A stretch of DNA of 57,459 nucleotides from Clostridia bacterium (GTDB taxonomy: Bacteria; Bacillota; Clostridia; Christensenellales; Aristaeellaceae): positions 1 to 57,459 of the forward strand of contig JAFZOG010000104.1 of assembly GCA_017550745.1 (NCBI GenBank). The letters run 5' to 3'. Of the stretch, positions 1 through 57,459 are shown piece by piece. The translations under genes and the position numbers were made by a program. The notes beneath the pieces were generated by a model. It worked only from the letters and a program-made list of their open reading frames with translations. It had not been told where the DNA came from and did no database searches. Every line of letters begins with the position of its first letter. The first letter of the stretch is position 1.

Positions 1-125
1 GACCGCCTGCGGCGGATTTCTCATCGGTGGTGAGATCACGCGAAACGAGCAATGTCCGCATGAAGCGGACTTGCGACTTTTGAGCGTGCGGATCGCAGAG
101 GCCCTCGCCTCCTCGTTTCGTTACT
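1..125. repeat. Hairpin-rich intergenic segment at left edge
   Basis: This gene-free stretch lies downstream of the leftmost gene and folds into several stems: CCGCC/GGCGG (3-7 with 11-15), CTCA/TGAG (20-23 with 31-34), an outer 9-bp stem CGAAACGAG/CTCGTTTCG (41-49 with 112-120) that encloses GTCCGC/GCGGAC (54-59 with 65-70) and TGCGA/TCGCA (72-76 with 93-97). The branched arrangement looks like a structured repeat or RNA element cut by the window edge. Its identity is unknown to me. The rest of the gap to 184 holds only a 7-bp inverted repeat ACAGAAC/GTTCTGT (154-160 with 179-185) overlapping the last codon of the next gene. Confidence 0.4.
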
Positions 126-184
126 GACTTAAAGTGCCCTTATAATTCCATCAACAGAACAGATACATTGCCAACTACGTTCTG

Positions 185-1990
185 TCATATTTCTTCAGCG
201 AGCCGCTGAACCTCCGGGGGCAGGGATTTCGGGCATACGCTTTGCGCGTCTGTAAAAACAGCGCAAATCAAAATATGCTCACCGGGCAGGAGGCGCGCGT
301 GGAGCGTAGGCAGCACACACCGGGGATACATCAGGTTGGTGTTGGGTTCGGTGTGGATGACCTCGCCCTGATCGTAGCCGCGCAGGGCAAAAATGGCGCT
401 GCTCCCATAAGCGCCGTAGGCCGCGGCCCGGCTTTCGTCCGCCTCAAGCCGCGAAGCGATCCTTTCACAGGGACGGCTGCCTGCCCAATCCTTCTGAACG
501 GAGAACGCCCCTTCCGCGGCTTCGATTTCATATGCTGTGCGGATGACGTGTTTTCGCACGTGCCACATGCCCCGGGGAGCGATGACAGTATCGATTTCCA
601 CGCCCACCACCGGCGACCAGGAAAAGGTGACGCTGTCCCGGGTAAACGCAAAGCTGCCGCAGCCGCTCCGGCCATGCCAGAGGTCTTTTCCTGTCCGCCT
701 GACGGCCAGCATGGAATCAAAGGCCCCTTTGCTTAAGGAGGCCGCTTCCTTGGTCACGGAAAAAGCGAACTGGGTCGAGTAAGCGAATTTTTCGTATTTT
801 TCATCCTCGTGCATGTGCTCCCAGGCGTGGTTCCCGGCGGTATAGGCCACCGCCTGCCGGTTCTGTTCATCCCGGCAGATGAGCAAATGCGCCTGCCCGT
901 CCAGAAATTGCGCGGGCGGGGTGTAAGGCTTTTCCTCTGCCTGCCAGAAGGGATGCTCCTTCGGCAGCGCCAGGGCGAAAAAGGTTTTTAAGCCCCAATA
1001 GGGGGAACCGGGGGCGTTATATCCCTCGGCGGCGCACAGATTGGGATAGCCGTAGCCGACGGTCAGCGCGCCGCTCCAGTCGAAAATGGGCATGCGCAGC
1101 CAGAAGCGCAGGTTCCGAAGCAGGAAACCCTTTAATTCGCCTAAGTCCAGCCCCTCCGCCGTCACGCCGGCGAAAGCCATCGCGGACCAATAGCTGCCCT
1201 GGCAGAAACGGTAGGTGAGGCTGCGGCCGTAGGGCAAAGCCCGGCCTTCCCTGTCAAACCAGCAGGCGAAGCGCGGAGCGATCAGCCTGGCCCTTTCCAC
1301 GAAGCGGCGGCATCGCTCCGGATCGGCCGTCTGCATAGCGGCCGCATAGAGCAGGCTGTAGAAATGAAAGCCCCAGAGGGTATAATAATCCCGCTTTGTG
1401 GGGGCGTCAAAATACCAGCCGTCCCCCACATAGAAGCTTTCCATCAGCCCAAGGTCCTCCTCCAGCCTCGCTTCATTCACGGGACGGCCCGTTTTCAGAA
1501 AACCCAGGTTCACCAGGATGCGGAAAAAGCGCCAGTTGTTGGCGGGCATTACGTGAAGGTTGATCTGGTTCAGCCAGCGGTACAGGTTGTTTTGCTGCGC
1601 GGGGCCGAATTCCGCCCAGAATCTTTCCGGGCAGAAGCACAGGCCCGTGCCCATTACCGCCATTTCCACCATGCGCTGGTCGTAATCCCCGATGTCGCCC
1701 CAGTATTCCGGATGCGCGGGATCAACGCCGTTGGCGATCCCTTCCCGCCACAATTGCCAGAAAGGCTCCGCTTCCGGGCACTTGCCCATGAGCATAGGCA
1801 CCAGTGCCCACAGCGCCCGGGAAAAGCCCTCCATCCCCGCCACGTCCTCAGCATAATAGGCCCCGCTTCCATCCACGGTCAGGCGGGCTTTGCCGGGGGT
1901 CAGTCGGGGAACAAGGGGCTTGAGCATATCCACCGCGGCGCGGACGGCATCCTGCCGGGTGATGAGGGGATTGCTTTTGAGATCAAGCAT
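185..1990 (-). CDS. DUF2264 family protein, probable intracellular glycosidase
   Basis: A 601-residue protein matching the DUF2264 family, which is expected to fold as an (alpha/alpha)6 toroid. Recognisable family stretches are NNWRFFRILVNLGF near residues 150-165, the WYFDAP...DYYTLWGFHFYSLL block near 193-215 and the GRALPYGRSLTYRF block near 250-265. There is no signal peptide or membrane segment, so it acts in the cytosol. I recall that CAZy family GH154 beta-glucuronidases belong to this fold group, so removal of a glucuronic acid residue is a possible role, but this is inference. The ATG is preceded by GGAGGAA at 8 nt and overlaps the stop of the upstream heparinase-like gene by 8 nt, so the two are translationally coupled. 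It is the last gene of the sugar operon. Confidence 0.85.
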   Translation of the reverse strand: MLDLKSNPLITRQDAVRAAVDMLKPLVPRLTPGKARLTVDGSGAYYAEDVAGMEGFSRALWALVPMLMGKCPEAEPFWQLWREGIANGVDPAHPEYWGDIGDYDQRMVEMAVMGTGLCFCPERFWAEFGPAQQNNLYRWLNQINLHVMPANNWRFFRILVNLGFLKTGRPVNEARLEEDLGLMESFYVGDGWYFDAPTKRDYYTLWGFHFYSLLYAAAMQTADPERCRRFVERARLIAPRFACWFDREGRALPYGRSLTYRFCQGSYWSAMAFAGVTAEGLDLGELKGFLLRNLRFWLRMPIFDWSGALTVGYGYPNLCAAEGYNAPGSPYWGLKTFFALALPKEHPFWQAEEKPYTPPAQFLDGQAHLLICRDEQNRQAVAYTAGNHAWEHMHEDEKYEKFAYSTQFAFSVTKEAASLSKGAFDSMLAVRRTGKDLWHGRSGCGSFAFTRDSVTFSWSPVVGVEIDTVIAPRGMWHVRKHVIRTAYEIEAAEGAFSVQKDWAGSRPCERIASRLEADESRAAAYGAYGSSAIFALRGYDQGEVIHTEPNTNLMYPRCVLPTLHARLLPGEHILICAVFTDAQSVCPKSLPPEVQRLAEEI

Positions 1991-3800
1991 CTTCCGCTTT
2001 CCTCCGAAAAAGAAATGCCATTTTGAATGCCTGTTCCGCCGGGGCGGAGAGCGTCACCCGCCACAGGCTGCCGGGAAAATTCCGGGCCATGCGGGGGTCG
2101 CCGATGGGGATTTCCTCCGCCTCCGCGTGCAGCCCGGCCGGGTATTCCGCCCGGATCGCGCCGGAAGAGAAGCCGCCCAGGAAGAATGCGGGACGGTGCC
2201 GCAGCATGAAAACCCAGGCGACAGGCTTCTTTTCCTTTAGTTGTATCGTGTCCAGAATCGCAAGGCCGTTTTCGCTCAGCCGCGCTTCCCTTTGCGCGCG
2301 CAACGCTCCAGCATTCTGCCCGTAGGTTTTTGCGATATCCAGCGAAAGGCCGTCGGGAAGAAAGCGGACATCCCGCGCCGCGCATTCCCTGCCGGGCTGC
2401 TGTTCACAACCGCCGATCAGGGGCAGATTATGATACGCCGACCGCACGTTCCACAGGGTATAGCGCTGGGAAGAGAACGTTTTCGCGGTATAGGTCATGT
2501 TGCCTGCGTCCACGATCTGCGGCTCCCCGTCCGCATACAGCATAAAGGAACCCACGTCGTTATGGTTGTGGTTTTCCCCGTTATGGCCGCCCTTGCAGCA
2601 CAGGGTGAACATGCCCCGCCGCACGATACGCACCTGCAGGTCGGGCAGCCATACGTCTCCCGGTTTTTCTTCCGGCTGCGCATCCGGCGCGGGGTGAAAC
2701 AGCAGGTCCAGCAGCCTGGAAAAATGCGGCACATCTTCCAGCTGCCGGGCGGGACCGCCGCGGAAACGGCTGCCCATGGCGATCAGGGAAGGCGCGTTCA
2801 TCCGTTCCCCGGCGTATTGCAGCCGTTCTCCGGAGAGGGCGGGCTTTGCGTCGCAGTCCGCGAAGTTCAAAAACCAGCCGCCCCCGATTTCGGCCTTGAG
2901 GGGAAACATCAGGATATTCTTTACTTTTTCCGCCTGCCAGAAGGCCATTTTGCCATGGGTCACGGTTTCCAGGATCTGCAGGCAGTCCAGCAGCGCGCCT
3001 CCCGCCATGTTCCAGTAGCCCGCGCCTTCATCGCAGCCGCCGTCCCGGGGCACCACGGCGAGCCAACGGTCCAGGATGCGGCAGGCCTTGTCCAGCAGCG
3101 CCGCCCGGCTTTCTTTTTCCATGGGATACAGGCAGGCGCAGCGCATGACGTTGGAAATGATCCAGGGGGTCCAGTTGCACAGGTCTTTCCGCCTGACACC
3201 CATCCACCAGAAATCGTCGGTGCCCATGAAGGGAGCCAGGATGCGCAGGCGGATTTCCCTTTGAACGCGCTCCGCGATCATGGGAGAGACGGCGTTCAGC
3301 CGCTGATGCAGCAGATAGACCGCCAGGGACAGGATCATACCGGTCTGGGCGGAGAACAGGTCGATATACGGCCTGTCCGGATCGGGCAGCGGATATTCCG
3401 CGGGGGCGGGCGCTCCGGGGACAGCGTTCACGTTATGGGCGGAAATCACCCAGCTGCTTTCCTCGCAGACGCACCAGACGCCGTCGATTACATCACGAAG
3501 GGGCGCCTTCTCGTCCAGGCAGCATTGCAAAACGGCTGCGCACAGCTTCCGCCGCCGAAAGAAGTAAGGCTCTTCATCCGCTTTTCGGCTGCCGTTTTCC
3601 ACAAACGCCAAAAAGCCGGAGGCCAGGCGCATGGGATACGGCTGCGCGTGAAAGTCCTGCGCCATCTGCCGCAATTCCGAAATCAAGGGCGGCGGCAGCG
3701 AAGTCCACGCCCCCCGGTCCTCCGCGGCGGGATAAGGGCGATAGGGGGCATCGCTTAACAGAGACGGCATGGGATGGCTGCTTAAATACTCCGAAAACAT
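1983..3800 (-). CDS. Heparinase II/III family protein
   Basis: A 605-residue protein with an alpha-helical toroid N-terminal half and a heparinase II/III-like beta-sandwich in the C-terminal half. The diagnostic segment is the NHNHNDVGSFML motif followed by DGEPQIVDAG, as in polysaccharide lyases of this superfamily acting on uronic-acid polymers. No signal peptide is seen, so the substrate is an imported oligosaccharide rather than a polymer. I start it at the ATG of MFSEYLSSHP because an AGGAGG lies 6-7 nt upstream; the in-frame ATG 14 codons earlier has no such site and would overlap the GH2 stop. The gene sits 16 nt after the GH2 gene. Exact substrate cannot be read from sequence. Confidence 0.85.
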   Translation of the reverse strand: MFSEYLSSHPMPSLLSDAPYRPYPAAEDRGAWTSLPPPLISELRQMAQDFHAQPYPMRLASGFLAFVENGSRKADEEPYFFRRRKLCAAVLQCCLDEKAPLRDVIDGVWCVCEESSWVISAHNVNAVPGAPAPAEYPLPDPDRPYIDLFSAQTGMILSLAVYLLHQRLNAVSPMIAERVQREIRLRILAPFMGTDDFWWMGVRRKDLCNWTPWIISNVMRCACLYPMEKESRAALLDKACRILDRWLAVVPRDGGCDEGAGYWNMAGGALLDCLQILETVTHGKMAFWQAEKVKNILMFPLKAEIGGGWFLNFADCDAKPALSGERLQYAGERMNAPSLIAMGSRFRGGPARQLEDVPHFSRLLDLLFHPAPDAQPEEKPGDVWLPDLQVRIVRRGMFTLCCKGGHNGENHNHNDVGSFMLYADGEPQIVDAGNMTYTAKTFSSQRYTLWNVRSAYHNLPLIGGCEQQPGRECAARDVRFLPDGLSLDIAKTYGQNAGALRAQREARLSENGLAILDTIQLKEKKPVAWVFMLRHRPAFFLGGFSSGAIRAEYPAGLHAEAEEIPIGDPRMARNFPGSLWRVTLSAPAEQAFKMAFLFRRKAEDA

Positions 3801-3816
3801 GGCGCCCTCCTGGCTG

Positions 3817-6138
3817 TCAATCGCTTTTCCGGGCGGGAGCAAGCGTTATGGCGCATTCCGCCTGCAGGCCGGAGGCGGTGCGCGCGTTAAGCACGGCCTT
3901 CCCCGGCGCGGTCCCGGCGCGGAGATAGGCGATGGCGCGGCCGTCCAGCGTGGCGCGGCGGTTTTCCGCGTACGGCGTCAGGTCGTCGGGCCTGCCGTTT
4001 TCTATGCCCAGCAGCGTGATATCTCCCACGGGCTGGCAGAGGACCGCCTCGTCCCGGGCGGGCTGCCCGTTTTCGTCCGTCAGGAGGATTTCCACCTGAA
4101 GGACGCTCAACCCGTCGGCGGGCAGGAGGTTGGTATCCGCGGAAAGCAGCAGGCTGAAGGCGGGCCGGAGGGAGGACAGGGCGTCTTCCGCGCCGTCAAC
4201 AACCGCTCGCAGCGTGCCCGGCTGGTATTCCACTTCCCAGCAGACGCGGCAGCCGTCGGCATCCTGTATTTGCTTTTTGCCCAGGGACCGGCCGTTCAGG
4301 AACAGTTCCGCTTCCCTTGCGCCGGTATAGCAGGACACGGTTTTCTTCTGGCCCGGCTCCCCCGTCCAGCAAAAATGCTCGTTCCACACGCCGTGGCGTT
4401 CGCTGTCCCCGTCGCCGACGGCGATGCGGACGAAGGCTTCCTCCGTCCAGAGGGCTTTGCGCTGGAAAAACAGCGGCTTTTCAAATCCCGCCAGATCCAG
4501 CATCCCGGCCTGGCTGATGCGCACGGGCCAGCCCCGGCACTCGCCCAGAAAGTCGATCCCCGTCCAGAGGAATTGCGCGGACATGAAGGGGTTGTTCCGC
4601 ACCGCGAACCAGGCTTTTGGATCGTGGCTGTTCTCGCTGCCCAGGATCACCCGGCCGGGATATGCCCGATGGTCGTCCTCATAAAAATGCTCGCGGTAAT
4701 TGTAACCCACCACGTCCAATTGGTCCGCGAAGCCGGTGCGGTTGGACAGCTCAGGGAAGGACAGGGCGCTGGTGACGGGCCGGGTGTCGTCCAGGCGGTG
4801 AACGATGGCTGTCAATTCCTCCGCCACCTCCTTCAGCCGTCCCGCGTCGGGCTTGCGGGGGTCATAAAGGCGTTCGGCAGCGGGCTTGTTGGCGTCGTTG
4901 TTGCCCAGGGCTTCCTTGAACAGCGGGGTCACATAGGGGTCGTTGGGGTAGTCGATCTCGTTGCCGATACTCCACAGGATGACGCAGGGATGGTTCCGGT
5001 CCCGCAGCACCATGGAGGAAAGGTCGGCCCCATGCCACTGGGGGAAATCCTCCGCGTAGCCGAAATGCCTGGGCGGGTAAACGTTGTGCCCCTGCCACCA
5101 TTTGTTCTTCGTGCCCTCCCATTCGTCGAAGGCTTCGTCCATCACCAGGAAGCCCAGCGTATCGCACAGGTCCAGCAGGTCAGGGTCGGGGGGATTATGG
5201 GCGGTGCGGATGGCGTTGCAGCCCGCCTCCTTGAATTTGCGCAGCCGCCGCGCCCACACGGTTTTCGGCACCGCCGCCCCCAGGCAGCCCGCGTCGTGAT
5301 GGACGCAGACTCCCTTGATTTTCATGGGTTCACCGTTCAGGAAAAAGCCCGCGTCCGGGTCAAAGCGGAAGGTACGGATACCCACAGGCACCGTGACCGT
5401 ATCCGTGACCCGGTTTCCGCATACGGCTTCGCATTGAAGCGTATAGAGATAAGGATCCTCCGGTCGCCAGTACTGCGGGAAGGGCACAAGCAAGTTGAGC
5501 TCGCCTTTTTCCCCCGCCGCGGATGCGGCGGCGGCGCAAACGCCGTCCCTGTCCAGGAGCCGGAATTGGGCCTGCTCCGCGCCGAAGGTGTCATACCGCA
5601 CCCGAAGCTGTGCGGCGCCGCCGTTTTCAGCGCGCAGGACGGAAACGAACACGCCGTTTTCCCTGAAGGATGCAGGCTCGCTGACTTCCAGCAGCACATG
5701 CCGCGTGATGCCGCTGCCGGTATACCAGCGGGAATCCGCCACGTCGCTGTGTTCCACGCGCACGGCGGCCACGTTTTCGCCGGGACGGACAAAGGGTGAA
5801 ATATCATAGGAAAAGCTGGTGTAGCCGTAGGCGTGAAAGCCCAGGTAATTGCTGTTGATCCACACCTTCGCGTGTTTGTATACCCCTTGGAAGGTAAGGC
5901 GCACCCGCTTGCCTTTTGCATCCTCCGGCAGCACAAAATGCTTCCGGTACCAGGCCGTTCCGCCCGGCAGATACCCGGTGCCGCTGGCGTGGCATGTATC
6001 GAAGGGATGCTCCACCGCCCAGTCGTGGGGCAGGGTTACCGTGCGCCAGCCCCGGTCGTCATAGCCCATAAAGCCTGCGTCCGCCGCGTCGCCCAAATGA
6101 AAACGCCAATCCGCGTCCAGCCTGGTCTGAATGCCCAT
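3817..6138 (-). CDS. Glycoside hydrolase family 2 protein (beta-galactosidase/glucuronidase type)
   Basis: A 773-residue GH2 enzyme. The N-terminal jelly-roll (about 1-155), immunoglobulin-like domain (about 155-260) and TIM barrel (about 265-545) are followed by C-terminal beta domains. The acid/base glutamate is E394 in WSIGNEID and the likely nucleophile is E502 in LGSENSH; WTGIDFLGE near 525-533 is also typical. There is no secretion signal. The start has GGGAGG about 5 nt upstream. It is the first enzyme gene after the solute-binding protein in the operon, separated from it by a hairpin with a T-run. The family covers beta-galactosidases, glucuronidases and related enzymes, and specificity is not settled by sequence reading alone. 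Confidence 0.9.
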   Translation of the reverse strand: MGIQTRLDADWRFHLGDAADAGFMGYDDRGWRTVTLPHDWAVEHPFDTCHASGTGYLPGGTAWYRKHFVLPEDAKGKRVRLTFQGVYKHAKVWINSNYLGFHAYGYTSFSYDISPFVRPGENVAAVRVEHSDVADSRWYTGSGITRHVLLEVSEPASFRENGVFVSVLRAENGGAAQLRVRYDTFGAEQAQFRLLDRDGVCAAAASAAGEKGELNLLVPFPQYWRPEDPYLYTLQCEAVCGNRVTDTVTVPVGIRTFRFDPDAGFFLNGEPMKIKGVCVHHDAGCLGAAVPKTVWARRLRKFKEAGCNAIRTAHNPPDPDLLDLCDTLGFLVMDEAFDEWEGTKNKWWQGHNVYPPRHFGYAEDFPQWHGADLSSMVLRDRNHPCVILWSIGNEIDYPNDPYVTPLFKEALGNNDANKPAAERLYDPRKPDAGRLKEVAEELTAIVHRLDDTRPVTSALSFPELSNRTGFADQLDVVGYNYREHFYEDDHRAYPGRVILGSENSHDPKAWFAVRNNPFMSAQFLWTGIDFLGECRGWPVRISQAGMLDLAGFEKPLFFQRKALWTEEAFVRIAVGDGDSERHGVWNEHFCWTGEPGQKKTVSCYTGAREAELFLNGRSLGKKQIQDADGCRVCWEVEYQPGTLRAVVDGAEDALSSLRPAFSLLLSADTNLLPADGLSVLQVEILLTDENGQPARDEAVLCQPVGDITLLGIENGRPDDLTPYAENRRATLDGRAIAYLRAGTAPGKAVLNARTASGLQAECAITLAPARKSD

Positions 6139-6290
6139 GGAAACCTCCCGCGTTTATGGTCTGATTGTTCAATACAGAACGTTTTAAACGAGGCAGGAGA
6201 TTTTATATGCTTGCGCTTTATCCGCGTGGGAATTGCCGCTTATCGTCCGTCATTCGACGATATGAACCTCCTGCTTCCTGCCTCCTACCT

Positions 6291-6343
6291 GAAAAAGGGG
6301 GGAGAATGCCCCTTCGCGTGACGCGCTGGCAGGCATTCTCCCC
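6291..6343 (-). terminator. Stem-loop with T-run after the binding-protein gene
   Basis: On the minus strand a 12-bp stem GGGGAGAATGCC/GGCATTCTCCCC (6332-6343 with 6299-6310) is followed by CCC and TTTTT. It lies just after the solute-binding protein stop and before the GH2 gene. It probably terminates part of the transcripts, so that the binding protein is made in excess over the enzymes, a common layout in such operons. Confidence 0.7.
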
Positions 6344-6367
6344 TCGGGTCATTTGCTTGAAACCGGA

Positions 6368-7969
6368 TTATTTGCCGTAGGTAGCGTTGATCTGGGCCTG
6401 GAGCTCGGCGGTGACTTCGTCGACACCGGCGGCGCGCAGGGCATTCTGGAATTCGGCCACGATTTCTTCGGCAGTGCCGGAATACTGGCCGTAGCAGATC
6501 AGCTTCATATAGGTATTGAAGGTTTCGTTGCACTGGTTGATGTAGCTCTGCACCATGCTGTTGTCAAACACGAAGGCTTCGTAGGGATACATCACGGCGA
6601 TCTGGTCATATTCCGCATACAGGGCGTTGATGGCGTCCCAGTTCATGGCGGAGGAGGGGATTTCCAGGTCGTCGTTGCGGCCCCACCACCAGTTGGTGGA
6701 AATGCCGTCCTTGTCGGAATCGTAGGTATCGGGAGTATAGCGGTAGCCGTTCTCGTCGATGGCGTAGCTGCGGCCTTCCAGACCGTAGTTGAACAGGTCG
6801 TAGCATTCTTTGTCGTTGCGCAGCAGGTCATAGACCATCAGGGTGCGCTCGGGATTGGCGGAAGCGGCGGAAACGGCGGCCACACCGTGGGTTACCAGGT
6901 CGCGGGTCACGTAGCCGGCTTCCTTGCCGAAGTAGTAGAAGCCCACATCGCAGTCTTCATCATTCAGGTACATGGTGTTGTCGGTGCTGGCCTTGGGAGA
7001 AACCAGGCCGGTCCAGGTGTTGGTGTGGTGCTGTTCCAGCGCGGTCTTGCCCTGGCGGAATTCAAGGCGGTTGTCAGCGCCGGTGTTGGAAAGCACGTCG
7101 GTGGGCCATACGCCGATCTCGTCCCATTCTTTCATCAGCTTGGCGAATTCGACCAGCTTGTCGGTTTCTTCCAGGTAGAGGCAGTTGATGGTGTACGGAT
7201 CATCCAGGTAGCCGCCCCAGATCGCGCCGCTGGACAGACCGTCGATGCAGCGCCACTTGACGAAGGAGCGGAGATAGCCGCTGGCAGCTTCATAGGAGGT
7301 GCCGTCGGTGTCCCACAGGGCGATCAGCTGGTCGCCGTAGGTTTCCTTGACATACTTCACATAGGTGGTCAGGTCAGCCCAGGTCTGGCAGCCGTTTTCC
7401 AGCCCGGCTTCCTTGGCCCAGTCGAGACGATAGGCGAAACCGTGGTTGGTCCACTGGGAGTAATTGTCCTCGGGGATGAAGTAAATATTCCCTTCATAGG
7501 TGCACACATCCCAGTGATCCTGGGGCACGGTGGCATAGGTGACAGGCGCGTACTTGGCCAGCATGTCGGGCTCCAGCTCCAGGAAGCCGCCGCGCTTGGC
7601 GTTGGGCCAGGCGTCCAGCCAGTCGGTGGAAGAACCGATCAGGTCGATGGAGCCGTCCATGGAGGCGATGCGCAGGTTATAGTTGGCCAGATAGTCCGTC
7701 CAGGAGATCCAGACGATATTCAGCTCCGCGTTGACCTTTTCGGTCAGGATCGCGTTGAGCTTTTCCAGCATTTCGGGGTTCGCGCCGGTCTTGGGGGCGT
7801 CGCCGGTGGTCATGTAGTTGATCACCACGTGCTTGGACGTGTCCACGTCGGCCCAGGTCTTGGCCCATACGTCTTCCGCGTTCGCCACGGAAATTTCTTC
7901 CGCGAAGGACACAGCGCACAGGCTCAGTGCCATGATGGCGGCCAGAAGCAGAGCAAGGGTTTTTTTCAT
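6368..7969 (-). CDS. Extracellular solute-binding protein, LplA-like
   Basis: A 533-residue family 1 type binding protein for the adjacent LplB/LplC-type permeases, capturing oligosaccharides outside the membrane. Residues 1-23 form a classical signal peptide (MKK, hydrophobic core, SFA|EE cleavage). The only cysteine in the signal, in LSLCAV, does not fit a canonical lipobox, so secretion by signal peptidase I with no lipid anchor is the simpler reading. The start has AGGAGG 7-9 nt upstream. The long aromatic-rich body (many W and Y) is typical for the 500+ residue LplA group. No ATPase gene is in the cluster; such importers usually share a multi-sugar MsmK-like ATPase encoded elsewhere. Confidence 0.9.
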   Translation of the reverse strand: MKKTLALLLAAIMALSLCAVSFAEEISVANAEDVWAKTWADVDTSKHVVINYMTTGDAPKTGANPEMLEKLNAILTEKVNAELNIVWISWTDYLANYNLRIASMDGSIDLIGSSTDWLDAWPNAKRGGFLELEPDMLAKYAPVTYATVPQDHWDVCTYEGNIYFIPEDNYSQWTNHGFAYRLDWAKEAGLENGCQTWADLTTYVKYVKETYGDQLIALWDTDGTSYEAASGYLRSFVKWRCIDGLSSGAIWGGYLDDPYTINCLYLEETDKLVEFAKLMKEWDEIGVWPTDVLSNTGADNRLEFRQGKTALEQHHTNTWTGLVSPKASTDNTMYLNDEDCDVGFYYFGKEAGYVTRDLVTHGVAAVSAASANPERTLMVYDLLRNDKECYDLFNYGLEGRSYAIDENGYRYTPDTYDSDKDGISTNWWWGRNDDLEIPSSAMNWDAINALYAEYDQIAVMYPYEAFVFDNSMVQSYINQCNETFNTYMKLICYGQYSGTAEEIVAEFQNALRAAGVDEVTAELQAQINATYGK

Positions 7970-8126
7970 GTTGTTTCCTCCTTCATATATTTAGGGCTTT
8001 TTGCCCTTGGGAACGAAATAATAGCATCCGCAGCCTCAATCGGCGCGACTGCCCTTCATGGGCAGATCGCTTGTTTCGGCTGATTTCACCGCCGATTTTT
8101 TGCCGCCACAGGCGGCAATCGGTGGT
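7970..8126 (-). promoter_or_regulatory. Hairpin-rich spacer between permease and binding-protein genes
   Basis: Four nucleotides after the permease stop lies a strong hairpin: GCCGCC/GGCGGC (8102-8107 with 8111-8116) extended across a T bulge by CCGATT/AATCGG (8092-8097 with 8117-8122). Two smaller stems follow, CTGCCC/GGGCAG (8049-8054 with 8060-8065) and AGGGC/GCCCT (about 7993-8007). The main stem is followed by A residues on the coding strand, so it is not a classical terminator. I infer an RNA-processing or transcript-stabilising site that raises binding-protein expression. Confidence 0.5.
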
Positions 8127-9047
8127 TCATCCCTTCACCGCGCCGACGGTGATGCCGCCGATGAAGTAGCGCTGCACGAAGGGATACAGGAAGATGATGG
8201 GGCCGGTGGCCATCATGGCGGTGGCCATCTTCAGGGATTCGGAAGGCAGGCTGTCCAGGGTGATGTACTGTCCGGCCACGGAGTTTTTCAGGCTCTGCGC
8301 TTCGTTGATGATCTTATACAGGCTGTACTGCAGGGGCAGCACCGTCTTGTTCTGCAGGAACAGGGAGGACTGGTACCACTCGTTCCAGTACCCCAGGGCC
8401 AGGAACAGGCCCACCGTCGCCAGGCCGGGCTTGAGCATGGGCAGGATGATAGAGGTGAAGATCTTGAAATCTCCCGCGCCGTCGATCTTGCCGGACTCTG
8501 TCAGCTCATGGGGAATGGACTTGGCGAAGTTCTTCATCAGGATGATCAGCCAGCTGCTTACCATCAGCGGCAGCAGCACCGCCAGGTAGGAGTTGTTCAG
8601 GTGGTAGGTCTGGGTCATCAGCAGGTAATACGGCGCCAGGCCGGCCTGGAACAGGCTGGTAAAGTAGACGAAGAAGGAGATGCCATTGCGGAAGGGGAAG
8701 TCCTTGCGCTGCAGGGCATAGCCCGTCATGGCGCAGATGAACAGGCCGATGGTGGTACCGATAGCGGTCATCACGACGGTCAGGCAGTAGGACTGCCAGA
8801 TGGAGCCGCCCTTGACCACCAGTTCATAGGCCGCGGTGGTAAACTCCCGGGGGAAGAGCGTGACACCCTTGGAGATGATGTTGTCCTCCGTTTCAAAGGA
8901 GGTGCCCAGGATGATCAGGAAGGGCAGGATGCTCATGATGGCGAAAATGGTGATAAAGAAGTAGCCGATGCCGCGGATCACATAGTCGGAGGCCGTCAGC
9001 TTGATTTTACCGGTGCTTTCCGTCATGCCGTCTTGATTCTTTGCCAT
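8127..9047 (-). CDS. Carbohydrate ABC transporter permease, LplC-like
   Basis: A 306-residue inner-membrane permease of the MalG/LplC type with about six membrane segments. The EAA loop ESGKIDGAGDFKIFTSIILP lies near residue 200, where the shared ATPase docks, and the C-terminus VGAVKG is typical for this subfamily. It pairs with the LplB-like protein encoded just upstream. I choose the ATG of MAKNQDG because AGGAGGTG is 7 nt upstream; a GTG three codons earlier overlaps that site. The gene starts 13 nt after the upstream permease stop. Confidence 0.9.
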   Translation of the reverse strand: MAKNQDGMTESTGKIKLTASDYVIRGIGYFFITIFAIMSILPFLIILGTSFETEDNIISKGVTLFPREFTTAAYELVVKGGSIWQSYCLTVVMTAIGTTIGLFICAMTGYALQRKDFPFRNGISFFVYFTSLFQAGLAPYYLLMTQTYHLNNSYLAVLLPLMVSSWLIILMKNFAKSIPHELTESGKIDGAGDFKIFTSIILPMLKPGLATVGLFLALGYWNEWYQSSLFLQNKTVLPLQYSLYKIINEAQSLKNSVAGQYITLDSLPSESLKMATAMMATGPIIFLYPFVQRYFIGGITVGAVKG

Positions 9048-9060
9048 TCGTCCCACCTCC

Positions 9061-10017
9061 TCAGAACAGGGAATAGTCCGGCTCGATCTTCTTTACGATG
9101 GCGTTGACCGTCAGCACCAGGATAAAGCCGATCAGGGACTGGTAAAGCCCCACAGCGGAGGCGGTGGAGAAGTTGAAGTCGGACACTGTGGCGCGGTACA
9201 CGAACATTTCGATGATGTCCACCTTCTGGTACAGGATGGGGTTGCGGCCCACCAGGTTCCAGAACAGGCCGAAGTCGCCCTTCACGATGCCGCCCAGGGC
9301 AAACAGCAGCAGGATGACCACCGTGGGCTTCAGGCTGGGCAGGATGATGTACCGGATCTTCTGCCAGCCGTTGGCGCCGTCGATCATGGACGCCTCGATG
9401 ATGGAGTCGTCAATGCCCATGATGGCGGCGAAATAGACCACGGAGTTGTAGCCCGTCTTTTGCCACAGATGCACCAATATGATGATGAAGGGCCAGGGGT
9501 CGCCCGTCTTGTACAGGCGCAGCGGCTCTGCCCCGATGGATTTGAGGACCACGTTCAGGAAGCCGGTGTCAGAGTTCAGCAGGCTGAACACCAGCAGGCC
9601 CACCAGCACCTGGGAGATGAAGTAGGGCAGGAACATCATGGTCTGGCTGACCTTGCGGAAGGATTTGCTCTGGATCTCCTTGAGCAGGATGGCCACCGTG
9701 ACCGCCAGCAGATTGTCCAGCAGGATGAACGCCAGGTTGAACAGGATGGTGTTCTGCGTCAGCGTCCACAGTTTGCCGGACTTTGCCACGAAGTCGAAGT
9801 TTTTCAGCCCCACGAAGGGACTGCCGAAAATGCCCTTTCGGTAGTTGTAGTTCACGAAGGCCACGTAAATGCCCGGCAGAGGCGCGTAGCTGAAAGCGAT
9901 GAAATAGATGATGGCCGGAACGCACATCAGAATCAGCGTCTTGGAATTGAACAGCTTCTTCGACAGCGCCCCTTTCATGGAATATGGGGCCGGCTTTCTT
10001 GGATTGATGGTAGTCAT
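9061..10017 (-). CDS. Carbohydrate ABC transporter permease, LplB-like
   Basis: A 318-residue permease of the MalF/LplB type, with membrane segments starting at about residue 30 (LILMCVPAIIYFIAFSYAPLPG) and an EAA loop EASMIDGANGWQKIRYIILP near residue 215. It forms the channel with the LplC-like protein. The start has GGGAGG a few nt upstream. As first gene of the operon it is preceded by a leader of about 200 nt and a near-consensus promoter. Confidence 0.9.
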   Translation of the reverse strand: MTTINPRKPAPYSMKGALSKKLFNSKTLILMCVPAIIYFIAFSYAPLPGIYVAFVNYNYRKGIFGSPFVGLKNFDFVAKSGKLWTLTQNTILFNLAFILLDNLLAVTVAILLKEIQSKSFRKVSQTMMFLPYFISQVLVGLLVFSLLNSDTGFLNVVLKSIGAEPLRLYKTGDPWPFIIILVHLWQKTGYNSVVYFAAIMGIDDSIIEASMIDGANGWQKIRYIILPSLKPTVVILLLFALGGIVKGDFGLFWNLVGRNPILYQKVDIIEMFVYRATVSDFNFSTASAVGLYQSLIGFILVLTVNAIVKKIEPDYSLF

Positions 10018-10107
10018 ATTCCGCCTCCCAACTGTGTTTGATCGGTGTCAGAGCAGCCGCCGCCATAAAGAAAACCGGACGAAAACGAAATCCCCCTTCC
10101 GCGCCGT

Positions 10108-10129
10108 TTTCACGCCGTGCCGCGTGAAA
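10108..10129. promoter_or_regulatory. Inverted repeat in the lplB leader, possible operator
   Basis: TTTCACGC (10108-10115) and GCGTGAAA (10122-10129) form an 8-bp inverted repeat with a 6-nt spacer in the untranslated leader of the sugar operon. It could be an RNA hairpin or a binding site for a sugar-responsive repressor. No regulator gene sits directly beside the operon. Confidence 0.4.
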
Positions 10130-10222
10130 GCTGCCTGCGCCCGGCTTTATTCTGCTCTTTTGATTGCTTTTAACGTGTTTACAGATCCTTTGCATATGGT
10201 CTGATTCTCTTAGGCATTCTTC

Positions 10223-10251
10223 ATTATACCAGAATCGTCATGCCATTGCAA
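10223..10251 (-). promoter_or_regulatory. Sigma-A promoter of the sugar operon
   Basis: On the minus strand TTGCAA (10246-10251) and TATAAT (10223-10228) are separated by 17 nt. It points at the lplB-like gene, about 205 nt away. The rest of the gap between 10018 and 10517 holds the leader hairpin and the opp terminator. Confidence 0.75.
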
Positions 10252-10432
10252 CCCCCAATTGATGATTATCCGGTGGGAAATATGCCATATATGCCAGTAA
10301 ACTGCCTTTCCCATTGGATCGGGCGATGCGCTGATACGTGCAAATGATGAAAAAGCGGGATGCCGGGAAGGGAAGAAAACCTATGGGGCAATGCCCGGGA
10401 AACGGGAGGCCAGCGGCGGACACGGCATCAGG

Positions 10433-10479
10433 AAAAACTGCTCCCCCGCCTTCGTCGTGCATGATCCGCGGGGGAGCAG
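10433..10479 (-). terminator. Rho-independent terminator of the opp operon
   Basis: On the minus strand a perfect 12-bp GC-rich stem CTGCTCCCCCGC/GCGGGGGAGCAG (10468-10479 with 10438-10449) is followed by TTTTT. It lies about 40 nt after the oppF-like stop codon. Confidence 0.85.
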
Positions 10480-10517
10480 GGATTTCATCCTGTGCGTTCC
10501 TGAAAAATAGGAACTGT

Positions 10518-11492
10518 TTATTCCGCCCGATGGCAGGCGGCGAAATGGTTCGGCGAAACTTCCCGCAGCAGAGGCTTTTTTGTCTTGCATTCCTCTGTGC
10601 AGCGGGCGCATCGGGTGTGGAAGGGACAGCCGCTGGGCGGGGCGGCGGGATTGGGCACATCGCCTTCCAGGATGATGTGCTGTTTTTTATTCGCCGGGTC
10701 GTGGGAGGGCACGGCGCTGAGCAGGGCCTGGGTATAGGGGTGGGCCGGGTGGCGGTAAACTTCCTCCGTGGCTCCTGTTTCCATGAGGGAACCCAGGTAC
10801 ATCACCCCCACGCTGTCGCTGATATGGCGCACCACGTTCAGGTCGTGGGAAATGAATACCATGGAAAGCTGCATTTCCTGCTGCAGTTCCATCATCAGGT
10901 TCAGGATCTGGGCCTGAATGGACACGTCCAGGGCGGACACCGGTTCGTCCGCCACCACGAAGCTGGGGTGGGTGATCAGGGCCCGGGCGATGGAAATGCG
11001 CTGCTTCTGGCCGCCGGAAAACTGGTGGGGGTAGCGCTCCAGCTGGTCGGGCGTCATGCCGATCAGGCGCAGCATGTCCTCCACCCGCTCCCGTATTTCC
11101 TGGGGCGGCAGGCTGAAATGCACTTTCAGCGGCTCGCTGAGCAGCTTCCACACGTTCATTCGGGGGTTGAGGGAGGAATAGGGGTTCTGGAAGATGAACT
11201 GCATGTCCCGGCGTTTGAGGCGCATTTCTTCCTCTGTCAGTTTCCCCAGGTTTTCGCCGCCCATATACACCTCGCCGCCGGTGGGCTCGATGAGCCGCAG
11301 GAGGGCGGAGCCGGTGGTGCTTTTGCCGCAGCCGGATTCGCCCACCAGGGCGAACACCTCCCGCCGCCGCACGGAAAAGCTCACGTCCTCCACGGCGTGC
11401 ACGTGGCCCACCACTTTTTTCATCAGGCCGCGCCGGATGGGAAAATACACCTGCAGATTGCGGGCTTCCAGCAGCTTTTCTTTTTCGCTCAT
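10518..11492 (-). CDS. oppF: Oligopeptide-type ABC transporter ATP-binding protein, OppF-like
   Basis: A 324-residue ATPase with Walker [10 protein letters not shown], signature LSGGQ-type sequence FSGGQKQR and Walker [13 protein letters not shown], followed by the C-terminal oligo_HPY extension with its cysteine cluster [14 protein letters not shown]. It energises the peptide/nickel-type importer together with the OppD-like protein. I start it at [20 protein letters not shown] lies 7 nt upstream, and the ATG overlaps the oppD stop as ATGA, so translation is coupled. A longer in-frame reading upstream lies inside oppD and is not credible. The symbol reflects family position, not proven substrate. 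Confidence 0.9.
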
Positions 11493-12481
11493 GCTTCCAC
11501 CTCCCCGCTGTGCAGGAAGCAGCGGCACAGATGGCCGGGGGCTGTTTCTGTCAGGGCCGGCATGCCTGCTTTGCATTTTTCCGTGCATTGGCCGCACCGT
11601 TCGGCGAACCGGCAGCCTTCGCTCCACTGCCCCCCGGGGGGCACGATGCCGGGGATGGTGTACAGCTTCCGGGTTTCTCCGCCCAGGCTGGTCACGGCCC
11701 GCAGCAGGCCCAGGGTATAGGGATGGGACGGATGGCTGAACAGCTCTTCCACCGGGGCCTGCTCCACGATCTGCCCGGCGTAGAACACCGCCACCTCCTC
11801 GCAGGTTTCGGCGATGACCCCCAGATCGTGGGTGATCATAATGATGGAAGTATCGTTCTGTTCCTTGAGATCGTTCATCAGCTTCAGAATCTGCGCCTGG
11901 ATGGTCACGTCCAGGGCGGTGGTAGGCTCGTCCGCCAGCAGCAGCCGGGGGGAATTGATGAGGGCGATGGCGATCATGATGCGCTGCAATTGCCCGCCGG
12001 AAAGCTGGTGGGCGTAGGAGGCCAGGGTCTGCTCCGGGCGGGGGATGTTTACCCGCCGCAGCATCTCCAGCGCTTTTTCCCGCATTTCGGCCTTGCCCAT
12101 GCCGGGATGGTGGAAGGAGAGGGCTTCGTACATCTGGCTTTCCACGGTGAAAATGGGATCAAGCGAGGTCATGGGCTCCTGGAAGATCATGGAGATTTCC
12201 CGGCCCCGCACGGAGCGCATTTCTTTCCGGCTCAGGCGCAGCAGTTCCTTTTCCCCCTCCTTGCTGTCATAGCGGATGGAGCCCTCGCTCACCCGCAGGG
12301 GATAGGGCAGCAGGCCCAGGATGGCGTTGGCGGTGATGGACTTGCCGCAGCCGGATTCGCCCACCACGCCGAAGGAGCACTTCTTTTTGACATCCAAATC
12401 CACTTTGTCCAGCAGCCGCACGGTATCCTTGCCCCGGAGGGTGGTGATTTTCAGATTCCGGATTTCCAATAAATTTTCCAT
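11489..12481 (-). CDS. oppD: Oligopeptide-type ABC transporter ATP-binding protein, OppD-like
   Basis: A 330-residue ATPase with Walker [10 protein letters not shown], signature LSGGQLQR and Walker [13 protein letters not shown], plus the C-terminal extension containing [10 protein letters not shown]. Position 4 of the Walker A tail is I rather than T, which is common in OppD/DppD proteins. The ATG of MENLLEIRN has AGGAGG 7 nt upstream; a GTG directly before it is less likely. It starts 12 nt after the oppC-like stop and overlaps oppF. Confidence 0.9.
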
Positions 12482-12493
12482 CACACGCCCTCC

Positions 12494-13369
12494 TTATAAT
12501 TTCAGCTTCGGGTCCAGCACGTCCCGCAGGGCGTCGCCCAGGATGTTGAAGGACAGGATGGTCATGATGATGAACAGCGCCGGGAAGATGACCAGCCAGG
12601 GAGCGCGCTCCATGTATTTGCGCGCGTCGGAAAGCATGCTGCCCCAGGAGGGGTTGGGGGGCTGTATGCCCAGGCCCAGGAAGCTCATGGAGGCTTCCGT
12701 CAGGATGGCGCCGGAGAGGGCCAGCGTGGCCTGCACGGTGAAGGGGGCCATCACGTTGGGCGTGACGTGCTTAAACAGAATACTCATTTTTTTAAGCCCA
12801 ATGGAGCGGGCGTTGGCGATGTAGTCCGTGGATTTCACGGTTTTCACCGAGGCCCGCACTGTGCGGCAGAACACGGGAATATTCACGATGCCGATGGCGA
12901 TCATGGTGTTGACGATGCTGGTGCCCAGGGCGGACACGATGAACAGCGCCAGCAGGATGGAGGGAAAGGCGAAAATCACGTCCATTACCATCATGATGGC
13001 GGACTCGATCTTGCCCTCAAAAAACCCGGCGATCATCCCGAACAGGTATCCAAACCCCGCTGCGATGCCCACGGCCACGATGCCCACCACCAGCGACACC
13101 CGCGCACCGTACACGATGCGGCTGAACACGTCGCGGCCGAAATTGTCCGTGCCGAACCAGAACTGGGCGCTGGGGCCGGTGAGCTTGGCCCGGGCGTTCA
13201 TTTTCGCCACGTCATACTGGGCGATCCACGGCGCGAACACGGCCAGCAATATCACGATGCCCACGCCGATCATGCCCGCCCGGCCCATAGGGTCGCGCCA
13301 AAGCTGGCGCAGCAGGCTTTCGTTGCCGGGCAGGGAACGGTTCCTGACGGGGCGGTTCTTCTTTTTCAT
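12494..13369 (-). CDS. oppC: Oligopeptide-type ABC transporter permease, OppC-like
   Basis: A 291-residue permease of the OppC/DppC family. A short basic N-terminus precedes the first membrane segment at about 33-53 (AGMIGVGIVILLAVFAPWI). The conserved block GTDNFGRDVFSRIVYGARVSL near residue 72-93 is diagnostic, and the EAA-type loop with ANARSIGLKKM lies near 185. It forms the transmembrane channel with the OppB-like protein. The gene starts 13 nt after the oppB-like stop, with GAGGG upstream. Confidence 0.9.
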   Translation of the reverse strand: MKKKNRPVRNRSLPGNESLLRQLWRDPMGRAGMIGVGIVILLAVFAPWIAQYDVAKMNARAKLTGPSAQFWFGTDNFGRDVFSRIVYGARVSLVVGIVAVGIAAGFGYLFGMIAGFFEGKIESAIMMVMDVIFAFPSILLALFIVSALGTSIVNTMIAIGIVNIPVFCRTVRASVKTVKSTDYIANARSIGLKKMSILFKHVTPNVMAPFTVQATLALSGAILTEASMSFLGLGIQPPNPSWGSMLSDARKYMERAPWLVIFPALFIIMTILSFNILGDALRDVLDPKLKL

Positions 13370-13382
13370 CTCCGTTCCCTCC

Positions 13383-14327
13383 TCAGCTGTACGAAATACG
13401 CGGGTCGATGTAGGTATACAGGATATCCACCAGCAGGTTGATGATCACATACAGGAACGCGATGAAGAGCACGCAGCCCTGCACCACGGGATAATCCCGC
13501 TGGGAAATGCCGGTCAGGGTAAACTGGCCCAGGCCGGGGATGGAGAAAATCTGCTCGATCACTACCGTGCCGCCCATCAGCCCGCCGATCTGCATCCCGA
13601 TGAGGGTGACGATGGGGATGGAGCTGTTCTTGAAGGCGTGGCGGAAAATGGTCACGCGCTCCGGCGCGCCTTTGGCCCGCACGGCCTTGATGTAATCCTG
13701 CCGCAGCACCTCCAGCATGGAGGAGCGGGTCATGCGCATCACCGACCCCGCCATGACCGAGCCCAGAATGAACGCGGGCAGCAGCATGATTTCCATGTTG
13801 GTGCCGAAGTTTTCAAACAGGCCCACATATTTCACCGGCGTGTAGTAATTGAACGCCTTGGAGAAGAACAGAATCAGCAGCGTGGCCGAGGCAAAGTTGG
13901 GGATGCTCACCCCCAGCAGCGCCACCACGCGCACGATGCGGTCAATGACGCTGTTGCGCTTGAGGGCGGACAGGATGCCCAGGGGCAGGGCGATGATCCA
14001 GGCGATCACGCAGGCCAGGATGGCCAGCTCCGCGGAGATCCTGAACCGGCTGATGATCTCCGGGAAAACCGGCGCGCCTGTGCGGAAGGATTCGCCGAAG
14101 TCCCCGGTCAGCGCCTTGCCGATCCAGGAAAAATACTGCTGCACCAGCGGCTTGTCCAGCCCCAGCTTGGCTTCCCACATGGCCCGCAGCTCGGGCGTTT
14201 CCTCAATGCCTAAAATGCCCGATACCACGTCGCCGGGAATCAGCTGCATGATGATGAAGATGGCAATGCTGACGCCGATCAATATGGGTATCAGCGTCAG
14301 CAGGCGGCGGATGATGTAGTCACGCAT
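13383..14327 (-). CDS. oppB: Oligopeptide-type ABC transporter permease, OppB-like
   Basis: A 314-residue permease of the OppB/DppB family. The start MRDYIIRRLLTLIPILIGVS is the classic N-terminus of the family and has AGGAG 7 nt upstream, so the 120 extra in-frame codons upstream are not coding. Further family marks are the LGLDKPLVQQYFSWIGKALTGDFGES block near residue 60-85 and the RAKGAPERV loop near 210-220. It is the first gene of the oppBCDF cluster. The family 5 binding protein that should serve it lies about 1 kb further upstream, beyond a divergent XRE gene. Confidence 0.9.
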   Translation of the reverse strand: MRDYIIRRLLTLIPILIGVSIAIFIIMQLIPGDVVSGILGIEETPELRAMWEAKLGLDKPLVQQYFSWIGKALTGDFGESFRTGAPVFPEIISRFRISAELAILACVIAWIIALPLGILSALKRNSVIDRIVRVVALLGVSIPNFASATLLILFFSKAFNYYTPVKYVGLFENFGTNMEIMLLPAFILGSVMAGSVMRMTRSSMLEVLRQDYIKAVRAKGAPERVTIFRHAFKNSSIPIVTLIGMQIGGLMGGTVVIEQIFSIPGLGQFTLTGISQRDYPVVQGCVLFIAFLYVIINLLVDILYTYIDPRISYS

Positions 14328-14342
14328 AAGCTTCTCCTGATG

Positions 14343-14377
14343 TGTAAGATTGAGCGGAAACCACAACAATGTAAGAT
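14343..14377. repeat. Direct repeat TGTAAGAT in the oppB leader
   Basis: TGTAAGAT occurs at 14343-14350 and again at 14370-14377, two direct copies 27 nt apart start to start, just upstream of oppB. It may be a paired binding site. The match is short, so chance is possible. Confidence 0.25.
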
Positions 14378-14411
14378 CACCGGCGCGGCGCATACTTGTG
14401 ACCTTGTTTTC

Positions 14412-14442
14412 TTCCCTTCCACGTGCTATGGTTGGAAGGGAA
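14412..14442. promoter_or_regulatory. 9-bp inverted repeat between oppB and the XRE gene
   Basis: TTCCCTTCC (14412-14420) and GGAAGGGAA (14434-14442) are perfect complements with a 13-nt spacer. It sits in the divergent control region. It may be a hairpin in a leader RNA or an operator; no long T-run follows on either strand. Confidence 0.4.
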
Positions 14443-14470
14443 AAATACTCGTTTGCCGGGATGCCCGGTT

Positions 14471-14510
14471 TGCAACCAGCGGTTGCATTGTTCGATTCGA
14501 TCAACGGTTG
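14471..14510. promoter_or_regulatory. Two related palindromes upstream of the XRE gene, candidate operator
   Basis: TGCAACC-AGC-GGTTGCA (14471-14487) is a perfect 7+7 palindrome. CAAC-G-GTTG (14502-14510) follows and shares the GGTTGC half-site. Paired palindromes of this size in a divergent region are typical for XRE-type autoregulation, so I infer they bind the adjacent regulator. Confidence 0.4.
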
Positions 14511-14535
14511 CTTGCCACGGGAAGGAGAATTCCTT

Positions 14536-14592
14536 ATGCTTAAAGCGCACCCGGCCGGTGGCAAAAAAATAAAAAGGAGCGGGAAACCATGA
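14536..14592 (+). CDS. 18-residue leader ORF coupled to the XRE gene
   Basis: An ATG at 14536 is preceded by a strong GGAAGGAG about 8 nt upstream and opens an 18-codon frame (MLKAHPAGGKKIKRSGKP). Its TGA at 14590-14592 overlaps the ATG of the regulator gene as ATGA. The regulator's own AAAAGGAGCGGG site is inside this small ORF. The arrangement is that of a translated leader that couples or gates translation of the regulator. The peptide is basic (five K/R) and has no recognisable homologue. It could also be chance. Confidence 0.4.
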   Translation: MLKAHPAGGKKIKRSGKP

Positions 14593-15167
14593 TCAACAAT
14601 CAGCAGGTTGGAAGGAACATGATGCTGCTGCGGCTGCAAAAAGGACTGAGCCAGCAAGGCCTTGCGGAGATGTGCAATGTGACGCACCAGGCGGTGAGCA
14701 AGCGGGAAACCGGCGCAGCGCTGCCGGATATGCAGACGCTGTTGTTTTTGAGCAAATACTTTGGGACATCCATGGAAGACATTCTAAGCGGCGATATCTC
14801 GCTGGATGTACAGGACACCGCGCCTGATCTGACGGATGCGGAAACACTGCCCGCTATGACCGCAACGGAAATGCCTTCCGCATTGGAAGCGCCGCCCGTT
14901 CGGGAGGAGAATATTCCGGTGATGGGCTGGGACCAGATCATTGATCTGGCGCCTTTTGCCAGCCGGGAAACCCTGGAAACGCATGCCGAACACTGCCAGG
15001 AGGCATTGGATAAAGAAAGGCTGTGCGATCTGGCGCCTTTCCTGTCCTCGGCCTATTTGGACAAGCTCGTCAGGAGGATGGGCACCGCCGGCCCAGAACT
15101 CGCGCTGGAATTGGCGCCTTTCCTGTCCAGGAAGACGGTGGATTGGCTGCTGTGCGGGCAAAATTGA
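14589..15167 (+). CDS. XRE-family regulator with LAPF repeats
   Basis: A 192-residue protein. Residues 9-65 form an XRE helix-turn-helix (QKGLSQQGLAEMCNVTHQAVSKRETGAALPDMQTLLFLSKYF). A low-complexity linker follows (about 75-112), then three copies of a short repeat beginning LAPF at residues 120, 148 and 175, each followed by a small helix. The repeats may form a ligand-sensing or oligomerisation module. It is divergent from oppBCDF and sits between these genes and the binding protein, so it may control peptide import. Start chosen for the AAAAGGAG site about 11 nt upstream. Confidence 0.8.
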   Translation: MINNQQVGRNMMLLRLQKGLSQQGLAEMCNVTHQAVSKRETGAALPDMQTLLFLSKYFGTSMEDILSGDISLDVQDTAPDLTDAETLPAMTATEMPSALEAPPVREENIPVMGWDQIIDLAPFASRETLETHAEHCQEALDKERLCDLAPFLSSAYLDKLVRRMGTAGPELALELAPFLSRKTVDWLLCGQN

Positions 15168-15239
15168 ACCAGGCAAAATACCCGTTTTTCGCTTCTTGAA
15201 TGAGGCCGCCAGAGGAACCTTCCCGAAGGAAGCAAAAAC

Positions 15240-15282
15240 GAAGAAATCAGGCAGGCGTCCGCGGGAACAGCACGCCTGCCTG
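15240..15282. terminator. Terminator between XRE gene and binding-protein gene
   Basis: An 11-bp perfect stem CAGGCAGGCGT/ACGCCTGCCTG (15248-15258 with 15272-15282) is followed on the minus strand by ATTTCTTCGTTTTT. It lies between convergent genes and serves mainly the minus-strand binding-protein gene. Confidence 0.75.
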
Positions 15283-15298
15283 AAAATGGATCACATAG

Positions 15299-16816
15299 TT
15301 ACTTCGCCAGCGTCACGCCGGAGAAGTTGTTGGCGTTGGAGGCGTTGGGGGCGAAGCCCTGCAGCGCGTTGGAGGCCAGGAAGTATTCCTGGGGGCTGGC
15401 TACGATGGCGACCACGCAGTCATTCAGGATGATGTTGGTGGCTTCCTTGTAGTATTCCTCGCGCTTTAAGGTGTCGGTGGTGGACTGGGCCAGCTCGCAG
15501 AGCTCATCCACCCGGGCGTTGGAATAATCCTGGATGTTGGCGGAGGAGCCGGTCTTGAAGAAGAAGCCCACCGCGCGGCTGGGATCGGAGCCCGCGCCGT
15601 TCTGGCACACCATGATGTCAAAGTCATGGCCGTTCCAGGCGTCCAGGTACTGGCCGCGTTCCACGTCCTGCACGTTGGCCTTGATGCCGATTTCGCTGAG
15701 CTGCTGCTCCACCACCAGGCCGGTGTCGCGGATGCTGTCCAGCAGGCCCACGATGATGTTGGTTTCAAAGCCGTTGGGATAGCCCGCCTCGGCCAGCAGG
15801 GCTTTGGCCTTTTCGATGTTCTGGGTGTAGTATTCGTTCTCGGTCACGTCCACGGCCCAGTGGCCCAGGGAGGCGGGCACGAAGCCGGATACCAGCGCCT
15901 TGCCGTTGAAGGCGAACTCGATGATCTCCTCCCGGTTCAGGGCCAGGTTGACGGCCTGGCGCACCAGGGGATTGTCAAAGGGCGCCCGGTTCGGGTTCAG
16001 GAACAGGCCGGTGTAGTTGCGGCTCTGGTAGGAAATGATCTGGATGTTGGCGTCCTTCTCCACCAGGTCCAGCATGGCGGTGTCGGCCACGATCAGGTCC
16101 ACCGCGCCGGTGCGCAGGGCGGCCAGGCGGGCGGAAGCGTCGGTGAGCACATAGAATTCGATGGCGTCAAAGGTGGCCTTGCCCGCTTCGTCGAAGTAGT
16201 CGGGGAAGGCTTTTACGGTGATGCTGTTGTCCGGCACCCATTCGCCCAGGGTGTAGGGGCCGGTGCCGCCGTCGGCCAGCAGGAGGCTGCCGTCGTTGGC
16301 TTCCACCACTTCCTTGGCCACGATGGAGCAGTAGGAAGAGGAGAGGTTTGCCAGGAAGGGCGCGTTGATGTTTTTCAGGGTGATTTTCACGGTGTAATCG
16401 TCGATCACTTCCACCTTGTCGATATCGCCCGCGTAACTGCTGGAATTGCCCAGAGCGCCGGTGGCGGGGTCAAGGATGCGCTCGAAGGAGTATTTCACGT
16501 CCTCGGCGGTCATCTTGCGGCCGTTGTGGAAGGTGACGTTTTCCGCCAGATGGAAAATGTAGGTCAGGTCGTCGGGCTGTTCCCAGCTGACAGCCAGCTC
16601 GGGGATCACGTTCAGGTTTTCGTCCACGTCCACCAGGGTGTTGTACATCTGGCCGATCATGCGCATGGAGGCCACGGCGGAAATGGTATGGGGGTCGAAG
16701 CCGCCCGCCGCGTCGGCGTCCACGCCGTAACGCAGCACGTTTTCTTCCGCCAGGGAGACGGAAACCATCGTCAGCGCCATCATGAGCGCCACCAGCAGGG
16801 CAAACAGTTTCTTCAT
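15299..16816 (-). CDS. Family 5 peptide/nickel-type solute-binding protein
   Basis: A 505-residue SBP_bac_5 protein (DppA/OppA type). The signal peptide is MKKLFALLVALMMALTMVSVSLA|EE; no lipobox cysteine is present. Typical family stretches are GFDPHTISAVAS, NVTFHNGRKMTAEDVKYSFER near residues 90-115, and NRAPFDNPLVRQAVNLALNRE near 280-300. It should deliver peptides or another small ligand to the OppBCDF-like importer encoded about 1 kb away on the same strand. The start was set at MKKLFALL, which has AAAGAGGTG upstream; the 30 in-frame codons before it are not credible. Confidence 0.9.
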   Translation of the reverse strand: MKKLFALLVALMMALTMVSVSLAEENVLRYGVDADAAGGFDPHTISAVASMRMIGQMYNTLVDVDENLNVIPELAVSWEQPDDLTYIFHLAENVTFHNGRKMTAEDVKYSFERILDPATGALGNSSSYAGDIDKVEVIDDYTVKITLKNINAPFLANLSSSYCSIVAKEVVEANDGSLLLADGGTGPYTLGEWVPDNSITVKAFPDYFDEAGKATFDAIEFYVLTDASARLAALRTGAVDLIVADTAMLDLVEKDANIQIISYQSRNYTGLFLNPNRAPFDNPLVRQAVNLALNREEIIEFAFNGKALVSGFVPASLGHWAVDVTENEYYTQNIEKAKALLAEAGYPNGFETNIIVGLLDSIRDTGLVVEQQLSEIGIKANVQDVERGQYLDAWNGHDFDIMVCQNGAGSDPSRAVGFFFKTGSSANIQDYSNARVDELCELAQSTTDTLKREEYYKEATNIILNDCVVAIVASPQEYFLASNALQGFAPNASNANNFSGVTLAK

Positions 16817-16911
16817 AAATACACCTCTTTCCGTATAATTCAAAGCGCTGCCGCGCATTGATTCAACAGACTGCACCGCGATCATCATGTAATTTTCTTT
16901 CCTCATTGTTT

Positions 16912-16940
16912 ATTTTATCATATTTTCGCTCCCGGTACAA
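16912..16940 (-). promoter_or_regulatory. Promoter of the family 5 binding-protein gene
   Basis: On the minus strand TTGTAC (16935-16940) and TAAAAT (16912-16917) are 17 nt apart, about 95 nt before the start codon. The -35 box is weak. Confidence 0.5.
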
Positions 16941-16988
16941 GCAAATCGGAAAAAAATTTCACAGCCGGGGGCACCCGGCGGTTTCTCA

Positions 16989-17017
16989 TTGACACGGTCC
17001 GCGGCATCGTATACAAT
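16989..17017 (+). promoter_or_regulatory. Promoter of the Gfo/Idh/MocA gene
   Basis: TTGACA (16989-16994) and TACAAT (17012-17017) are 17 nt apart, near consensus. A small CCCC/GGGG stem (about 17041-17057) lies in the leader. Confidence 0.8.
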
Positions 17018-17080
17018 AACAGCGGTATCTGATGCGCTACCCCCTGGCTTACGGGGAATGAAGTAAAAGGAGAGTGTCCT

Positions 17081-18337
17081 ATGAACAGGCCCCTGACTGT
17101 CGCTGTGGCCGGCTGCGGCTCACGCGGCCAGCATACCTATGCAAAGACCCTGATGACCATGCCGGATAAAGCGGTGGTCGTCGCCGCTGCGGACACTGAT
17201 CCCGAAAAGCTGGAAGGGATGCGCAGGCTGACGGGCATCGACGCAGACGCCTGTTACGCTTCCGTCGAAGAGATGCTCAGGCAGCCCCGTCTGGCGGACC
17301 TGATGCTTATCTGCACGCCGGACGCCTGGCACTATGCCCAGGCGAAGGCCGCCCTGCTGCTTGATTACGATCTGCTGCTGGAAAAGCCCATTGCCCCGGA
17401 AGCGGCGCAGTGCGAGGAACTGCGGGATATCGCAATGGCGCGGGGCAGGAAGGTGGCCGTTTGCCATGTGCTGCGCTATACCGCCTTCTATCAGAAAATC
17501 AAGCAGCTGCTGGATGCGGGCACCATCGGCAAAATTATGAACATCCAGGCCATTGAACAGGTGTGCTACTGGCACCAGGCGCATTCCTTCGTGCGCGGCA
17601 ACTGGCGGAACAAGGACCTTTCCTCCTGCATGATCCTGCAAAAGTGCTGCCATGACATGGATATCCTGCTGTGGCTCACCGGAAAGCATTGCAGGCGCGT
17701 GTCGTCCTTTGGCAGCCTGGGCCTGTTCAGGGCGGAAAACGCGCCGGAAAACGCCGCTGAGCGCTGCGTGGACTGCCCGGTGGGGAAGGACTGCCCCTAT
17801 AACGCCGTGCAGTTCTATCTGGACCGATACCGCACGGGCGGGAATGCCTGGCCCCAGAATATGGTGGCCTTTGAACCGACGGAGGAAAAGCTGATGGAAG
17901 CGCTTCGCCGGGGGCCCTATGGCCGGTGCGTGTACCGGTGCGATAACAACGTGGTGGATCACCAGGTGGTGAACCTGGAATTGGAGGACGGCATCACCGT
18001 CAATTTTACCATGACCGCCTTTACCGCCCACGGCGGCAGGGTCCTGCGCGTCGGCGGCACGATGGGCGAATTGTACTGCGATATGCGGGAGAACGCCATC
18101 AAGGTGATGAGGTACGGCCGGGAGGATGAAATCATCGACGTGCGCACCCTGACCGACGATTTTTCCGGCCATGGCGGCGGCGACGTGCGCATGGTGCGGG
18201 AATTTGTGGACCTCGTGCGGGGAGAAACAGCCATGAGCCCCACCCTCACGTCCATCGAGCGCTCCGTGGAAAGCCATTTGGTGGCATTGGCCGCCGAAGA
18301 ATCCCGCCTGGCGGACGGCCGGATGATCGCCCTGTGA
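17081..18337 (+). CDS. Gfo/Idh/MocA family oxidoreductase
   Basis: A 418-residue NAD(P)-dependent dehydrogenase. The Rossmann nucleotide-binding motif VAGCGSRGQ is at residues 8-16, the EKPI motif near 103-106, and the second domain carries the typical LQKCCHDMDILLWL stretch with the catalytic-region histidine. A cysteine-rich insert CVDCPVGKDCPYNA (about 229-242) resembles those of related myo-inositol/sugar oxidoreductases of gut bacteria and may bind metal. AAAGGAGAG lies about 8 nt upstream of the start. Likely oxidises a sugar or inositol derivative; the substrate is not readable. It is followed at 40 nt by the ABC exporter gene. Confidence 0.85.
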   Translation: MNRPLTVAVAGCGSRGQHTYAKTLMTMPDKAVVVAAADTDPEKLEGMRRLTGIDADACYASVEEMLRQPRLADLMLICTPDAWHYAQAKAALLLDYDLLLEKPIAPEAAQCEELRDIAMARGRKVAVCHVLRYTAFYQKIKQLLDAGTIGKIMNIQAIEQVCYWHQAHSFVRGNWRNKDLSSCMILQKCCHDMDILLWLTGKHCRRVSSFGSLGLFRAENAPENAAERCVDCPVGKDCPYNAVQFYLDRYRTGGNAWPQNMVAFEPTEEKLMEALRRGPYGRCVYRCDNNVVDHQVVNLELEDGITVNFTMTAFTAHGGRVLRVGGTMGELYCDMRENAIKVMRYGREDEIIDVRTLTDDFSGHGGGDVRMVREFVDLVRGETAMSPTLTSIERSVESHLVALAAEESRLADGRMIAL

Positions 18338-18377
18338 TCCGCGTTTTGATTGGGCAGAACATGAAAGGGAGAAATCT

Positions 18378-20204
18378 ATGCAGAGAATGGGCGGGCCGAT
18401 GGGCCGGGGATTCATGACGGAAGAGGAAAAGAAGAACAGGCCGAAGGTGACGAAGGCGCTGCTTTTTCGGGTGTTTTCCTATCTGCGGCCATACTGGAAG
18501 CAGTTTTTGCTGATCCTGGTCTGTATCGCGTTTTCCTCCCTGCTGGCGCTGTACCCGAATGTGCTCACCGGGCGCATCGTGGACGCGCTGGCGGAAAAGC
18601 AGGGCGTGGACATCCTGCTGAAGCTGATCCTCCTGTCCCTTGCCGTGACGGTCGGCAGCAGTTTGATCGGCGTGGGGCAGAATTACCTGAACAGCTGGAT
18701 CGCCCAGCATATCACCTTTGACATGCGCAATAAAATGTACGCGCATCTGCAGCAGATGAGCCAGCGCTTTTTCACCTCCAACAACCAGGGCGACATCATC
18801 ACCCGCATGACCAGCGACATCGGCGGCGTCCAGTCGGTGATCACCGGCACCTTCACTTCCATCCTTTCCAATTCCATCACCCTCATCGCGGCCCTGGCCG
18901 TGATGTACCGGCGGAACTGGATGCTGGCGACCCTGGGGGTGCTGGTGATCCCCCTGTTCGTGCTGCCCTCCCGGCGGGCGGGCAAAACCCGCTGGGAACT
19001 GACAAGGGAATCCCAGGAGTGCAGCGACCAGATCAACGGCATTCTCAACGAAACCCTATCCGTCAGCGGGCAAATGCTGGTGAAGCTGTTCGGAAAAGAA
19101 CAGTACGAATATGACCGGTACAAGGAAGCCAACGGGCGCATGATCCGCCTGAACATCAAGGAAAGCATGGCGGGCCGGTGGTTCTTTATGGTCATTTCCG
19201 TATTTTCGTCCATCGGCCCCATGCTGCTGTATCTGGTGGGCGGTATTTTAATGATGCAGTACGGCCAGGACATTACGGTGGGCGATATCACGGTGATGGT
19301 TTCGCTGCTGGGGCGCATGTACGGCCCGGTGAACCAGTTATTGAACATTCAGGTGGAATGGATCCGTTCCATGGCCCTGTTTACCCGCATTTTTGAATAC
19401 TTCGACCTGCCTGTGGAAATCCAGAACGCGCCGGACGCGATTGTTCCCAAGAGCGCCGACGGCAGCGTGGAATTCCAGCACGTGAATTTCTCCTATGATC
19501 CCGAGCGGCAGATCCTCCACGACGTGTGCTTCACCCTGAAGGCGGGTCACAGCGTGGCGATTGTCGGCCCCTCCGGTTCCGGGAAAAGCACCATCATCAA
19601 CCTGATCCCCCGGCTTTATGACTGCCAGGAGGGCACGGTGCTGTTCGGCGGGACGGATGTAAAGAAGCTGGATCTCTCCTTCCTGCGGCGGAACGTGGGC
19701 ATCGTGAGCCAGGAAACCTATCTGTTCAACGGCACCATCCGGGAAAACCTGTTGTACGCGAAGCCAAACGCCACAGAAGCCGAATTGACCGCCGCGTGCC
19801 AGAAAGCCAATATCTATGATTTTGTGCAGAAACAGGAGCTTGGCCTGGACGCCATGGTGGGCAACCGGGGCCTGAAGCTGTCCGGCGGGGAAAAGCAGCG
19901 CCTGTCCATTGCCCGGGTGCTGCTGAAAGACCCGGCGCTGCTGATTTTCGACGAAGCCACCTCCGCCCTGGATTCCATTTCCGAGGCGAAGATCCAGGAG
20001 GCCATCGAGCCCATCATCCAGGCCCGCACCAGCATCCTGATCGCCCACCGGCTTTCCACCATCCTGGCCGCCGATGAAATCCTTGTGGTCAAGGACGGGC
20101 ATATCGTGGAGCGGGGCCAGCACGCCCAGCTGGTAAAGGCCGGCGGGGTCTATACCGAGCTGTATGAAACCCAGTTCAAAAAAGCGCTTGAAACAGAAGC
20201 CTGA
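18378..20204 (+). CDS. ABC exporter, fused membrane and ATPase domains
   Basis: A 608-residue half-transporter of the type IV (MsbA/LmrA) fold. About six membrane helices fill residues 40-330, and the ATPase has Walker A GPSGSGKST (397-405), signature LSGGE (501-505), Walker B LLIFDE (521-526) and the switch histidine in IAHRLST. It works as a homo- or heterodimer in the cytoplasmic membrane and exports lipids, peptides or drugs; the substrate is unknown. The start has GGGAG about 7 nt upstream. The N-terminal MQRMGGPMGRGF is G/M-rich, as often seen in this subfamily. No partner half-transporter is adjacent, which favours a homodimer. Confidence 0.9.
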   Translation: MQRMGGPMGRGFMTEEEKKNRPKVTKALLFRVFSYLRPYWKQFLLILVCIAFSSLLALYPNVLTGRIVDALAEKQGVDILLKLILLSLAVTVGSSLIGVGQNYLNSWIAQHITFDMRNKMYAHLQQMSQRFFTSNNQGDIITRMTSDIGGVQSVITGTFTSILSNSITLIAALAVMYRRNWMLATLGVLVIPLFVLPSRRAGKTRWELTRESQECSDQINGILNETLSVSGQMLVKLFGKEQYEYDRYKEANGRMIRLNIKESMAGRWFFMVISVFSSIGPMLLYLVGGILMMQYGQDITVGDITVMVSLLGRMYGPVNQLLNIQVEWIRSMALFTRIFEYFDLPVEIQNAPDAIVPKSADGSVEFQHVNFSYDPERQILHDVCFTLKAGHSVAIVGPSGSGKSTIINLIPRLYDCQEGTVLFGGTDVKKLDLSFLRRNVGIVSQETYLFNGTIRENLLYAKPNATEAELTAACQKANIYDFVQKQELGLDAMVGNRGLKLSGGEKQRLSIARVLLKDPALLIFDEATSALDSISEAKIQEAIEPIIQARTSILIAHRLSTILAADEILVVKDGHIVERGQHAQLVKAGGVYTELYETQFKKALETEA

Positions 20205-20257
20205 CGCTGCTGCAGCGATACAGCTTCGAAAAAAAACGTGCTGTTCGGGAGGATCGT

Positions 20258-22645
20258 ATGCAGCAGGACACCAAAGAACAAAGCGCCGGCCTGAAAATAC
20301 CCACCGAGTTTCCGCCCGATTTTACGCCCACAGCGGCAGGGGGACTCAGCACAGCGGAAGCGGCCCAAAGGAAAGAAAAGGGGTTGGGGAACCGTTCAAA
20401 CGCCGACCAGGGCAGGAGCGTGTGGCAGATTCTGTTCCGCAACTTTTTTACGTTCTTTAATATGCTCAACATTGCCCTGGCGGTCTGCCTGCTGCTGGTA
20501 GGTTCCTACAAAAACATGCTGTTCATGGGCGTGGTGATTTCCAATACGCTTATCAGCACCATCCAGGAACTGCGGGCCAGGGAGACGATCAAAAAGCTGA
20601 AGATCGCTTCCACGGACAATGCGGAGGTGATCCGGGACGGCAAGCACGTTTTCCTGCCGCCCCAGGAATTGGTAAAAGGCGACCTGGTGTGCCTGGGCCG
20701 AGGCTGCCAGGCGCCGGCGGACGCCATCGCCGTATCCGGCAATGCGGCGCTGAATGAATCGCTGCTCACCGGGGAGAGCGTGCCCATTCCCAAAAAACCA
20801 AACGATTGGGTGCTTTCGGGCAGCTTCGTGACGGCGGGGAGCCTCGTTTGCCAGCTGGTGTACGTGGGCGATGAAAGCTATGTGAACCGGCTGACCAGCG
20901 CGGCAAAGAAGCTGGCCACGGCCAAAAGTAAGCTGATGGCGGATCTGGACAGGCTGCTGCATTACCTGACGGTCATCCTCATTCCCCTGGGACTGGTGCT
21001 GTTTGCCAAAGAATTCTGGTTCTCCGGCCAGGCGCTTTCCTCAGCCGTGCAGGACGCGGTGGCGTCCATGATCGGCATGATCCCGGAGGGCCTGATGCTG
21101 CTTACCAGCATAGCGCTGGCGGTGGGTGTGGTGCGCCTGGGGAAAAAAGGCGCCCTGGTGCAGGAGCTGTACGGCATCGAAACGCTGGCCCGGGCGGATA
21201 TGCTCTGCCTGGATAAGACGGGCACCCTCACCACCGGCGAGCTGTCCCTCAGCGGTATCTATCCTGTGGACGTGGAAAAGGACCGCGCCGAAGCGCTGCT
21301 CCGCCGTTTTCTCGGGGCGTTTCCCCAGGAAAACGCCGGCACGCTGCTGGCGCTGAAAAACGCTTTTCCCCCCGCCAAGGACCGGGCCGTCAGCGTGCTG
21401 GATTTTTCCAGCGAACGGAAAAAAAGCGCCGCCTGCTTTGCGGACGGCCAGGTGCTGATCCTGGGCGCGCCGTCCTTCGTGATGGGCAGCCGGTATACGG
21501 GCATAATCAAGGAGCAGTGCGAGCGGTACGCCGGGGCGGGCAGGCGGGTGCTGCTGTTCTGCGAGGCGGAGGGCAGCATCGGGAAAGACGGCCAGCTGCC
21601 TCCTGTTGCCCGAGTCCTGTGTGTGGCGGCGCTGGAGGATACCATCCGAGAAAACGCCCGGGACACGCTGCAATGGTTCCGGGACGAAGGGGTGGACATC
21701 AAAATCATCTCCGGCGACGACCCCATCACCGTCAGCGCCATCGGCGAAAGGCTGGATCTTCCCGGCGCGGACAGGTATATCGACGTATCCGCGGTCAAAA
21801 CGGACGGGGAGGTGGCCGCCGCCGCGGACCAATACGTGGTGTTCGGCCGGGTGACGCCGGAGCGGAAACGCATCATCGTGCAAAGCCTGAAAAAAGCCGG
21901 GCATCACGTGGCGATGACCGGCGACGGCGTCAACGATATTCCGGCGCTGAGAGCCGCCGACTGCTCCATCTGTATGGCGGGGGGGACAGATGCCGCGAAG
22001 CACGCCAGCCAGCTGACCCTGGTGGCGTCGGATTTTACCGCCCTGCCCGCCATCGTGGCGGAGGGCAGGCGGGTGGTCAACAACGTCACCCGCGCCGCGT
22101 CCCTCTTCCTGGTCAAGACGCTGTATTCGTTCTTATTGAGCGTGGCCATGCTCCTCATGCCTGCCGGGGTAAAGTATCCCTTCTACCCGATCCAGCTGAC
22201 GCTGATCAGTTCGCTGACGGTGGGCGCGCCTTCGTTTTTCCTGTCGCTGGAAGCCAACAGGCACCGCATTCGCGGCGATTTCATCAAAACCATCACGTCC
22301 CAGGCGCTGCCCAGCGCTTTGGCGGTGACGCTGTGCGCGGTCACGCTGATGCTGACCCAGCGGGAAATGGCCCTCGCCTCCACGCTGGCCACGATGAGCG
22401 CGGCCTTTATCGGCGTGGCGACCCTGGTGAAGGTTTCCCTGCCGCTGAACCGCCGCCGCGCGGCCCTGATCGCCTGCGTGGCGGCGCTGCTGACGGCAGC
22501 GATCGTGCTTTTCCCCAGGCTGTTCGAGCTGGTTCCCCTGGCGGGCGGCCAGTTCTGGCTGCTGGGCGCGTTCTGCGGGGGCGGCGCGCTGGTGATGGCC
22601 GCGCTGACCTGGGCTTTCAGAGCATTCGAAAGGGCCGGAAAGTAA
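20258..22645 (+). CDS. CtpE-like P-type cation-transporting ATPase
   Basis: A 795-residue P-type ATPase. The phosphorylated aspartate is D319 in DKTGTLT; the actuator motif TGES is at 171-174; the ion-site helix has IGMIPEGL (272-279) and the hinge has MTGDGVNDIPALR. The PEGL form of the M4 motif and the short N-terminus (about 60 residues before the first helix) resemble the CtpE group, for which calcium uptake has been described in mycobacteria; the ion here is inferred. No N-terminal metal-binding CxxC domain is seen, arguing against copper or zinc export. GGGAGG lies 7 nt upstream of the start. The gene follows the ABC exporter by 53 nt and may be co-transcribed. Confidence 0.88.
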   Translation: MQQDTKEQSAGLKIPTEFPPDFTPTAAGGLSTAEAAQRKEKGLGNRSNADQGRSVWQILFRNFFTFFNMLNIALAVCLLLVGSYKNMLFMGVVISNTLISTIQELRARETIKKLKIASTDNAEVIRDGKHVFLPPQELVKGDLVCLGRGCQAPADAIAVSGNAALNESLLTGESVPIPKKPNDWVLSGSFVTAGSLVCQLVYVGDESYVNRLTSAAKKLATAKSKLMADLDRLLHYLTVILIPLGLVLFAKEFWFSGQALSSAVQDAVASMIGMIPEGLMLLTSIALAVGVVRLGKKGALVQELYGIETLARADMLCLDKTGTLTTGELSLSGIYPVDVEKDRAEALLRRFLGAFPQENAGTLLALKNAFPPAKDRAVSVLDFSSERKKSAACFADGQVLILGAPSFVMGSRYTGIIKEQCERYAGAGRRVLLFCEAEGSIGKDGQLPPVARVLCVAALEDTIRENARDTLQWFRDEGVDIKIISGDDPITVSAIGERLDLPGADRYIDVSAVKTDGEVAAAADQYVVFGRVTPERKRIIVQSLKKAGHHVAMTGDGVNDIPALRAADCSICMAGGTDAAKHASQLTLVASDFTALPAIVAEGRRVVNNVTRAASLFLVKTLYSFLLSVAMLLMPAGVKYPFYPIQLTLISSLTVGAPSFFLSLEANRHRIRGDFIKTITSQALPSALAVTLCAVTLMLTQREMALASTLATMSAAFIGVATLVKVSLPLNRRRAALIACVAALLTAAIVLFPRLFELVPLAGGQFWLLGAFCGGGALVMAALTWAFRAFERAGK

Positions 22646-22660
22646 TGCGCTTTCCGGCCC
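22632..22660. terminator. Bidirectional terminator between convergent genes
   Basis: A perfect 11-bp stem GGGCCGGAAAG/CTTTCCGGCCC (22632-22642 with 22650-22660) overlaps the ATPase stop codon and separates it from the convergent isomerase gene. Confidence 0.65.
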
Positions 22661-22692
22661 CATGAACGATGCCGCATGGCGGCAGCGGATCG

Positions 22693-23442
22693 TTACTGGA
22701 ATCCGCGGCTCTTCAGATACCGGTAGGAGCGGCGGAGGCAGTCAATGGGATCCTCGCCGTGGCAGTCGTCCTGCTCCACCAGCATATACTTTGTGCCGCC
22801 GGCTTCCGCCTTTTCAAACACCCGGTCGAAGTTGATATTGCCCTCGCCCACCACCGCCATGGTGCGCCCGTAGGCATAGTCCTTCAAATGGATGCAGGGG
22901 ATCCGGCCCGCCAGCTTCTCCAGCCACTGGGCCGGGTCGCCGCCGCCGGCCTGCACCCAGAAGGTGTCCACGGTGAAGCCCATCTCATCGGCGGGCACGG
23001 CCTCCATCAGCTTCTCGATGATCAGCCTGCCGCCGATCTTTTTGAATTCCTGATCGTGGTTGTGGTACATGAACAGCTTGCCGGCGGCGGCGATCTTTTT
23101 CGCGATGGGCGGGAAGATTTCCATCCACTGGTCATAGCTCATGTTCTTTTCCGGGTCGAAGGCCCACCAGCCCAGGCCGATATGTCCGCAGCCGAATACG
23201 TCGTGGTCGGCGATGACCTGGTCCAGTTCTTCCGTCAGCCGCGGAACGGGGATATGGGTCAGCACGCACTTGAGGCCGTTCCGGTCCAGGTTTTCCTTCA
23301 GCCATGCCGCGGGGTAGGGGCAGGTGCCGGAAATCTGCACGTTGCGGTAGCCGATGTCCGCTACCTTTTTCAGGGTTTCCGCAAAGTCCTCCAGGTTCTG
23401 GCACAAGTTCCGCACGGTGTAGAATTGCGCTCCGATCTCCAT
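22693..23442 (-). CDS. Sugar phosphate isomerase/epimerase family protein
   Basis: A 249-residue TIM-barrel protein of the AP endonuclease 2/xylose isomerase-like family. Typical marks are the N-terminal MEIGAQFYTVRN strand, the HNHDQEF stretch near residues 134-140 with a metal-ligand histidine, GFTVDTFW near 165-172 and the C-terminal YMLVEQDD. Related proteins isomerise or dehydrate sugars or inositols, often with Gfo/Idh/MocA partners such as the one encoded 4 kb away. AAGGAGG lies about 6 nt upstream. It follows the AraC gene on the same strand at 53 nt and is probably co-transcribed. Confidence 0.85.
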   Translation of the reverse strand: MEIGAQFYTVRNLCQNLEDFAETLKKVADIGYRNVQISGTCPYPAAWLKENLDRNGLKCVLTHIPVPRLTEELDQVIADHDVFGCGHIGLGWWAFDPEKNMSYDQWMEIFPPIAKKIAAAGKLFMYHNHDQEFKKIGGRLIIEKLMEAVPADEMGFTVDTFWVQAGGGDPAQWLEKLAGRIPCIHLKDYAYGRTMAVVGEGNINFDRVFEKAEAGGTKYMLVEQDDCHGEDPIDCLRRSYRYLKSRGFQ

Positions 23443-23495
23443 AAAACAACCTCCTTTATGTCAGTGGCATCTGCCAGGATATACATTGCACCCGT

Positions 23496-24557
23496 TCAAC
23501 GGCTGCCGGGCAACGGCTCCTGATCCGCCCGCACGGCGTTGACCATGCTGGGATCCTCCGTTTCCGTGCCGTCGGAGGGAAAGAGGATCTCATCCGACGC
23601 CCAGCTGTCGGGATGGGGGACGGAAAGGGCCTTCTCCAGCAGCGCGTCCCGCCCGCCGGTTTCACAGTCCGCGGAAGGCGCGTGCCCGAAGGTGCGCACA
23701 TACGCCCGGTAAAAGGTGGTATAATCCGAAAACCCCACACGCGCCGCGGCCTGGGCCGCGGGCACGCCGGAGGACAGCAGCAGCTGCACGTGGGCCATGC
23801 GCCGGGCGCGCACATAATCCTTCAGGCTGCTGCCGGTGGCCTGGCGGAACAGGGCGCTCAGATACCCTTTGGAAAGGTAAAAGCGTTCCGCCAGGGAATC
23901 CAGGGTAATGGCCTCCGTGTAATGCTGATCCACCCAGGAGACGATCTGTTCCTTCTGGCCCAGGGGGTGCCGCGCCGCCCCGGGTGCCGCGCGTTCCCTG
24001 GCGGCGCGGGGAACCAGGGCCGCCAGCACGGCTTCCACATAAATGGGTATCAGTTCCGGCAGCTTGTCCTGCTCCACGGCCCGCAGGGTTTCCATCGCCT
24101 CCAGCACCTGGATCACGCCGCTGCTTTCCATATTGCGCCAGACGGCGTTCTCCCCCTGCGCCACGGGGACGAACCCCAGCAGATCGGCGGGCAGGGCGTT
24201 CAGCAGCAGCCTGCGGCGTTCCATGCTCAGCAGCCGGGGGTCAAAATGCAGGGTGTAGCGCTCATATGGCGCGTCGGTGCGCACCAGCACCCCGTGCCGG
24301 ACGCCCGGGGGAAAGGTGAGCAGGGTGCCGCTGCCGATGGCATATACATGGCCCGCAATGAAAAAATCCACTTGGCCGGACACCACGTACACCATCTCGT
24401 AAAAGGGATGGTCATGCACCGCGTAGGTGCCCGTGGGGCGGCTGGAGATCTTGTGGGCGTATTTGCACAGGGAGGAATATACGCTGGTGATCCATACCGC
24501 CCTGGGCCCTTCCCCGGTATGGGACGCCATGGCGCGCGCCGTGTCGTTCTGAGGCAT
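23496..24557 (-). CDS. AraC-family transcriptional regulator
   Basis: A 353-residue regulator with an N-terminal cupin-like sensing domain (about 35-190, including HDHPFYEMVYVVSGQ and FPPGVRHGV) and a C-terminal double helix-turn-helix (about 215-315; LDSLAERFYLSKGYLSALFRQATG and the second helix AARVGFSDYTTFYRAYVRTFG). It probably senses a sugar and controls nearby carbohydrate genes. I start it at MPQNDTAR because GGAGG lies about 9 nt upstream; the in-frame ATG 15 codons earlier is close to the transcription start. A C-terminal tail of about 35 residues after the HTH has no recognised function. Confidence 0.88.
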   Translation of the reverse strand: MPQNDTARAMASHTGEGPRAVWITSVYSSLCKYAHKISSRPTGTYAVHDHPFYEMVYVVSGQVDFFIAGHVYAIGSGTLLTFPPGVRHGVLVRTDAPYERYTLHFDPRLLSMERRRLLLNALPADLLGFVPVAQGENAVWRNMESSGVIQVLEAMETLRAVEQDKLPELIPIYVEAVLAALVPRAARERAAPGAARHPLGQKEQIVSWVDQHYTEAITLDSLAERFYLSKGYLSALFRQATGSSLKDYVRARRMAHVQLLLSSGVPAAQAAARVGFSDYTTFYRAYVRTFGHAPSADCETGGRDALLEKALSVPHPDSWASDEILFPSDGTETEDPSMVNAVRADQEPLPGSR

Positions 24558-24605
24558 TTTCCTTCGCCTCCCCGCCTTGTTTTCATCCAGATATTGACAC
24601 ATTCT

Positions 24606-24633
24606 ATTATATACAGCTTTCTTCCCTTTGCAA
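24606..24633 (-). promoter_or_regulatory. Promoter of the AraC gene
   Basis: On the minus strand TTGCAA (24628-24633) and TATAAT (24606-24611) are 16 nt apart, about 45 nt before the chosen start codon. Confidence 0.65.
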
Positions 24634-24761
24634 TCCCTTGTGGCGAAAATGCAATGTTTTTCCTGGATTTTGCCAATAATCAGGAGCCAATTCTACCAGA
24701 ATGGTCAAATTTACTTCTTTTGCAATGTATTGTGTTGAATTTGCAATAGCATTTTTTCGGT

Positions 24762-25108
24762 GTGAAAGCTATAATAATCCCGCTGAATATCATCCCGCCG
24801 CTCATTATGCCCACCATCGCCGTACTGCTGCTGTCTACGGCGCAGGACACTGGAACGCCTGGGTCCCGGCTTCGATCTACCTGCAGGATAACAAACAACT
24901 GCCGATTCAGAATATCATGCGCTCGATTCTGATTGCCAATTCAAACTTACTTAACTCTTCCGGCAGTGAAACTGACCGGGTAGATGACTTTGCCGAAACC
25001 ATCAAGTATTCCACCATCATCCTTACCACCGTGCCCGTGCTGTGCATCTACCCCTTCCTGCAGAAGTACTTCGTCAAGGGCGTCATGGTCGGCGCGGTCA
25101 AGGGCTGA
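24762..25108 (+). pseudogene. Decayed LplC-type sugar permease (C-terminal remnant, frameshifted)
   Basis: Reading the plus strand, the frame through 24807 gives a permease-like IMPTIAVLLL, then a one-base loss near 24834 shifts to the frame that gives YGAGHWNAWVPASIYLQ and runs to 25108, ending FAETIKYSTIILTTVPVLCIYPFLQKYFVKG and VGAVKG. This is the last third of an LplC-type permease; the 5' two thirds are absent. It is not a copy of the intact permease at 8127-9047, whose C-terminal sequence differs. It lies directly upstream of the GH88 and GH2 genes and probably marks a former transporter-hydrolase operon. An assembly or sequencing error could explain the frameshift but not the missing 5' part. 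Confidence 0.8.
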
Positions 25109-25182
25109 TTTTTCTTTCAGCATCCGCAGGGGGACAGTAGTATCCCCCTGTTTTTCAAACGAAGAAAAGGAGAAGCGGAACA

Positions 25183-26331
25183 GTGCCGAACTTTGATATC
25201 GCCGCCGCCTTCACGGACAAGGCGTGGCTTACGGATATGTCTGCCCGGCTGGACAAAAAGATGCGCTATGGCGTGGAAAAAGCCCGCCAGGTGGACTACA
25301 TGCCCTATTCCACGGAAAACGGCCAGTGGAAAAAGACAGACATCGGCTGGTGGACCAACGGCTTCTGGCCCGCCAATATGTGGCAGATGTACCGGATGGC
25401 CGGGGATGAGCTGTACCGGGAAGAAGCGCTGCGGGCGGAAACCATGCTGGACGAGGCGCTCAGGGACTTTAAAAACCTGAGCCACGACGTGGGCTTCATG
25501 TGGCTGATCCATTCCGGCGTGCGCTATGCCCTGGAAAAGAATCAGGACAGCTTCGACCGGGTGCTGTACGCCGCCGATATGCTGGCCGCCCGGTTCAACC
25601 CCAACGGTTTCATCCGCGCCTGGAACGGGCAGGGCCGGGAGGGCTGGGCCATCGTGGACTGCATGATGAACCTGCCGCTGCTGTACTGGGCCGCGGAGGT
25701 GACCGGCGATCCCCGATACCGCCTCATCGCCGTGCGCCACGCGGACACCACCATGGCGTATTTCGTGCGGCCTGACGGCTCCTGCAACCACATCGTGATC
25801 TTTGACCCGGAAACCGGCGCTTTCCTGGACAATCCCGGCGGGCAGGGCTACGAATCCGGCTCCTCCTGGAGCCGTGGCCAGAGCTGGGCGCTGTATGGGT
25901 TTGTGCTCTCATACCTGCATACGGGGAAACGGGAATACCTGGACACCGCCAAACGCATTGCCAATTACTTCATCAGCCAGATCACCGACGACTGGATGCC
26001 CCGCTGCGATTTCCGCCAGCCCGCTGAGCCTGCCCTCAAGGACAACGTGGCGGGCAACGTGGCTGCCTGCGGGCTGCTGGAGCTGGCCCGGGCGCTGCGG
26101 TCGCTGGAAGGCCGCTTCTACTTTGACGCCGCCGTCCGCATCCTGAAGGCGCAGGAGCAGGACGCCGCCAACTGGGAGCTGAATGACCCCGCCGTGTTCA
26201 CGAAGTGCACCTCCGCCTGGCACGACCTGCCCGGACGCCACATCACCATGACTTACGGAGATTACTATTTCATCGAGGCCGTCAACAAGCTGCGGGGGGA
26301 TGAGCTGCTGTTCTGGTATCCCAACCGATAA
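25183..26331 (+). CDS. GH88 unsaturated glucuronyl hydrolase
   Basis: A 382-residue (alpha/alpha)6 enzyme that removes the 4,5-unsaturated uronic acid left by polysaccharide lyases. Catalytic-site aspartates D102 (in SHDVGFM) and D159 (in IVDCMMN) fit the positions of D88 and D149 in the Bacillus unsaturated glucuronyl hydrolase; GWWTNGFWPANMW near 55-67 and GSSWSRGQSWALYG near 225-240 are also typical. No signal peptide, so it is cytosolic. The start is GTG, chosen for the AAAAGGAG site about 10 nt upstream. It forms an operon with the GH2 gene 15 nt downstream. Its presence argues that the organism uses a lyase-cleaved uronide. Confidence 0.92.
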   Translation: MPNFDIAAAFTDKAWLTDMSARLDKKMRYGVEKARQVDYMPYSTENGQWKKTDIGWWTNGFWPANMWQMYRMAGDELYREEALRAETMLDEALRDFKNLSHDVGFMWLIHSGVRYALEKNQDSFDRVLYAADMLAARFNPNGFIRAWNGQGREGWAIVDCMMNLPLLYWAAEVTGDPRYRLIAVRHADTTMAYFVRPDGSCNHIVIFDPETGAFLDNPGGQGYESGSSWSRGQSWALYGFVLSYLHTGKREYLDTAKRIANYFISQITDDWMPRCDFRQPAEPALKDNVAGNVAACGLLELARALRSLEGRFYFDAAVRILKAQEQDAANWELNDPAVFTKCTSAWHDLPGRHITMTYGDYYFIEAVNKLRGDELLFWYPNR

Positions 26332-26346
26332 GGAAGGAGTCATTGT

Positions 26347-28584
26347 ATGCGTACCATCGTTTCATTGAACCGTAAATGGGCGTTCCGAAAGGGCGTCAGC
26401 GCGCCGCCCGAGGCCCTCTGCCCGGAATGGGATTTTGTCAGCCTGCCCCATACCTGGAACGGCATCGACGGCCAGGACGGCGGCGGGGACTTCTGGCGGG
26501 GCACAGCCTGTTATGTAAAGGAGCTGTCCAAAGCCGAGCTGCCCGCGGGGGAAAAGTATCTGCTGGATTTTCCGGCGGTGAACGCTTCCGCCGACGTGTA
26601 TGTGAACGGCAGGCACCTGTGCCGTCATGACGGCGGTTACAGCGATTTCAAGGTGGATATCACCGGCGCTTTGCAGGACAAGAACCTGATCTGCGTCCTG
26701 GCGGATAACAGCCGCAACGACCGCGTATATCCCCAGTCCGCGGATTTTACCTTCTATGGCGGCCTGTACCGGGGCGTGAACCTGATCGCTTTGCCCGCGG
26801 CCCATATCAACACGGAGACCGACGGCTTCCCCGGCCTGCATGTGACGCCGGAGCTGGACGGGGACAAAGCCGATGTGAAGATCGAAACCAAAGTAGTGAA
26901 CGGGGACGCCGGCCTGACCCTGCGCTATGCCATTCTGGACGCGGAAGGGAAGACGGTGGCGGAAACCGAAACCGAAGCAGCGGAAGCTGCGCTGACCCTG
27001 AACCCCGTCCACCGCTGGCACGGAAAGAAAGACCCCTATCTGTACACCGCGAAGGTGACGCTGCTGAAAGGCCAGGAAGAGCTGGACAGCGTATCCGCCC
27101 GTTTCGGCTGCCGGGAATACAGCATTGACCCGGAAAAGGGCTTCATCCTGAACGGGGAAAGCTATCCCCTCCGCGGCGTGTGCCGCCACCAGGACCGCCC
27201 CGGCATCGGCAACGCGCTGCTGCCCTGCCACCACGAGGAGGACATTGCCCTGATCCTGGAGGTAGGCGCCAATACCATCCGCCTGGCCCACTACCAGCAG
27301 GCCCAGTACATGTATGACCTGTGCGACGAAAAGGGCCTGGTGATCTGGGCGGAAATCCCCTATATTTCCGCCCACATGCCGAACGGACGGGAGAACACCG
27401 TTTCCCAGATGCGGGAGCTGATTACCCAGAATTACAACCACCCATCCATCGTGGTCTGGGGCCTGTCCAACGAAATCACCATGATGACCTCCACGGATGA
27501 GGACATGCTGGAAAACCACCGTATCCTCAACGAACTGGCCCACCGCCTCGACCCCACCCGGCCCACGGTGTTGGCCTGCGTGTCCATGTGCTCCATTGAC
27601 GATCCCATCGTGCGGATTCCCGACGTGGTCAGCTATAACCTGTACTTCGGCTGGTATGGCGGAAAGCCGGACATGACCGGCCCCTGGCTGGATACGTTCC
27701 ACGAAAAATATCCCGAAACCCCCATCGGCCTGAGCGAGTACGGCGCGGAGGCCCTGAACTGGCATAACGGCAGGCCCCATCAGGGGGATTACTCCGAGGA
27801 ATACCAGGCGTATTACCACGAGGAGCATATCAGGCAGCTGTTCAGCCGCCCCTACATCTGGGCCACGCACGTATGGAACATGTTCGACTTTGCCGCTGAC
27901 GCCCGGGAAGAGGGCGGCGAAAACGGCATGAACCACAAGGGCCTGGTCACCTTTGACCGCAAGTACAGGAAGGACGCCTTCTATGCCTACAAGGCCTGGC
28001 TCAGCGGCGAGCCCTTCGTGCATATCTGCGGCAGGCGCTATGTGGACCGGGTGGAGAATCCCAGCCGCGTCACCGTGTATTCCAACCAGCCGGAGGTGGA
28101 GCTGTTCCGAAACGGCGAAAGCCTGGGCAAAAAAACCGCGGAGGACCACTTCTTCCGTTTTGACGTGCCCAACGGCGGCGAAAGCCGGCTCACGGCTGTG
28201 GCAGGGGATTGCCGGGATGAGATCCTCATCCGCCATGCGGACGCGCCGAATCCCGCCTATGTGTTTGAGGAAAAGGGCGTGATCTTAAGCTGGCAGGAAA
28301 TCTCCGAGGAGGAAGGCTTCTATTCCCTGAACGATACCCTGGGGGACATCGCACTGAACCCGGACGCGGCGGAGCTGGTGCAGCGGGAGATCCTGGATCG
28401 GATGCCCAAGCGCCAGGGGATCTTCGGCGAACCGCCCAACGAGGAAGCGGAAAAGCGCAGGAAGGAGATCCAGAAGACCTTCACCGTGATCAGGATGGTA
28501 CGCTTGAGCAAGATGGAAATCGCCAAAGAAAAGCTGCTGGATGTGAACCGGGCGCTGAACGGCATCCGGAAACCTTCCGCATGA
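26347..28584 (+). CDS. Glycoside hydrolase family 2 protein, second copy
   Basis: A 745-residue GH2 enzyme with N-terminal jelly-roll, Ig-like domain and TIM barrel; acid/base E376 in GLSNEI and nucleophile E464 in GLSEYG. It is only distantly related to the GH2 enzyme at 3817-6138, so this is not a recent duplication. The C-terminal part after about 600 carries an Ig-like domain and a charged helical tail. AAGGAG lies about 8 nt upstream. Coupled with the GH88 enzyme, it probably removes a beta-linked galactose or glucuronate from the same oligosaccharide in the cytosol. Confidence 0.9.
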   Translation: MRTIVSLNRKWAFRKGVSAPPEALCPEWDFVSLPHTWNGIDGQDGGGDFWRGTACYVKELSKAELPAGEKYLLDFPAVNASADVYVNGRHLCRHDGGYSDFKVDITGALQDKNLICVLADNSRNDRVYPQSADFTFYGGLYRGVNLIALPAAHINTETDGFPGLHVTPELDGDKADVKIETKVVNGDAGLTLRYAILDAEGKTVAETETEAAEAALTLNPVHRWHGKKDPYLYTAKVTLLKGQEELDSVSARFGCREYSIDPEKGFILNGESYPLRGVCRHQDRPGIGNALLPCHHEEDIALILEVGANTIRLAHYQQAQYMYDLCDEKGLVIWAEIPYISAHMPNGRENTVSQMRELITQNYNHPSIVVWGLSNEITMMTSTDEDMLENHRILNELAHRLDPTRPTVLACVSMCSIDDPIVRIPDVVSYNLYFGWYGGKPDMTGPWLDTFHEKYPETPIGLSEYGAEALNWHNGRPHQGDYSEEYQAYYHEEHIRQLFSRPYIWATHVWNMFDFAADAREEGGENGMNHKGLVTFDRKYRKDAFYAYKAWLSGEPFVHICGRRYVDRVENPSRVTVYSNQPEVELFRNGESLGKKTAEDHFFRFDVPNGGESRLTAVAGDCRDEILIRHADAPNPAYVFEEKGVILSWQEISEEEGFYSLNDTLGDIALNPDAAELVQREILDRMPKRQGIFGEPPNEEAEKRRKEIQKTFTVIRMVRLSKMEIAKEKLLDVNRALNGIRKPSA

Positions 28585-28632
28585 CATAAAACAAGAACAG
28601 CGCCTTTTCGGCAAAAAGCTCAGGAGGCGTTC

Positions 28633-28660
28633 AGCCCTGCTTCACCGGCAGGGCTTTTTT
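28633..28660 (+). terminator. Terminator of the GH88-GH2 operon
   Basis: An 8-bp stem AGCCCTGC/GCAGGGCT (28633-28640 with 28648-28655) is followed by TTTTT. Confidence 0.85.
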
Positions 28661-28681
28661 GCGCAGCGTGAAAAAGAACTA

Positions 28682-28710
28682 TTGTCCTGTCTTGAAAAAT
28701 CTGTTATAAT
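28682..28710 (+). promoter_or_regulatory. Promoter of the permease-sugar transferase operon
   Basis: TTGTCC (28682-28687) and TATAAT (28705-28710) are 17 nt apart. The same two boxes and spacing occur at 44579-44607 before the EAL gene. A leader of about 110 nt follows. Confidence 0.75.
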
Positions 28711-28826
28711 AATGCCGTGTTTGAATCTGTTTTATAGCCAAAGGGAAACGCTTTTAGATTTTTTACAGAGCAGCTTTCTGCAAAACGCCGGCGCGGGCAG
28801 GGATCTGTTCACAGGAGATGAAGCAC

Positions 28827-30251
28827 ATGGGTAAAGATGCGAAAAAGAGGAAAATCACTCCGCTCAATGCCTGGGCGTTTTCGTTTGCGTGCGCTATCGG
28901 CTGGGCGGCGTTTATTATGCCCGCCACGACCTTTCTTCCCCAGGGCGGGGTGACCGGCTCCATCCTGGCGTTCATCGCAGGCGGGGCGGTCATGTGCGTC
29001 ATTGCAGCATGCTATCATTATCTGGGGAATCTGTATCCCGACCAGGGCGGTATTTACAGCATCATCAAATGCTCCCTGAACAGAAGCATAGCCTTTGTGG
29101 CGGCCTGGGGGATGGGGCTGGCGCATATGTGCTGCATCCCGCTGAACGCAAAGGCCATGGCAATGCTGATCCGGGTGTTCCTGGAGGAAGCGTTTGAGCT
29201 GAAGTTTGAGATCAACTTTTTCCAGTCCGATACGCTGCTGCTGGAAGCGGTGCTGATCGTGATTTGCCTCTTCCTCTTCGGCCTGATCAATGTCCGCGGT
29301 ATCAAGCAGGCCGCCCGGGTGCAGACCATCGGCGCGATCGTGCTGCTGAGCGGCATCGTGATCATGCTGATCGCCGCCGCCTTCACTTCCCCCAAGGGCG
29401 CCGCCGCGTTCACGCCTTCCCTTCCGGAGGGCAGCAGCTTTGTTTCGTCCTTCATACCCATTTTCCTGATCACGCCCTGGGCGTTCGTGGGATTTGACTC
29501 GCTGTCCAAGGTGACGCAGGAATTGAATTTTCCGGTCAAGCGGATCGGACGGATCATGATCATCGCCGTCATCTGCGGCACCTTTACCTATATCGCCAAT
29601 ATTCTGACCACGCTGCTGGGCATGCCCGCGGACTATGCGTCCTGGACCGAATACCTGAACGGCGTGAAAAAACTGTCCGGGGTAGACGCTTATCCCGTGG
29701 CGCTGGCCGCGAAAAACGCCATGGGAAAGGTCGGCGTGATGATCTTTTTTGCCTCCTGCATCAGCGCTACGCTGACCGGCCTTGTGGGTTTCTTCACCTC
29801 CATCAGCCGCCTGCTGAGCCAGATGGCGGAGGACGATATCCTGCCTGATTTCCTGGGCAAGATCGACCCCAAGCGGGGCACCCCCGCAAAAGCCATCTGG
29901 ACAGTGGTGGTGCTGGCCCTGCTCCTTTCCCTGATGCGCGATTCCTTCGATTTCATCGAGGAAGTGGCGTCGGTGGGCACGGCGCTGGGGTTTGGATTGG
30001 TGGCTGCCGCCACGCTGGTGAACGCCCAGTCCAGGGAAGATAAAAAATATGTGTGGGTCGGGCTGGCAGGCTTCCTGCTGTGCCTGTGCTTCCTGACGTT
30101 CCTGCTGACCGGCTTTGCGGGCCAAAACGGGGTGATGAGCTTCAAATCGTATTTCCTGCTGATGCTTTGGGTGTTCATCGGGATCGCGATCTATTCGTTC
30201 TTCACCCGGAATAAGCAAAAGTCCGAAATCGAACTGGACCACCAGAAATAA
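28827..30251 (+). CDS. APC-family amino acid permease, free-standing
   Basis: A 474-residue membrane protein of the amino acid-polyamine-organocation superfamily with about 12 membrane helices. The N-terminal NAWAFSFACAIGWAAFIMP and the central ITPWAFVGFDSLSKVTQELNFPVKR parallel WAFSIGTSIGWGSFI and ISPWAFIGFENISHFSEEYSFPVKK in the permease part of the kinase fusion at 36719-40948, so the two are paralogous modules. Of two ATGs 9 nt apart I choose the second, which has AGGAG at a workable distance; the first directly abuts it. It is followed at 20 nt by the sugar transferase. Substrate unknown; amino acid or amine import is inferred. Confidence 0.85.
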   Translation: MGKDAKKRKITPLNAWAFSFACAIGWAAFIMPATTFLPQGGVTGSILAFIAGGAVMCVIAACYHYLGNLYPDQGGIYSIIKCSLNRSIAFVAAWGMGLAHMCCIPLNAKAMAMLIRVFLEEAFELKFEINFFQSDTLLLEAVLIVICLFLFGLINVRGIKQAARVQTIGAIVLLSGIVIMLIAAAFTSPKGAAAFTPSLPEGSSFVSSFIPIFLITPWAFVGFDSLSKVTQELNFPVKRIGRIMIIAVICGTFTYIANILTTLLGMPADYASWTEYLNGVKKLSGVDAYPVALAAKNAMGKVGVMIFFASCISATLTGLVGFFTSISRLLSQMAEDDILPDFLGKIDPKRGTPAKAIWTVVVLALLLSLMRDSFDFIEEVASVGTALGFGLVAAATLVNAQSREDKKYVWVGLAGFLLCLCFLTFLLTGFAGQNGVMSFKSYFLLMLWVFIGIAIYSFFTRNKQKSEIELDHQK

Positions 30252-30271
30252 AGCGGGAAAGGAGACGGAAT

Positions 30272-31717
30272 ATGCAGGCAAGAAGTTCGGACAGCGCGCT
30301 GCGGCACTGGGATTTTACACTCTTGGATATGCTGGCGATGCAGCTGAGTTTTATCCTTTCCCACAGCCTCCTGATGCATGAAGGTTTTATATATTTCAAC
30401 CCGGTATGCCGGATGCAGGCGATGATTTTTTTCAGCGCGCAGATGGCGCTGGGGCTCCATTCGGATTCCTACGACCACGTGTTTTCCAGAGACAACTTCG
30501 CTGAGTTTACAAAGCTGCTGGTGAACATTCTGGAGATCTGGCTGCTGGGCGGAGTATTCATTTTCATGAACCAGCTGCCCTTCTCATTGGTTGAAACGTC
30601 GTTTGTTTCACTGACATATATCAATCTGGCTTTCTTTTTCCGCATTTGGAATAAGCGCCGCCATCTGCGCAAAGGGCTGCCCGTCAGAAAAACCTTCGTT
30701 GTCACCACGCGCTCCCAGGTGCGGCCCGTGGTGCGCAAAATCAGGCAGAGCGTTTCCGAGGCCAACTACCAGGTGGAAGGGCTCCTGCTCCTGGATGACG
30801 ATACGGACGGGCTGGAGGACCTGCACGTTCCGGTGTTCAAGATCAGCGATGAAGAGCTGCTGGATGATATTTCCCATTGGTGGATCGACGATGTGATCCT
30901 GGTGCTGGAAGAGGATATGAAATATCCCAGGCAGCTCATGGAGGCTTTCCTGGTGATGGGCATCACGGTGCATACCAGCCTTTCCGTGCTGGATGAGATT
31001 CCTTATTCCGCAGTGGATGTGCAGGAATTGGGCGAATACAAGGTGCTGACCAACAGCATCAAATTCGTTTCCAACCGGGCTTCGATCCTGAAGCGCATGG
31101 TGGATATCCTGGCGGGAATCGCGGGGGTGTGCGCCACGGGGCTGATCTTCCTTTTCGTCGCTCCGGTGATTTATATCAAGTCGCCCGGCCCCATCTTTTT
31201 CGCCCAGCCCCGCATCGGCCAGAACGGGCGCGTATTCAAAATGTACAAATTCCGCAGCATGTACATGGACGCGGAAAAGCGGAAGGCCGAGCTCATGGCG
31301 AAGAACAAGCTGCAGAGCGATCTGATGTTCAAACTGGACGACGACCCCCGCATCATCGGCAGCGAAAAGAAGGGAAAAGACGGAAAGCCAAAGGGCATCG
31401 GCAATTTCATCCGGAATACCAGCCTGGATGAATTTCCGCAGTTCTATAACGTGCTCAAGGGCGAGATGAGCCTGGTCGGCACCCGCCCCCCGACGGTGGA
31501 CGAATGGATCCACTATGACCCGCATCACCGGGTGCGCATGAGCGCCAAGCCCGGGATCACGGGCATGTGGCAGGTGAGCGGCCGCAGCGAGATCACGGAC
31601 TTTGAGGAAGTGGTGGCGCTGGACCAGTATTACATCGAGCATTGGAGCATCTGGCTGGACCTGAAGATCATCGCCAAAACGGTGATGGTGGTTTTGAAAC
31701 ACGAAGGCGCTGTATAA
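30272..31717 (+). CDS. Polyprenyl-phosphate sugar-1-phosphate transferase (WbaP/EpsE type)
   Basis: A 481-residue membrane enzyme that starts a surface polysaccharide repeat unit by moving a sugar-1-phosphate from a nucleotide sugar to undecaprenyl phosphate. It has about four N-terminal helices (to residue 125), a nucleotide-binding-like middle domain (about 130-265), another membrane helix and the bacterial sugar transferase domain (about 270-481) with the hallmarks KSPGPIFFAQPRIGQNGRVFKMYKFRSM, TSLDEFPQFYNVLKGEMSLVGTRPP and KPGITGMWQVSGRS. GGAAAGGAG precedes the start. No glycosyltransferases are adjacent, so the rest of the pathway is elsewhere. Its place in a cyclic-di-GMP island suggests regulated exopolysaccharide synthesis. 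Confidence 0.92.
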   Translation: MQARSSDSALRHWDFTLLDMLAMQLSFILSHSLLMHEGFIYFNPVCRMQAMIFFSAQMALGLHSDSYDHVFSRDNFAEFTKLLVNILEIWLLGGVFIFMNQLPFSLVETSFVSLTYINLAFFFRIWNKRRHLRKGLPVRKTFVVTTRSQVRPVVRKIRQSVSEANYQVEGLLLLDDDTDGLEDLHVPVFKISDEELLDDISHWWIDDVILVLEEDMKYPRQLMEAFLVMGITVHTSLSVLDEIPYSAVDVQELGEYKVLTNSIKFVSNRASILKRMVDILAGIAGVCATGLIFLFVAPVIYIKSPGPIFFAQPRIGQNGRVFKMYKFRSMYMDAEKRKAELMAKNKLQSDLMFKLDDDPRIIGSEKKGKDGKPKGIGNFIRNTSLDEFPQFYNVLKGEMSLVGTRPPTVDEWIHYDPHHRVRMSAKPGITGMWQVSGRSEITDFEEVVALDQYYIEHWSIWLDLKIIAKTVMVVLKHEGAV

Positions 31718-31764
31718 CGGCACAGCAAACGAAGCCCTGCACGGCGTATGCCCCGTGCTGTGTT

Positions 31765-31792
31765 CCCCTCCGGCGGCGAGGGGCTCTCTTTT
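31765..31792 (+). terminator. Probable terminator after the sugar transferase
   Basis: CCCCTC/GAGGGG (31765-31770 with 31778-31783) followed by CTCTCTTTT. A second stem GCACGG/CCGTGC (about 31739-31757) precedes it. Confidence 0.5.
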
Positions 31793-31823
31793 ATCACGTC
31801 CCGGTTCGAAGAAATGATGGGAA

Positions 31824-33725
31824 ATGAAAGCAATGAAAAAAATCGCACTGGTGACCTGCGGCTCCAATTTTGAACGGCATGGGAATATCATTCGCGCGAT
31901 GCGCCGGAAGATTGCCGAATTGGGAAGCTACGCGCTCTATGTCATCACAAGCTACGGCGTTTACGAGGACGGCATGGACTTTTCCCAGGGTGAGCCGGCG
32001 ATTTACCGCCTGCTGGAGGTCATTGATATCGACGGCTGCATCCTGGAAGCGAATCTTGGCAGTAGCGAGCTGGCGAAACGGATCGTTGCCATCCTGAAAA
32101 AACGCGGGATCCCCGTGCTGGCGATCAACCTGAAAATCGCGGATGTGCCAAGCCTGAATCTTGAAGTGAAGACCGCCGGGCTGGAGCTGCTGGAACACCT
32201 GATCCTGACCCACGCGTGTTCCCGGATCAACTTGGCGCTCAGCTTCGGAAACCGGGTGATTTCCGACAGCATGCTGGAGGTGTACCGCAAGGCGCTTTTG
32301 AAATACGGCATTCCCTATGACGAGCGCCGCGTGCTGACGACCAGCGTTTCCATCCAGAGCGGCCAGGATCTGTATGCGAGCTTTGACCGGCGGGGCGTCA
32401 TGAAGGACGCGCAGGCCGTGGTCTGCATCCATGACGTATGCGCCTTCGGTTTATGCATGGAGCTGTTGTCCAGGGGTATGCGGGTGCCGGAGGATCTGCG
32501 GGTCTGCTCTGTGAATTGCAGCGGCAACAGCATTGCCTGGTCCCCGGGGATCACCGGCATTGACCGCATGGACGGCAAGGCCGCCGAGCTCGCCTGCGAG
32601 CTGATGGATCGGATGCTCAGCGGCGGGCAGGTCAGCCCGGAAAACACCTATCCCGGCCAGTTGTGCTGCCTGCGCAGCTGCGGCTGCGGCGTTTCGGCTT
32701 CGGCCATGGACGGGCGGGCCGATGTTTTCCGGCGCCTGGTAATCAACAAGGTGGAAGCCGCCAAGCAGATCGGCGGCATGATGCAGTTCAACAACGCGCT
32801 GGAGGACGTGAGCTCCCTGGCCCAGCTGGCCGCGAACATCCGCAGGATGATGCTGGGGATCGGCTGCCTGTCCTATTTCTGCTGCCTGAATGAAAATGAC
32901 CTGCCCTATATCGAAAGCGACCGGGAGGATGCCGGGAGCGCCGTCGATTCCCCTTACCATGACAGGATGGTGGTCCTTACCGGAGAATCCGGGCGCACGG
33001 GAGACCTTTCTGGCGCCGCCTTTGCGCTGGAAAACCTTGTGCCCGCCGCGCCGCAGGCCGGGGATGTGTTTGTTGTCCTGCCGATCCATTATATCAACAG
33101 GTCCTATGGGTATATGGTGTTTTTGAACGATATGCTGCCTGTGGACAACTACCACTACCGGATCTGCCAGGACAGCATTGGCAGCAGCATCGATAACCTG
33201 CATCGGCATATGATCCAGAAAAGCACCATCGAGGAGCTGGATCTTCTGCATATGCAGGATCAGCTCACCGGCCTGCAGAACCGGTTTGCCTTCAAACGCT
33301 ACCGCAGGGAATACATATCCTCGCCGGGCGGATACACTACGGTGCTCATGGATATCGACGGCCTCAAGACCATTAACGACCAGTTCGGCCACTTGGCGGG
33401 CAACAACGCCATCTCCATCATCGCCGAGGTGATCCGGGAATCGGTGGGGGAGACGGATCTGGCGATCCGTTACGGCGGCGACGAATTTTTGATTCTGTCC
33501 CATGATACCAGCGCCGCGCTCTGGGAAGAACGCAGAAAGGAAATCAATCAGCGGCTGGAGGATATCTCTGTCCGGCAGCAGCTTCCTTACCGCCTGGGGG
33601 TCAGCCTGGGATACGCGGTTTCCACACTGGATACGCCCCTGTCCATTGAAAAAAGCCTGGAGCTTGCGGACAGGGCCATGTACGAAAACAAAAAGGAAAG
33701 GAAAGCGCGGTATAACGGCGTATGA
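31824..33725 (+). CDS. Diguanylate cyclase with LacI-type ligand-binding domain
   Basis: A 633-residue soluble protein. Residues 5-290 resemble the periplasmic-binding-protein core of LacI/GalR repressors but without their helix-turn-helix (VVCIHDVCAFGLCMELLSRGMRVPEDLRVCSVN is the typical LacI C-subdomain). A GAF-like middle region follows (about 300-465), then a GGDEF domain (475-633) with intact GGDEF at 551-555 and the metal/GTP motif MDIDGLKTIND. The inhibitory RxxD site is absent (GETD in its place). There is no signal peptide or membrane helix, so it should sense a cytosolic ligand, likely a sugar, and make cyclic di-GMP. The ribosome binding site is weak (GATGGGAA), leaving the first or fourth codon as start. 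Confidence 0.88.
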   Translation: MKAMKKIALVTCGSNFERHGNIIRAMRRKIAELGSYALYVITSYGVYEDGMDFSQGEPAIYRLLEVIDIDGCILEANLGSSELAKRIVAILKKRGIPVLAINLKIADVPSLNLEVKTAGLELLEHLILTHACSRINLALSFGNRVISDSMLEVYRKALLKYGIPYDERRVLTTSVSIQSGQDLYASFDRRGVMKDAQAVVCIHDVCAFGLCMELLSRGMRVPEDLRVCSVNCSGNSIAWSPGITGIDRMDGKAAELACELMDRMLSGGQVSPENTYPGQLCCLRSCGCGVSASAMDGRADVFRRLVINKVEAAKQIGGMMQFNNALEDVSSLAQLAANIRRMMLGIGCLSYFCCLNENDLPYIESDREDAGSAVDSPYHDRMVVLTGESGRTGDLSGAAFALENLVPAAPQAGDVFVVLPIHYINRSYGYMVFLNDMLPVDNYHYRICQDSIGSSIDNLHRHMIQKSTIEELDLLHMQDQLTGLQNRFAFKRYRREYISSPGGYTTVLMDIDGLKTINDQFGHLAGNNAISIIAEVIRESVGETDLAIRYGGDEFLILSHDTSAALWEERRKEINQRLEDISVRQQLPYRLGVSLGYAVSTLDTPLSIEKSLELADRAMYENKKERKARYNGV

Positions 33726-33804
33726 AGGCTGAATCGCCTGCGGCCATCGGCGTTTAGGGCGCACGCCCGGAAAACACACAGGATGAAAAAGGAGATGCGG
33801 CAAT

Positions 33805-34545
33805 ATGTATATCATGGATGACGGTATCAGGCTGAACGCGAAACTGGACATGCCCGTCCCCGCTGAAGGCAGGCATCCCCTCGTTATCATTATTCACGGC
33901 TTTACCGGGCATATGGAGGAAAGGCATATCGTGGCCGTGGCGAAAACCCTGAACGAGATCGGCTTTGCCACGCTGCGGGTGGACATGTACGGCCACGGGA
34001 ACAGCGACGGGAAATTTGAAAACCACACGCTTTACAAATGGCTCACCAACGCGATCACCGTGATCGACTATGCCAGGGCCCTTGATTTCGTCACGGACCT
34101 TTATCTCTGCGGCCATTCCCAGGGCGGTATGACGGTCATGCTGGCTGGGGCGATGAAGCACGATGCGGTCAAGGGCATCATCCCGCTGTCTCCTGCCTGG
34201 ATGATCCCGGAAGCGGCGAGAAACGGGACGCTGCTGGGCCAGGCCTTTGATCCCAGCCAGATTCCGGAAATGCTTCCGGCGTGGGGGGACCGGGGGCTGA
34301 ACGGCAACTATGTGCGGGTGGCGCAGACGATTCATGTGGAGGAGGCCATCGACCGCTATGACGGGCCCGTGCTGATCGTTCACGGGGATCAGGACGATGC
34401 GGTTCCCGTGGAATATGGCATACAAGCCGCGAAACGGTACAAAAACTGCAGGCTGGTACTGATTCCCGGGGATACGCATTGCTACGACCGTCATCTGGAT
34501 CAGGTGCTGGACGCCGTGCGGGACTGGATGCGGGAGAGGGCCTGA
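33805..34545 (+). CDS. Feruloyl/cinnamoyl esterase, Est1E-like alpha/beta hydrolase
   Basis: A 246-residue alpha/beta hydrolase that resembles, from memory, Est1E of Butyrivibrio proteoclasticus along its whole length, including HGFTGHMEERHIVAV, DMYGHGNSDGKFE and IPGDTHCYD. The catalytic triad would be S105 (GHSQGG), D197 (HGDQDD) and H225 (GDTHC), the same numbers I recall for Est1E. Such enzymes free ferulic or other hydroxycinnamic acids from plant xylan side chains. No signal peptide is present, so it acts on small imported esters. AAAAAGGAG lies about 11 nt upstream. It follows the LacI-type cyclase gene at 79 nt and could share its transcript. Confidence 0.9.
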   Translation: MYIMDDGIRLNAKLDMPVPAEGRHPLVIIIHGFTGHMEERHIVAVAKTLNEIGFATLRVDMYGHGNSDGKFENHTLYKWLTNAITVIDYARALDFVTDLYLCGHSQGGMTVMLAGAMKHDAVKGIIPLSPAWMIPEAARNGTLLGQAFDPSQIPEMLPAWGDRGLNGNYVRVAQTIHVEEAIDRYDGPVLIVHGDQDDAVPVEYGIQAAKRYKNCRLVLIPGDTHCYDRHLDQVLDAVRDWMRERA

Positions 34546-34619
34546 ACGCATGCTCGCCTTGGTCAGGCAGCATCAGGAAAGGGACGGCAGATTCCTGTAC
34601 GGAGGAGAAGTATCTCCAC

Positions 34620-34733
34620 CGCACCTGGACCCCGGCACGCGCGAATACCTGAAAAAGATCGGCGGAAGTGCCCGCCGTCTGTTGGGGCTGTCAAATGCCA
34701 TCAAGTTTGCGGGCGCGCCTGGCAGCATGGGAG
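34620..34733 (+). pseudogene. Internally deleted histidine kinase remnant
   Basis: The frame read through 34637 gives REYLKKIGGSARRLLGL joined directly to SNAIKFAGAPGSM. These correspond to residues 929-945 and 1019-1031 of the kinase at 36719-40948 (KEYLEKISGSAKHLLSL and SNAIKFTEAPGSV), that is, the end of the dimerisation domain and the N-box of the ATPase domain, with 73 residues missing between them. The remnant ends at the convergent cyclase gene. A reading frame starting at 34550 passes through it with a plausible upstream sequence, but it then runs antisense into the cyclase, so I treat it as a relic rather than a gene. Confidence 0.7.
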
Positions 34734-34741
34734 GCGGCTTT

Positions 34742-36217
34742 TCAGCCCTGTCCCGCCTTCATCCTGGCTTTGGCCTCATACATGGCCTGGTCAGCGCGCT
34801 TGAGGACGGCTTCAACGTTGTCACCCGCCTGGAAAACCGCCATGCCGACTGCCGCGGAGCAGCGGTTCCAGGGCGGCATGCCGCTTTCGTTCAATGCGCT
34901 GGCAAACGCCTCCTTGAGCTGTTTTAACAGCTTTTCCCGGTTGTTATAATCCTGTCCCTCCAGCACGGCGACAAACTCGTCTCCGCCGATGCGGTAAACC
35001 GGGGAATGAACGAAGGTTTCGCAGATCAGCTTGCAGGAGCCGATGATGTATTCGTTTCCCTTGTCGTGCCCGTACTTATCGTTGATGACTTTCAGGTAGT
35101 TTAAATCCACCATGACGATGCCGAATTTTGCCGTGCTGTTCATGATATCCCAGGCCAGCGACTCTGCCTTCTCATCATAGGCCGCCTTGTTTTTCACCTG
35201 CGTCAGCGCGTCTTTATAGGCAATGTCATTCATTTCGTTGACGTGTTCCTGCAGGCCCCTTGCCTCGTCTTCCGCGGCGACCATGTACTTGATGTAATCG
35301 CGCATATCAGCGGAAAGCTTCGTGACGGCATTGGCAAGGGAAGCGACCTCGTTGTGCGATCTGATGACAGGCGGCGTGAAGACAAGCTCATCCGGATCGT
35401 GCTTGCCGGCAGTGGTTTCGGCAAAGGAAACAACGCTGTTTTCAAGATCGTGAAGCGGCTTGGTCACGTTCAACCGCATCCAAACCAGCAGCAGCGCAAT
35501 GAAGAGGATCCCCAGGCCGACGACCAGGGCGATGTTGATGATCACCGTTTTGAATACCGTTTCAATCAGCTGATCCTTTGAAACATCCACGCACAGCACC
35601 CCGTAGTGCTCTCCCCGGGAATTGACGACAGGCCTGGCAAGGGTGTAATCCACGCCCCACTCCGAGGCATTCGTCAGGAACACGTCCTCGCTGCCCTGCA
35701 AAATGGCGCGGAACTGTTTTCTCGTATCCTCCCCGTACCAGCCGTCCAGGTCATCGGAATGATCGCCGAGCGTGAGCACGTACTCCGGAAAGTTTTCTTT
35801 TTCGTAAGTGGTGTTTGCGGTGCAGACCTCATAGATCTCGTAGGGATCGCCCACGTCCGCTACCTTCATGATATAGATGTAGTGGACGTCTTTGTATTTT
35901 AAATCCGATTCCGGGTCGTTGATGAAAGCATTGTCGGCATAGGTATCGATAAAGGTATCCAGGAATGCCTGGAATTCCTCGTACTTTTCCGACTTCACAA
36001 AGGTGTTTGCGCATTCTGCCATATCGTCATGGTCGATGTGGGCTTCCACGTAGTTCAGGATGCTTTCCATCTGTTTTTCGTATCTGGCGTAAATGCTCGT
36101 TCGGAAGACGAGGACCGTGGCCGCTGAAATGACGATCCCCAGCAGCAGGATAAACAGCGCGCTTGCGCAAATAATGCTGCGGTTCAGCGGGTATTTCACA
36201 TTGCTCCTTTTTCTCAT
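34742..36217 (-). CDS. Membrane diguanylate cyclase with extracellular sensor domain
   Basis: A 491-residue protein: membrane helix 1 (about 17-38), an extracellular Cache-like domain (about 45-225), helix 2 (about 228-252), a HAMP-like linker, a short coiled coil, and a C-terminal GGDEF domain (about 345-490) with RIGGDEF intact. The inhibitory RxxD site is missing (FVHS in its place). It should make cyclic di-GMP in response to an external small molecule. I start it at MRKRSNVKYPL because AAGGAG lies 9 nt upstream; the frame is open for 104 more codons, but these cover the leader and promoter. The gene is convergent with the kinase remnant and separated by a long leader from its promoter. 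Confidence 0.9.
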   Translation of the reverse strand: MRKRSNVKYPLNRSIICASALFILLLGIVISAATVLVFRTSIYARYEKQMESILNYVEAHIDHDDMAECANTFVKSEKYEEFQAFLDTFIDTYADNAFINDPESDLKYKDVHYIYIMKVADVGDPYEIYEVCTANTTYEKENFPEYVLTLGDHSDDLDGWYGEDTRKQFRAILQGSEDVFLTNASEWGVDYTLARPVVNSRGEHYGVLCVDVSKDQLIETVFKTVIINIALVVGLGILFIALLLVWMRLNVTKPLHDLENSVVSFAETTAGKHDPDELVFTPPVIRSHNEVASLANAVTKLSADMRDYIKYMVAAEDEARGLQEHVNEMNDIAYKDALTQVKNKAAYDEKAESLAWDIMNSTAKFGIVMVDLNYLKVINDKYGHDKGNEYIIGSCKLICETFVHSPVYRIGGDEFVAVLEGQDYNNREKLLKQLKEAFASALNESGMPPWNRCSAAVGMAVFQAGDNVEAVLKRADQAMYEAKARMKAGQG

Positions 36218-36401
36218 GGGTGGAAGCTCCTTTTTCGTCGTCGGCTTGTTTTTCATGGTTTTCGTTAAAGCACCGCCGAATGATTCGGCGCCGCATTCGC
36301 TGAATCTGTGCGAAAACGCCGGGCGTTTGCCTGCCCATCGCGGCATACCTTCCGGGAGGCCCTTCCGCTGTGGGCATATCCCGTGCTTATTGTCAAAATC
36401 T

Positions 36402-36430
36402 ATTATATCAAAAAAGGCGGAGCGCATCAA
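36402..36430 (-). promoter_or_regulatory. Promoter of the membrane diguanylate cyclase
   Basis: On the minus strand TTGATG (36425-36430) and TATAAT (36402-36407) are 17 nt apart, about 185 nt before the start codon. Apart from this promoter, its leader and the kinase terminator, I see nothing in 36218-36718. Confidence 0.7.
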
Positions 36431-36668
36431 TAGAAAAATCGTTCCGCAATTCATTCGCCTGCAATCCCGCAGAAGGGACGCTGGGGCAGCTTGTCCCATG
36501 CCCGAACCCGGGGTTTCTTCCGGATGCATTTTTTGCTGTTGAAGGAAGGAAAAAACTGTAAAATAATGCTGAGCCAGTCATTGCTACGGAATACGGCGGA
36601 ACCGGTTTTGAAAGCACGGCGGACGGAGGGACTCGGCACAGCAATGAAAATGATGCCAGGAACGAAAT

Positions 36669-36703
36669 CCCGCCTGCGCCGGCACGAAGCCGGGACAGGC
36701 GGG
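36669..36703 (-). terminator. Long hairpin after the permease-kinase gene
   Basis: CCCGCCTG/CAGGCGGG (36669-36676 with 36696-36703) encloses CCGGC/GCCGG (36679-36683 with 36689-36693). On the minus strand it is followed by ATTTCGTT, so the T-run is imperfect. It lies 16 nt beyond the stop codon. Confidence 0.6.
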
Positions 36704-36718
36704 AAAATGACGGCGGAT

Positions 36719-39700
36719 TCAAGCAGTCCCGCTCTCCGCTTCATAAATCAGCTCACCCAAGGTCTGGTAAAGGGCTTCCGGCTCCACCGGCTTGATGAGA
36801 TGGGCGTTCATGCCCGCCTGGAGAGACCGCTGCACATCTTCGTCAAAAGCATTGGCGGTCAGCGCGACGATGGGTATTTTTTTCGCGTCCTCCCGATCCA
36901 TGGCCCGGATCGCCGCCGCGGCCTCCAGCCCGTCCATTTCCGGCATGCGCACGTCCATGAGGATGGCCGCATAGGTTCCCGGCGCGCTCTTGGAGAACAT
37001 CTCGACGGCGGCCCTGCCGTTCTCGGCGTGGTCGGCCTGAATGTTTTCCATTTCGAGGATGTCCATCATGATCTCGGCGTTGATCTCCATATCCTCAGCC
37101 AGCAGGATGCGGCATCCTGCCAGGCTGGCCCGCTTTTTCTCCTTGAACAGCGCCATGTTGTTGCGGCGGGCGATCCGCTCAAATTCTTCTATGACTTTCG
37201 AGGCGAAAAGCGGTTTGGTCAGGAAGCTGTCCACGCCCACGCGCTCCGCCTCCTCCTGGATATCATCCCAGTTGTACGCCGTCAGGATGACCACGGTGGT
37301 CTCGCGGTCAAAGCTCTTTTGGATTTCGGCGGAGGTTTCCAGCCCGTTCATCCCCGGCATGTTCCAGTCCATCAGCACGAGGTTGTACGGCTTATTCTTC
37401 AGGCGCTGCACTTCCATCAGGCGCAGCGCTTCCTCCCCGCTTGTACAGGTGTCCGCGTAGATGCCGACTTCGTCCAGCACCATTCTGGCGTGTTCTGCCG
37501 CGATTTTATCGTCGTCCACCACCAAAACATGGAAGGAATTGGGGTCAATGGCGCTTTCCTGGGCGGTTCCCTGCTGGTCGCAGTTTCTCAGGGTGACCGT
37601 CACGGTGAATTCGCTTCCCACGCCTTTTTCGGATTCAACGCTGATGGAGCCGTTCATCATCTCCACGATGCGCTTCGTGATGGCCATGCCCAGGCCGGTG
37701 CTGCCGTATTTGGTCTTGCGGCTGCCGTCCTCCTGGGAGAAGGGCTCGAACAATTTGGGGATAAACTCCTGATCCATGCCGATGCCGGTATCCTTGATGC
37801 AGAAGCGGAGGGTGGACTGATCCTCAAATTCCATCGTCCGCTCCACCGTAAGGGTCACGCTGCCGGGCGCTTCGGTGAATTTGATGGCGTTGGACAGGAT
37901 GTTGATCAGCACCTCCTTCAGCTTCATATCGTCGCCGATATACGAGGCGTCCACCTTGTTCAGGATGCGGCATTCGTAGGTGAGCCCCTTGTCGCTGCAC
38001 TGGGACATGACCATCGCGTTGATCTGCTCCAGCATGGCGCTGAAGGAGAACACTTCCCTGTGCAGAACCATGCGGCCGGACTCGATGCGGCTCATATCCA
38101 GGATGTTGTTGATGAGGCTGAGCAGGTGCTTGGCGCTGCCGGAGATCTTCTCCAGGTATTCCTTTGTCTGGCCGCTGAGGGTTTTATCCTTGAGGGCCAG
38201 GGTGTTGAGCCCGATGATGGCGTTCATGGGCGTGCGGATCTCATGGCTCATGCTGGAGAGGAAGGACGTCTTTGCGCTGTTCGCTTCTTCCGCCGAGGCC
38301 AACGCTTCCGCCAGGGCCTCGCTCTTGGACATGGCGTCGCGCATTTCGGCGTCCACGTTGGATATTCCTACGATGATGAAGCGATCGTCGTCCTCCATCC
38401 GGGAGACTTTCATGCTGACGTAGATGGGGCCGCTGCAGCCGGTCTGGCGGTACGTCATGATATAGGTGTTTTTCCGGTCCAGGGCCTTCATCAGCGTTCG
38501 GCGGTCCAGCGCCTTGAGGAAGGCGTCCTGATCGTCGGGATATACGTTCCTGCTCAGCTCTTCGATACAGTCGCTGAAGAAGTGCCAGCCGCGCCGCGCC
38601 TCGGAAGGTGCGCTGGTCTTTTCGGCTTTGCGATACTCGATGAACTCCTCGGTTTCAAGGTTGACGGAGAACATGTCCGTATAATCCCGGGCCAGGGTAT
38701 GGGCGATGTGGGTATACATGAGCCCGGCGCTGAGGGCTTTTTCATAAGCCTCCTTCGTCATGGCGTTTTCATGCTGGATGCGCACCATGTCCGTCACGTC
38801 CTGGGACATGCCGAGCAAGCACATCCGCCCCGTGGAATCGATGAATTTCAGCTTCGTCGTTTGCAGCTGCTTCTGGTTTCCGGCGGCGTCAGGCACGTCT
38901 TCAAAGAAGATATACGGCTTGTCCATGGAGAGGGCGATCCTGTCGTCCGCGATGAAATGGGCGGCTGTTTCGGCGTCGAATATCTGGGCGTCGGTGAGCC
39001 CGGCCACGCCCGCCGGGTTTTTCTTGTGGGCATAGTCCGCAAAGGCCTGGTTGCAGGCAAGGTACACGCCGGTCTGCGCGTCCTTGGTGAATGTCAGGCA
39101 GGGCATGTTGTCCAGCAGCGCGCTGATGGATTCCTGCAGCTCCGCGATCTTCCGGACCGTGGCTACCTCGTGCTCGGCCTCGTTCAGGCGCTTGCCCAGC
39201 TTTTGCGTATCCCGGTAATTGTTCAGCAGGATGCCGATAAAGAGCAGGAACACACCCAGAGAAACGCTGGAATACAGGGTATTGGTGCGGCTGATCGCCT
39301 CCGCCTGCTCCTGGAGATAAGCCGTCCTTTCCTCTGCGGCGCCGCTTTCCATGTCGGAATCCGGATGGCTCTGGTGGTACGTAAAGATCCGTTCCACCGC
39401 TTCATTCGCGGCGTTTTCCGTGGCCCGGGAAACCCACATCATCGAAGCGAACAGCACCAGCACCAGCAGGATGATCCATACGATCACGCTCTGCTTGCGC
39501 TCTTCATCGCGCTTCAAATAGAGCAGGAACCGGTAGTACCAAAGCCCCAGCACTGCCCAGGCGATGAACAGGATATAGGAAACCGTCTCCATGGCGTGGA
39601 AGGGCAAAAGGCCAGGAATCAGCAGCAGCATCAGAAAGACGATCATCAGCAGTATGCCCGCGACGCCTGTGGTTTTTTCCAGCCGCCGGCCCGCCTGCTG

Positions 39701-40948
39701 CGCGTGCCGATAGACCGCCAGGGAAACCAGTCCGTAGATCAGCGTCGCGCCCAGGGTGGTGACGTCCACGATCCAGCCGATGGCCGTTCTGCCCACAAAG
39801 GGAATGAAAACGGATATGGCCACAACAGTGGCGACCGCCTTGCCCGGAATGCCTTTGCTGTTCAGATCGGCGAGGGCGCGGGGCGCTTCGCCTTCCCGGC
39901 CCGCCGCGTACAGCAGGCGGCTCAGCGCCAGCGTATTGCCGATGAGGCTGGTCAGGATCACCGCAAAGAGGGAGAGCATAAGCAGCGTAACGCCGGCCTG
40001 CCCGAGATAATGGTCTGCCGCGTAAAACGCCGGAACCGCCTTGATGCCTTCCAGGTTCCCCATATCCCGGATGTAGGCCAGCCAGCTGTCATACTCCGGC
40101 GGGTAGGCGGAGATGGAAAGCAGGGAAACAAAGACATAGAGCAGCGTCGTGATCAGGACGGACCAGATCAGGATCGTGCGCGTTTTCTTCACGGGAAAGC
40201 TGTATTCCTCGGAAAAATGCGAGATGTTTTCAAACCCGATAAAGGCCCAGGGGGATATGGCGGCGATATGGATGATTTGCAAGAAGGCTTTGGAGCCTTC
40301 CGTATACAGCGGCGCATAGCTGAAGGCGCTGTCATGCCGCAAAACGGCCAGCACGGCGCAGAATGTGAACCCCACGGCAAACGTCAGCGCGGCGGCGATC
40401 ATGATTTTGTTGGGCAGCCTGGCGCTCCTCAGGCACAGCAGGCCGATCAGGATCACAGCGCAGATGGAAAGCAGCGCTTCGCCGAACCATACCTCATAGC
40501 CGAACACACGGTAATGGAAACCGAACCGGAAGGCGTCGCCCAGGAAAAAGCGGGCAAACAGCGGGAGGGACGTCATATTGGCCCAGAGGATGGCCATATA
40601 GGTCAAAAGCACAAACCAGAAGGTGAGGAACCCCAGATCCTTCCCGCCGACTTGCTTCTGGAAAGTATAAATGCCGCCCGCGCTGGGCGCTTTCTGAATC
40701 ATGTACTGCAAATTCCAGGTGATCACAAAAATGACCGCCATGCCGATCAGCAGCCCGAAGACCGTGCCGAGAATGCCGGACTTTTGCAGATAGGTATTGC
40801 AGGTTACGATAAACGAACCCCAGCCGATACTGGTGCCGATGGAGAACGCCCACATGCCCATGGGCGTGAAATTGGCCCTCAGTCCCTGGGCGGGGCTGTC
40901 CGCTTTCGTCTTAGGCGAGGCGCCGTGTTCACCGTGCTGTATACTCAT
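36719..40948 (-). CDS. APC permease fused to hybrid histidine kinase with two receivers
   Basis: A 1409-residue single open frame. Residues 25-475 are an APC-type amino acid permease (about 12 helices; ISPWAFIGFE at 231-240). Two more helices (about 487-507 and 561-577) flank a roughly 50-residue outer loop. A coiled coil (580-610) leads to a PAS domain (about 610-720) and a second PAS-like module (about 750-870). The kinase follows: H902 in SHEIRTP, N-box NAIKF near 1020, DTGIGM 1053-1058, GSTGLGMAI. Receiver 1 has D1145-1147, phosphoacceptor D1194 and K1245; receiver 2 has E1285/D1286, D1332 and K1386. All key residues are present. AAAAGGAG is about 8 nt upstream; the gene follows the PAS-GGDEF gene by 33 nt. 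I infer a transport-coupled sensor (transceptor) or a permease fold used only for sensing. No DNA-binding output is fused. Confidence 0.92.
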   Translation of the reverse strand: MSIQHGEHGASPKTKADSPAQGLRANFTPMGMWAFSIGTSIGWGSFIVTCNTYLQKSGILGTVFGLLIGMAVIFVITWNLQYMIQKAPSAGGIYTFQKQVGGKDLGFLTFWFVLLTYMAILWANMTSLPLFARFFLGDAFRFGFHYRVFGYEVWFGEALLSICAVILIGLLCLRSARLPNKIMIAAALTFAVGFTFCAVLAVLRHDSAFSYAPLYTEGSKAFLQIIHIAAISPWAFIGFENISHFSEEYSFPVKKTRTILIWSVLITTLLYVFVSLLSISAYPPEYDSWLAYIRDMGNLEGIKAVPAFYAADHYLGQAGVTLLMLSLFAVILTSLIGNTLALSRLLYAAGREGEAPRALADLNSKGIPGKAVATVVAISVFIPFVGRTAIGWIVDVTTLGATLIYGLVSLAVYRHAQQAGRRLEKTTGVAGILLMIVFLMLLLIPGLLPFHAMETVSYILFIAWAVLGLWYYRFLLYLKRDEERKQSVIVWIILLVLVLFASMMWVSRATENAANEAVERIFTYHQSHPDSDMESGAAEERTAYLQEQAEAISRTNTLYSSVSLGVFLLFIGILLNNYRDTQKLGKRLNEAEHEVATVRKIAELQESISALLDNMPCLTFTKDAQTGVYLACNQAFADYAHKKNPAGVAGLTDAQIFDAETAAHFIADDRIALSMDKPYIFFEDVPDAAGNQKQLQTTKLKFIDSTGRMCLLGMSQDVTDMVRIQHENAMTKEAYEKALSAGLMYTHIAHTLARDYTDMFSVNLETEEFIEYRKAEKTSAPSEARRGWHFFSDCIEELSRNVYPDDQDAFLKALDRRTLMKALDRKNTYIMTYRQTGCSGPIYVSMKVSRMEDDDRFIIVGISNVDAEMRDAMSKSEALAEALASAEEANSAKTSFLSSMSHEIRTPMNAIIGLNTLALKDKTLSGQTKEYLEKISGSAKHLLSLINNILDMSRIESGRMVLHREVFSFSAMLEQINAMVMSQCSDKGLTYECRILNKVDASYIGDDMKLKEVLINILSNAIKFTEAPGSVTLTVERTMEFEDQSTLRFCIKDTGIGMDQEFIPKLFEPFSQEDGSRKTKYGSTGLGMAITKRIVEMMNGSISVESEKGVGSEFTVTVTLRNCDQQGTAQESAIDPNSFHVLVVDDDKIAAEHARMVLDEVGIYADTCTSGEEALRLMEVQRLKNKPYNLVLMDWNMPGMNGLETSAEIQKSFDRETTVVILTAYNWDDIQEEAERVGVDSFLTKPLFASKVIEEFERIARRNNMALFKEKKRASLAGCRILLAEDMEINAEIMMDILEMENIQADHAENGRAAVEMFSKSAPGTYAAILMDVRMPEMDGLEAAAAIRAMDREDAKKIPIVALTANAFDEDVQRSLQAGMNAHLIKPVEPEALYQTLGELIYEAESGTA

Positions 40949-40981
40949 TGCTTTCTCCTTTTGCTTTGATTCTGTGGTTCA

Positions 40982-43420
40982 TCAGCCGTTCTTGATTGCC
41001 TTCAGGTCGCTCTTGTTTTCGTACATGCGCTGGTCCGCGCGTTCAAACACGGGCGCCACACGGGCGTCACGCTCGTATTTCGCCATGCCGCAGGCGATCA
41101 CGATGCCTCCGCTTTTCAGCGCGTCTGTGTTTCTGGCCCGCATCTGCTCCACCAGTTCGTCGATGCGCTGATAGTCGCTGCCCTGGGAGATGACGGCAAA
41201 TTCGTCCCCGCCGATGCGGAACACGGGGCTGCGCTTGAAGGTATCGCAGATGATCTTGCAGGCGTCCTGGATGTATTGGTCTCCCGCGTTGTGCCCGGCG
41301 GTATCGTTGACCTTTTTCAGGTCGTTCAGATCCAGGATCACGATGGCGAACTCCGATACGAGGCCGCTTAGGATCTGCTGGTTCAGCCTTTCTTCCGCCT
41401 CCAGATAGGCGTGCCTGTTCTTCACGTGGGTCAGGGGGTCGATATTGGCGTTGATCTGCGCCTTGGCGAGGTTTTGGGCATACGCTTCCTCCTGGCGCAC
41501 CTGATTGTCGATGTCCTGGATGCCGACGATCAGGCGTCTGCCCTCCTTCTCCTCCGCCATCGCCGCCTTGAGCAGCACATAGGAGGATTCCCCGTCCTTC
41601 ACCAGGCGGTAGCTCAGGGTGAATATGCCGTACTGCTTGATCTCCGCCATGACGTTTTCCAGGGTAAAGAACGAAAGGAAACGGTTGAGATCGTCCGGGT
41701 GGTTGAACTGGCGGGCCGCATCCCTGGTGGTTTTGAAGAAATCCGTGCCTTCCTTGGCCTGCCCGAAGGAGGTATAGCCCTGTGACGCGCTGAATTCCCG
41801 GTAATTGCCGGTTTCCGGGTCCACCACGTAGATGCAGAGGTAATCGCCGGCCAGCGCATGGATGCGGGCATAGGCGATCTGCTCTTCCGCCGCCCGCTCC
41901 GCCGCCCAGCGCTGCTGCATATGCTCGTCAACGTCCGCCACGCCCAGGATGATGCAGTGCGCATCCTCCTCCGAGCGGGAAACCTTCATGGAGTAATACC
42001 TGGGCTCGCCGTTTGTCATTAAACGGTAGGTCATGACGAAGGTGCTGTTCCGGTCCAGCGCCGCTTCAAGGGCCTTTCGTTTCATTGCCTTGATCACGGC
42101 GTCCCGGTCGTCCGGATGCACCATGGCCTCCGCTTCGATCCGGAAGGTCTCGAAGAAGTGCCAGCCGTGGCGCGATTCTTCCAGGGTGTTGCTGTCTTCG
42201 TCATTGTGGTATTCCGTGAATTCCTCGGTATCGAGGTTGACGTAATAGAGCACCGTAAATCCGCGGGTCAGCGCGTGGGAGATATGGGAATAGATGATGC
42301 CGGTGGTCTTCGCCTTTTCGTAGTCTTCCCGGGTGGTTGCCTTATCGCGCTGGACGCTCACAATGTTCGTCACATCCTGGCACATGCCCAGAACGCAAAG
42401 CTGCCCGGCGAAATTGGTGTATTTCAGCTTCGTGGTCTGGAGCTGGCGCCGGTTGCCGGCGGCGTCCGGCACGTCCTCATAGAAGATGTAGGGCTCGTCC
42501 ATGGAGAGGGCGATTTTGTCCTCGTCGCCGAACTGCTTTGCGGTCTCGGCGTCGAAGAGCTGCGCCGCGGAAAGCCCGATCACGCCCGCCGGGCTTTCCT
42601 TGTCGGCGTAGTCCGCGAAGGCCTTGTTGCAGGCGAGGTACACGCCGGTTTCGGCGTCCTTGGCAAAGGTCATGGCGGGCATATTGTCCAGCAGGGAGAC
42701 GATGATATCCTGCATTGTGGCCACCTTATCGGCCTGCGCCAAGCTGTGCCTGTATTCCTCGGCCGCGTCGCTGATGAGGAAGGTGCGCAGCAGGCAGGTG
42801 CCCAGCAGATACCCGACGGCGTACAGGGGGAGATACGGGAACCAGATCTGAATGAAGAGGAAAAGCGCCATGATCAGGCCGAACAGCGCCAGGGCGCAGT
42901 ATCTGATCCTGCTTTTCGCGGGATTGCGGCGCAGCTTGGAAAACGCGTAGGCGGAAATCAGGAGCAGCTGCAGGATCTGGCTGACAAGGATGAAATACCG
43001 CACGGGAAGCGCGCGGTACACGCAATCCGCGTCCACCGTGAACAGCATGGGCTTAAAGATGTTGGCCACCGTGAGAAGCGCGATGATCGCCGCGATGAAC
43101 TGTCCCGCGAACACAAGCATATGCCCGATCTCAGTCTTCTCTTCCAGATAAGCCACCGTGAACTGTGACCAGAACAGCACGCCCGCGGCCATGGCGGCGA
43201 AATAGACGGTGGTGTCGGCAAAAAGCAGCAGCGCCAGTTTTCCGGCTTCAAAAAAGCCCCACAGGACATCCACGATGTAATACGCCAGGACGGCAAACAG
43301 GAAATTTCTGTACGCCTTCCAGACGGGCTGATCATAGAAATCCCTGGGTTTGAAGAGCAGGTCATGATGCTCGATCAGCAGTATCAGGATCGCAAGCAGA
43401 CTGATTGCGGAATAATACAT
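40982..43420 (-). CDS. Membrane PAS-PAS-PAS diguanylate cyclase
   Basis: An 812-residue protein. About seven membrane helices fill residues 1-215. A PAS domain (about 240-350) and a PAS-like module (about 380-500) closely resemble the two sensor modules of the permease-kinase fusion (LLDNMPxxTFxKDAxTGVYLACN, EDVPDAAGN, QLQTTKLK are shared). A third module (about 515-640) resembles the C-terminal modules of the EAL protein at 44669. The GGDEF domain (655-805) has RIGGDEF (735-741) and lacks the RxxD inhibitory site. It should make cyclic di-GMP. It lies 33 nt upstream of the fusion gene in the same direction, so the two are one operon. The ribosome binding site (AGGGATG) is weak. Confidence 0.9.
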   Translation of the reverse strand: MYYSAISLLAILILLIEHHDLLFKPRDFYDQPVWKAYRNFLFAVLAYYIVDVLWGFFEAGKLALLLFADTTVYFAAMAAGVLFWSQFTVAYLEEKTEIGHMLVFAGQFIAAIIALLTVANIFKPMLFTVDADCVYRALPVRYFILVSQILQLLLISAYAFSKLRRNPAKSRIRYCALALFGLIMALFLFIQIWFPYLPLYAVGYLLGTCLLRTFLISDAAEEYRHSLAQADKVATMQDIIVSLLDNMPAMTFAKDAETGVYLACNKAFADYADKESPAGVIGLSAAQLFDAETAKQFGDEDKIALSMDEPYIFYEDVPDAAGNRRQLQTTKLKYTNFAGQLCVLGMCQDVTNIVSVQRDKATTREDYEKAKTTGIIYSHISHALTRGFTVLYYVNLDTEEFTEYHNDEDSNTLEESRHGWHFFETFRIEAEAMVHPDDRDAVIKAMKRKALEAALDRNSTFVMTYRLMTNGEPRYYSMKVSRSEEDAHCIILGVADVDEHMQQRWAAERAAEEQIAYARIHALAGDYLCIYVVDPETGNYREFSASQGYTSFGQAKEGTDFFKTTRDAARQFNHPDDLNRFLSFFTLENVMAEIKQYGIFTLSYRLVKDGESSYVLLKAAMAEEKEGRRLIVGIQDIDNQVRQEEAYAQNLAKAQINANIDPLTHVKNRHAYLEAEERLNQQILSGLVSEFAIVILDLNDLKKVNDTAGHNAGDQYIQDACKIICDTFKRSPVFRIGGDEFAVISQGSDYQRIDELVEQMRARNTDALKSGGIVIACGMAKYERDARVAPVFERADQRMYENKSDLKAIKNG

Positions 43421-43463
43421 AACATCAGCATCCCTGTAATTGGTTTCATCCCCGTCTTTACGT

Positions 43464-43505
43464 CCGCGCGCACAAAAGCCGCCCGCAAAAGGGAAGGGCG
43501 CGCGG
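43464..43505 (-). other. GC-rich stem-loop between mgtC-like and cyclase genes
   Basis: CCGCGCGC/GCGCGCGG (43464-43471 with 43498-43505) form an 8-bp stem with a 26-nt loop just after the MgtC-like stop. No clear T-run follows on the minus strand, so it may only attenuate read-through into the cyclase gene. Confidence 0.35.
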
Positions 43506-43513
43506 CGGCGCGG

Positions 43514-44239
43514 TCAGCGCGTGAACGTGTGCCGGAAATACAGCACGTTGTTGTTGCGCTCCAGGAATTCAAGTACATCCTCCTGCCTGACACAGTTGTT
43601 CATCTTGATCTCCATGGAATACTTGGTGGAGCCATCCTGGTTGCGCAGGATGCTGCTCTCCATGACCTGGGCCTGCCAAAGCTGAAACTGCCTGGTCAGC
43701 TCGGTTCGGAAGTTTTTATCCTCCCTGGCCGTGATTTCGATATGGTATATCTGATACTGGTCGTTGTGGACAGGCAAACGGTGCATGATGATTTGAAACA
43801 GGATCACCAGGCCGGTGCTGAAAATACCCAGGGGGTACATGCCCGCTCCCAAGGCCAGGCCGATGCCCGCCGTGGCCCAGAGACCGGCGGCGGTGGTCAG
43901 CCCCTTCACCATGGGGCCCTGCTTGAAAATCACGCCCGCGCAGAGAAAGCCGATGCCGCTGACCACCTGGGCGGCAATACGCGCGGGATCCGCCCCGCGA
44001 ACGCCCCACGCGCTGCCCTCCGACGTGATCGTCAGATCGGAAAACCCGTATTTCGATACGATAATGATCAAAGCCGCGGCGCAGGAAACCAGCATATGCG
44101 TGCGCACCCCCGCTTCCTTCAGCCGCCGGCTGCGCTCCATGCCGATTGAGGCGCCGCAGACGCTGGCCGCAGCGATACGCAGAAAAAATTCCAGATATTG
44201 CAGGATCGAAATACGCTGATTCAGGAAGTCCAAAAACAT
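43514..44239 (-). CDS. MgtC/SapB family membrane protein
   Basis: A 241-residue protein with four to five N-terminal helices (residues about 10-140) and a soluble ACT-like C-terminal domain (about 150-241). Family marks are the GASIGMERSRRLKEAGVRTHMLVSCAAAL block near 30-55 and GIGFLCAGVIFKQG near 95-108. MgtC relatives take part in magnesium homeostasis and, in some pathogens, lower cyclic-di-GMP and cellulose output by acting on the F-ATPase. I start it at MFLDFLNQ, which has AAAAGGTGG about 8 nt upstream; a GTG four codons earlier overlaps that site. Confidence 0.88.
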   Translation of the reverse strand: MFLDFLNQRISILQYLEFFLRIAAASVCGASIGMERSRRLKEAGVRTHMLVSCAAALIIIVSKYGFSDLTITSEGSAWGVRGADPARIAAQVVSGIGFLCAGVIFKQGPMVKGLTTAAGLWATAGIGLALGAGMYPLGIFSTGLVILFQIIMHRLPVHNDQYQIYHIEITAREDKNFRTELTRQFQLWQAQVMESSILRNQDGSTKYSMEIKMNNCVRQEDVLEFLERNNNVLYFRHTFTR

Positions 44240-44433
44240 GAACGATACCACCTTTTATCATCTGCTTTGGGGCTGACGGCATGAGGCTCCGTGCCAAGGG
44301 GGAGCTTCCCTGCTTTGGAATAAATGCTTTGCCTGGCGGCAGCCGGGAAATGATTCCCATTTCCTGCAATGGGAGCCTAAGGGATGCTGTGGCTGAAACG
44401 CTTTCGCGGCGCGCTTTTTTCGGGAATGACAAG

Positions 44434-44462
44434 ATTATACCAGAAAATGCCGTATTTATCAA
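44434..44462 (-). promoter_or_regulatory. Promoter of the MgtC-like gene
   Basis: On the minus strand TTGATA (44457-44462) and TATAAT (44434-44439) are 17 nt apart. A leader of about 190 nt follows, long enough for a magnesium-type leader control, but I recognise no known riboswitch in it. Confidence 0.75.
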
Positions 44463-44578
44463 CGGGCAGAGCCATATTCTGCTTAGTTTTTTTTGTTATT
44501 GACATTGCTGTCCGCCCCGTTTTTTTGCATGATGCTTCCGCGCTGTGTTCCCTTTGGGCTCTTTTTTGCTTTTTGCCC

Positions 44579-44607
44579 TTGTCCTATCCAGTTTTTTACT
44601 GTATAAT
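44579..44607 (+). promoter_or_regulatory. Promoter of the EAL gene
   Basis: TTGTCC (44579-44584) and TATAAT (44602-44607) are 17 nt apart, about 60 nt before the start codon. The gap 44240-44668 contains only this, the divergent promoter and leader sequence. Confidence 0.8.
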
Positions 44608-44668
44608 AAAATTGGTATAGGAGTTTTCATAGCCCCCTGGAGCAACCGGATACTAAGGAGACCTGCAA

Positions 44669-47635
44669 ATGGAGAAATACCGATATTCAGTTCAGGAGCG
44701 ATCGATTCTTGAGCGCCAGCGGCAGCCGTTTGCCATTTATCAGTTGATTGACAACCGGGTGGTGGCCCTCGTCCTTTCGGACGGATTCTGCCGGCTTTTT
44801 GGCTATGAGGATCGCGGGCAGGCCTATTTTGACATGGATAACGACATGTACAAGGACACGCATCCCGATGACGCCGGCCGGATCGCCGCAGCCGCCGCCC
44901 GCTTTTCGGCAGAGGACGGGAAGTATGAAGTGATCTATCGGACGAAAACCAGGAAAGGGTCCGAATATCGGATCATCCATGCCTATGGGGAGCATGTGTA
45001 CACAGATACAGGCGTCCGCCTTGCCCATGTTTGGTATGCCGACGAAGGGATTTACAAGGAAGAGCCCGCTCGGCAAGGGCTGGAGCTCAATCAGTCCCTG
45101 AGCAACGCGCTGAAAGAAAACAGCATTGTAAAGGCCAGCCGGTACGATTATCTGACGGGCCTTCCCAGCATGACGTATTTCTTTGAGCTGGCGGAGGCGG
45201 ACCAGGAAAACGCCCGGAAAACAGGCGAAAAACCTGTTACCATGTATATGGATTTTATCGGCATGAAGTATTACAACGCAAAATTCGGCTTCGCCGAGGG
45301 GGATCGGCTGCTGCAATCCTTCGCAAAGATCCTGGCAGAAACCTTTGGGATGGAGCACTGCTGCCGAATGGGGGCCGATCATTTTGCGGTGCAGACGGCA
45401 GAAGCCGGAATGGAAAATAAGCTCAGGCAGGTGTTCCTTGAATTCAGGGAAGCAAACGGCGGTACGACGCTGCCGGTTCATGTGGGCGTCTATGCGGAGC
45501 AGCTTGAAAAAGTACATGCCAGCGTCGCCTGCGACCGGGCAAAGCTCGCCTGCCGGGTGCTGAGAGGCAGATATGAAACCGCGGTGAAGTATTACAGCCG
45601 GGATCTGAGCAAAGACGCCGTAAAAAAGCAGTATATCATCGAAAATATCGATCGGGCGATAGCGGAAAAATGGATCCAGGTCTATTATCAGCCGATTGTC
45701 CGCGCCATCAACGGCTTGGCCTGCGACGTGGAAGCCCTTGCCCGCTGGAACGATCCGGAGGAGGGCATCTTGTCCCCGGCGGATTTTGTGCCTTATCTGG
45801 AAGAAGCGGGCCTGATTTATAAGCTGGATCTTTTTGTTCTCGACCAAGTATTGATCAAAATGAACCGGGTCACCGGGGACGGTCTGCTTGTGGTGCCGCA
45901 CTCCATCAACCTGTCGCGCTCTGACTTTGACGCCTGCGACATCGTGGAAGAAATCAGAAAACGCGTCGACGCCGCCCGGGTCAGCCGAAGCAAGATCTCC
46001 ATCGAAATCACGGAAAGCGTGATCGGCGGCGATTTTGATTTCATGCGGGAGCAGGTGGAGCGGTTCCGGAGCCTTGGTTTCCCCGTGTGGATGGATGACT
46101 TCGGCAGCGGTTATTCTTCGCTGGACGTGCTGCAAAGCATCAAGTTCGATCTGCTCAAATTCGATATGGGCTTTATGCGAAAGCTGGATGAGGGCGGAAA
46201 AGGCAAGATCATCCTGACCGAATTGATGAAGATGGCCACGCTGCTGGGCGTGGACACCATCTGTGAGGGCGTGGAAACGGCGGAGCAGGTCCGTTTCCTG
46301 CAGGAAATAGGCTGCTCAAAGCTCCAGGGGTACTATTTCAGCAAGCCGGTGTCTTACCAAACGATCCTCGACAGGCGGAAAGAAGGGCATTCATTGCTTC
46401 CGGAGAATCCCGAAGAAGCGGCCTATTATGGTTCGATCGGCCGGGTCAACCTCTACGATCTGGACGTGATGACCAGCGTAAAAGACAGCGCGCTCCAAAA
46501 TAGCTTCCACAGCGTGCCCATGGGGATCCTGGAAATCAATCGCGATTACAGCCAATATGTTCGGTCAAATCCGTCGTACAGGGACTTTATGAAACGGTAC
46601 TTTGGATTTGACATTGCAAAAGATCAAATGGATATGCACGCGCCGCCCGCCGGATACAGCCCCGTTTTCCTGAATTCTGTCAGGCAATGCTGCGATACGG
46701 GGAATATCATGTTTTTTGACGAACGGCTGCCTGACGGTTCAAAAGCGCATGCCTTCGTAAGAAGAATCGGAATCAATCCTGTTTCTGGAAATGTGGCCGT
46801 AGCCATCGCCGTCCTTTCCATTTCCGATCCGGACCAGGGCGAGAGTTATGCAGATATTGCCATGGCGCTGGCTGTCGACTACTATAATATCTTTGTGATC
46901 GATCTGGATACAGATGCGTATATCGAATACTCCTCCCAGGGCAGCGGGGAAGAGCTGTCGGTCATTCGCCGCGGGGAAGGGTTCTTTGAATCGGCGAGGC
47001 GCGATACGATGACGCGCATCTATCAGGAGGACAGGGAGCCGTTCCTGGCATTGTTTACCAAGGAAAATGTGCTCAAGGATCTGGACAGGCAGGGCGTATT
47101 CACGACCTCCTACCGCATGATCGATACCGGAACGCCCACCTACGTCAATATGAAGATCACCAGGATACACGGAGGCAACCGCATCATTCTGGGCATCAGC
47201 ATCATTGAGGAACAAATGAGGCAGAAGGAAGAGTTCGAAAAAGCGCGGGAGCAAAGCATCATCTTCGGCAGGATCGCCGCGCTGTCCGGAAAGCTGTTTG
47301 CCCTGTATACCGTTGATCCGGAAACGGGAAAGTATTCCGAGTATAACGTCACGTCGGGCTACGGCAGCCTGGGGTTTGACAAAAATGGCGAAAACTTCTT
47401 CTCCAAGGGCCGAAGCGATGGCGAAAAGATGGTCTATTATGAAGATCTTCTTTACTTCCAGGAGCACTTCAGCAAAGAGAGCATTATGCGGGGCGTCCGG
47501 GAGAGAGGCGTGTTCCAGATCCAGTACCGGCTGATGATCAACGGGGAGCCTAAGCCGATTGTTCTTAAAGCGGCGATGGTGCGGGAAAGCGGCGGAGAAA
47601 AGCTCATCGTCGGCGTGAATATCGTGGATGAGTAA
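44669..47635 (+). CDS. Cyclic-di-GMP phosphodiesterase (EAL) with degenerate GGDEF and flanking sensor modules
   Basis: A 988-residue soluble protein. A PAS domain (about 20-130) precedes a GGDEF domain (about 155-315) whose active loop reads RMGADHF at 233-239, so it cannot be a normal cyclase. The EAL domain (about 325-565) is complete: E355 in EALARW, NLSRSDF, EITES, DDFGSGYSSL, EGVET and QGYYFSKP. After it come a linker/PAS-like stretch (about 600-700) and two PAS-like modules (about 710-835 and 845-988) related to those in the neighbouring cyclase and kinase. It probably breaks down cyclic di-GMP, with the GGDEF part as a GTP-binding regulator. The start has AAGGAG about 8 nt upstream. 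Having sensors after the catalytic domain is unusual. Confidence 0.9.
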   Translation: MEKYRYSVQERSILERQRQPFAIYQLIDNRVVALVLSDGFCRLFGYEDRGQAYFDMDNDMYKDTHPDDAGRIAAAAARFSAEDGKYEVIYRTKTRKGSEYRIIHAYGEHVYTDTGVRLAHVWYADEGIYKEEPARQGLELNQSLSNALKENSIVKASRYDYLTGLPSMTYFFELAEADQENARKTGEKPVTMYMDFIGMKYYNAKFGFAEGDRLLQSFAKILAETFGMEHCCRMGADHFAVQTAEAGMENKLRQVFLEFREANGGTTLPVHVGVYAEQLEKVHASVACDRAKLACRVLRGRYETAVKYYSRDLSKDAVKKQYIIENIDRAIAEKWIQVYYQPIVRAINGLACDVEALARWNDPEEGILSPADFVPYLEEAGLIYKLDLFVLDQVLIKMNRVTGDGLLVVPHSINLSRSDFDACDIVEEIRKRVDAARVSRSKISIEITESVIGGDFDFMREQVERFRSLGFPVWMDDFGSGYSSLDVLQSIKFDLLKFDMGFMRKLDEGGKGKIILTELMKMATLLGVDTICEGVETAEQVRFLQEIGCSKLQGYYFSKPVSYQTILDRRKEGHSLLPENPEEAAYYGSIGRVNLYDLDVMTSVKDSALQNSFHSVPMGILEINRDYSQYVRSNPSYRDFMKRYFGFDIAKDQMDMHAPPAGYSPVFLNSVRQCCDTGNIMFFDERLPDGSKAHAFVRRIGINPVSGNVAVAIAVLSISDPDQGESYADIAMALAVDYYNIFVIDLDTDAYIEYSSQGSGEELSVIRRGEGFFESARRDTMTRIYQEDREPFLALFTKENVLKDLDRQGVFTTSYRMIDTGTPTYVNMKITRIHGGNRIILGISIIEEQMRQKEEFEKAREQSIIFGRIAALSGKLFALYTVDPETGKYSEYNVTSGYGSLGFDKNGENFFSKGRSDGEKMVYYEDLLYFQEHFSKESIMRGVRERGVFQIQYRLMINGEPKPIVLKAAMVRESGGEKLIVGVNIVDE

Positions 47636-47672
47636 AGCGCTTTTCCGCCGCTGCAGATTATTAAAAAACCGT

Positions 47673-47716
47673 GGGATGAAAAATCGAAGGGCCGCAGCCC
47701 TTCGATTTTTCATCCC
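47673..47716. terminator. Perfect 19-bp hairpin after the EAL gene
   Basis: The arm at 47673-47691 (GGGATGAAAAATCGAAGGG) is exactly complementary to 47698-47716 with a 6-nt loop. The stem contains an A-run and a T-run, so it can end transcription on the plus strand and resists read-through from the other side. Confidence 0.7.
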
Positions 47717-47777
47717 TAATTCTCATTATTGATCCCCCAATTTATTCTTGAATTTGATTTAGTGCAACTAACTCATT

Positions 47778-47874
47778 CTGTCATGACTTCGCCGCGCCTA
47801 TACGGATGGCGCAAGCGAACGCACCGCTTCGCGGTGCTCAGAGCCTGCCCTGAGCGTAGCCGAAGGGATGACAG
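47778..47874. repeat. 97-bp foldable interspersed repeat (CPERSRR type)
   Basis: The ends CTGTCATGACTTCG (47778-47791) and CGAAGGGATGACAG (47861-47874) pair imperfectly. Inside are GCGCC/GGCGC (about 47795-47812) and GCACCGC/GCGGTGC (47821-47827 with 47831-47837), giving a cloverleaf-like shape. The core GCCTGCCCTGAGCGTAGCC translates as CPERSRR in one frame, a peptide I remember as a frequent artefact of a repeat found in many unrelated bacterial genomes. No transposase is present, so it would be a non-autonomous repeat. The rest of the gap 47636-48072 has AT-rich sequence with no gene. Confidence 0.55.
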
Positions 47875-48072
47875 CGATACTACACACTTTTTTCAGCTTT
47901 TTTTCGCCCGGTAATTCAAGAATTAATTGGTACAGCTATAAATATGTAATATCGAAGCCTGAAAAGCAAGGAAGAGACCTGCAATCAGGCGAAATCCCGT
48001 CTATAATGTTGAAAGTTAAGGTTTGACAATATACTGACTGCCCGAAACCGTTTCTCAGCCGGCCCGATCCGC

Positions 48073-51063
48073 TTACCAGCTTCCCTGCGCCCCGGCCATG
48101 GCCTGGGTCAGCGCGCCCATGGCGGCGGCGAGCGCATCATTGGAAGCATAGGAAGCAAGGACGTTGGCCAGATTTTCAATGGCGTTATACAGGCTGCTGT
48201 ATGCAGGCAGCTCCTGGGGCAGGTTTGCCAGCTGCTTTCTGGCCTGTTCCAGCAGGACCTGGGCGTCTGCCGCCATTTGCTGGTTCATGAACGATTGCTC
48301 GTAAGTGAATACCGGCGACTGGTGCAGCACGCAGGTGCGGGATTGGAGCAGCGCGTTGTTGGCGCTGCCGTCGCCGGTCATCCGCAGAGCGGCGTATTCT
48401 CCCAGATAATCGGACAAAACGGAAGCGTACTGCGTGTTCGTGAACTCGTACAGCGGATGGCCCACGGGCAGGATCACGACGCCCTTCGTGCTGTGGGAGG
48501 GGCAGTAGCCCGTCGCCAGCATGCCGCTGTCGTCGCACACATCGAGGGCATAATGCATCTGGCAGGACACGGCGGGGACGCTGTCGGCGGGCCAATAGTC
48601 GGTGCTGGTGCCATAGCCCATCACGTCATACCGGCATGCATCGGTCGCCAACTGGCCGGACACATTGCAGGTGGTCACCCGGACCAGCCCATAGTCGGAC
48701 GCGCTGCCCTCCATGATGTCGCGGTCCGGCAGGTTCTGGTGAATGGGCTGCATGAACGCCTTCCACAGCTTGGCGGCGCTGTTGCCGCCCGTCGTCTTGG
48801 AGGACAGCGCTTTGTAGTTGTCGTGGCCGATCCACACGGAGGCGCAGTACCAGCCGGTCATGCCGCAGAAGAAAACGCCCTTCTGCTCGGAGTTGGTGCC
48901 CGTTTTGCCCGCCACGGTCTGTCCGCTGATCTTGGCGGCGGTGCCGGTGCCGGAGGAAACCACGTCCTTCATCATGTCCACGGTGAGCCAGGCGGTGGCG
49001 GGCTTGAAAACCTGCCTGCGGGTCTGATTGGCGTGGGCGTCGTAAATGATATTCTTGCTGCTGTCGGCGATGCCCAGGAAGGTGATGGGGCTTTGGTAGA
49101 CGCCGCCGTTGCCCAGCACGCCGAAGGCTACCGCCATTTCCACGGGAGATATGCCGCTGCTGCCCAGGGACAGGCCGAAGGGCGTGCGGTTGATATGTTC
49201 CTCGGATACGCCCAGGCGCAGCAGAAAATCCGCCGAGCGCTCCACGCCCACGAAGTTCATCAGGGCGTAGGCCGCCGCCGTATTGTCGCTGCGGGTGATG
49301 GCGGTGCGGATGGTTTCCGGCCCGCGGTAGGACGAGCCGCCGTAATTCTGCGGCCAGGAGTCCTGCCCGTCGCTGCCGCGCCAGCCCGCGATGGGAAGCG
49401 GCATATTATACAGGACGGTGCCCGCCCCCGCGCCGATCTCAATGGCCGGGGCATACACCGCGATGGGCTTGATGGCTGACCCCACGGGCATGTTCATGTC
49501 CGAGGCGCGGTTCAGCGTCTTGCGCTTGGTGGGGGGCGTGCGGCTGCCCACGATGGCCTTCAGCTCGCCCGTGCGGTAATCCAGGACCACCGCGGCGGCC
49601 TGGGGCTGGATGATTTCGTCGTAGGTGCCGTCTGCGTTCCGAGCGCGGTAGACCTTATCGCTGGGGTCGCGCAGCGAGGGGTAATCGGTATAGCTCTGCA
49701 GGGTGCGCTCCACGGTTTCCTGGAACTGGGTGTCCAGCGCCAGATACACGTGGTAGCCGCCGGTCCGCAGCTGCTGCTCCATTTTGGCGCGGTTGGCGGA
49801 GGTGTCCTCCAGCCCGTTGATGGACAGCAGGGCCTTCACCACGTCCCGGATGGCGTATTCCACATAATGGGCATAGGGGTACAGCGCTGTGGAGGAAGGG
49901 GATTTTTCCAGCACGTTCGCCTTTTCCGGATCCAGCGCGTCGATATACTGGTCGTAGGAAATGAACTGGTTTTCATACATGCACCGGAGCACATAGTCGG
50001 TGCGGTCGTTGGTGATTTTTCTGTAATCGGTGGTGTCGCTCTGCCGGGTATAGTAGTTGCGGCGCGGGTTATAATAATAAGGGTTGCGGGTCATGCCCGC
50101 CAGCATGGCGCATTCGCGCAGGGTCAGGTCGCTCAGGCTGTCCTTTCCGAAATAATTATATGCGGCCACCTTTACGCCGTAATAGTCCTCGCCCAGATAG
50201 ATGGTGTTCAGATAGGATTCGAGGATTTCGCTCTTGGTATACTGGGTTTCCAGCTGCATGGCCAGGTAGGCTTCCTGGATCTTGCGCTTGTAGGATTGTT
50301 CGCTTGACAAAAGCGTATTCTTGATTAGCTGCTGGGTGATGGTGGAGCCGCCCTGCTGCCCGCCGGTGACGAAATTGCTGATGAACGCGCCGACGATGCG
50401 CTTGACGTCGATGCCGTTGTGGGTGTAGAAGCGGGCGTCTTCCACCGCCACGAAGGCGTTGCGCAGGGTCATGGGCATCGTGTCGATGGACACCATGATG
50501 CGGTTTTCGGTGCCCTTGTAATCGGTGATGAGGTTGCCGGATGAGTCGTAGATAAAGGAGGTCTGGGCCTGATCGTCGATGGCGGTCAGGTCAAGGGTGG
50601 GGGCCGTCTCCATGTACGCTTTCGCGATGCCCACTACAGCGCCGGCCCCTGCCAGCATGAAGATCAGCACCAGCAGGATCAGCATGCGGAAGGAGTTTAC
50701 CGCCACCGCCAGCAGAAACGAGGGCTTGCGGGTGCGGGGCTTGAAAATGGTGCGCTTGGGAAGGGTTTCCTCCTCCTCTAAGTCCTGGTCTTCTCTGAGC
50801 CATTCACTGGAAAAACCCGCGTTTTCAGTGGAAGCATAGGCTGCCTGGCCATATGCGGCGTAGTCTTCCTCCGTTTCCGGGACGTTTTCCGCCATGTATT
50901 CCTCGGACGCGGGCTCCTCGGTGTACATTTCCTGACCGCATATGTACATGCCGTCGTCAGGCTCCTCAGCGTAATACATTTCTTCCTCAGGCGCGCCGGC
51001 TTCTTCCCGATACTGCTCCGGCTCGCTGCCACGGGGGATTCCGTCAATCTTTTTCCGTCTCAC
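48073..51063 (-). CDS. Class A penicillin-binding protein (PBP1A type)
   Basis: A 996-residue bifunctional cell-wall synthase. A long acidic cytoplasmic tail (about 14-100, rich in E, Y and M) precedes one membrane helix (about 118-148). The glycosyltransferase domain (about 170-345) has catalytic E208 in VEDARFYTHNGID and GGSTITQQLIKN. The transpeptidase domain (about 485-830) has S529 in GSAIKP, SDN at 592-594 and KTGTN. A C-terminal extension of about 150 residues has several cysteines and a helical end. It polymerises and cross-links peptidoglycan outside the membrane. The start is GTG with AAGGAG 7 nt upstream. Divergent from glmM, whose product feeds the same pathway. Confidence 0.92.
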   Translation of the reverse strand: MRRKKIDGIPRGSEPEQYREEAGAPEEEMYYAEEPDDGMYICGQEMYTEEPASEEYMAENVPETEEDYAAYGQAAYASTENAGFSSEWLREDQDLEEEETLPKRTIFKPRTRKPSFLLAVAVNSFRMLILLVLIFMLAGAGAVVGIAKAYMETAPTLDLTAIDDQAQTSFIYDSSGNLITDYKGTENRIMVSIDTMPMTLRNAFVAVEDARFYTHNGIDVKRIVGAFISNFVTGGQQGGSTITQQLIKNTLLSSEQSYKRKIQEAYLAMQLETQYTKSEILESYLNTIYLGEDYYGVKVAAYNYFGKDSLSDLTLRECAMLAGMTRNPYYYNPRRNYYTRQSDTTDYRKITNDRTDYVLRCMYENQFISYDQYIDALDPEKANVLEKSPSSTALYPYAHYVEYAIRDVVKALLSINGLEDTSANRAKMEQQLRTGGYHVYLALDTQFQETVERTLQSYTDYPSLRDPSDKVYRARNADGTYDEIIQPQAAAVVLDYRTGELKAIVGSRTPPTKRKTLNRASDMNMPVGSAIKPIAVYAPAIEIGAGAGTVLYNMPLPIAGWRGSDGQDSWPQNYGGSSYRGPETIRTAITRSDNTAAAYALMNFVGVERSADFLLRLGVSEEHINRTPFGLSLGSSGISPVEMAVAFGVLGNGGVYQSPITFLGIADSSKNIIYDAHANQTRRQVFKPATAWLTVDMMKDVVSSGTGTAAKISGQTVAGKTGTNSEQKGVFFCGMTGWYCASVWIGHDNYKALSSKTTGGNSAAKLWKAFMQPIHQNLPDRDIMEGSASDYGLVRVTTCNVSGQLATDACRYDVMGYGTSTDYWPADSVPAVSCQMHYALDVCDDSGMLATGYCPSHSTKGVVILPVGHPLYEFTNTQYASVLSDYLGEYAALRMTGDGSANNALLQSRTCVLHQSPVFTYEQSFMNQQMAADAQVLLEQARKQLANLPQELPAYSSLYNAIENLANVLASYASNDALAAAMGALTQAMAGAQGSW

Positions 51064-51122
51064 GGCTTATCTCCTTCAATGATGAAAAGGCAATCGTCTC
51101 ATGACGCTTTTTTCACAACGCA

Positions 51123-51152
51123 AGTATACCACAATCCATAGGGCAAAAACAA
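51123..51152 (-). promoter_or_regulatory. Promoter of the penicillin-binding protein gene
   Basis: On the minus strand TTGTTT (51147-51152) and TATACT (51123-51128) are 18 nt apart, about 60 nt before the GTG start. The remainder of 51064-51441 holds the divergent glmM promoter and AT-rich spacer. Confidence 0.6.
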
Positions 51153-51348
51153 TCCCTGCCATGATCTAACGGTTTGAAAATGGAAATTCATGCCTGTCCT
51201 GGGGCATCTCCTAATAAAACGAAGATGTAAAAATATAGTAAAAGCAGAGATTTCCTGCAAAAAAGAATCAAATACAAGCATTTAATTGAATTAAACCATC
51301 TGCTATATGATTGATTTTGCTGTTATTTGTAGAAATTGGTACTGCATC

Positions 51349-51377
51349 TTGACATCTTTTTTCCAGTAGATTATAAT
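51349..51377 (+). promoter_or_regulatory. Consensus sigma-A promoter of glmM
   Basis: TTGACA (51349-51354) and TATAAT (51372-51377) are 17 nt apart, an exact match to consensus in both boxes and spacing, as expected for an essential gene. Confidence 0.85.
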
Positions 51378-51441
51378 ATCCAAGTCTGCTCGATGGACAG
51401 AAAAATGCGGCGGGAAAGCCCGGCGCAAGGAGGAAAACAGC

Positions 51442-52788
51442 ATGGGCAAGTATTTCGGCACGGACGGGTTCCGTGGGGAAGCAAACGTCAATCTGACCGT
51501 GGAACACGCGTTCAAAGTAGGCCGTTATATTGGCTATTACTACGGCCGGGGCCATAAAGCCCGCATCGTGATCGGCAAGGATACCCGCCTTTCCAGCTAT
51601 ATGTTTGAATACGCCCTGGCCGCGGGCCTGACCGCCAGCGGCGCGGACGTGTACCTGCTGCACGTGACCACCACGCCTTCCGTGGCGTATGTTGCCCGCA
51701 GCGAGCGTTTTGACTGCGGCATCATGATTTCCGCCAGCCATAATCCCTACTACGACAACGGCATCAAGCTGATCAACGGAAACGGCGAGAAGATGGCCGA
51801 CGAAGTGACCAATCAGATCGAGAAGTATATCGACGGCGAGCTGCCCGAAGCGCCTTATGCCACCCGGGACAATATCGGCCGCACCATCGACTACGCCGCC
51901 GGCCGCAACCGGTACATCGGCTACCTGATTTCCCTGGCCCGCCATTCCTACAAGGGCGTGAAGGTGGGCCTGGACTGCGCCAACGGCTCCACCTGGATGA
52001 TCGCCAAGTCCGTGTTTGAAGCGCTGGGCGCGGAGACCCACGTGATCAACAACAATCCTGACGGCGTGAACATCAACACCAACTGCGGCTCTACCCATAT
52101 CCAGGGCCTGCAGAAGTATGTGGTGGAAAAACACCTGGACGTGGGCTTTGCCTTTGACGGCGACGCTGACCGGTGCCTTGCGGTGGATGAGCACGGCGAG
52201 CTGATCGACGGCGACAAGATCCTGTATATTTACGGCACCTACATGAAGAAGCGTGACAAGCTGACCACCAACACCGTGGTGAGCACCATCATGAGCAACT
52301 ACGGCTTTACCAAGTGTTTGAAGGAAGCTGGCATCGACTGGATGGAGACCCAGGTGGGGGACCGTTTCGTGTACGAATGTATGCGGCAGGGCGGCCACCT
52401 CATCGGCGGTGAGGAGAGCGGGCATATCATTTTCGCCAAGTACGCCACCACCGGCGACGGCGTGCTGACCTCCATCAAGCTGATGCAGGCGATGCTGGAC
52501 CAGAAGCTGCCGATGAGCAAGCTGGCGGAACCGGTGGTGCTCTTCCCCAGGGTACAGGTCAACGTGAAGGTCTTCGACAAGGACGCCGCCATCAACAATC
52601 CCGCCGTGCAGGCCGCCTACCAGCAGGCGCAGAAGGAGCTGGAAGGCAGCGGCCGCGCGCTCATGCGCAAGAGCGGCACGGAGCCTGTGGTGCGCGTGAT
52701 GGCGGAAGCCAGTGAAAAGGAAACCTGCCAGAAGTATGTGGACCGGATCATCGACGCGATGAAGAGTGAAGGACTTGTGAAAGAGTAA
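51442..52788 (+). CDS. glmM: Phosphoglucosamine mutase
   Basis: A 448-residue alpha-D-phosphohexomutase that converts glucosamine-6-phosphate to glucosamine-1-phosphate for UDP-GlcNAc and peptidoglycan synthesis. It begins MGKYFGTDGFRGEAN, typical of GlmM. The phosphoserine is S99 in ISASHNPYYDNGIK, the magnesium loop is DGDADRCL near 237-244, the sugar loop is GGEESGH near 323-329, and the phosphate-binding loop RKSGTEPVVRV is near the C-terminus. AAGGAGG precedes the start by about 8 nt. Length and all motifs are normal. Confidence 0.95.
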   Translation: MGKYFGTDGFRGEANVNLTVEHAFKVGRYIGYYYGRGHKARIVIGKDTRLSSYMFEYALAAGLTASGADVYLLHVTTTPSVAYVARSERFDCGIMISASHNPYYDNGIKLINGNGEKMADEVTNQIEKYIDGELPEAPYATRDNIGRTIDYAAGRNRYIGYLISLARHSYKGVKVGLDCANGSTWMIAKSVFEALGAETHVINNNPDGVNINTNCGSTHIQGLQKYVVEKHLDVGFAFDGDADRCLAVDEHGELIDGDKILYIYGTYMKKRDKLTTNTVVSTIMSNYGFTKCLKEAGIDWMETQVGDRFVYECMRQGGHLIGGEESGHIIFAKYATTGDGVLTSIKLMQAMLDQKLPMSKLAEPVVLFPRVQVNVKVFDKDAAINNPAVQAAYQQAQKELEGSGRALMRKSGTEPVVRVMAEASEKETCQKYVDRIIDAMKSEGLVKE

Positions 52789-52797
52789 AGCGGGCGG

Positions 52798-52877
52798 GAG
52801 GCGTTTCACCTGGCCCTGGCAGGAACCGAAAGCCGGGCTTTGCCGATGGGAAACAGCGCCTCACGCCTCACTTTTTA
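52798..52877 (+). other. Structured spacer after glmM, possible weak terminator
   Basis: GAGGCGT (52798-52804) pairs with ACGCCTC (52863-52869), followed by ACTTTTT. The 58-nt loop holds two smaller stems. It may partly stop transcription before the beta-helix gene. Confidence 0.35.
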
Positions 52878-52891
52878 AATGAGGTGAAAGC

Positions 52892-53554
52892 ATGTATAAG
52901 ACCAAAGACCTGTACGACCTTTCCCATACTCTGGCGGCGCCGCTGCTGGAAAAGACGGAATATCCCTGGGAAGCGCTGGAAGGCATCAAGGATTTCATTC
53001 TGGCCCTGGGGCCGGCCCTGCCCCGGGATGAATACGACGAGGTGAAGCCCGGCGTGTGGGTGGCCAAGGACGCGGTGGTGTACCCCTCCGCGCTGCTGAA
53101 CGCCCCCTGCATCATCGGGCATAAGACCGAGGTGCGCCATTGCGCGTTCATCCGGGGCAGCGCCCTGGTGGGCGACGGCGCGGTGGTGGGCAATTCGGTG
53201 GAGATCAAGAACGCGATTTTGTTCGACGGCGTGCAGGTGCCCCACTTCAATTACGTGGGCGACTCCGTGATGGGCTACAAGAGCCATATGGGCGCGGGGT
53301 CCGTGACCTCCAATGTCAAGAGCGATAAAACCCTGGTGGTGGTGAAGGACGGGAAAGAAGAAATCGCCACCGGCCGGAAGAAGTTCGGCGCCATGGTGGG
53401 GGACGGCGTGGAGGTCGGCTGCAACAGCGTGCTGAACCCAGGCACCGTGCTGGGGCCCCGGGCCAGCGTGTATCCCACCTCCTGCGTCCGCGGCGTGATC
53501 CCGGCGGACCACATTTTCAAAAACAAAAACGAAATCGTCCCGCGGACAAAGTAA
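52892..53554 (+). CDS. Left-handed beta-helix acyltransferase-like protein
   Basis: A 220-residue protein with hexapeptide repeats (about 60-185; runs such as ALLNAPCIIGHKTEVRHCAFIRGSALVGDGAVVGNSVEI). It resembles the C-terminal half of GlmU-like sugar nucleotidylyltransferases, including HFNYVGDSVMGYKSHMGAGSVTSNVKSD, but no nucleotidyltransferase domain is present. Lying 103 nt after glmM, it may act in amino-sugar metabolism, for example as an acetyltransferase; the function is inferred from fold and position only. The start has GAGGTG about 7 nt upstream. Confidence 0.8.
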   Translation: MYKTKDLYDLSHTLAAPLLEKTEYPWEALEGIKDFILALGPALPRDEYDEVKPGVWVAKDAVVYPSALLNAPCIIGHKTEVRHCAFIRGSALVGDGAVVGNSVEIKNAILFDGVQVPHFNYVGDSVMGYKSHMGAGSVTSNVKSDKTLVVVKDGKEEIATGRKKFGAMVGDGVEVGCNSVLNPGTVLGPRASVYPTSCVRGVIPADHIFKNKNEIVPRTK

Positions 53555-53575
53555 GCGGCGGCGGAACAAGGCGGC

Positions 53576-53596
53576 GGCAGATGCCCTGCCTTTTTT
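53576..53596 (+). terminator. Terminator after the beta-helix gene
   Basis: GGCAG/CTGCC (53576-53580 with 53586-53590) followed directly by TTTTTT. Confidence 0.7.
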
Positions 53597-53616
53597 CATT
53601 CCCGCGCTTTCAGCGC

Positions 53617-53646
53617 TTTACAGAAAACGGCAAGTCGTGATATAAT
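53617..53646 (+). promoter_or_regulatory. Promoter of the ybaB-recR-tdk cluster
   Basis: TTTACA (53617-53622) and TATAAT (53641-53646) are 18 nt apart, about 60 nt before the ybaB start. Confidence 0.7.
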
Positions 53647-53704
53647 GGACACGCGAAAACAAACAGCCCCAACGGGCGTTGAAGATTTAAGGAGGAAATG
53701 ATCC

Positions 53705-54052
53705 ATGGCACGCAATCAATTCGGCGGTTTCGGCGGCGGCCCCAATATTCAGCAGCTGATGCGGCAGGCCCAGAAAATGCAGGAGCAGATGACGAAAGCT
53801 CAGGAAGAGCTGGATGAAAAGGTATATGAAGCCAGCGCGGGCGGCGGCATGGTGACCTGCAAAGTGTCCGGCAAAAGGGAGCTGCTGGAGCTGACCATCA
53901 AGCCCGAAGCCGTTGATCCCGACGACGTTGAGATGCTGCAGGACCTGATCCTGGCGGCTGTGAACGAAGCCCTGCGGGAGGGAGAAAGAACCCGGGAAGA
54001 AACCATGGAAAAGATGGCCCCTGCCGGCATGGGCATGGGCAAGATGTTCTGA
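53705..54052 (+). CDS. ybaB: YbaB/EbfC family nucleoid-associated protein
   Basis: A 115-residue DNA-binding protein that forms a dimer and helps organise the nucleoid. The family core is visible: NIQQLMRQAQKMQEQMTKAQEEL (17-39), GGGMVTCKVSGKRELLELTIKPEAVDPDDVEMLQDLILAAVNEA (about 49-92). A glycine-rich start (FGGFGGG) and methionine-rich end are usual for Firmicutes. AAGGAGG lies about 7 nt upstream. It is directly followed by recR, the standard pairing. Confidence 0.93.
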   Translation: MARNQFGGFGGGPNIQQLMRQAQKMQEQMTKAQEELDEKVYEASAGGGMVTCKVSGKRELLELTIKPEAVDPDDVEMLQDLILAAVNEALREGERTREETMEKMAPAGMGMGKMF

Positions 54053-54053
54053 T

Positions 54054-54653
54054 ATGGGGGAGACAGGCGATCCCATCGCCCGGATGGCGCTGCAGCTGTC
54101 GCGCCTGCCGGGGATCGGTCAAAAAAGCGCCCAGCGGCTGGCCTACTTTATCGCGGGCATGCCGCTGGACGATGTGAAGGAGCTGGCCGCCGCCCTGTGG
54201 CAAGGGCGGAAGGCCCTTCGTTTTTGCGCCCGCTGCGGCAATTATACCCAGGAAGAATACTGCCCCATCTGCCTGAATGAAGAGCGCCGCAACGGCCAGA
54301 TCTGCGTGGTGCGCGATGCCCGGGACGTGGCGGCCATGGAGCGGATGCGGGATTTCAAGGGGCTCTATCACGTGCTGGGGGGCACGCTGTCGCCCATGAA
54401 CGGGGTGGGGCCGGACGATATCCGCATCAGGGAATTGCTGGAGCGCCTGTCCACAGAGGACGTGCAGGAAGTGATTCTGGCCACCAACCCGGATATCGAG
54501 GGCGAGGCCACCGCCGCCTATATCGCCCGGCTCATCAAGCCCATGGGCGTGAAGGTGAGCCGCATTTCCTATGGCGTGCCCGTGGGGAGCGACCTGGAAT
54601 ACGCGGACGAGGTGACGCTGGCAAAGGCCATGGAAGGACGGCGGGAACTGTAG
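54054..54653 (+). CDS. recR: Recombination mediator protein RecR
   Basis: A 199-residue protein that acts with RecF and RecO to load RecA at single-stranded gaps. The helix-hairpin-helix LSRLPGIGQKSAQRLAYFI lies near 13-31, the C4 zinc finger CARCGNYTQEEYCPIC near 57-72, and the Toprim domain near 80-175 (ICVVRDARDVAAMERM, ATNPDIEGEATAAYIARL). The C-terminus GVPVGSDLEYADEVTLAKAMEGRREL is standard. It starts 1 nt after the ybaB stop and its own stop overlaps the next start by one base. Confidence 0.95.
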   Translation: MGETGDPIARMALQLSRLPGIGQKSAQRLAYFIAGMPLDDVKELAAALWQGRKALRFCARCGNYTQEEYCPICLNEERRNGQICVVRDARDVAAMERMRDFKGLYHVLGGTLSPMNGVGPDDIRIRELLERLSTEDVQEVILATNPDIEGEATAAYIARLIKPMGVKVSRISYGVPVGSDLEYADEVTLAKAMEGRREL

Positions 54654-55243
54654 TGCTGCATTTTTATTATGGGGTGATGGGCTCCAGCAAAACGGCGCAA
54701 TTGCTCATGCAGCGGTATAACTATCTGCAGCTGGGGTTAAAAGTGGCGCTGGTAAAGCCCGCCGTTGATACGCGCATATCCGTGAACACGGTTTATTCCA
54801 GGATCGGCCTGCAGGCGGAGGCCGACCTGGTGCTGGAGGCGGACAACAGCTTCCGGGAGCAGGTGAACTGGCTGGCCGTGCAGCATGCCCATTCCGATTT
54901 CCAGTATGTGTTTGTGGATGAGGCGCAGTTCCTGACGGAAAGCCAGGTGCAGGAAATGGCCGACATGTCCGACGAGCTGGAAATCTTCTGCTACGGCTTA
55001 AAAACGGACTTCATGGGCCAGTTTTTCCCCGGCTCGGCGGCGCTGCTCCGGCTGGCGGAGGACATTCAGGAGGTTTCGGGATCCCTGTGCTGGTGCGGCA
55101 AAAAGGCCACCATGAACACCCGTGTGGACGGCAAAGGCCGGGTGATCAAGCAGGGGGCCCAGGTGATGATCGACAACCAGAACGAGATCAGGTATATCGG
55201 CCTGTGCTACCGGCACTGGCGGGAGGGAAAATCCCAGGCCTGA
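54653..55243 (+). CDS. tdk: Thymidine kinase, type II
   Basis: A 196-residue thymidine kinase that phosphorylates thymidine to dTMP in the salvage pathway. The P-loop is MGSSKTAQLL (9-18), Walker B is VFVDEAQFL (87-95), the catalytic E is E90, and GLKTDFMGQFFPGSAAL is the lasso-region motif. The zinc ligands appear as CWCG and CYRH; the first pair is C-x-C rather than the usual C-x2-C. The start is GTG whose G is shared with the recR stop TAG. Translational coupling to recR is likely. Confidence 0.92.
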   Translation: MLHFYYGVMGSSKTAQLLMQRYNYLQLGLKVALVKPAVDTRISVNTVYSRIGLQAEADLVLEADNSFREQVNWLAVQHAHSDFQYVFVDEAQFLTESQVQEMADMSDELEIFCYGLKTDFMGQFFPGSAALLRLAEDIQEVSGSLCWCGKKATMNTRVDGKGRVIKQGAQVMIDNQNEIRYIGLCYRHWREGKSQA

Positions 55244-55268
55244 CGTTTTTTCAAAGGATGTGGCCGGA

Positions 55269-56036
55269 ATGAAAATTGGTTTTTGCGCAAAAATCGACAG
55301 GATCGAAGATGTGGCGGCAGCGGGATACGATTATATCGAGCTGCCTGTCAGCGCGGCGGCGGCATGGACGGACGAGGAATACCGGCGGAATCTGAATGCC
55401 CTCAAAGCGTCGGGGATCCCCGCCCTTGCCTTTAACGTGCTGTTTCCCGGTGAAATCAAGCTGTTCTGCCCCGACGCCAAGAATGAAGAAATCGCCGGTT
55501 ATCTGCATCGCGCTTTTGCCCGCGTGCGGGAGATGGGCGGGAAAACCGTGGTGTTCGGCAGCGGCGGGAGCAGGAAGCGCCCGGAGGATGTGGCTTATGA
55601 CGCGGCGTTCCGCAGGCTGGTGGAGGTGGCGCGCCTCATCGGGGAAACCGCCGCCCAATACGGCATCACCATCGTGATCGAACCGCTGAACCGGGGCGAA
55701 ACCAATATGGTCAATTCCGTGGCGGAAGGCGCGTGCCTGCGGGCCATGGTCAATCTGCCCAACGTGCAGCTGCTGGCAGACTACTACCATATCGCCGTGG
55801 AAGGCCATGATCCCGCTGATCTCGCCCGGCTGGGCGGCATCGCCCATTGCCATATTGCCACGCGGCTTGGCCGCGAAGCCCCGCTGCAAGCGGAAGAAGG
55901 GTTTTCAAAGCTGTTCGCCGCCATGAAGCAGACCAGTTATCAGGGCCTTGTCAGTGTGGAAGGAAAATGTGACAACTTGCCAAAAGACGGCCCTGCCACC
56001 GTCGCGCTGCTGAAAAAGCTGTGGGAAGAGGCATGA
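55269..56036 (+). CDS. Sugar phosphate isomerase/epimerase family protein, second copy
   Basis: A 255-residue TIM-barrel protein of the xylose isomerase-like family. Marks are MKIGFCAKIDRIEDVAAAGYDYIELP at the start, VIEPLNRGETNMVNS near 134-150 (metal-ligand E) and GLVSVEGKC near 225-235. It is distinct from the relative at 22693-23442. Start at the ATG of MKIGF, with AAAGGA about 10 nt upstream; a GTG 3 codons earlier lies within the spacing. The substrate is unknown. It follows tdk at 25 nt and probably shares its transcript. Confidence 0.85.
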   Translation: MKIGFCAKIDRIEDVAAAGYDYIELPVSAAAAWTDEEYRRNLNALKASGIPALAFNVLFPGEIKLFCPDAKNEEIAGYLHRAFARVREMGGKTVVFGSGGSRKRPEDVAYDAAFRRLVEVARLIGETAAQYGITIVIEPLNRGETNMVNSVAEGACLRAMVNLPNVQLLADYYHIAVEGHDPADLARLGGIAHCHIATRLGREAPLQAEEGFSKLFAAMKQTSYQGLVSVEGKCDNLPKDGPATVALLKKLWEEA

Positions 56037-56066
56037 TTGTAAGAAGCGAAACAAGACCTTCATCGG

Positions 56067-56108
56067 GAGGAGACGCTTTATCAGAAAGTATCTCCTTCTT
56101 TTTTTTCA
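56067..56108 (+). terminator. Terminator after the isomerase gene
   Basis: AGGAGA/TCTCCT (56068-56073 with 56091-56096) followed by TCTTTTTTTTTTC. Confidence 0.75.
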
Positions 56109-56146
56109 ACTCTACCAACAGGCGGGCGGACTTGAAATCTGCGTTA

Positions 56147-56175
56147 TTGCATTCTGAAAGCTGGTATTGTATCAT
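56147..56175 (+). promoter_or_regulatory. Promoter of the XRE-TPR gene
   Basis: TTGCAT (56147-56152) and TATCAT (56170-56175) are 17 nt apart, about 45 nt before the start codon. Confidence 0.55.
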
Positions 56176-56219
56176 GAGCCTGCAATCAAAAACCAGCTGA
56201 TTTCGAGGAGGCGGAAACA

Positions 56220-57293
56220 ATGGAATTGGGAAAGAAAATCAAACAGCTTCGCTTTAAAGCCGGGCTGACACAGGAACAGCTGGCGGACAAGCTGGGAATC
56301 GGGGCGCAGTCCGTTTCCAAGTGGGAGAACGCGGTGGCAATGCCGGATATCACCACGCTTCCGCTTCTGGCTGAAATCTTCGGTGTCACGATCGACGATC
56401 TGTTTGACCTGACGACGGAGCAGCGCCTCAACCGTATTGAAAACCGCATGGACGCGGAAGAGGAGCTTCCGGCGGATATCTTCCGGGAATATGAAAGCTT
56501 TCTGCAATCCGAACTGAATGACGGAAAACATCAGAAGCGGGCGACAGAGCTGATTGCCTATCTCTACTGGCATCGCATGAACGCCGAGGCGCGAAAGGCG
56601 GCGCGATACGCGAAGGAAGCGATCATTCGCGCGCCGGGCGAAAAGGGATGCCAGTGGATCCTGAGCAAAACGGACAATCACGCCGTCTGGGACTGGAACA
56701 TGTCCAACCACGCCAGGGCCATCGCTTTTTACCGGGAGCTGGTGCAAGCCCATCCCGACACAGCGCTCCCCTATATGTACCTGCTGGACAACCTCATCGC
56801 CGATCACCGGGCAGATGAGGCGGAACGTTGGCTGGACCGATACTGCGCCTTAGAAAAGGCGCATCCCGTCATGAAGCGGGTCTACCGGGCCTACATCGCC
56901 CTGGCTCGCTTTGATGAGCCTTCCGCGGACAGGATCATGGAGGAACTGCTGGCAGAGCAGCCGGAGAATGACGCCGTTCTCTTTGAAACAGCGCAATACT
57001 ATGCATCCAAGGCCAGCTATGAAAAGGCCATTGACTGCTATGAGCGCGCTTTTGCCACGGACTCCCGCCGGCCCAGGTTCCAGGACGCGCTGATGGGGAT
57101 CGCGGACATCCATGAAATCATGGGCGATTATGCCCATGCGGCAAAGACCTATGACAGGATCATTGATCTGCTGGAAAACGAATGGGGCCTGACCGAAGAG
57201 ACAGATTCCTCGGTGACGGCGGCAAAGAAGGAAAAAGCCCGCATACTTGCCAAAGCATCAAAGGATGCTGCGCCTGCCTCCTGCCCACAGTGA
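56220..57293 (+). CDS. XRE-family regulator with tetratricopeptide-like repeats
   Basis: A 357-residue protein. Residues 5-60 form a helix-turn-helix (IKQLRFKAGLTQEQLADKLGIGAQSVSKWENAVAMPDITTLPLLAEIFG). The remainder is all-helical with TPR-like repeats (about 170-310, for example ALPYMYLLDNLIADHRADEAERWLDRYCALEKAHP and ASYEKAIDCYERAFATD). Such proteins often sense a peptide or a partner protein through the repeats, though no peptide gene is seen nearby. GAGGAGGCG lies about 9 nt upstream. Confidence 0.88.
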   Translation: MELGKKIKQLRFKAGLTQEQLADKLGIGAQSVSKWENAVAMPDITTLPLLAEIFGVTIDDLFDLTTEQRLNRIENRMDAEEELPADIFREYESFLQSELNDGKHQKRATELIAYLYWHRMNAEARKAARYAKEAIIRAPGEKGCQWILSKTDNHAVWDWNMSNHARAIAFYRELVQAHPDTALPYMYLLDNLIADHRADEAERWLDRYCALEKAHPVMKRVYRAYIALARFDEPSADRIMEELLAEQPENDAVLFETAQYYASKASYEKAIDCYERAFATDSRRPRFQDALMGIADIHEIMGDYAHAAKTYDRIIDLLENEWGLTEETDSSVTAAKKEKARILAKASKDAAPASCPQ

Positions 57294-57348
57294 TGCCGCA
57301 GAGCGGCTGATGATTCCAACTAGGGAGTGTTCACACTGCCGCTCAAAG

Positions 57349-57457
57349 GCTGAATTCTGGTTGATTTTCCGTCATGCTGCGTTGCATTTCCTTGAAATAC
57401 CGCCAGTATTCCTGCGGAAATGCGCCTTGCCTGACGAAAAATCATCTCAGAATCAGC
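57349..57457. repeat. 109-bp palindromic repeat at right edge
   Basis: The left arm starting GCTGAATTCTGG and the right arm ending CAGAATCAGC are imperfect complements along about 50 nt each, meeting at GAAATAC-cgcca-GTATTCC (57394-57412). Matching blocks include GATTTTCCGTCA against TGACGAAAAATC and GCATTTCC against GGAAATGC. The sequence just outside on the left, AGTGTTCACACT, is itself a short palindrome. This looks like a MITE or a REP-like element forming one long hairpin; no transposase is in the window. The gap from 57294 holds no gene. Confidence 0.7.
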
Positions 57458-57459
57458 TC

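Follow-up and report, generated by a model that had tools for sequence, protein, structure and literature searches.

An APC-type amino acid permease fused to a hybrid histidine kinase belongs to a family of APC signalling fusions with c-di-GMP enzymes as outputs and neighbours

The window analysed here, a 57,459-nucleotide stretch of DNA from a Clostridia bacterium, encodes a single 1409-residue frame, protein P, in which an APC permease is followed by two further TM helices (TM13-TM14), two PAS domains, a histidine kinase and two receivers. The locus raises three questions: whether the fusion is genuine, whether its permease part senses or carries a substrate, and where the signal goes. The parts of P and the neighbouring genes are as follows.

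36719..40948, minus strand: protein P, APC permease - TM13/TM14 - PAS - PAS - HisKA/HATPase - REC - REC, 1409 aa
39509..40888, minus strand: P, APC permease domain (residues 21-480), LeuT fold, TM1 and TM6 broken
39140..39508, minus strand: P, linker TM13 - outside hairpin - TM14 (residues 481-603); TM14 runs on as one helix, 535-612
38744..39139, minus strand: P, PASa (residues 604-735), 54% identity to the PAS_4 region of partner D
38294..38743, minus strand: P, PASb (residues 736-885), homologous to partner D
37574..38293, minus strand: P, HisKA + HATPase_c (residues 886-1125), H902
37154..37531, minus strand: P, receiver 1 (residues 1140-1265), D1194
36749..37117, minus strand: P, receiver 2 (residues 1278-1400), D1332
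40982..43420, minus strand: partner D, multi-TM head (1-230) - PAS - PAS - PAS - GGDEF, 812 aa, GGDEF motif at 737
44669..47635, plus strand: divergent PAS - degenerate GGDEF - EAL - PAS-like protein, 988 aa, EAL 355, DDFG 476
34742..36529, minus strand: downstream diguanylate cyclase, whose true start is probably internal to this frame

P is a hybrid histidine kinase, with HisKA, HATPase_c and receiver domains and the phospho-accepting H902, D1194 and D1332 in place. Its head scores 83.2 bits against the AA_permease_2 profile (curated cut-off 27); AA_permease families are the sole Pfam matches of the head at E≤1e-3, with neither an SLC5/SSS nor an Amt/Rh domain matched at this threshold. STAC is likewise absent from the Pfam matches to P, the presence of a STAC model in the library being unconfirmed. 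Among the 25 best of 157 NCBIfam matches there is no permease-kinase family, and the best for the permease part, BcaP, reaches 60 bits against a cut-off of 690. The predicted head has a 12-TM LeuT fold in which TM1 and TM6 are broken, and the model of the linker is a TM hairpin whose final helix runs unbroken for 78 residues. Structure comparison matches the head model to amino acid transporters, profile comparison places CAT1/GkApcT first, and the closest solved sequence relatives are CAT1, CAT4 and GkApcT. Model and TM counts agree with the first-pass annotation, which had described an APC-type permease of about 12 helices with two added helices.

The source genome is a draft of 186 contigs (completeness 88.8, contamination 7.5), which favours reading the frame as an assembly chimera or frameshift artefact. 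Against this, the full architecture recurs at 19 or more loci in other assemblies, a count that omits six rows with APC parts of <400 residues and three short own-genome copies. Every domain of P is under purifying selection, strong on the APC part, which is about as constrained as the kinase, and pN/pS is similar on both sides of the permease-kinase junction. Because at least 19 relatives share the architecture and all domains are under purifying selection, the fusion is no assembly accident; an artefact has a negligible probability and is rejected, independent assemblies having refuted it. Where a stop or frameshift at the junction had been envisaged for a second assembly, other assemblies keep the full architecture, and the APC-HK-REC-REC fusion with H902, D1194 and D1332 is real.

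One scan of genome contigs with six short peptides, of whose 144 matches the best 80 were kept, supplied relatives, as did samples of 150, 398 and 196 genomes; in the latter two samples the best few candidates per genome were scored, so the counts are lower bounds. Short loci were re-fetched with more flank and their earlier copies dropped by hand, as were L007 (same locus as L123) and L074 (as L124), and other duplicates may remain. Scripted domain maps, which rest on phmmer with single sequences, revealed at least 77 rows of APC fusions from 72 loci, with HK-REC-REC, HK(-REC), PAS-GGDEF, GGDEF, GGDEF-EAL and GGDEF-REC-GGDEF-EAL outputs. Among the 80 mapped rows, L053, L067 and L070 are cut or split after PAS, which hides their output in that frame; two APC-PAS-HK rows, L018 and L020, stop before or inside receiver 2; and the sequences of L101, L041 and L012 (first row) are incomplete. 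In 27 of these 80 rows (10 + 12 + 5) a GGDEF and/or EAL domain is joined directly to the APC module.

Exactly two extra TM segments follow TM12 in 78/79 signalling fusions (the remaining one has three by a crude count), whereas stand-alone permeases (17 rows, 16 of them distinct) have none. A tree built from 52 of 91 rows places all 38 of its fusion rows, three of them fragments, on one side and 14 stand-alone permeases on the other, separated by a branch with support of 95/89 that is found in 96% of bootstrap trees; the contrast set comprises these 14 permeases only, with L001 and L111 on long branches and three stops in the match region of L111. In a head-swap comparison, with nine loci omitted by hand (copies, and L135, L141 and L149) together with six unlabelled rows, and with 34 DH and 36 SG rows thinned to 16 each, heads are swapped ahead of the same signalling cores; tandem SBP_bac_3 heads precede the same PAS-GGDEF core in other species. 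The first-pass annotation was correct on the one fusion protein but too narrow in view, as a whole family of output swaps surrounds it. The maps indicate that one transporter-type sensing module has passed between several classes of signalling protein, and suggest that permease-type sensing is a route to nutrient detection little described in bacteria.

Residue comparison of the APC domain bears on receptor versus carrier function. Alignment A1 (57 rows) shows no variation at G38 and G42-W43-G44 in TM1 or at W234 and G238 in TM6. The fusions share changes in TM3, TM6b and TM10: W122 (70/74 fusions), E240 (73/74; Asp in 13/14 stand-alone permeases), H244 (69/74; Gln in 13/14) and T397-T398 (69/74 and 70/74), counts that omit the fragments L097 (broken frame), L098 and L100 (both at a contig end). 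Trp43 was considered as a receptor mark and rejected, as 15 of the 17 rows lacking a detected output domain (14 stand-alone permeases, 3 fusion fragments) carry it too. Conservation is highest in TM1, TM3 and TM10, and of all stretches compared TM10 has the lowest entropy (0.90, versus 1.52 for stand-alone kin).

In GkApcT, E115 and K191 are needed for proton coupling and transport; K191A and D237A abolish transport, and K191A keeps binding (PMC5803215). By equivalences read by eye from a profile alignment, the fusions mostly carry Thr for E115, hydrophobic residues for K191 and, in 73/74, Glu for D237. Stand-alone kin also lack Lys191 and Glu115 equivalents, so their absence is no proof of lost transport. 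In the comparison with solved transporters proposed earlier, E115 and K191 of GkApcT are not kept, and a coupling of amino acid flux to signalling is not borne out by these positions, which stand-alone kin lack in the same way. Binding-only sensing by the APC domain is possible on these sequence grounds.

An active transceptor like CbrA, in which the APC domain imports or exchanges substrate and the transport cycle tunes the kinase, would fit the full 12-TM APC fold, the conserved TM1/TM6 core residues, EL4 and TM10, the strong purifying selection on the APC part and the transport of L-histidine by CbrA itself (PMC7096432). This account is nevertheless somewhat doubtful, given the altered E115, K191 and D237 equivalents, the transport-dead K191A and D237A mutants of GkApcT, the former without binding loss, and the rarity of the fusion-clade changes in the 14 stand-alone kin. 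The permease part could instead be only a membrane anchor or platform, with sensing done by the PAS domains common to P, D and the EAL protein: the PAS pair is 54% identical between P and D, heads are exchanged ahead of the same cores, and CbrA without SLC5 kept kinase activity (PMC7096432). We consider a mere anchor quite improbable, however, as the APC domain is constrained about as tightly as the kinase, TM1, TM3 and TM10 are its most conserved stretches, and one alternative head, SBP_bac_3, is itself of ligand-binding type.

The gene neighbourhood points toward c-di-GMP. P and D form a close gene pair, in line with the proposed shared operon with a diguanylate cyclase; the operon membership of the downstream diguanylate cyclase, at least 189 bases from P, is uncertain. 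The C-terminal region of the EAL protein resembles D's PAS modules, including its PASb region. Of the 20 APC-PAS-HK rows that leave 500 bases of room, 18 have a PAS-GGDEF gene directly upstream, and 21/22 have a same-strand GGDEF/EAL gene within 3.5 kb; neighbours of APC fusions are mostly c-di-GMP enzymes. The source genome has 48 GGDEF and 17 EAL matches, so such neighbours are partly expected and the proximity argument is weaker. P has no fused DNA-binding output, as first annotated, and a Pfam scan of 23 ORFs of the window gave no DNA-binding regulator. Rfam gave no c-di-GMP riboswitch match in the window; a c-di-GMP-I search matched nothing in the source genome, and nothing in any control genome.

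No Hpt or REC-EAL gene stands beside P at the window locus. A search with four Hpt sequences only placed Hpt upstream in 0/20 APC-PAS-HK rows with room; REC-GGDEF-EAL lies upstream in 1/19, that one (L012) itself an APC fusion. APC-HK rows have Hpt directly upstream in 18/27 and REC-GGDEF-EAL upstream in 9/16. Elsewhere in the source genome, genes for APC-GGDEF-REC-GGDEF-EAL, Hpt and HK-REC-REC proteins stand in a row, the last product sharing 56% identity with P over 714 residues. The genome has four Hpt candidates, on contigs C112, C1, C156 and, below cut-off, C85, the one on C112 with a REC-GGDEF-EAL partner; further relatives are an APC-GGDEF protein on C137 and a stand-alone permease at 28818-30251. 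With no Hpt near any of the 20 APC-PAS-HK rows, we infer the relay of P from these cousins. A transcriptional or other output, with GGDEF/EAL proximity reflecting mere abundance, would accord with the GGDEF and EAL numbers of the genome, the missing fused output and the missing Hpt or REC-EAL neighbour, but is unlikely: the gene that recurs directly upstream is one particular PAS-GGDEF paralogue, and the APC module is itself fused straight to GGDEF and/or EAL. These recurrent neighbours and direct fusions strengthen the c-di-GMP output first offered as a possibility.

We regard it as fairly probable that P is a permease-derived, amino-acid-type receptor feeding a phosphorelay that ends in c-di-GMP turnover. 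The LeuT-fold domain would bind a small molecule, with an amino acid or a close analogue as the likeliest candidate, a ligand class suggested by the SBP_bac_3 heads on the same PAS-GGDEF core in other species; binding, not net transport, would be the signal. Alternating-access movement would pass through TM10/TM12 to the TM13-TM14 hairpin, and the continuous TM14 helix would carry it into the PAS pair, which may integrate it with a cytosolic PAS ligand and set the autokinase at H902. Phosphate would move from H902 to D1194/D1332, then to a stand-alone Hpt and to a receiver on a c-di-GMP enzyme of REC-GGDEF-EAL type, and D, with the same PAS pair, would adjust the same c-di-GMP pool. More tentatively, a 14-TM receptor module (APC + TM13-TM14) may have arisen once in gut Bacillota from amino acid permeases, lost net transport in favour of ligand sensing, and then, as a mobile input exchangeable with SBP_bac_3 and multi-TM heads, been shuffled among histidine kinases, diguanylate cyclases and phosphodiesterases, building amino-acid-to-c-di-GMP circuits.

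Transporter-kinase fusions are already known (CbrA, Ks-Amt5). SLC5/STAC kinases (CbrA, CrbS/MxtR, RpuS) have, as P does, an N-terminal transporter, linker, PAS, DHp and CA, and some are hybrid kinases; SLC5 and APC families have the LeuT fold in common (PMC7918813), and there is mention of SLC5-STAC proteins that carry a diguanylate cyclase (PMC7096432). P differs in its APC/SLC7-type head, its TM13-TM14 hairpin as linker, its two PAS domains and two receivers, its Clostridia-type gut anaerobe hosts, and its DGC/PDE neighbours (Hpt in cousins) in place of a CbrB-type regulator. Ks-Amt5 also joins a transporter domain to a kinase and is a transporter turned sensor that binds its ion without moving it (PMC5764959), whereas its Amt domain is unrelated and trimeric, without PAS, HAMP or STAC, and no linker helices are described in the accessible text. 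Members of the GkApcT/CAT family (SLC7) are transporters only and differ from the P head at the E115, K191 and D237 equivalents. LysP, an APC protein, acts with CadC in trans, on a separate one-component regulator and with no fusion. Yeast Gap1 transceptors belong to eukaryotic PKA signalling, and to our knowledge Gap1 has no fused kinase. The lysine-specific permease of E. coli LysP-CadC relays the lysine signal (PMC6978683), and Gap1 is an amino acid permease with a receptor role (reference in PMC11109136). Among the matches listed in the literature searched for fusions, none describes an APC-type transporter-signalling fusion, in line with the earlier remark that such fusions are far less described; as late as 2026, a preprint describes CbrA as a rare case of a transceptor joining transporter and kinase (PMC13022988).

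The APC fusions form a large family in which one transporter fold and one short linker precede effectors of several chemically distinct kinds, kinases as well as c-di-GMP enzymes; the family offers a natural experiment in the conversion of a transport cycle into a signal. E240, H244 and T397-T398 are concrete candidates for residues separating carrier from receptor, and the family may help to show what amino acid signals control c-di-GMP in anaerobes of the rumen and gut.

The window's fusion protein, P, is a single 1409-residue frame, as the first-pass annotation had it, and follows its partner gene, D, on the same strand.

36719-40948 (-): P, APC permease-TM13/TM14-PAS-PAS-HisKA/HATPase-REC-REC; open over 1409 codons from an ATG, with a good ribosome-binding site
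40982-43420 (-): D, multi-TM head-PAS-PAS-PAS-GGDEF, 812 residues
43514-44251 (-): MgtC-family gene, the next one upstream of the D-P pair, same strand

The start codon of P lies 33 bases downstream of the preceding gene. Pfam places an amino acid permease at residues 34-443, followed by HisKA, HATPase_c and two receivers, all over cut-offs, and the phospho-accepting residues H902, D1194 and D1332 lie in canonical motifs. PAS is absent from the Pfam matches of P at E ≤ 1e-3; residues 590-886 align without gaps, at 54% identity, to a region of D assigned to PAS_4, so the PAS modules read at first pass hold by homology.

One scan of genome contigs with six short peptides (best 80 of 144) yielded at least 77 loci. 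The architecture APC-PAS-PAS-HK-REC-REC is found in 20 full-length rows, 19 besides the window's own. These 19 rows, together with pN/pS values of 0.15-0.40 across permease, linker, PAS, kinase and both receivers (P against four relatives, the linker being loosest), answer the concern that a second assembly might reveal a stop or frameshift in the fusion. A related locus, L053, has two reading frames instead of one; we read it as either an error or a broken copy.

P is one member of a radiation rather than a lone protein. Domain maps, with Pfam on examples, revealed a permease unit common to several fusion types; the mapped set comprises 80 rows in 75 loci, three of them cut or split after PAS.

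Fusion types in the mapped set
APC with PAS-PAS-HK and receivers: 22 rows
APC with HK, receivers present or absent: 28 rows
APC with GGDEF: 10 rows
APC with EAL-bearing proteins (e.g. GGDEF-EAL, GGDEF-REC-GGDEF-EAL): 12 rows
APC with PAS-GGDEF: 5 rows

APC is joined directly to GGDEF and/or EAL in 27 rows. The window's own genome carries two further APC fusions.

Contig C137: APC-GGDEF gene adjoining an HK-REC-REC gene
Contig C112 (locus L005), 617-8070 (-): APC-GGDEF-REC-GGDEF-EAL, 1322 residues, then Hpt, then PAS-HK-REC-REC, separated by 19 and 28 bases

The three neighbouring genes on C112 encode the parts of a putative permease-to-c-di-GMP phosphorelay. Among 150 sampled genomes of the family, 27 match at E ≤ 1e-20, and 19 of these, own genome counted, contain a matching frame of at least 700 residues (the G051 match is partial; in G036 the contig end truncates the frame, which has a HAD-like part ahead of the permease). 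The window's architecture is present in 2 of 18 mapped family genomes, its own and G128. Long frames occur in at least 4 of 398 phylum-sample and at least 4 of 196 class-sample genomes, own genome counted in each. At L100, 670-3159 (+), a single open frame cut by the contig end encodes a HAD-like hydrolase part followed by a signalling-clade APC permease. Paired adjacent APC-HK genes in two genomes of another family (L142, L143) might encode heteromeric permease kinases. APC-PAS-GGDEF and APC-GGDEF-EAL also turn up on contigs labelled Sutterella (Pseudomonadota; L065 2687-6181, L078 2913-5630), through either misbinning or between-phyla transfer.

The APC domain and its two-TM linker form a defined module. 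Permease and effector are separated by 89-131 residues. In 78 of 79 fusions this spacer is predicted to cross the membrane twice, and in the remaining one three times; the 17 stand-alone rows (16 distinct permeases) show no extra TM segments after the permease. A 52-row APC-domain tree places all 38 fusion rows, of which three are fragments, apart from 14 stand-alone permeases (support 95/89; 96% of bootstrap trees). The stand-alone row closest to the fusion clade, on a long branch, is encoded in the window at 28818-30251 (+), ~6.5 kb from P, and provides a natural transport control.

Fusions share W122-A123 in TM3 (70/74 each), Y292 and F308 in the loop preceding TM8, and T397-T398 in TM10, all mostly missing from stand-alone kin; TM10 has the lowest entropy among the compared stretches. 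In TM6b, E240 (73/74 fusions) and H244 (69/74) are replaced by Asp and Gln, respectively, each in 13 of 14 stand-alone permeases. A comparison with solved APC transporters, suggested at first pass, was made with GkApcT (PMC5803215). E240 aligns with its Asp237, whose loss abolishes transport. At the positions of Glu115, which serves proton coupling, and of Lys191, which transport requires though binding does not, fusions mostly have Thr and hydrophobic residues, respectively. Because stand-alone kin likewise lack both equivalents, a receptor without transport is only suggested.

The PAS-pair tree (73 rows) groups by output type. All 38 HK-linked pairs used form one clade (100/100), behind APC or D-type multi-TM heads alike. 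Outside it fall the pairs linked to GGDEF, whose heads are of the multi-TM, SBP_bac_3 or APC kind. Since this tree tracks output rather than head, input heads have been swapped upstream of PASa, the first PAS of the pair, on conserved cores. Lachnospiraceae-type loci carry tandem SBP_bac_3 on the diguanylate cyclase core (Pfam on one example, the rest by similarity) and a multi-TM head on the kinase core; at L054, 4336-7749 (+), and many others, tandem SBP_bac_3-PAS-GGDEF adjoins multi-TM-PAS-HK-REC-REC. Amino acids and similar solutes are what SBP_bac_3 proteins bind, so their presence on the diguanylate cyclase core indirectly supports the view that the APC head has an amino-acid-type ligand. 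Downstream of 5875-9474 at L046, an SBP-like head (script similarity only) sits on a GGDEF-EAL protein near APC-PAS-GGDEF.

The proposed output to c-di-GMP gains support. A PAS-GGDEF gene lies directly upstream in 18 of the 20 APC-PAS-HK rows having 500 bases of room, and a same-strand GGDEF or EAL gene within 3.5 kb in 21 of 22. The own genome has 48 GGDEF matches (47 above cut-off), 17 EAL and 4 Hpt (3 above cut-off), so lying near a GGDEF gene says little by itself; a specific gene order that recurs, together with direct fusion, is stronger evidence. A search with four Hpt sequences found no Hpt directly upstream in any of the 20 APC-PAS-HK rows. For APC-HK, Hpt is directly upstream in 18 of 27 rows, the nine others including the most distant members, and a REC-GGDEF-EAL gene is upstream in 9 of 16. 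Divergently upstream in the window is a PAS-GGDEF-EAL protein whose C-terminal part resembles the PAS modules of D; a GGDEF protein encoded at 31824-33725 (+) contains a Peripla_BP_3 region, of the LacI-type binding kind.

From the observed parts, predicted fold, linker and neighbourhood of the P system, we infer a ligand, a path and direction of switching, and a relay. The best-supported model, which we hold to be reasonably probable, is a permease-derived APC receptor feeding a phosphorelay that ends at a c-di-GMP enzyme. A ligand would occupy the APC site, TM10/TM12 would carry the movement to the TM13-TM14 hairpin, and hairpin motion would reach the PAS pair and DHp by way of the helix at 535-612. 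H902 would donate its phosphate through the receivers of P to an Hpt in trans, which would hand it on to the receiver of a c-di-GMP enzyme. For this Hpt the one on C112 is the prime candidate, because the kinase encoded beside it shares 56% identity with P over 714 residues.

Transporter-to-signalling coupling is established in CbrA and related SLC5/STAC kinases, Ks-Amt5 and LysP-CadC, and PMC7096432 mentions SLC5-STAC diguanylate cyclases. None of these is an APC-to-effector fusion. In line with the first-pass view that such kinase fusions are little described, the literature matches listed, from sources thin on subscription journals, contain no account of an APC-to-effector fusion; earlier cataloguing of APC-HisKA-REC-REC is possible. 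The principle is already known; its APC-to-effector version appears new in the literature searched.
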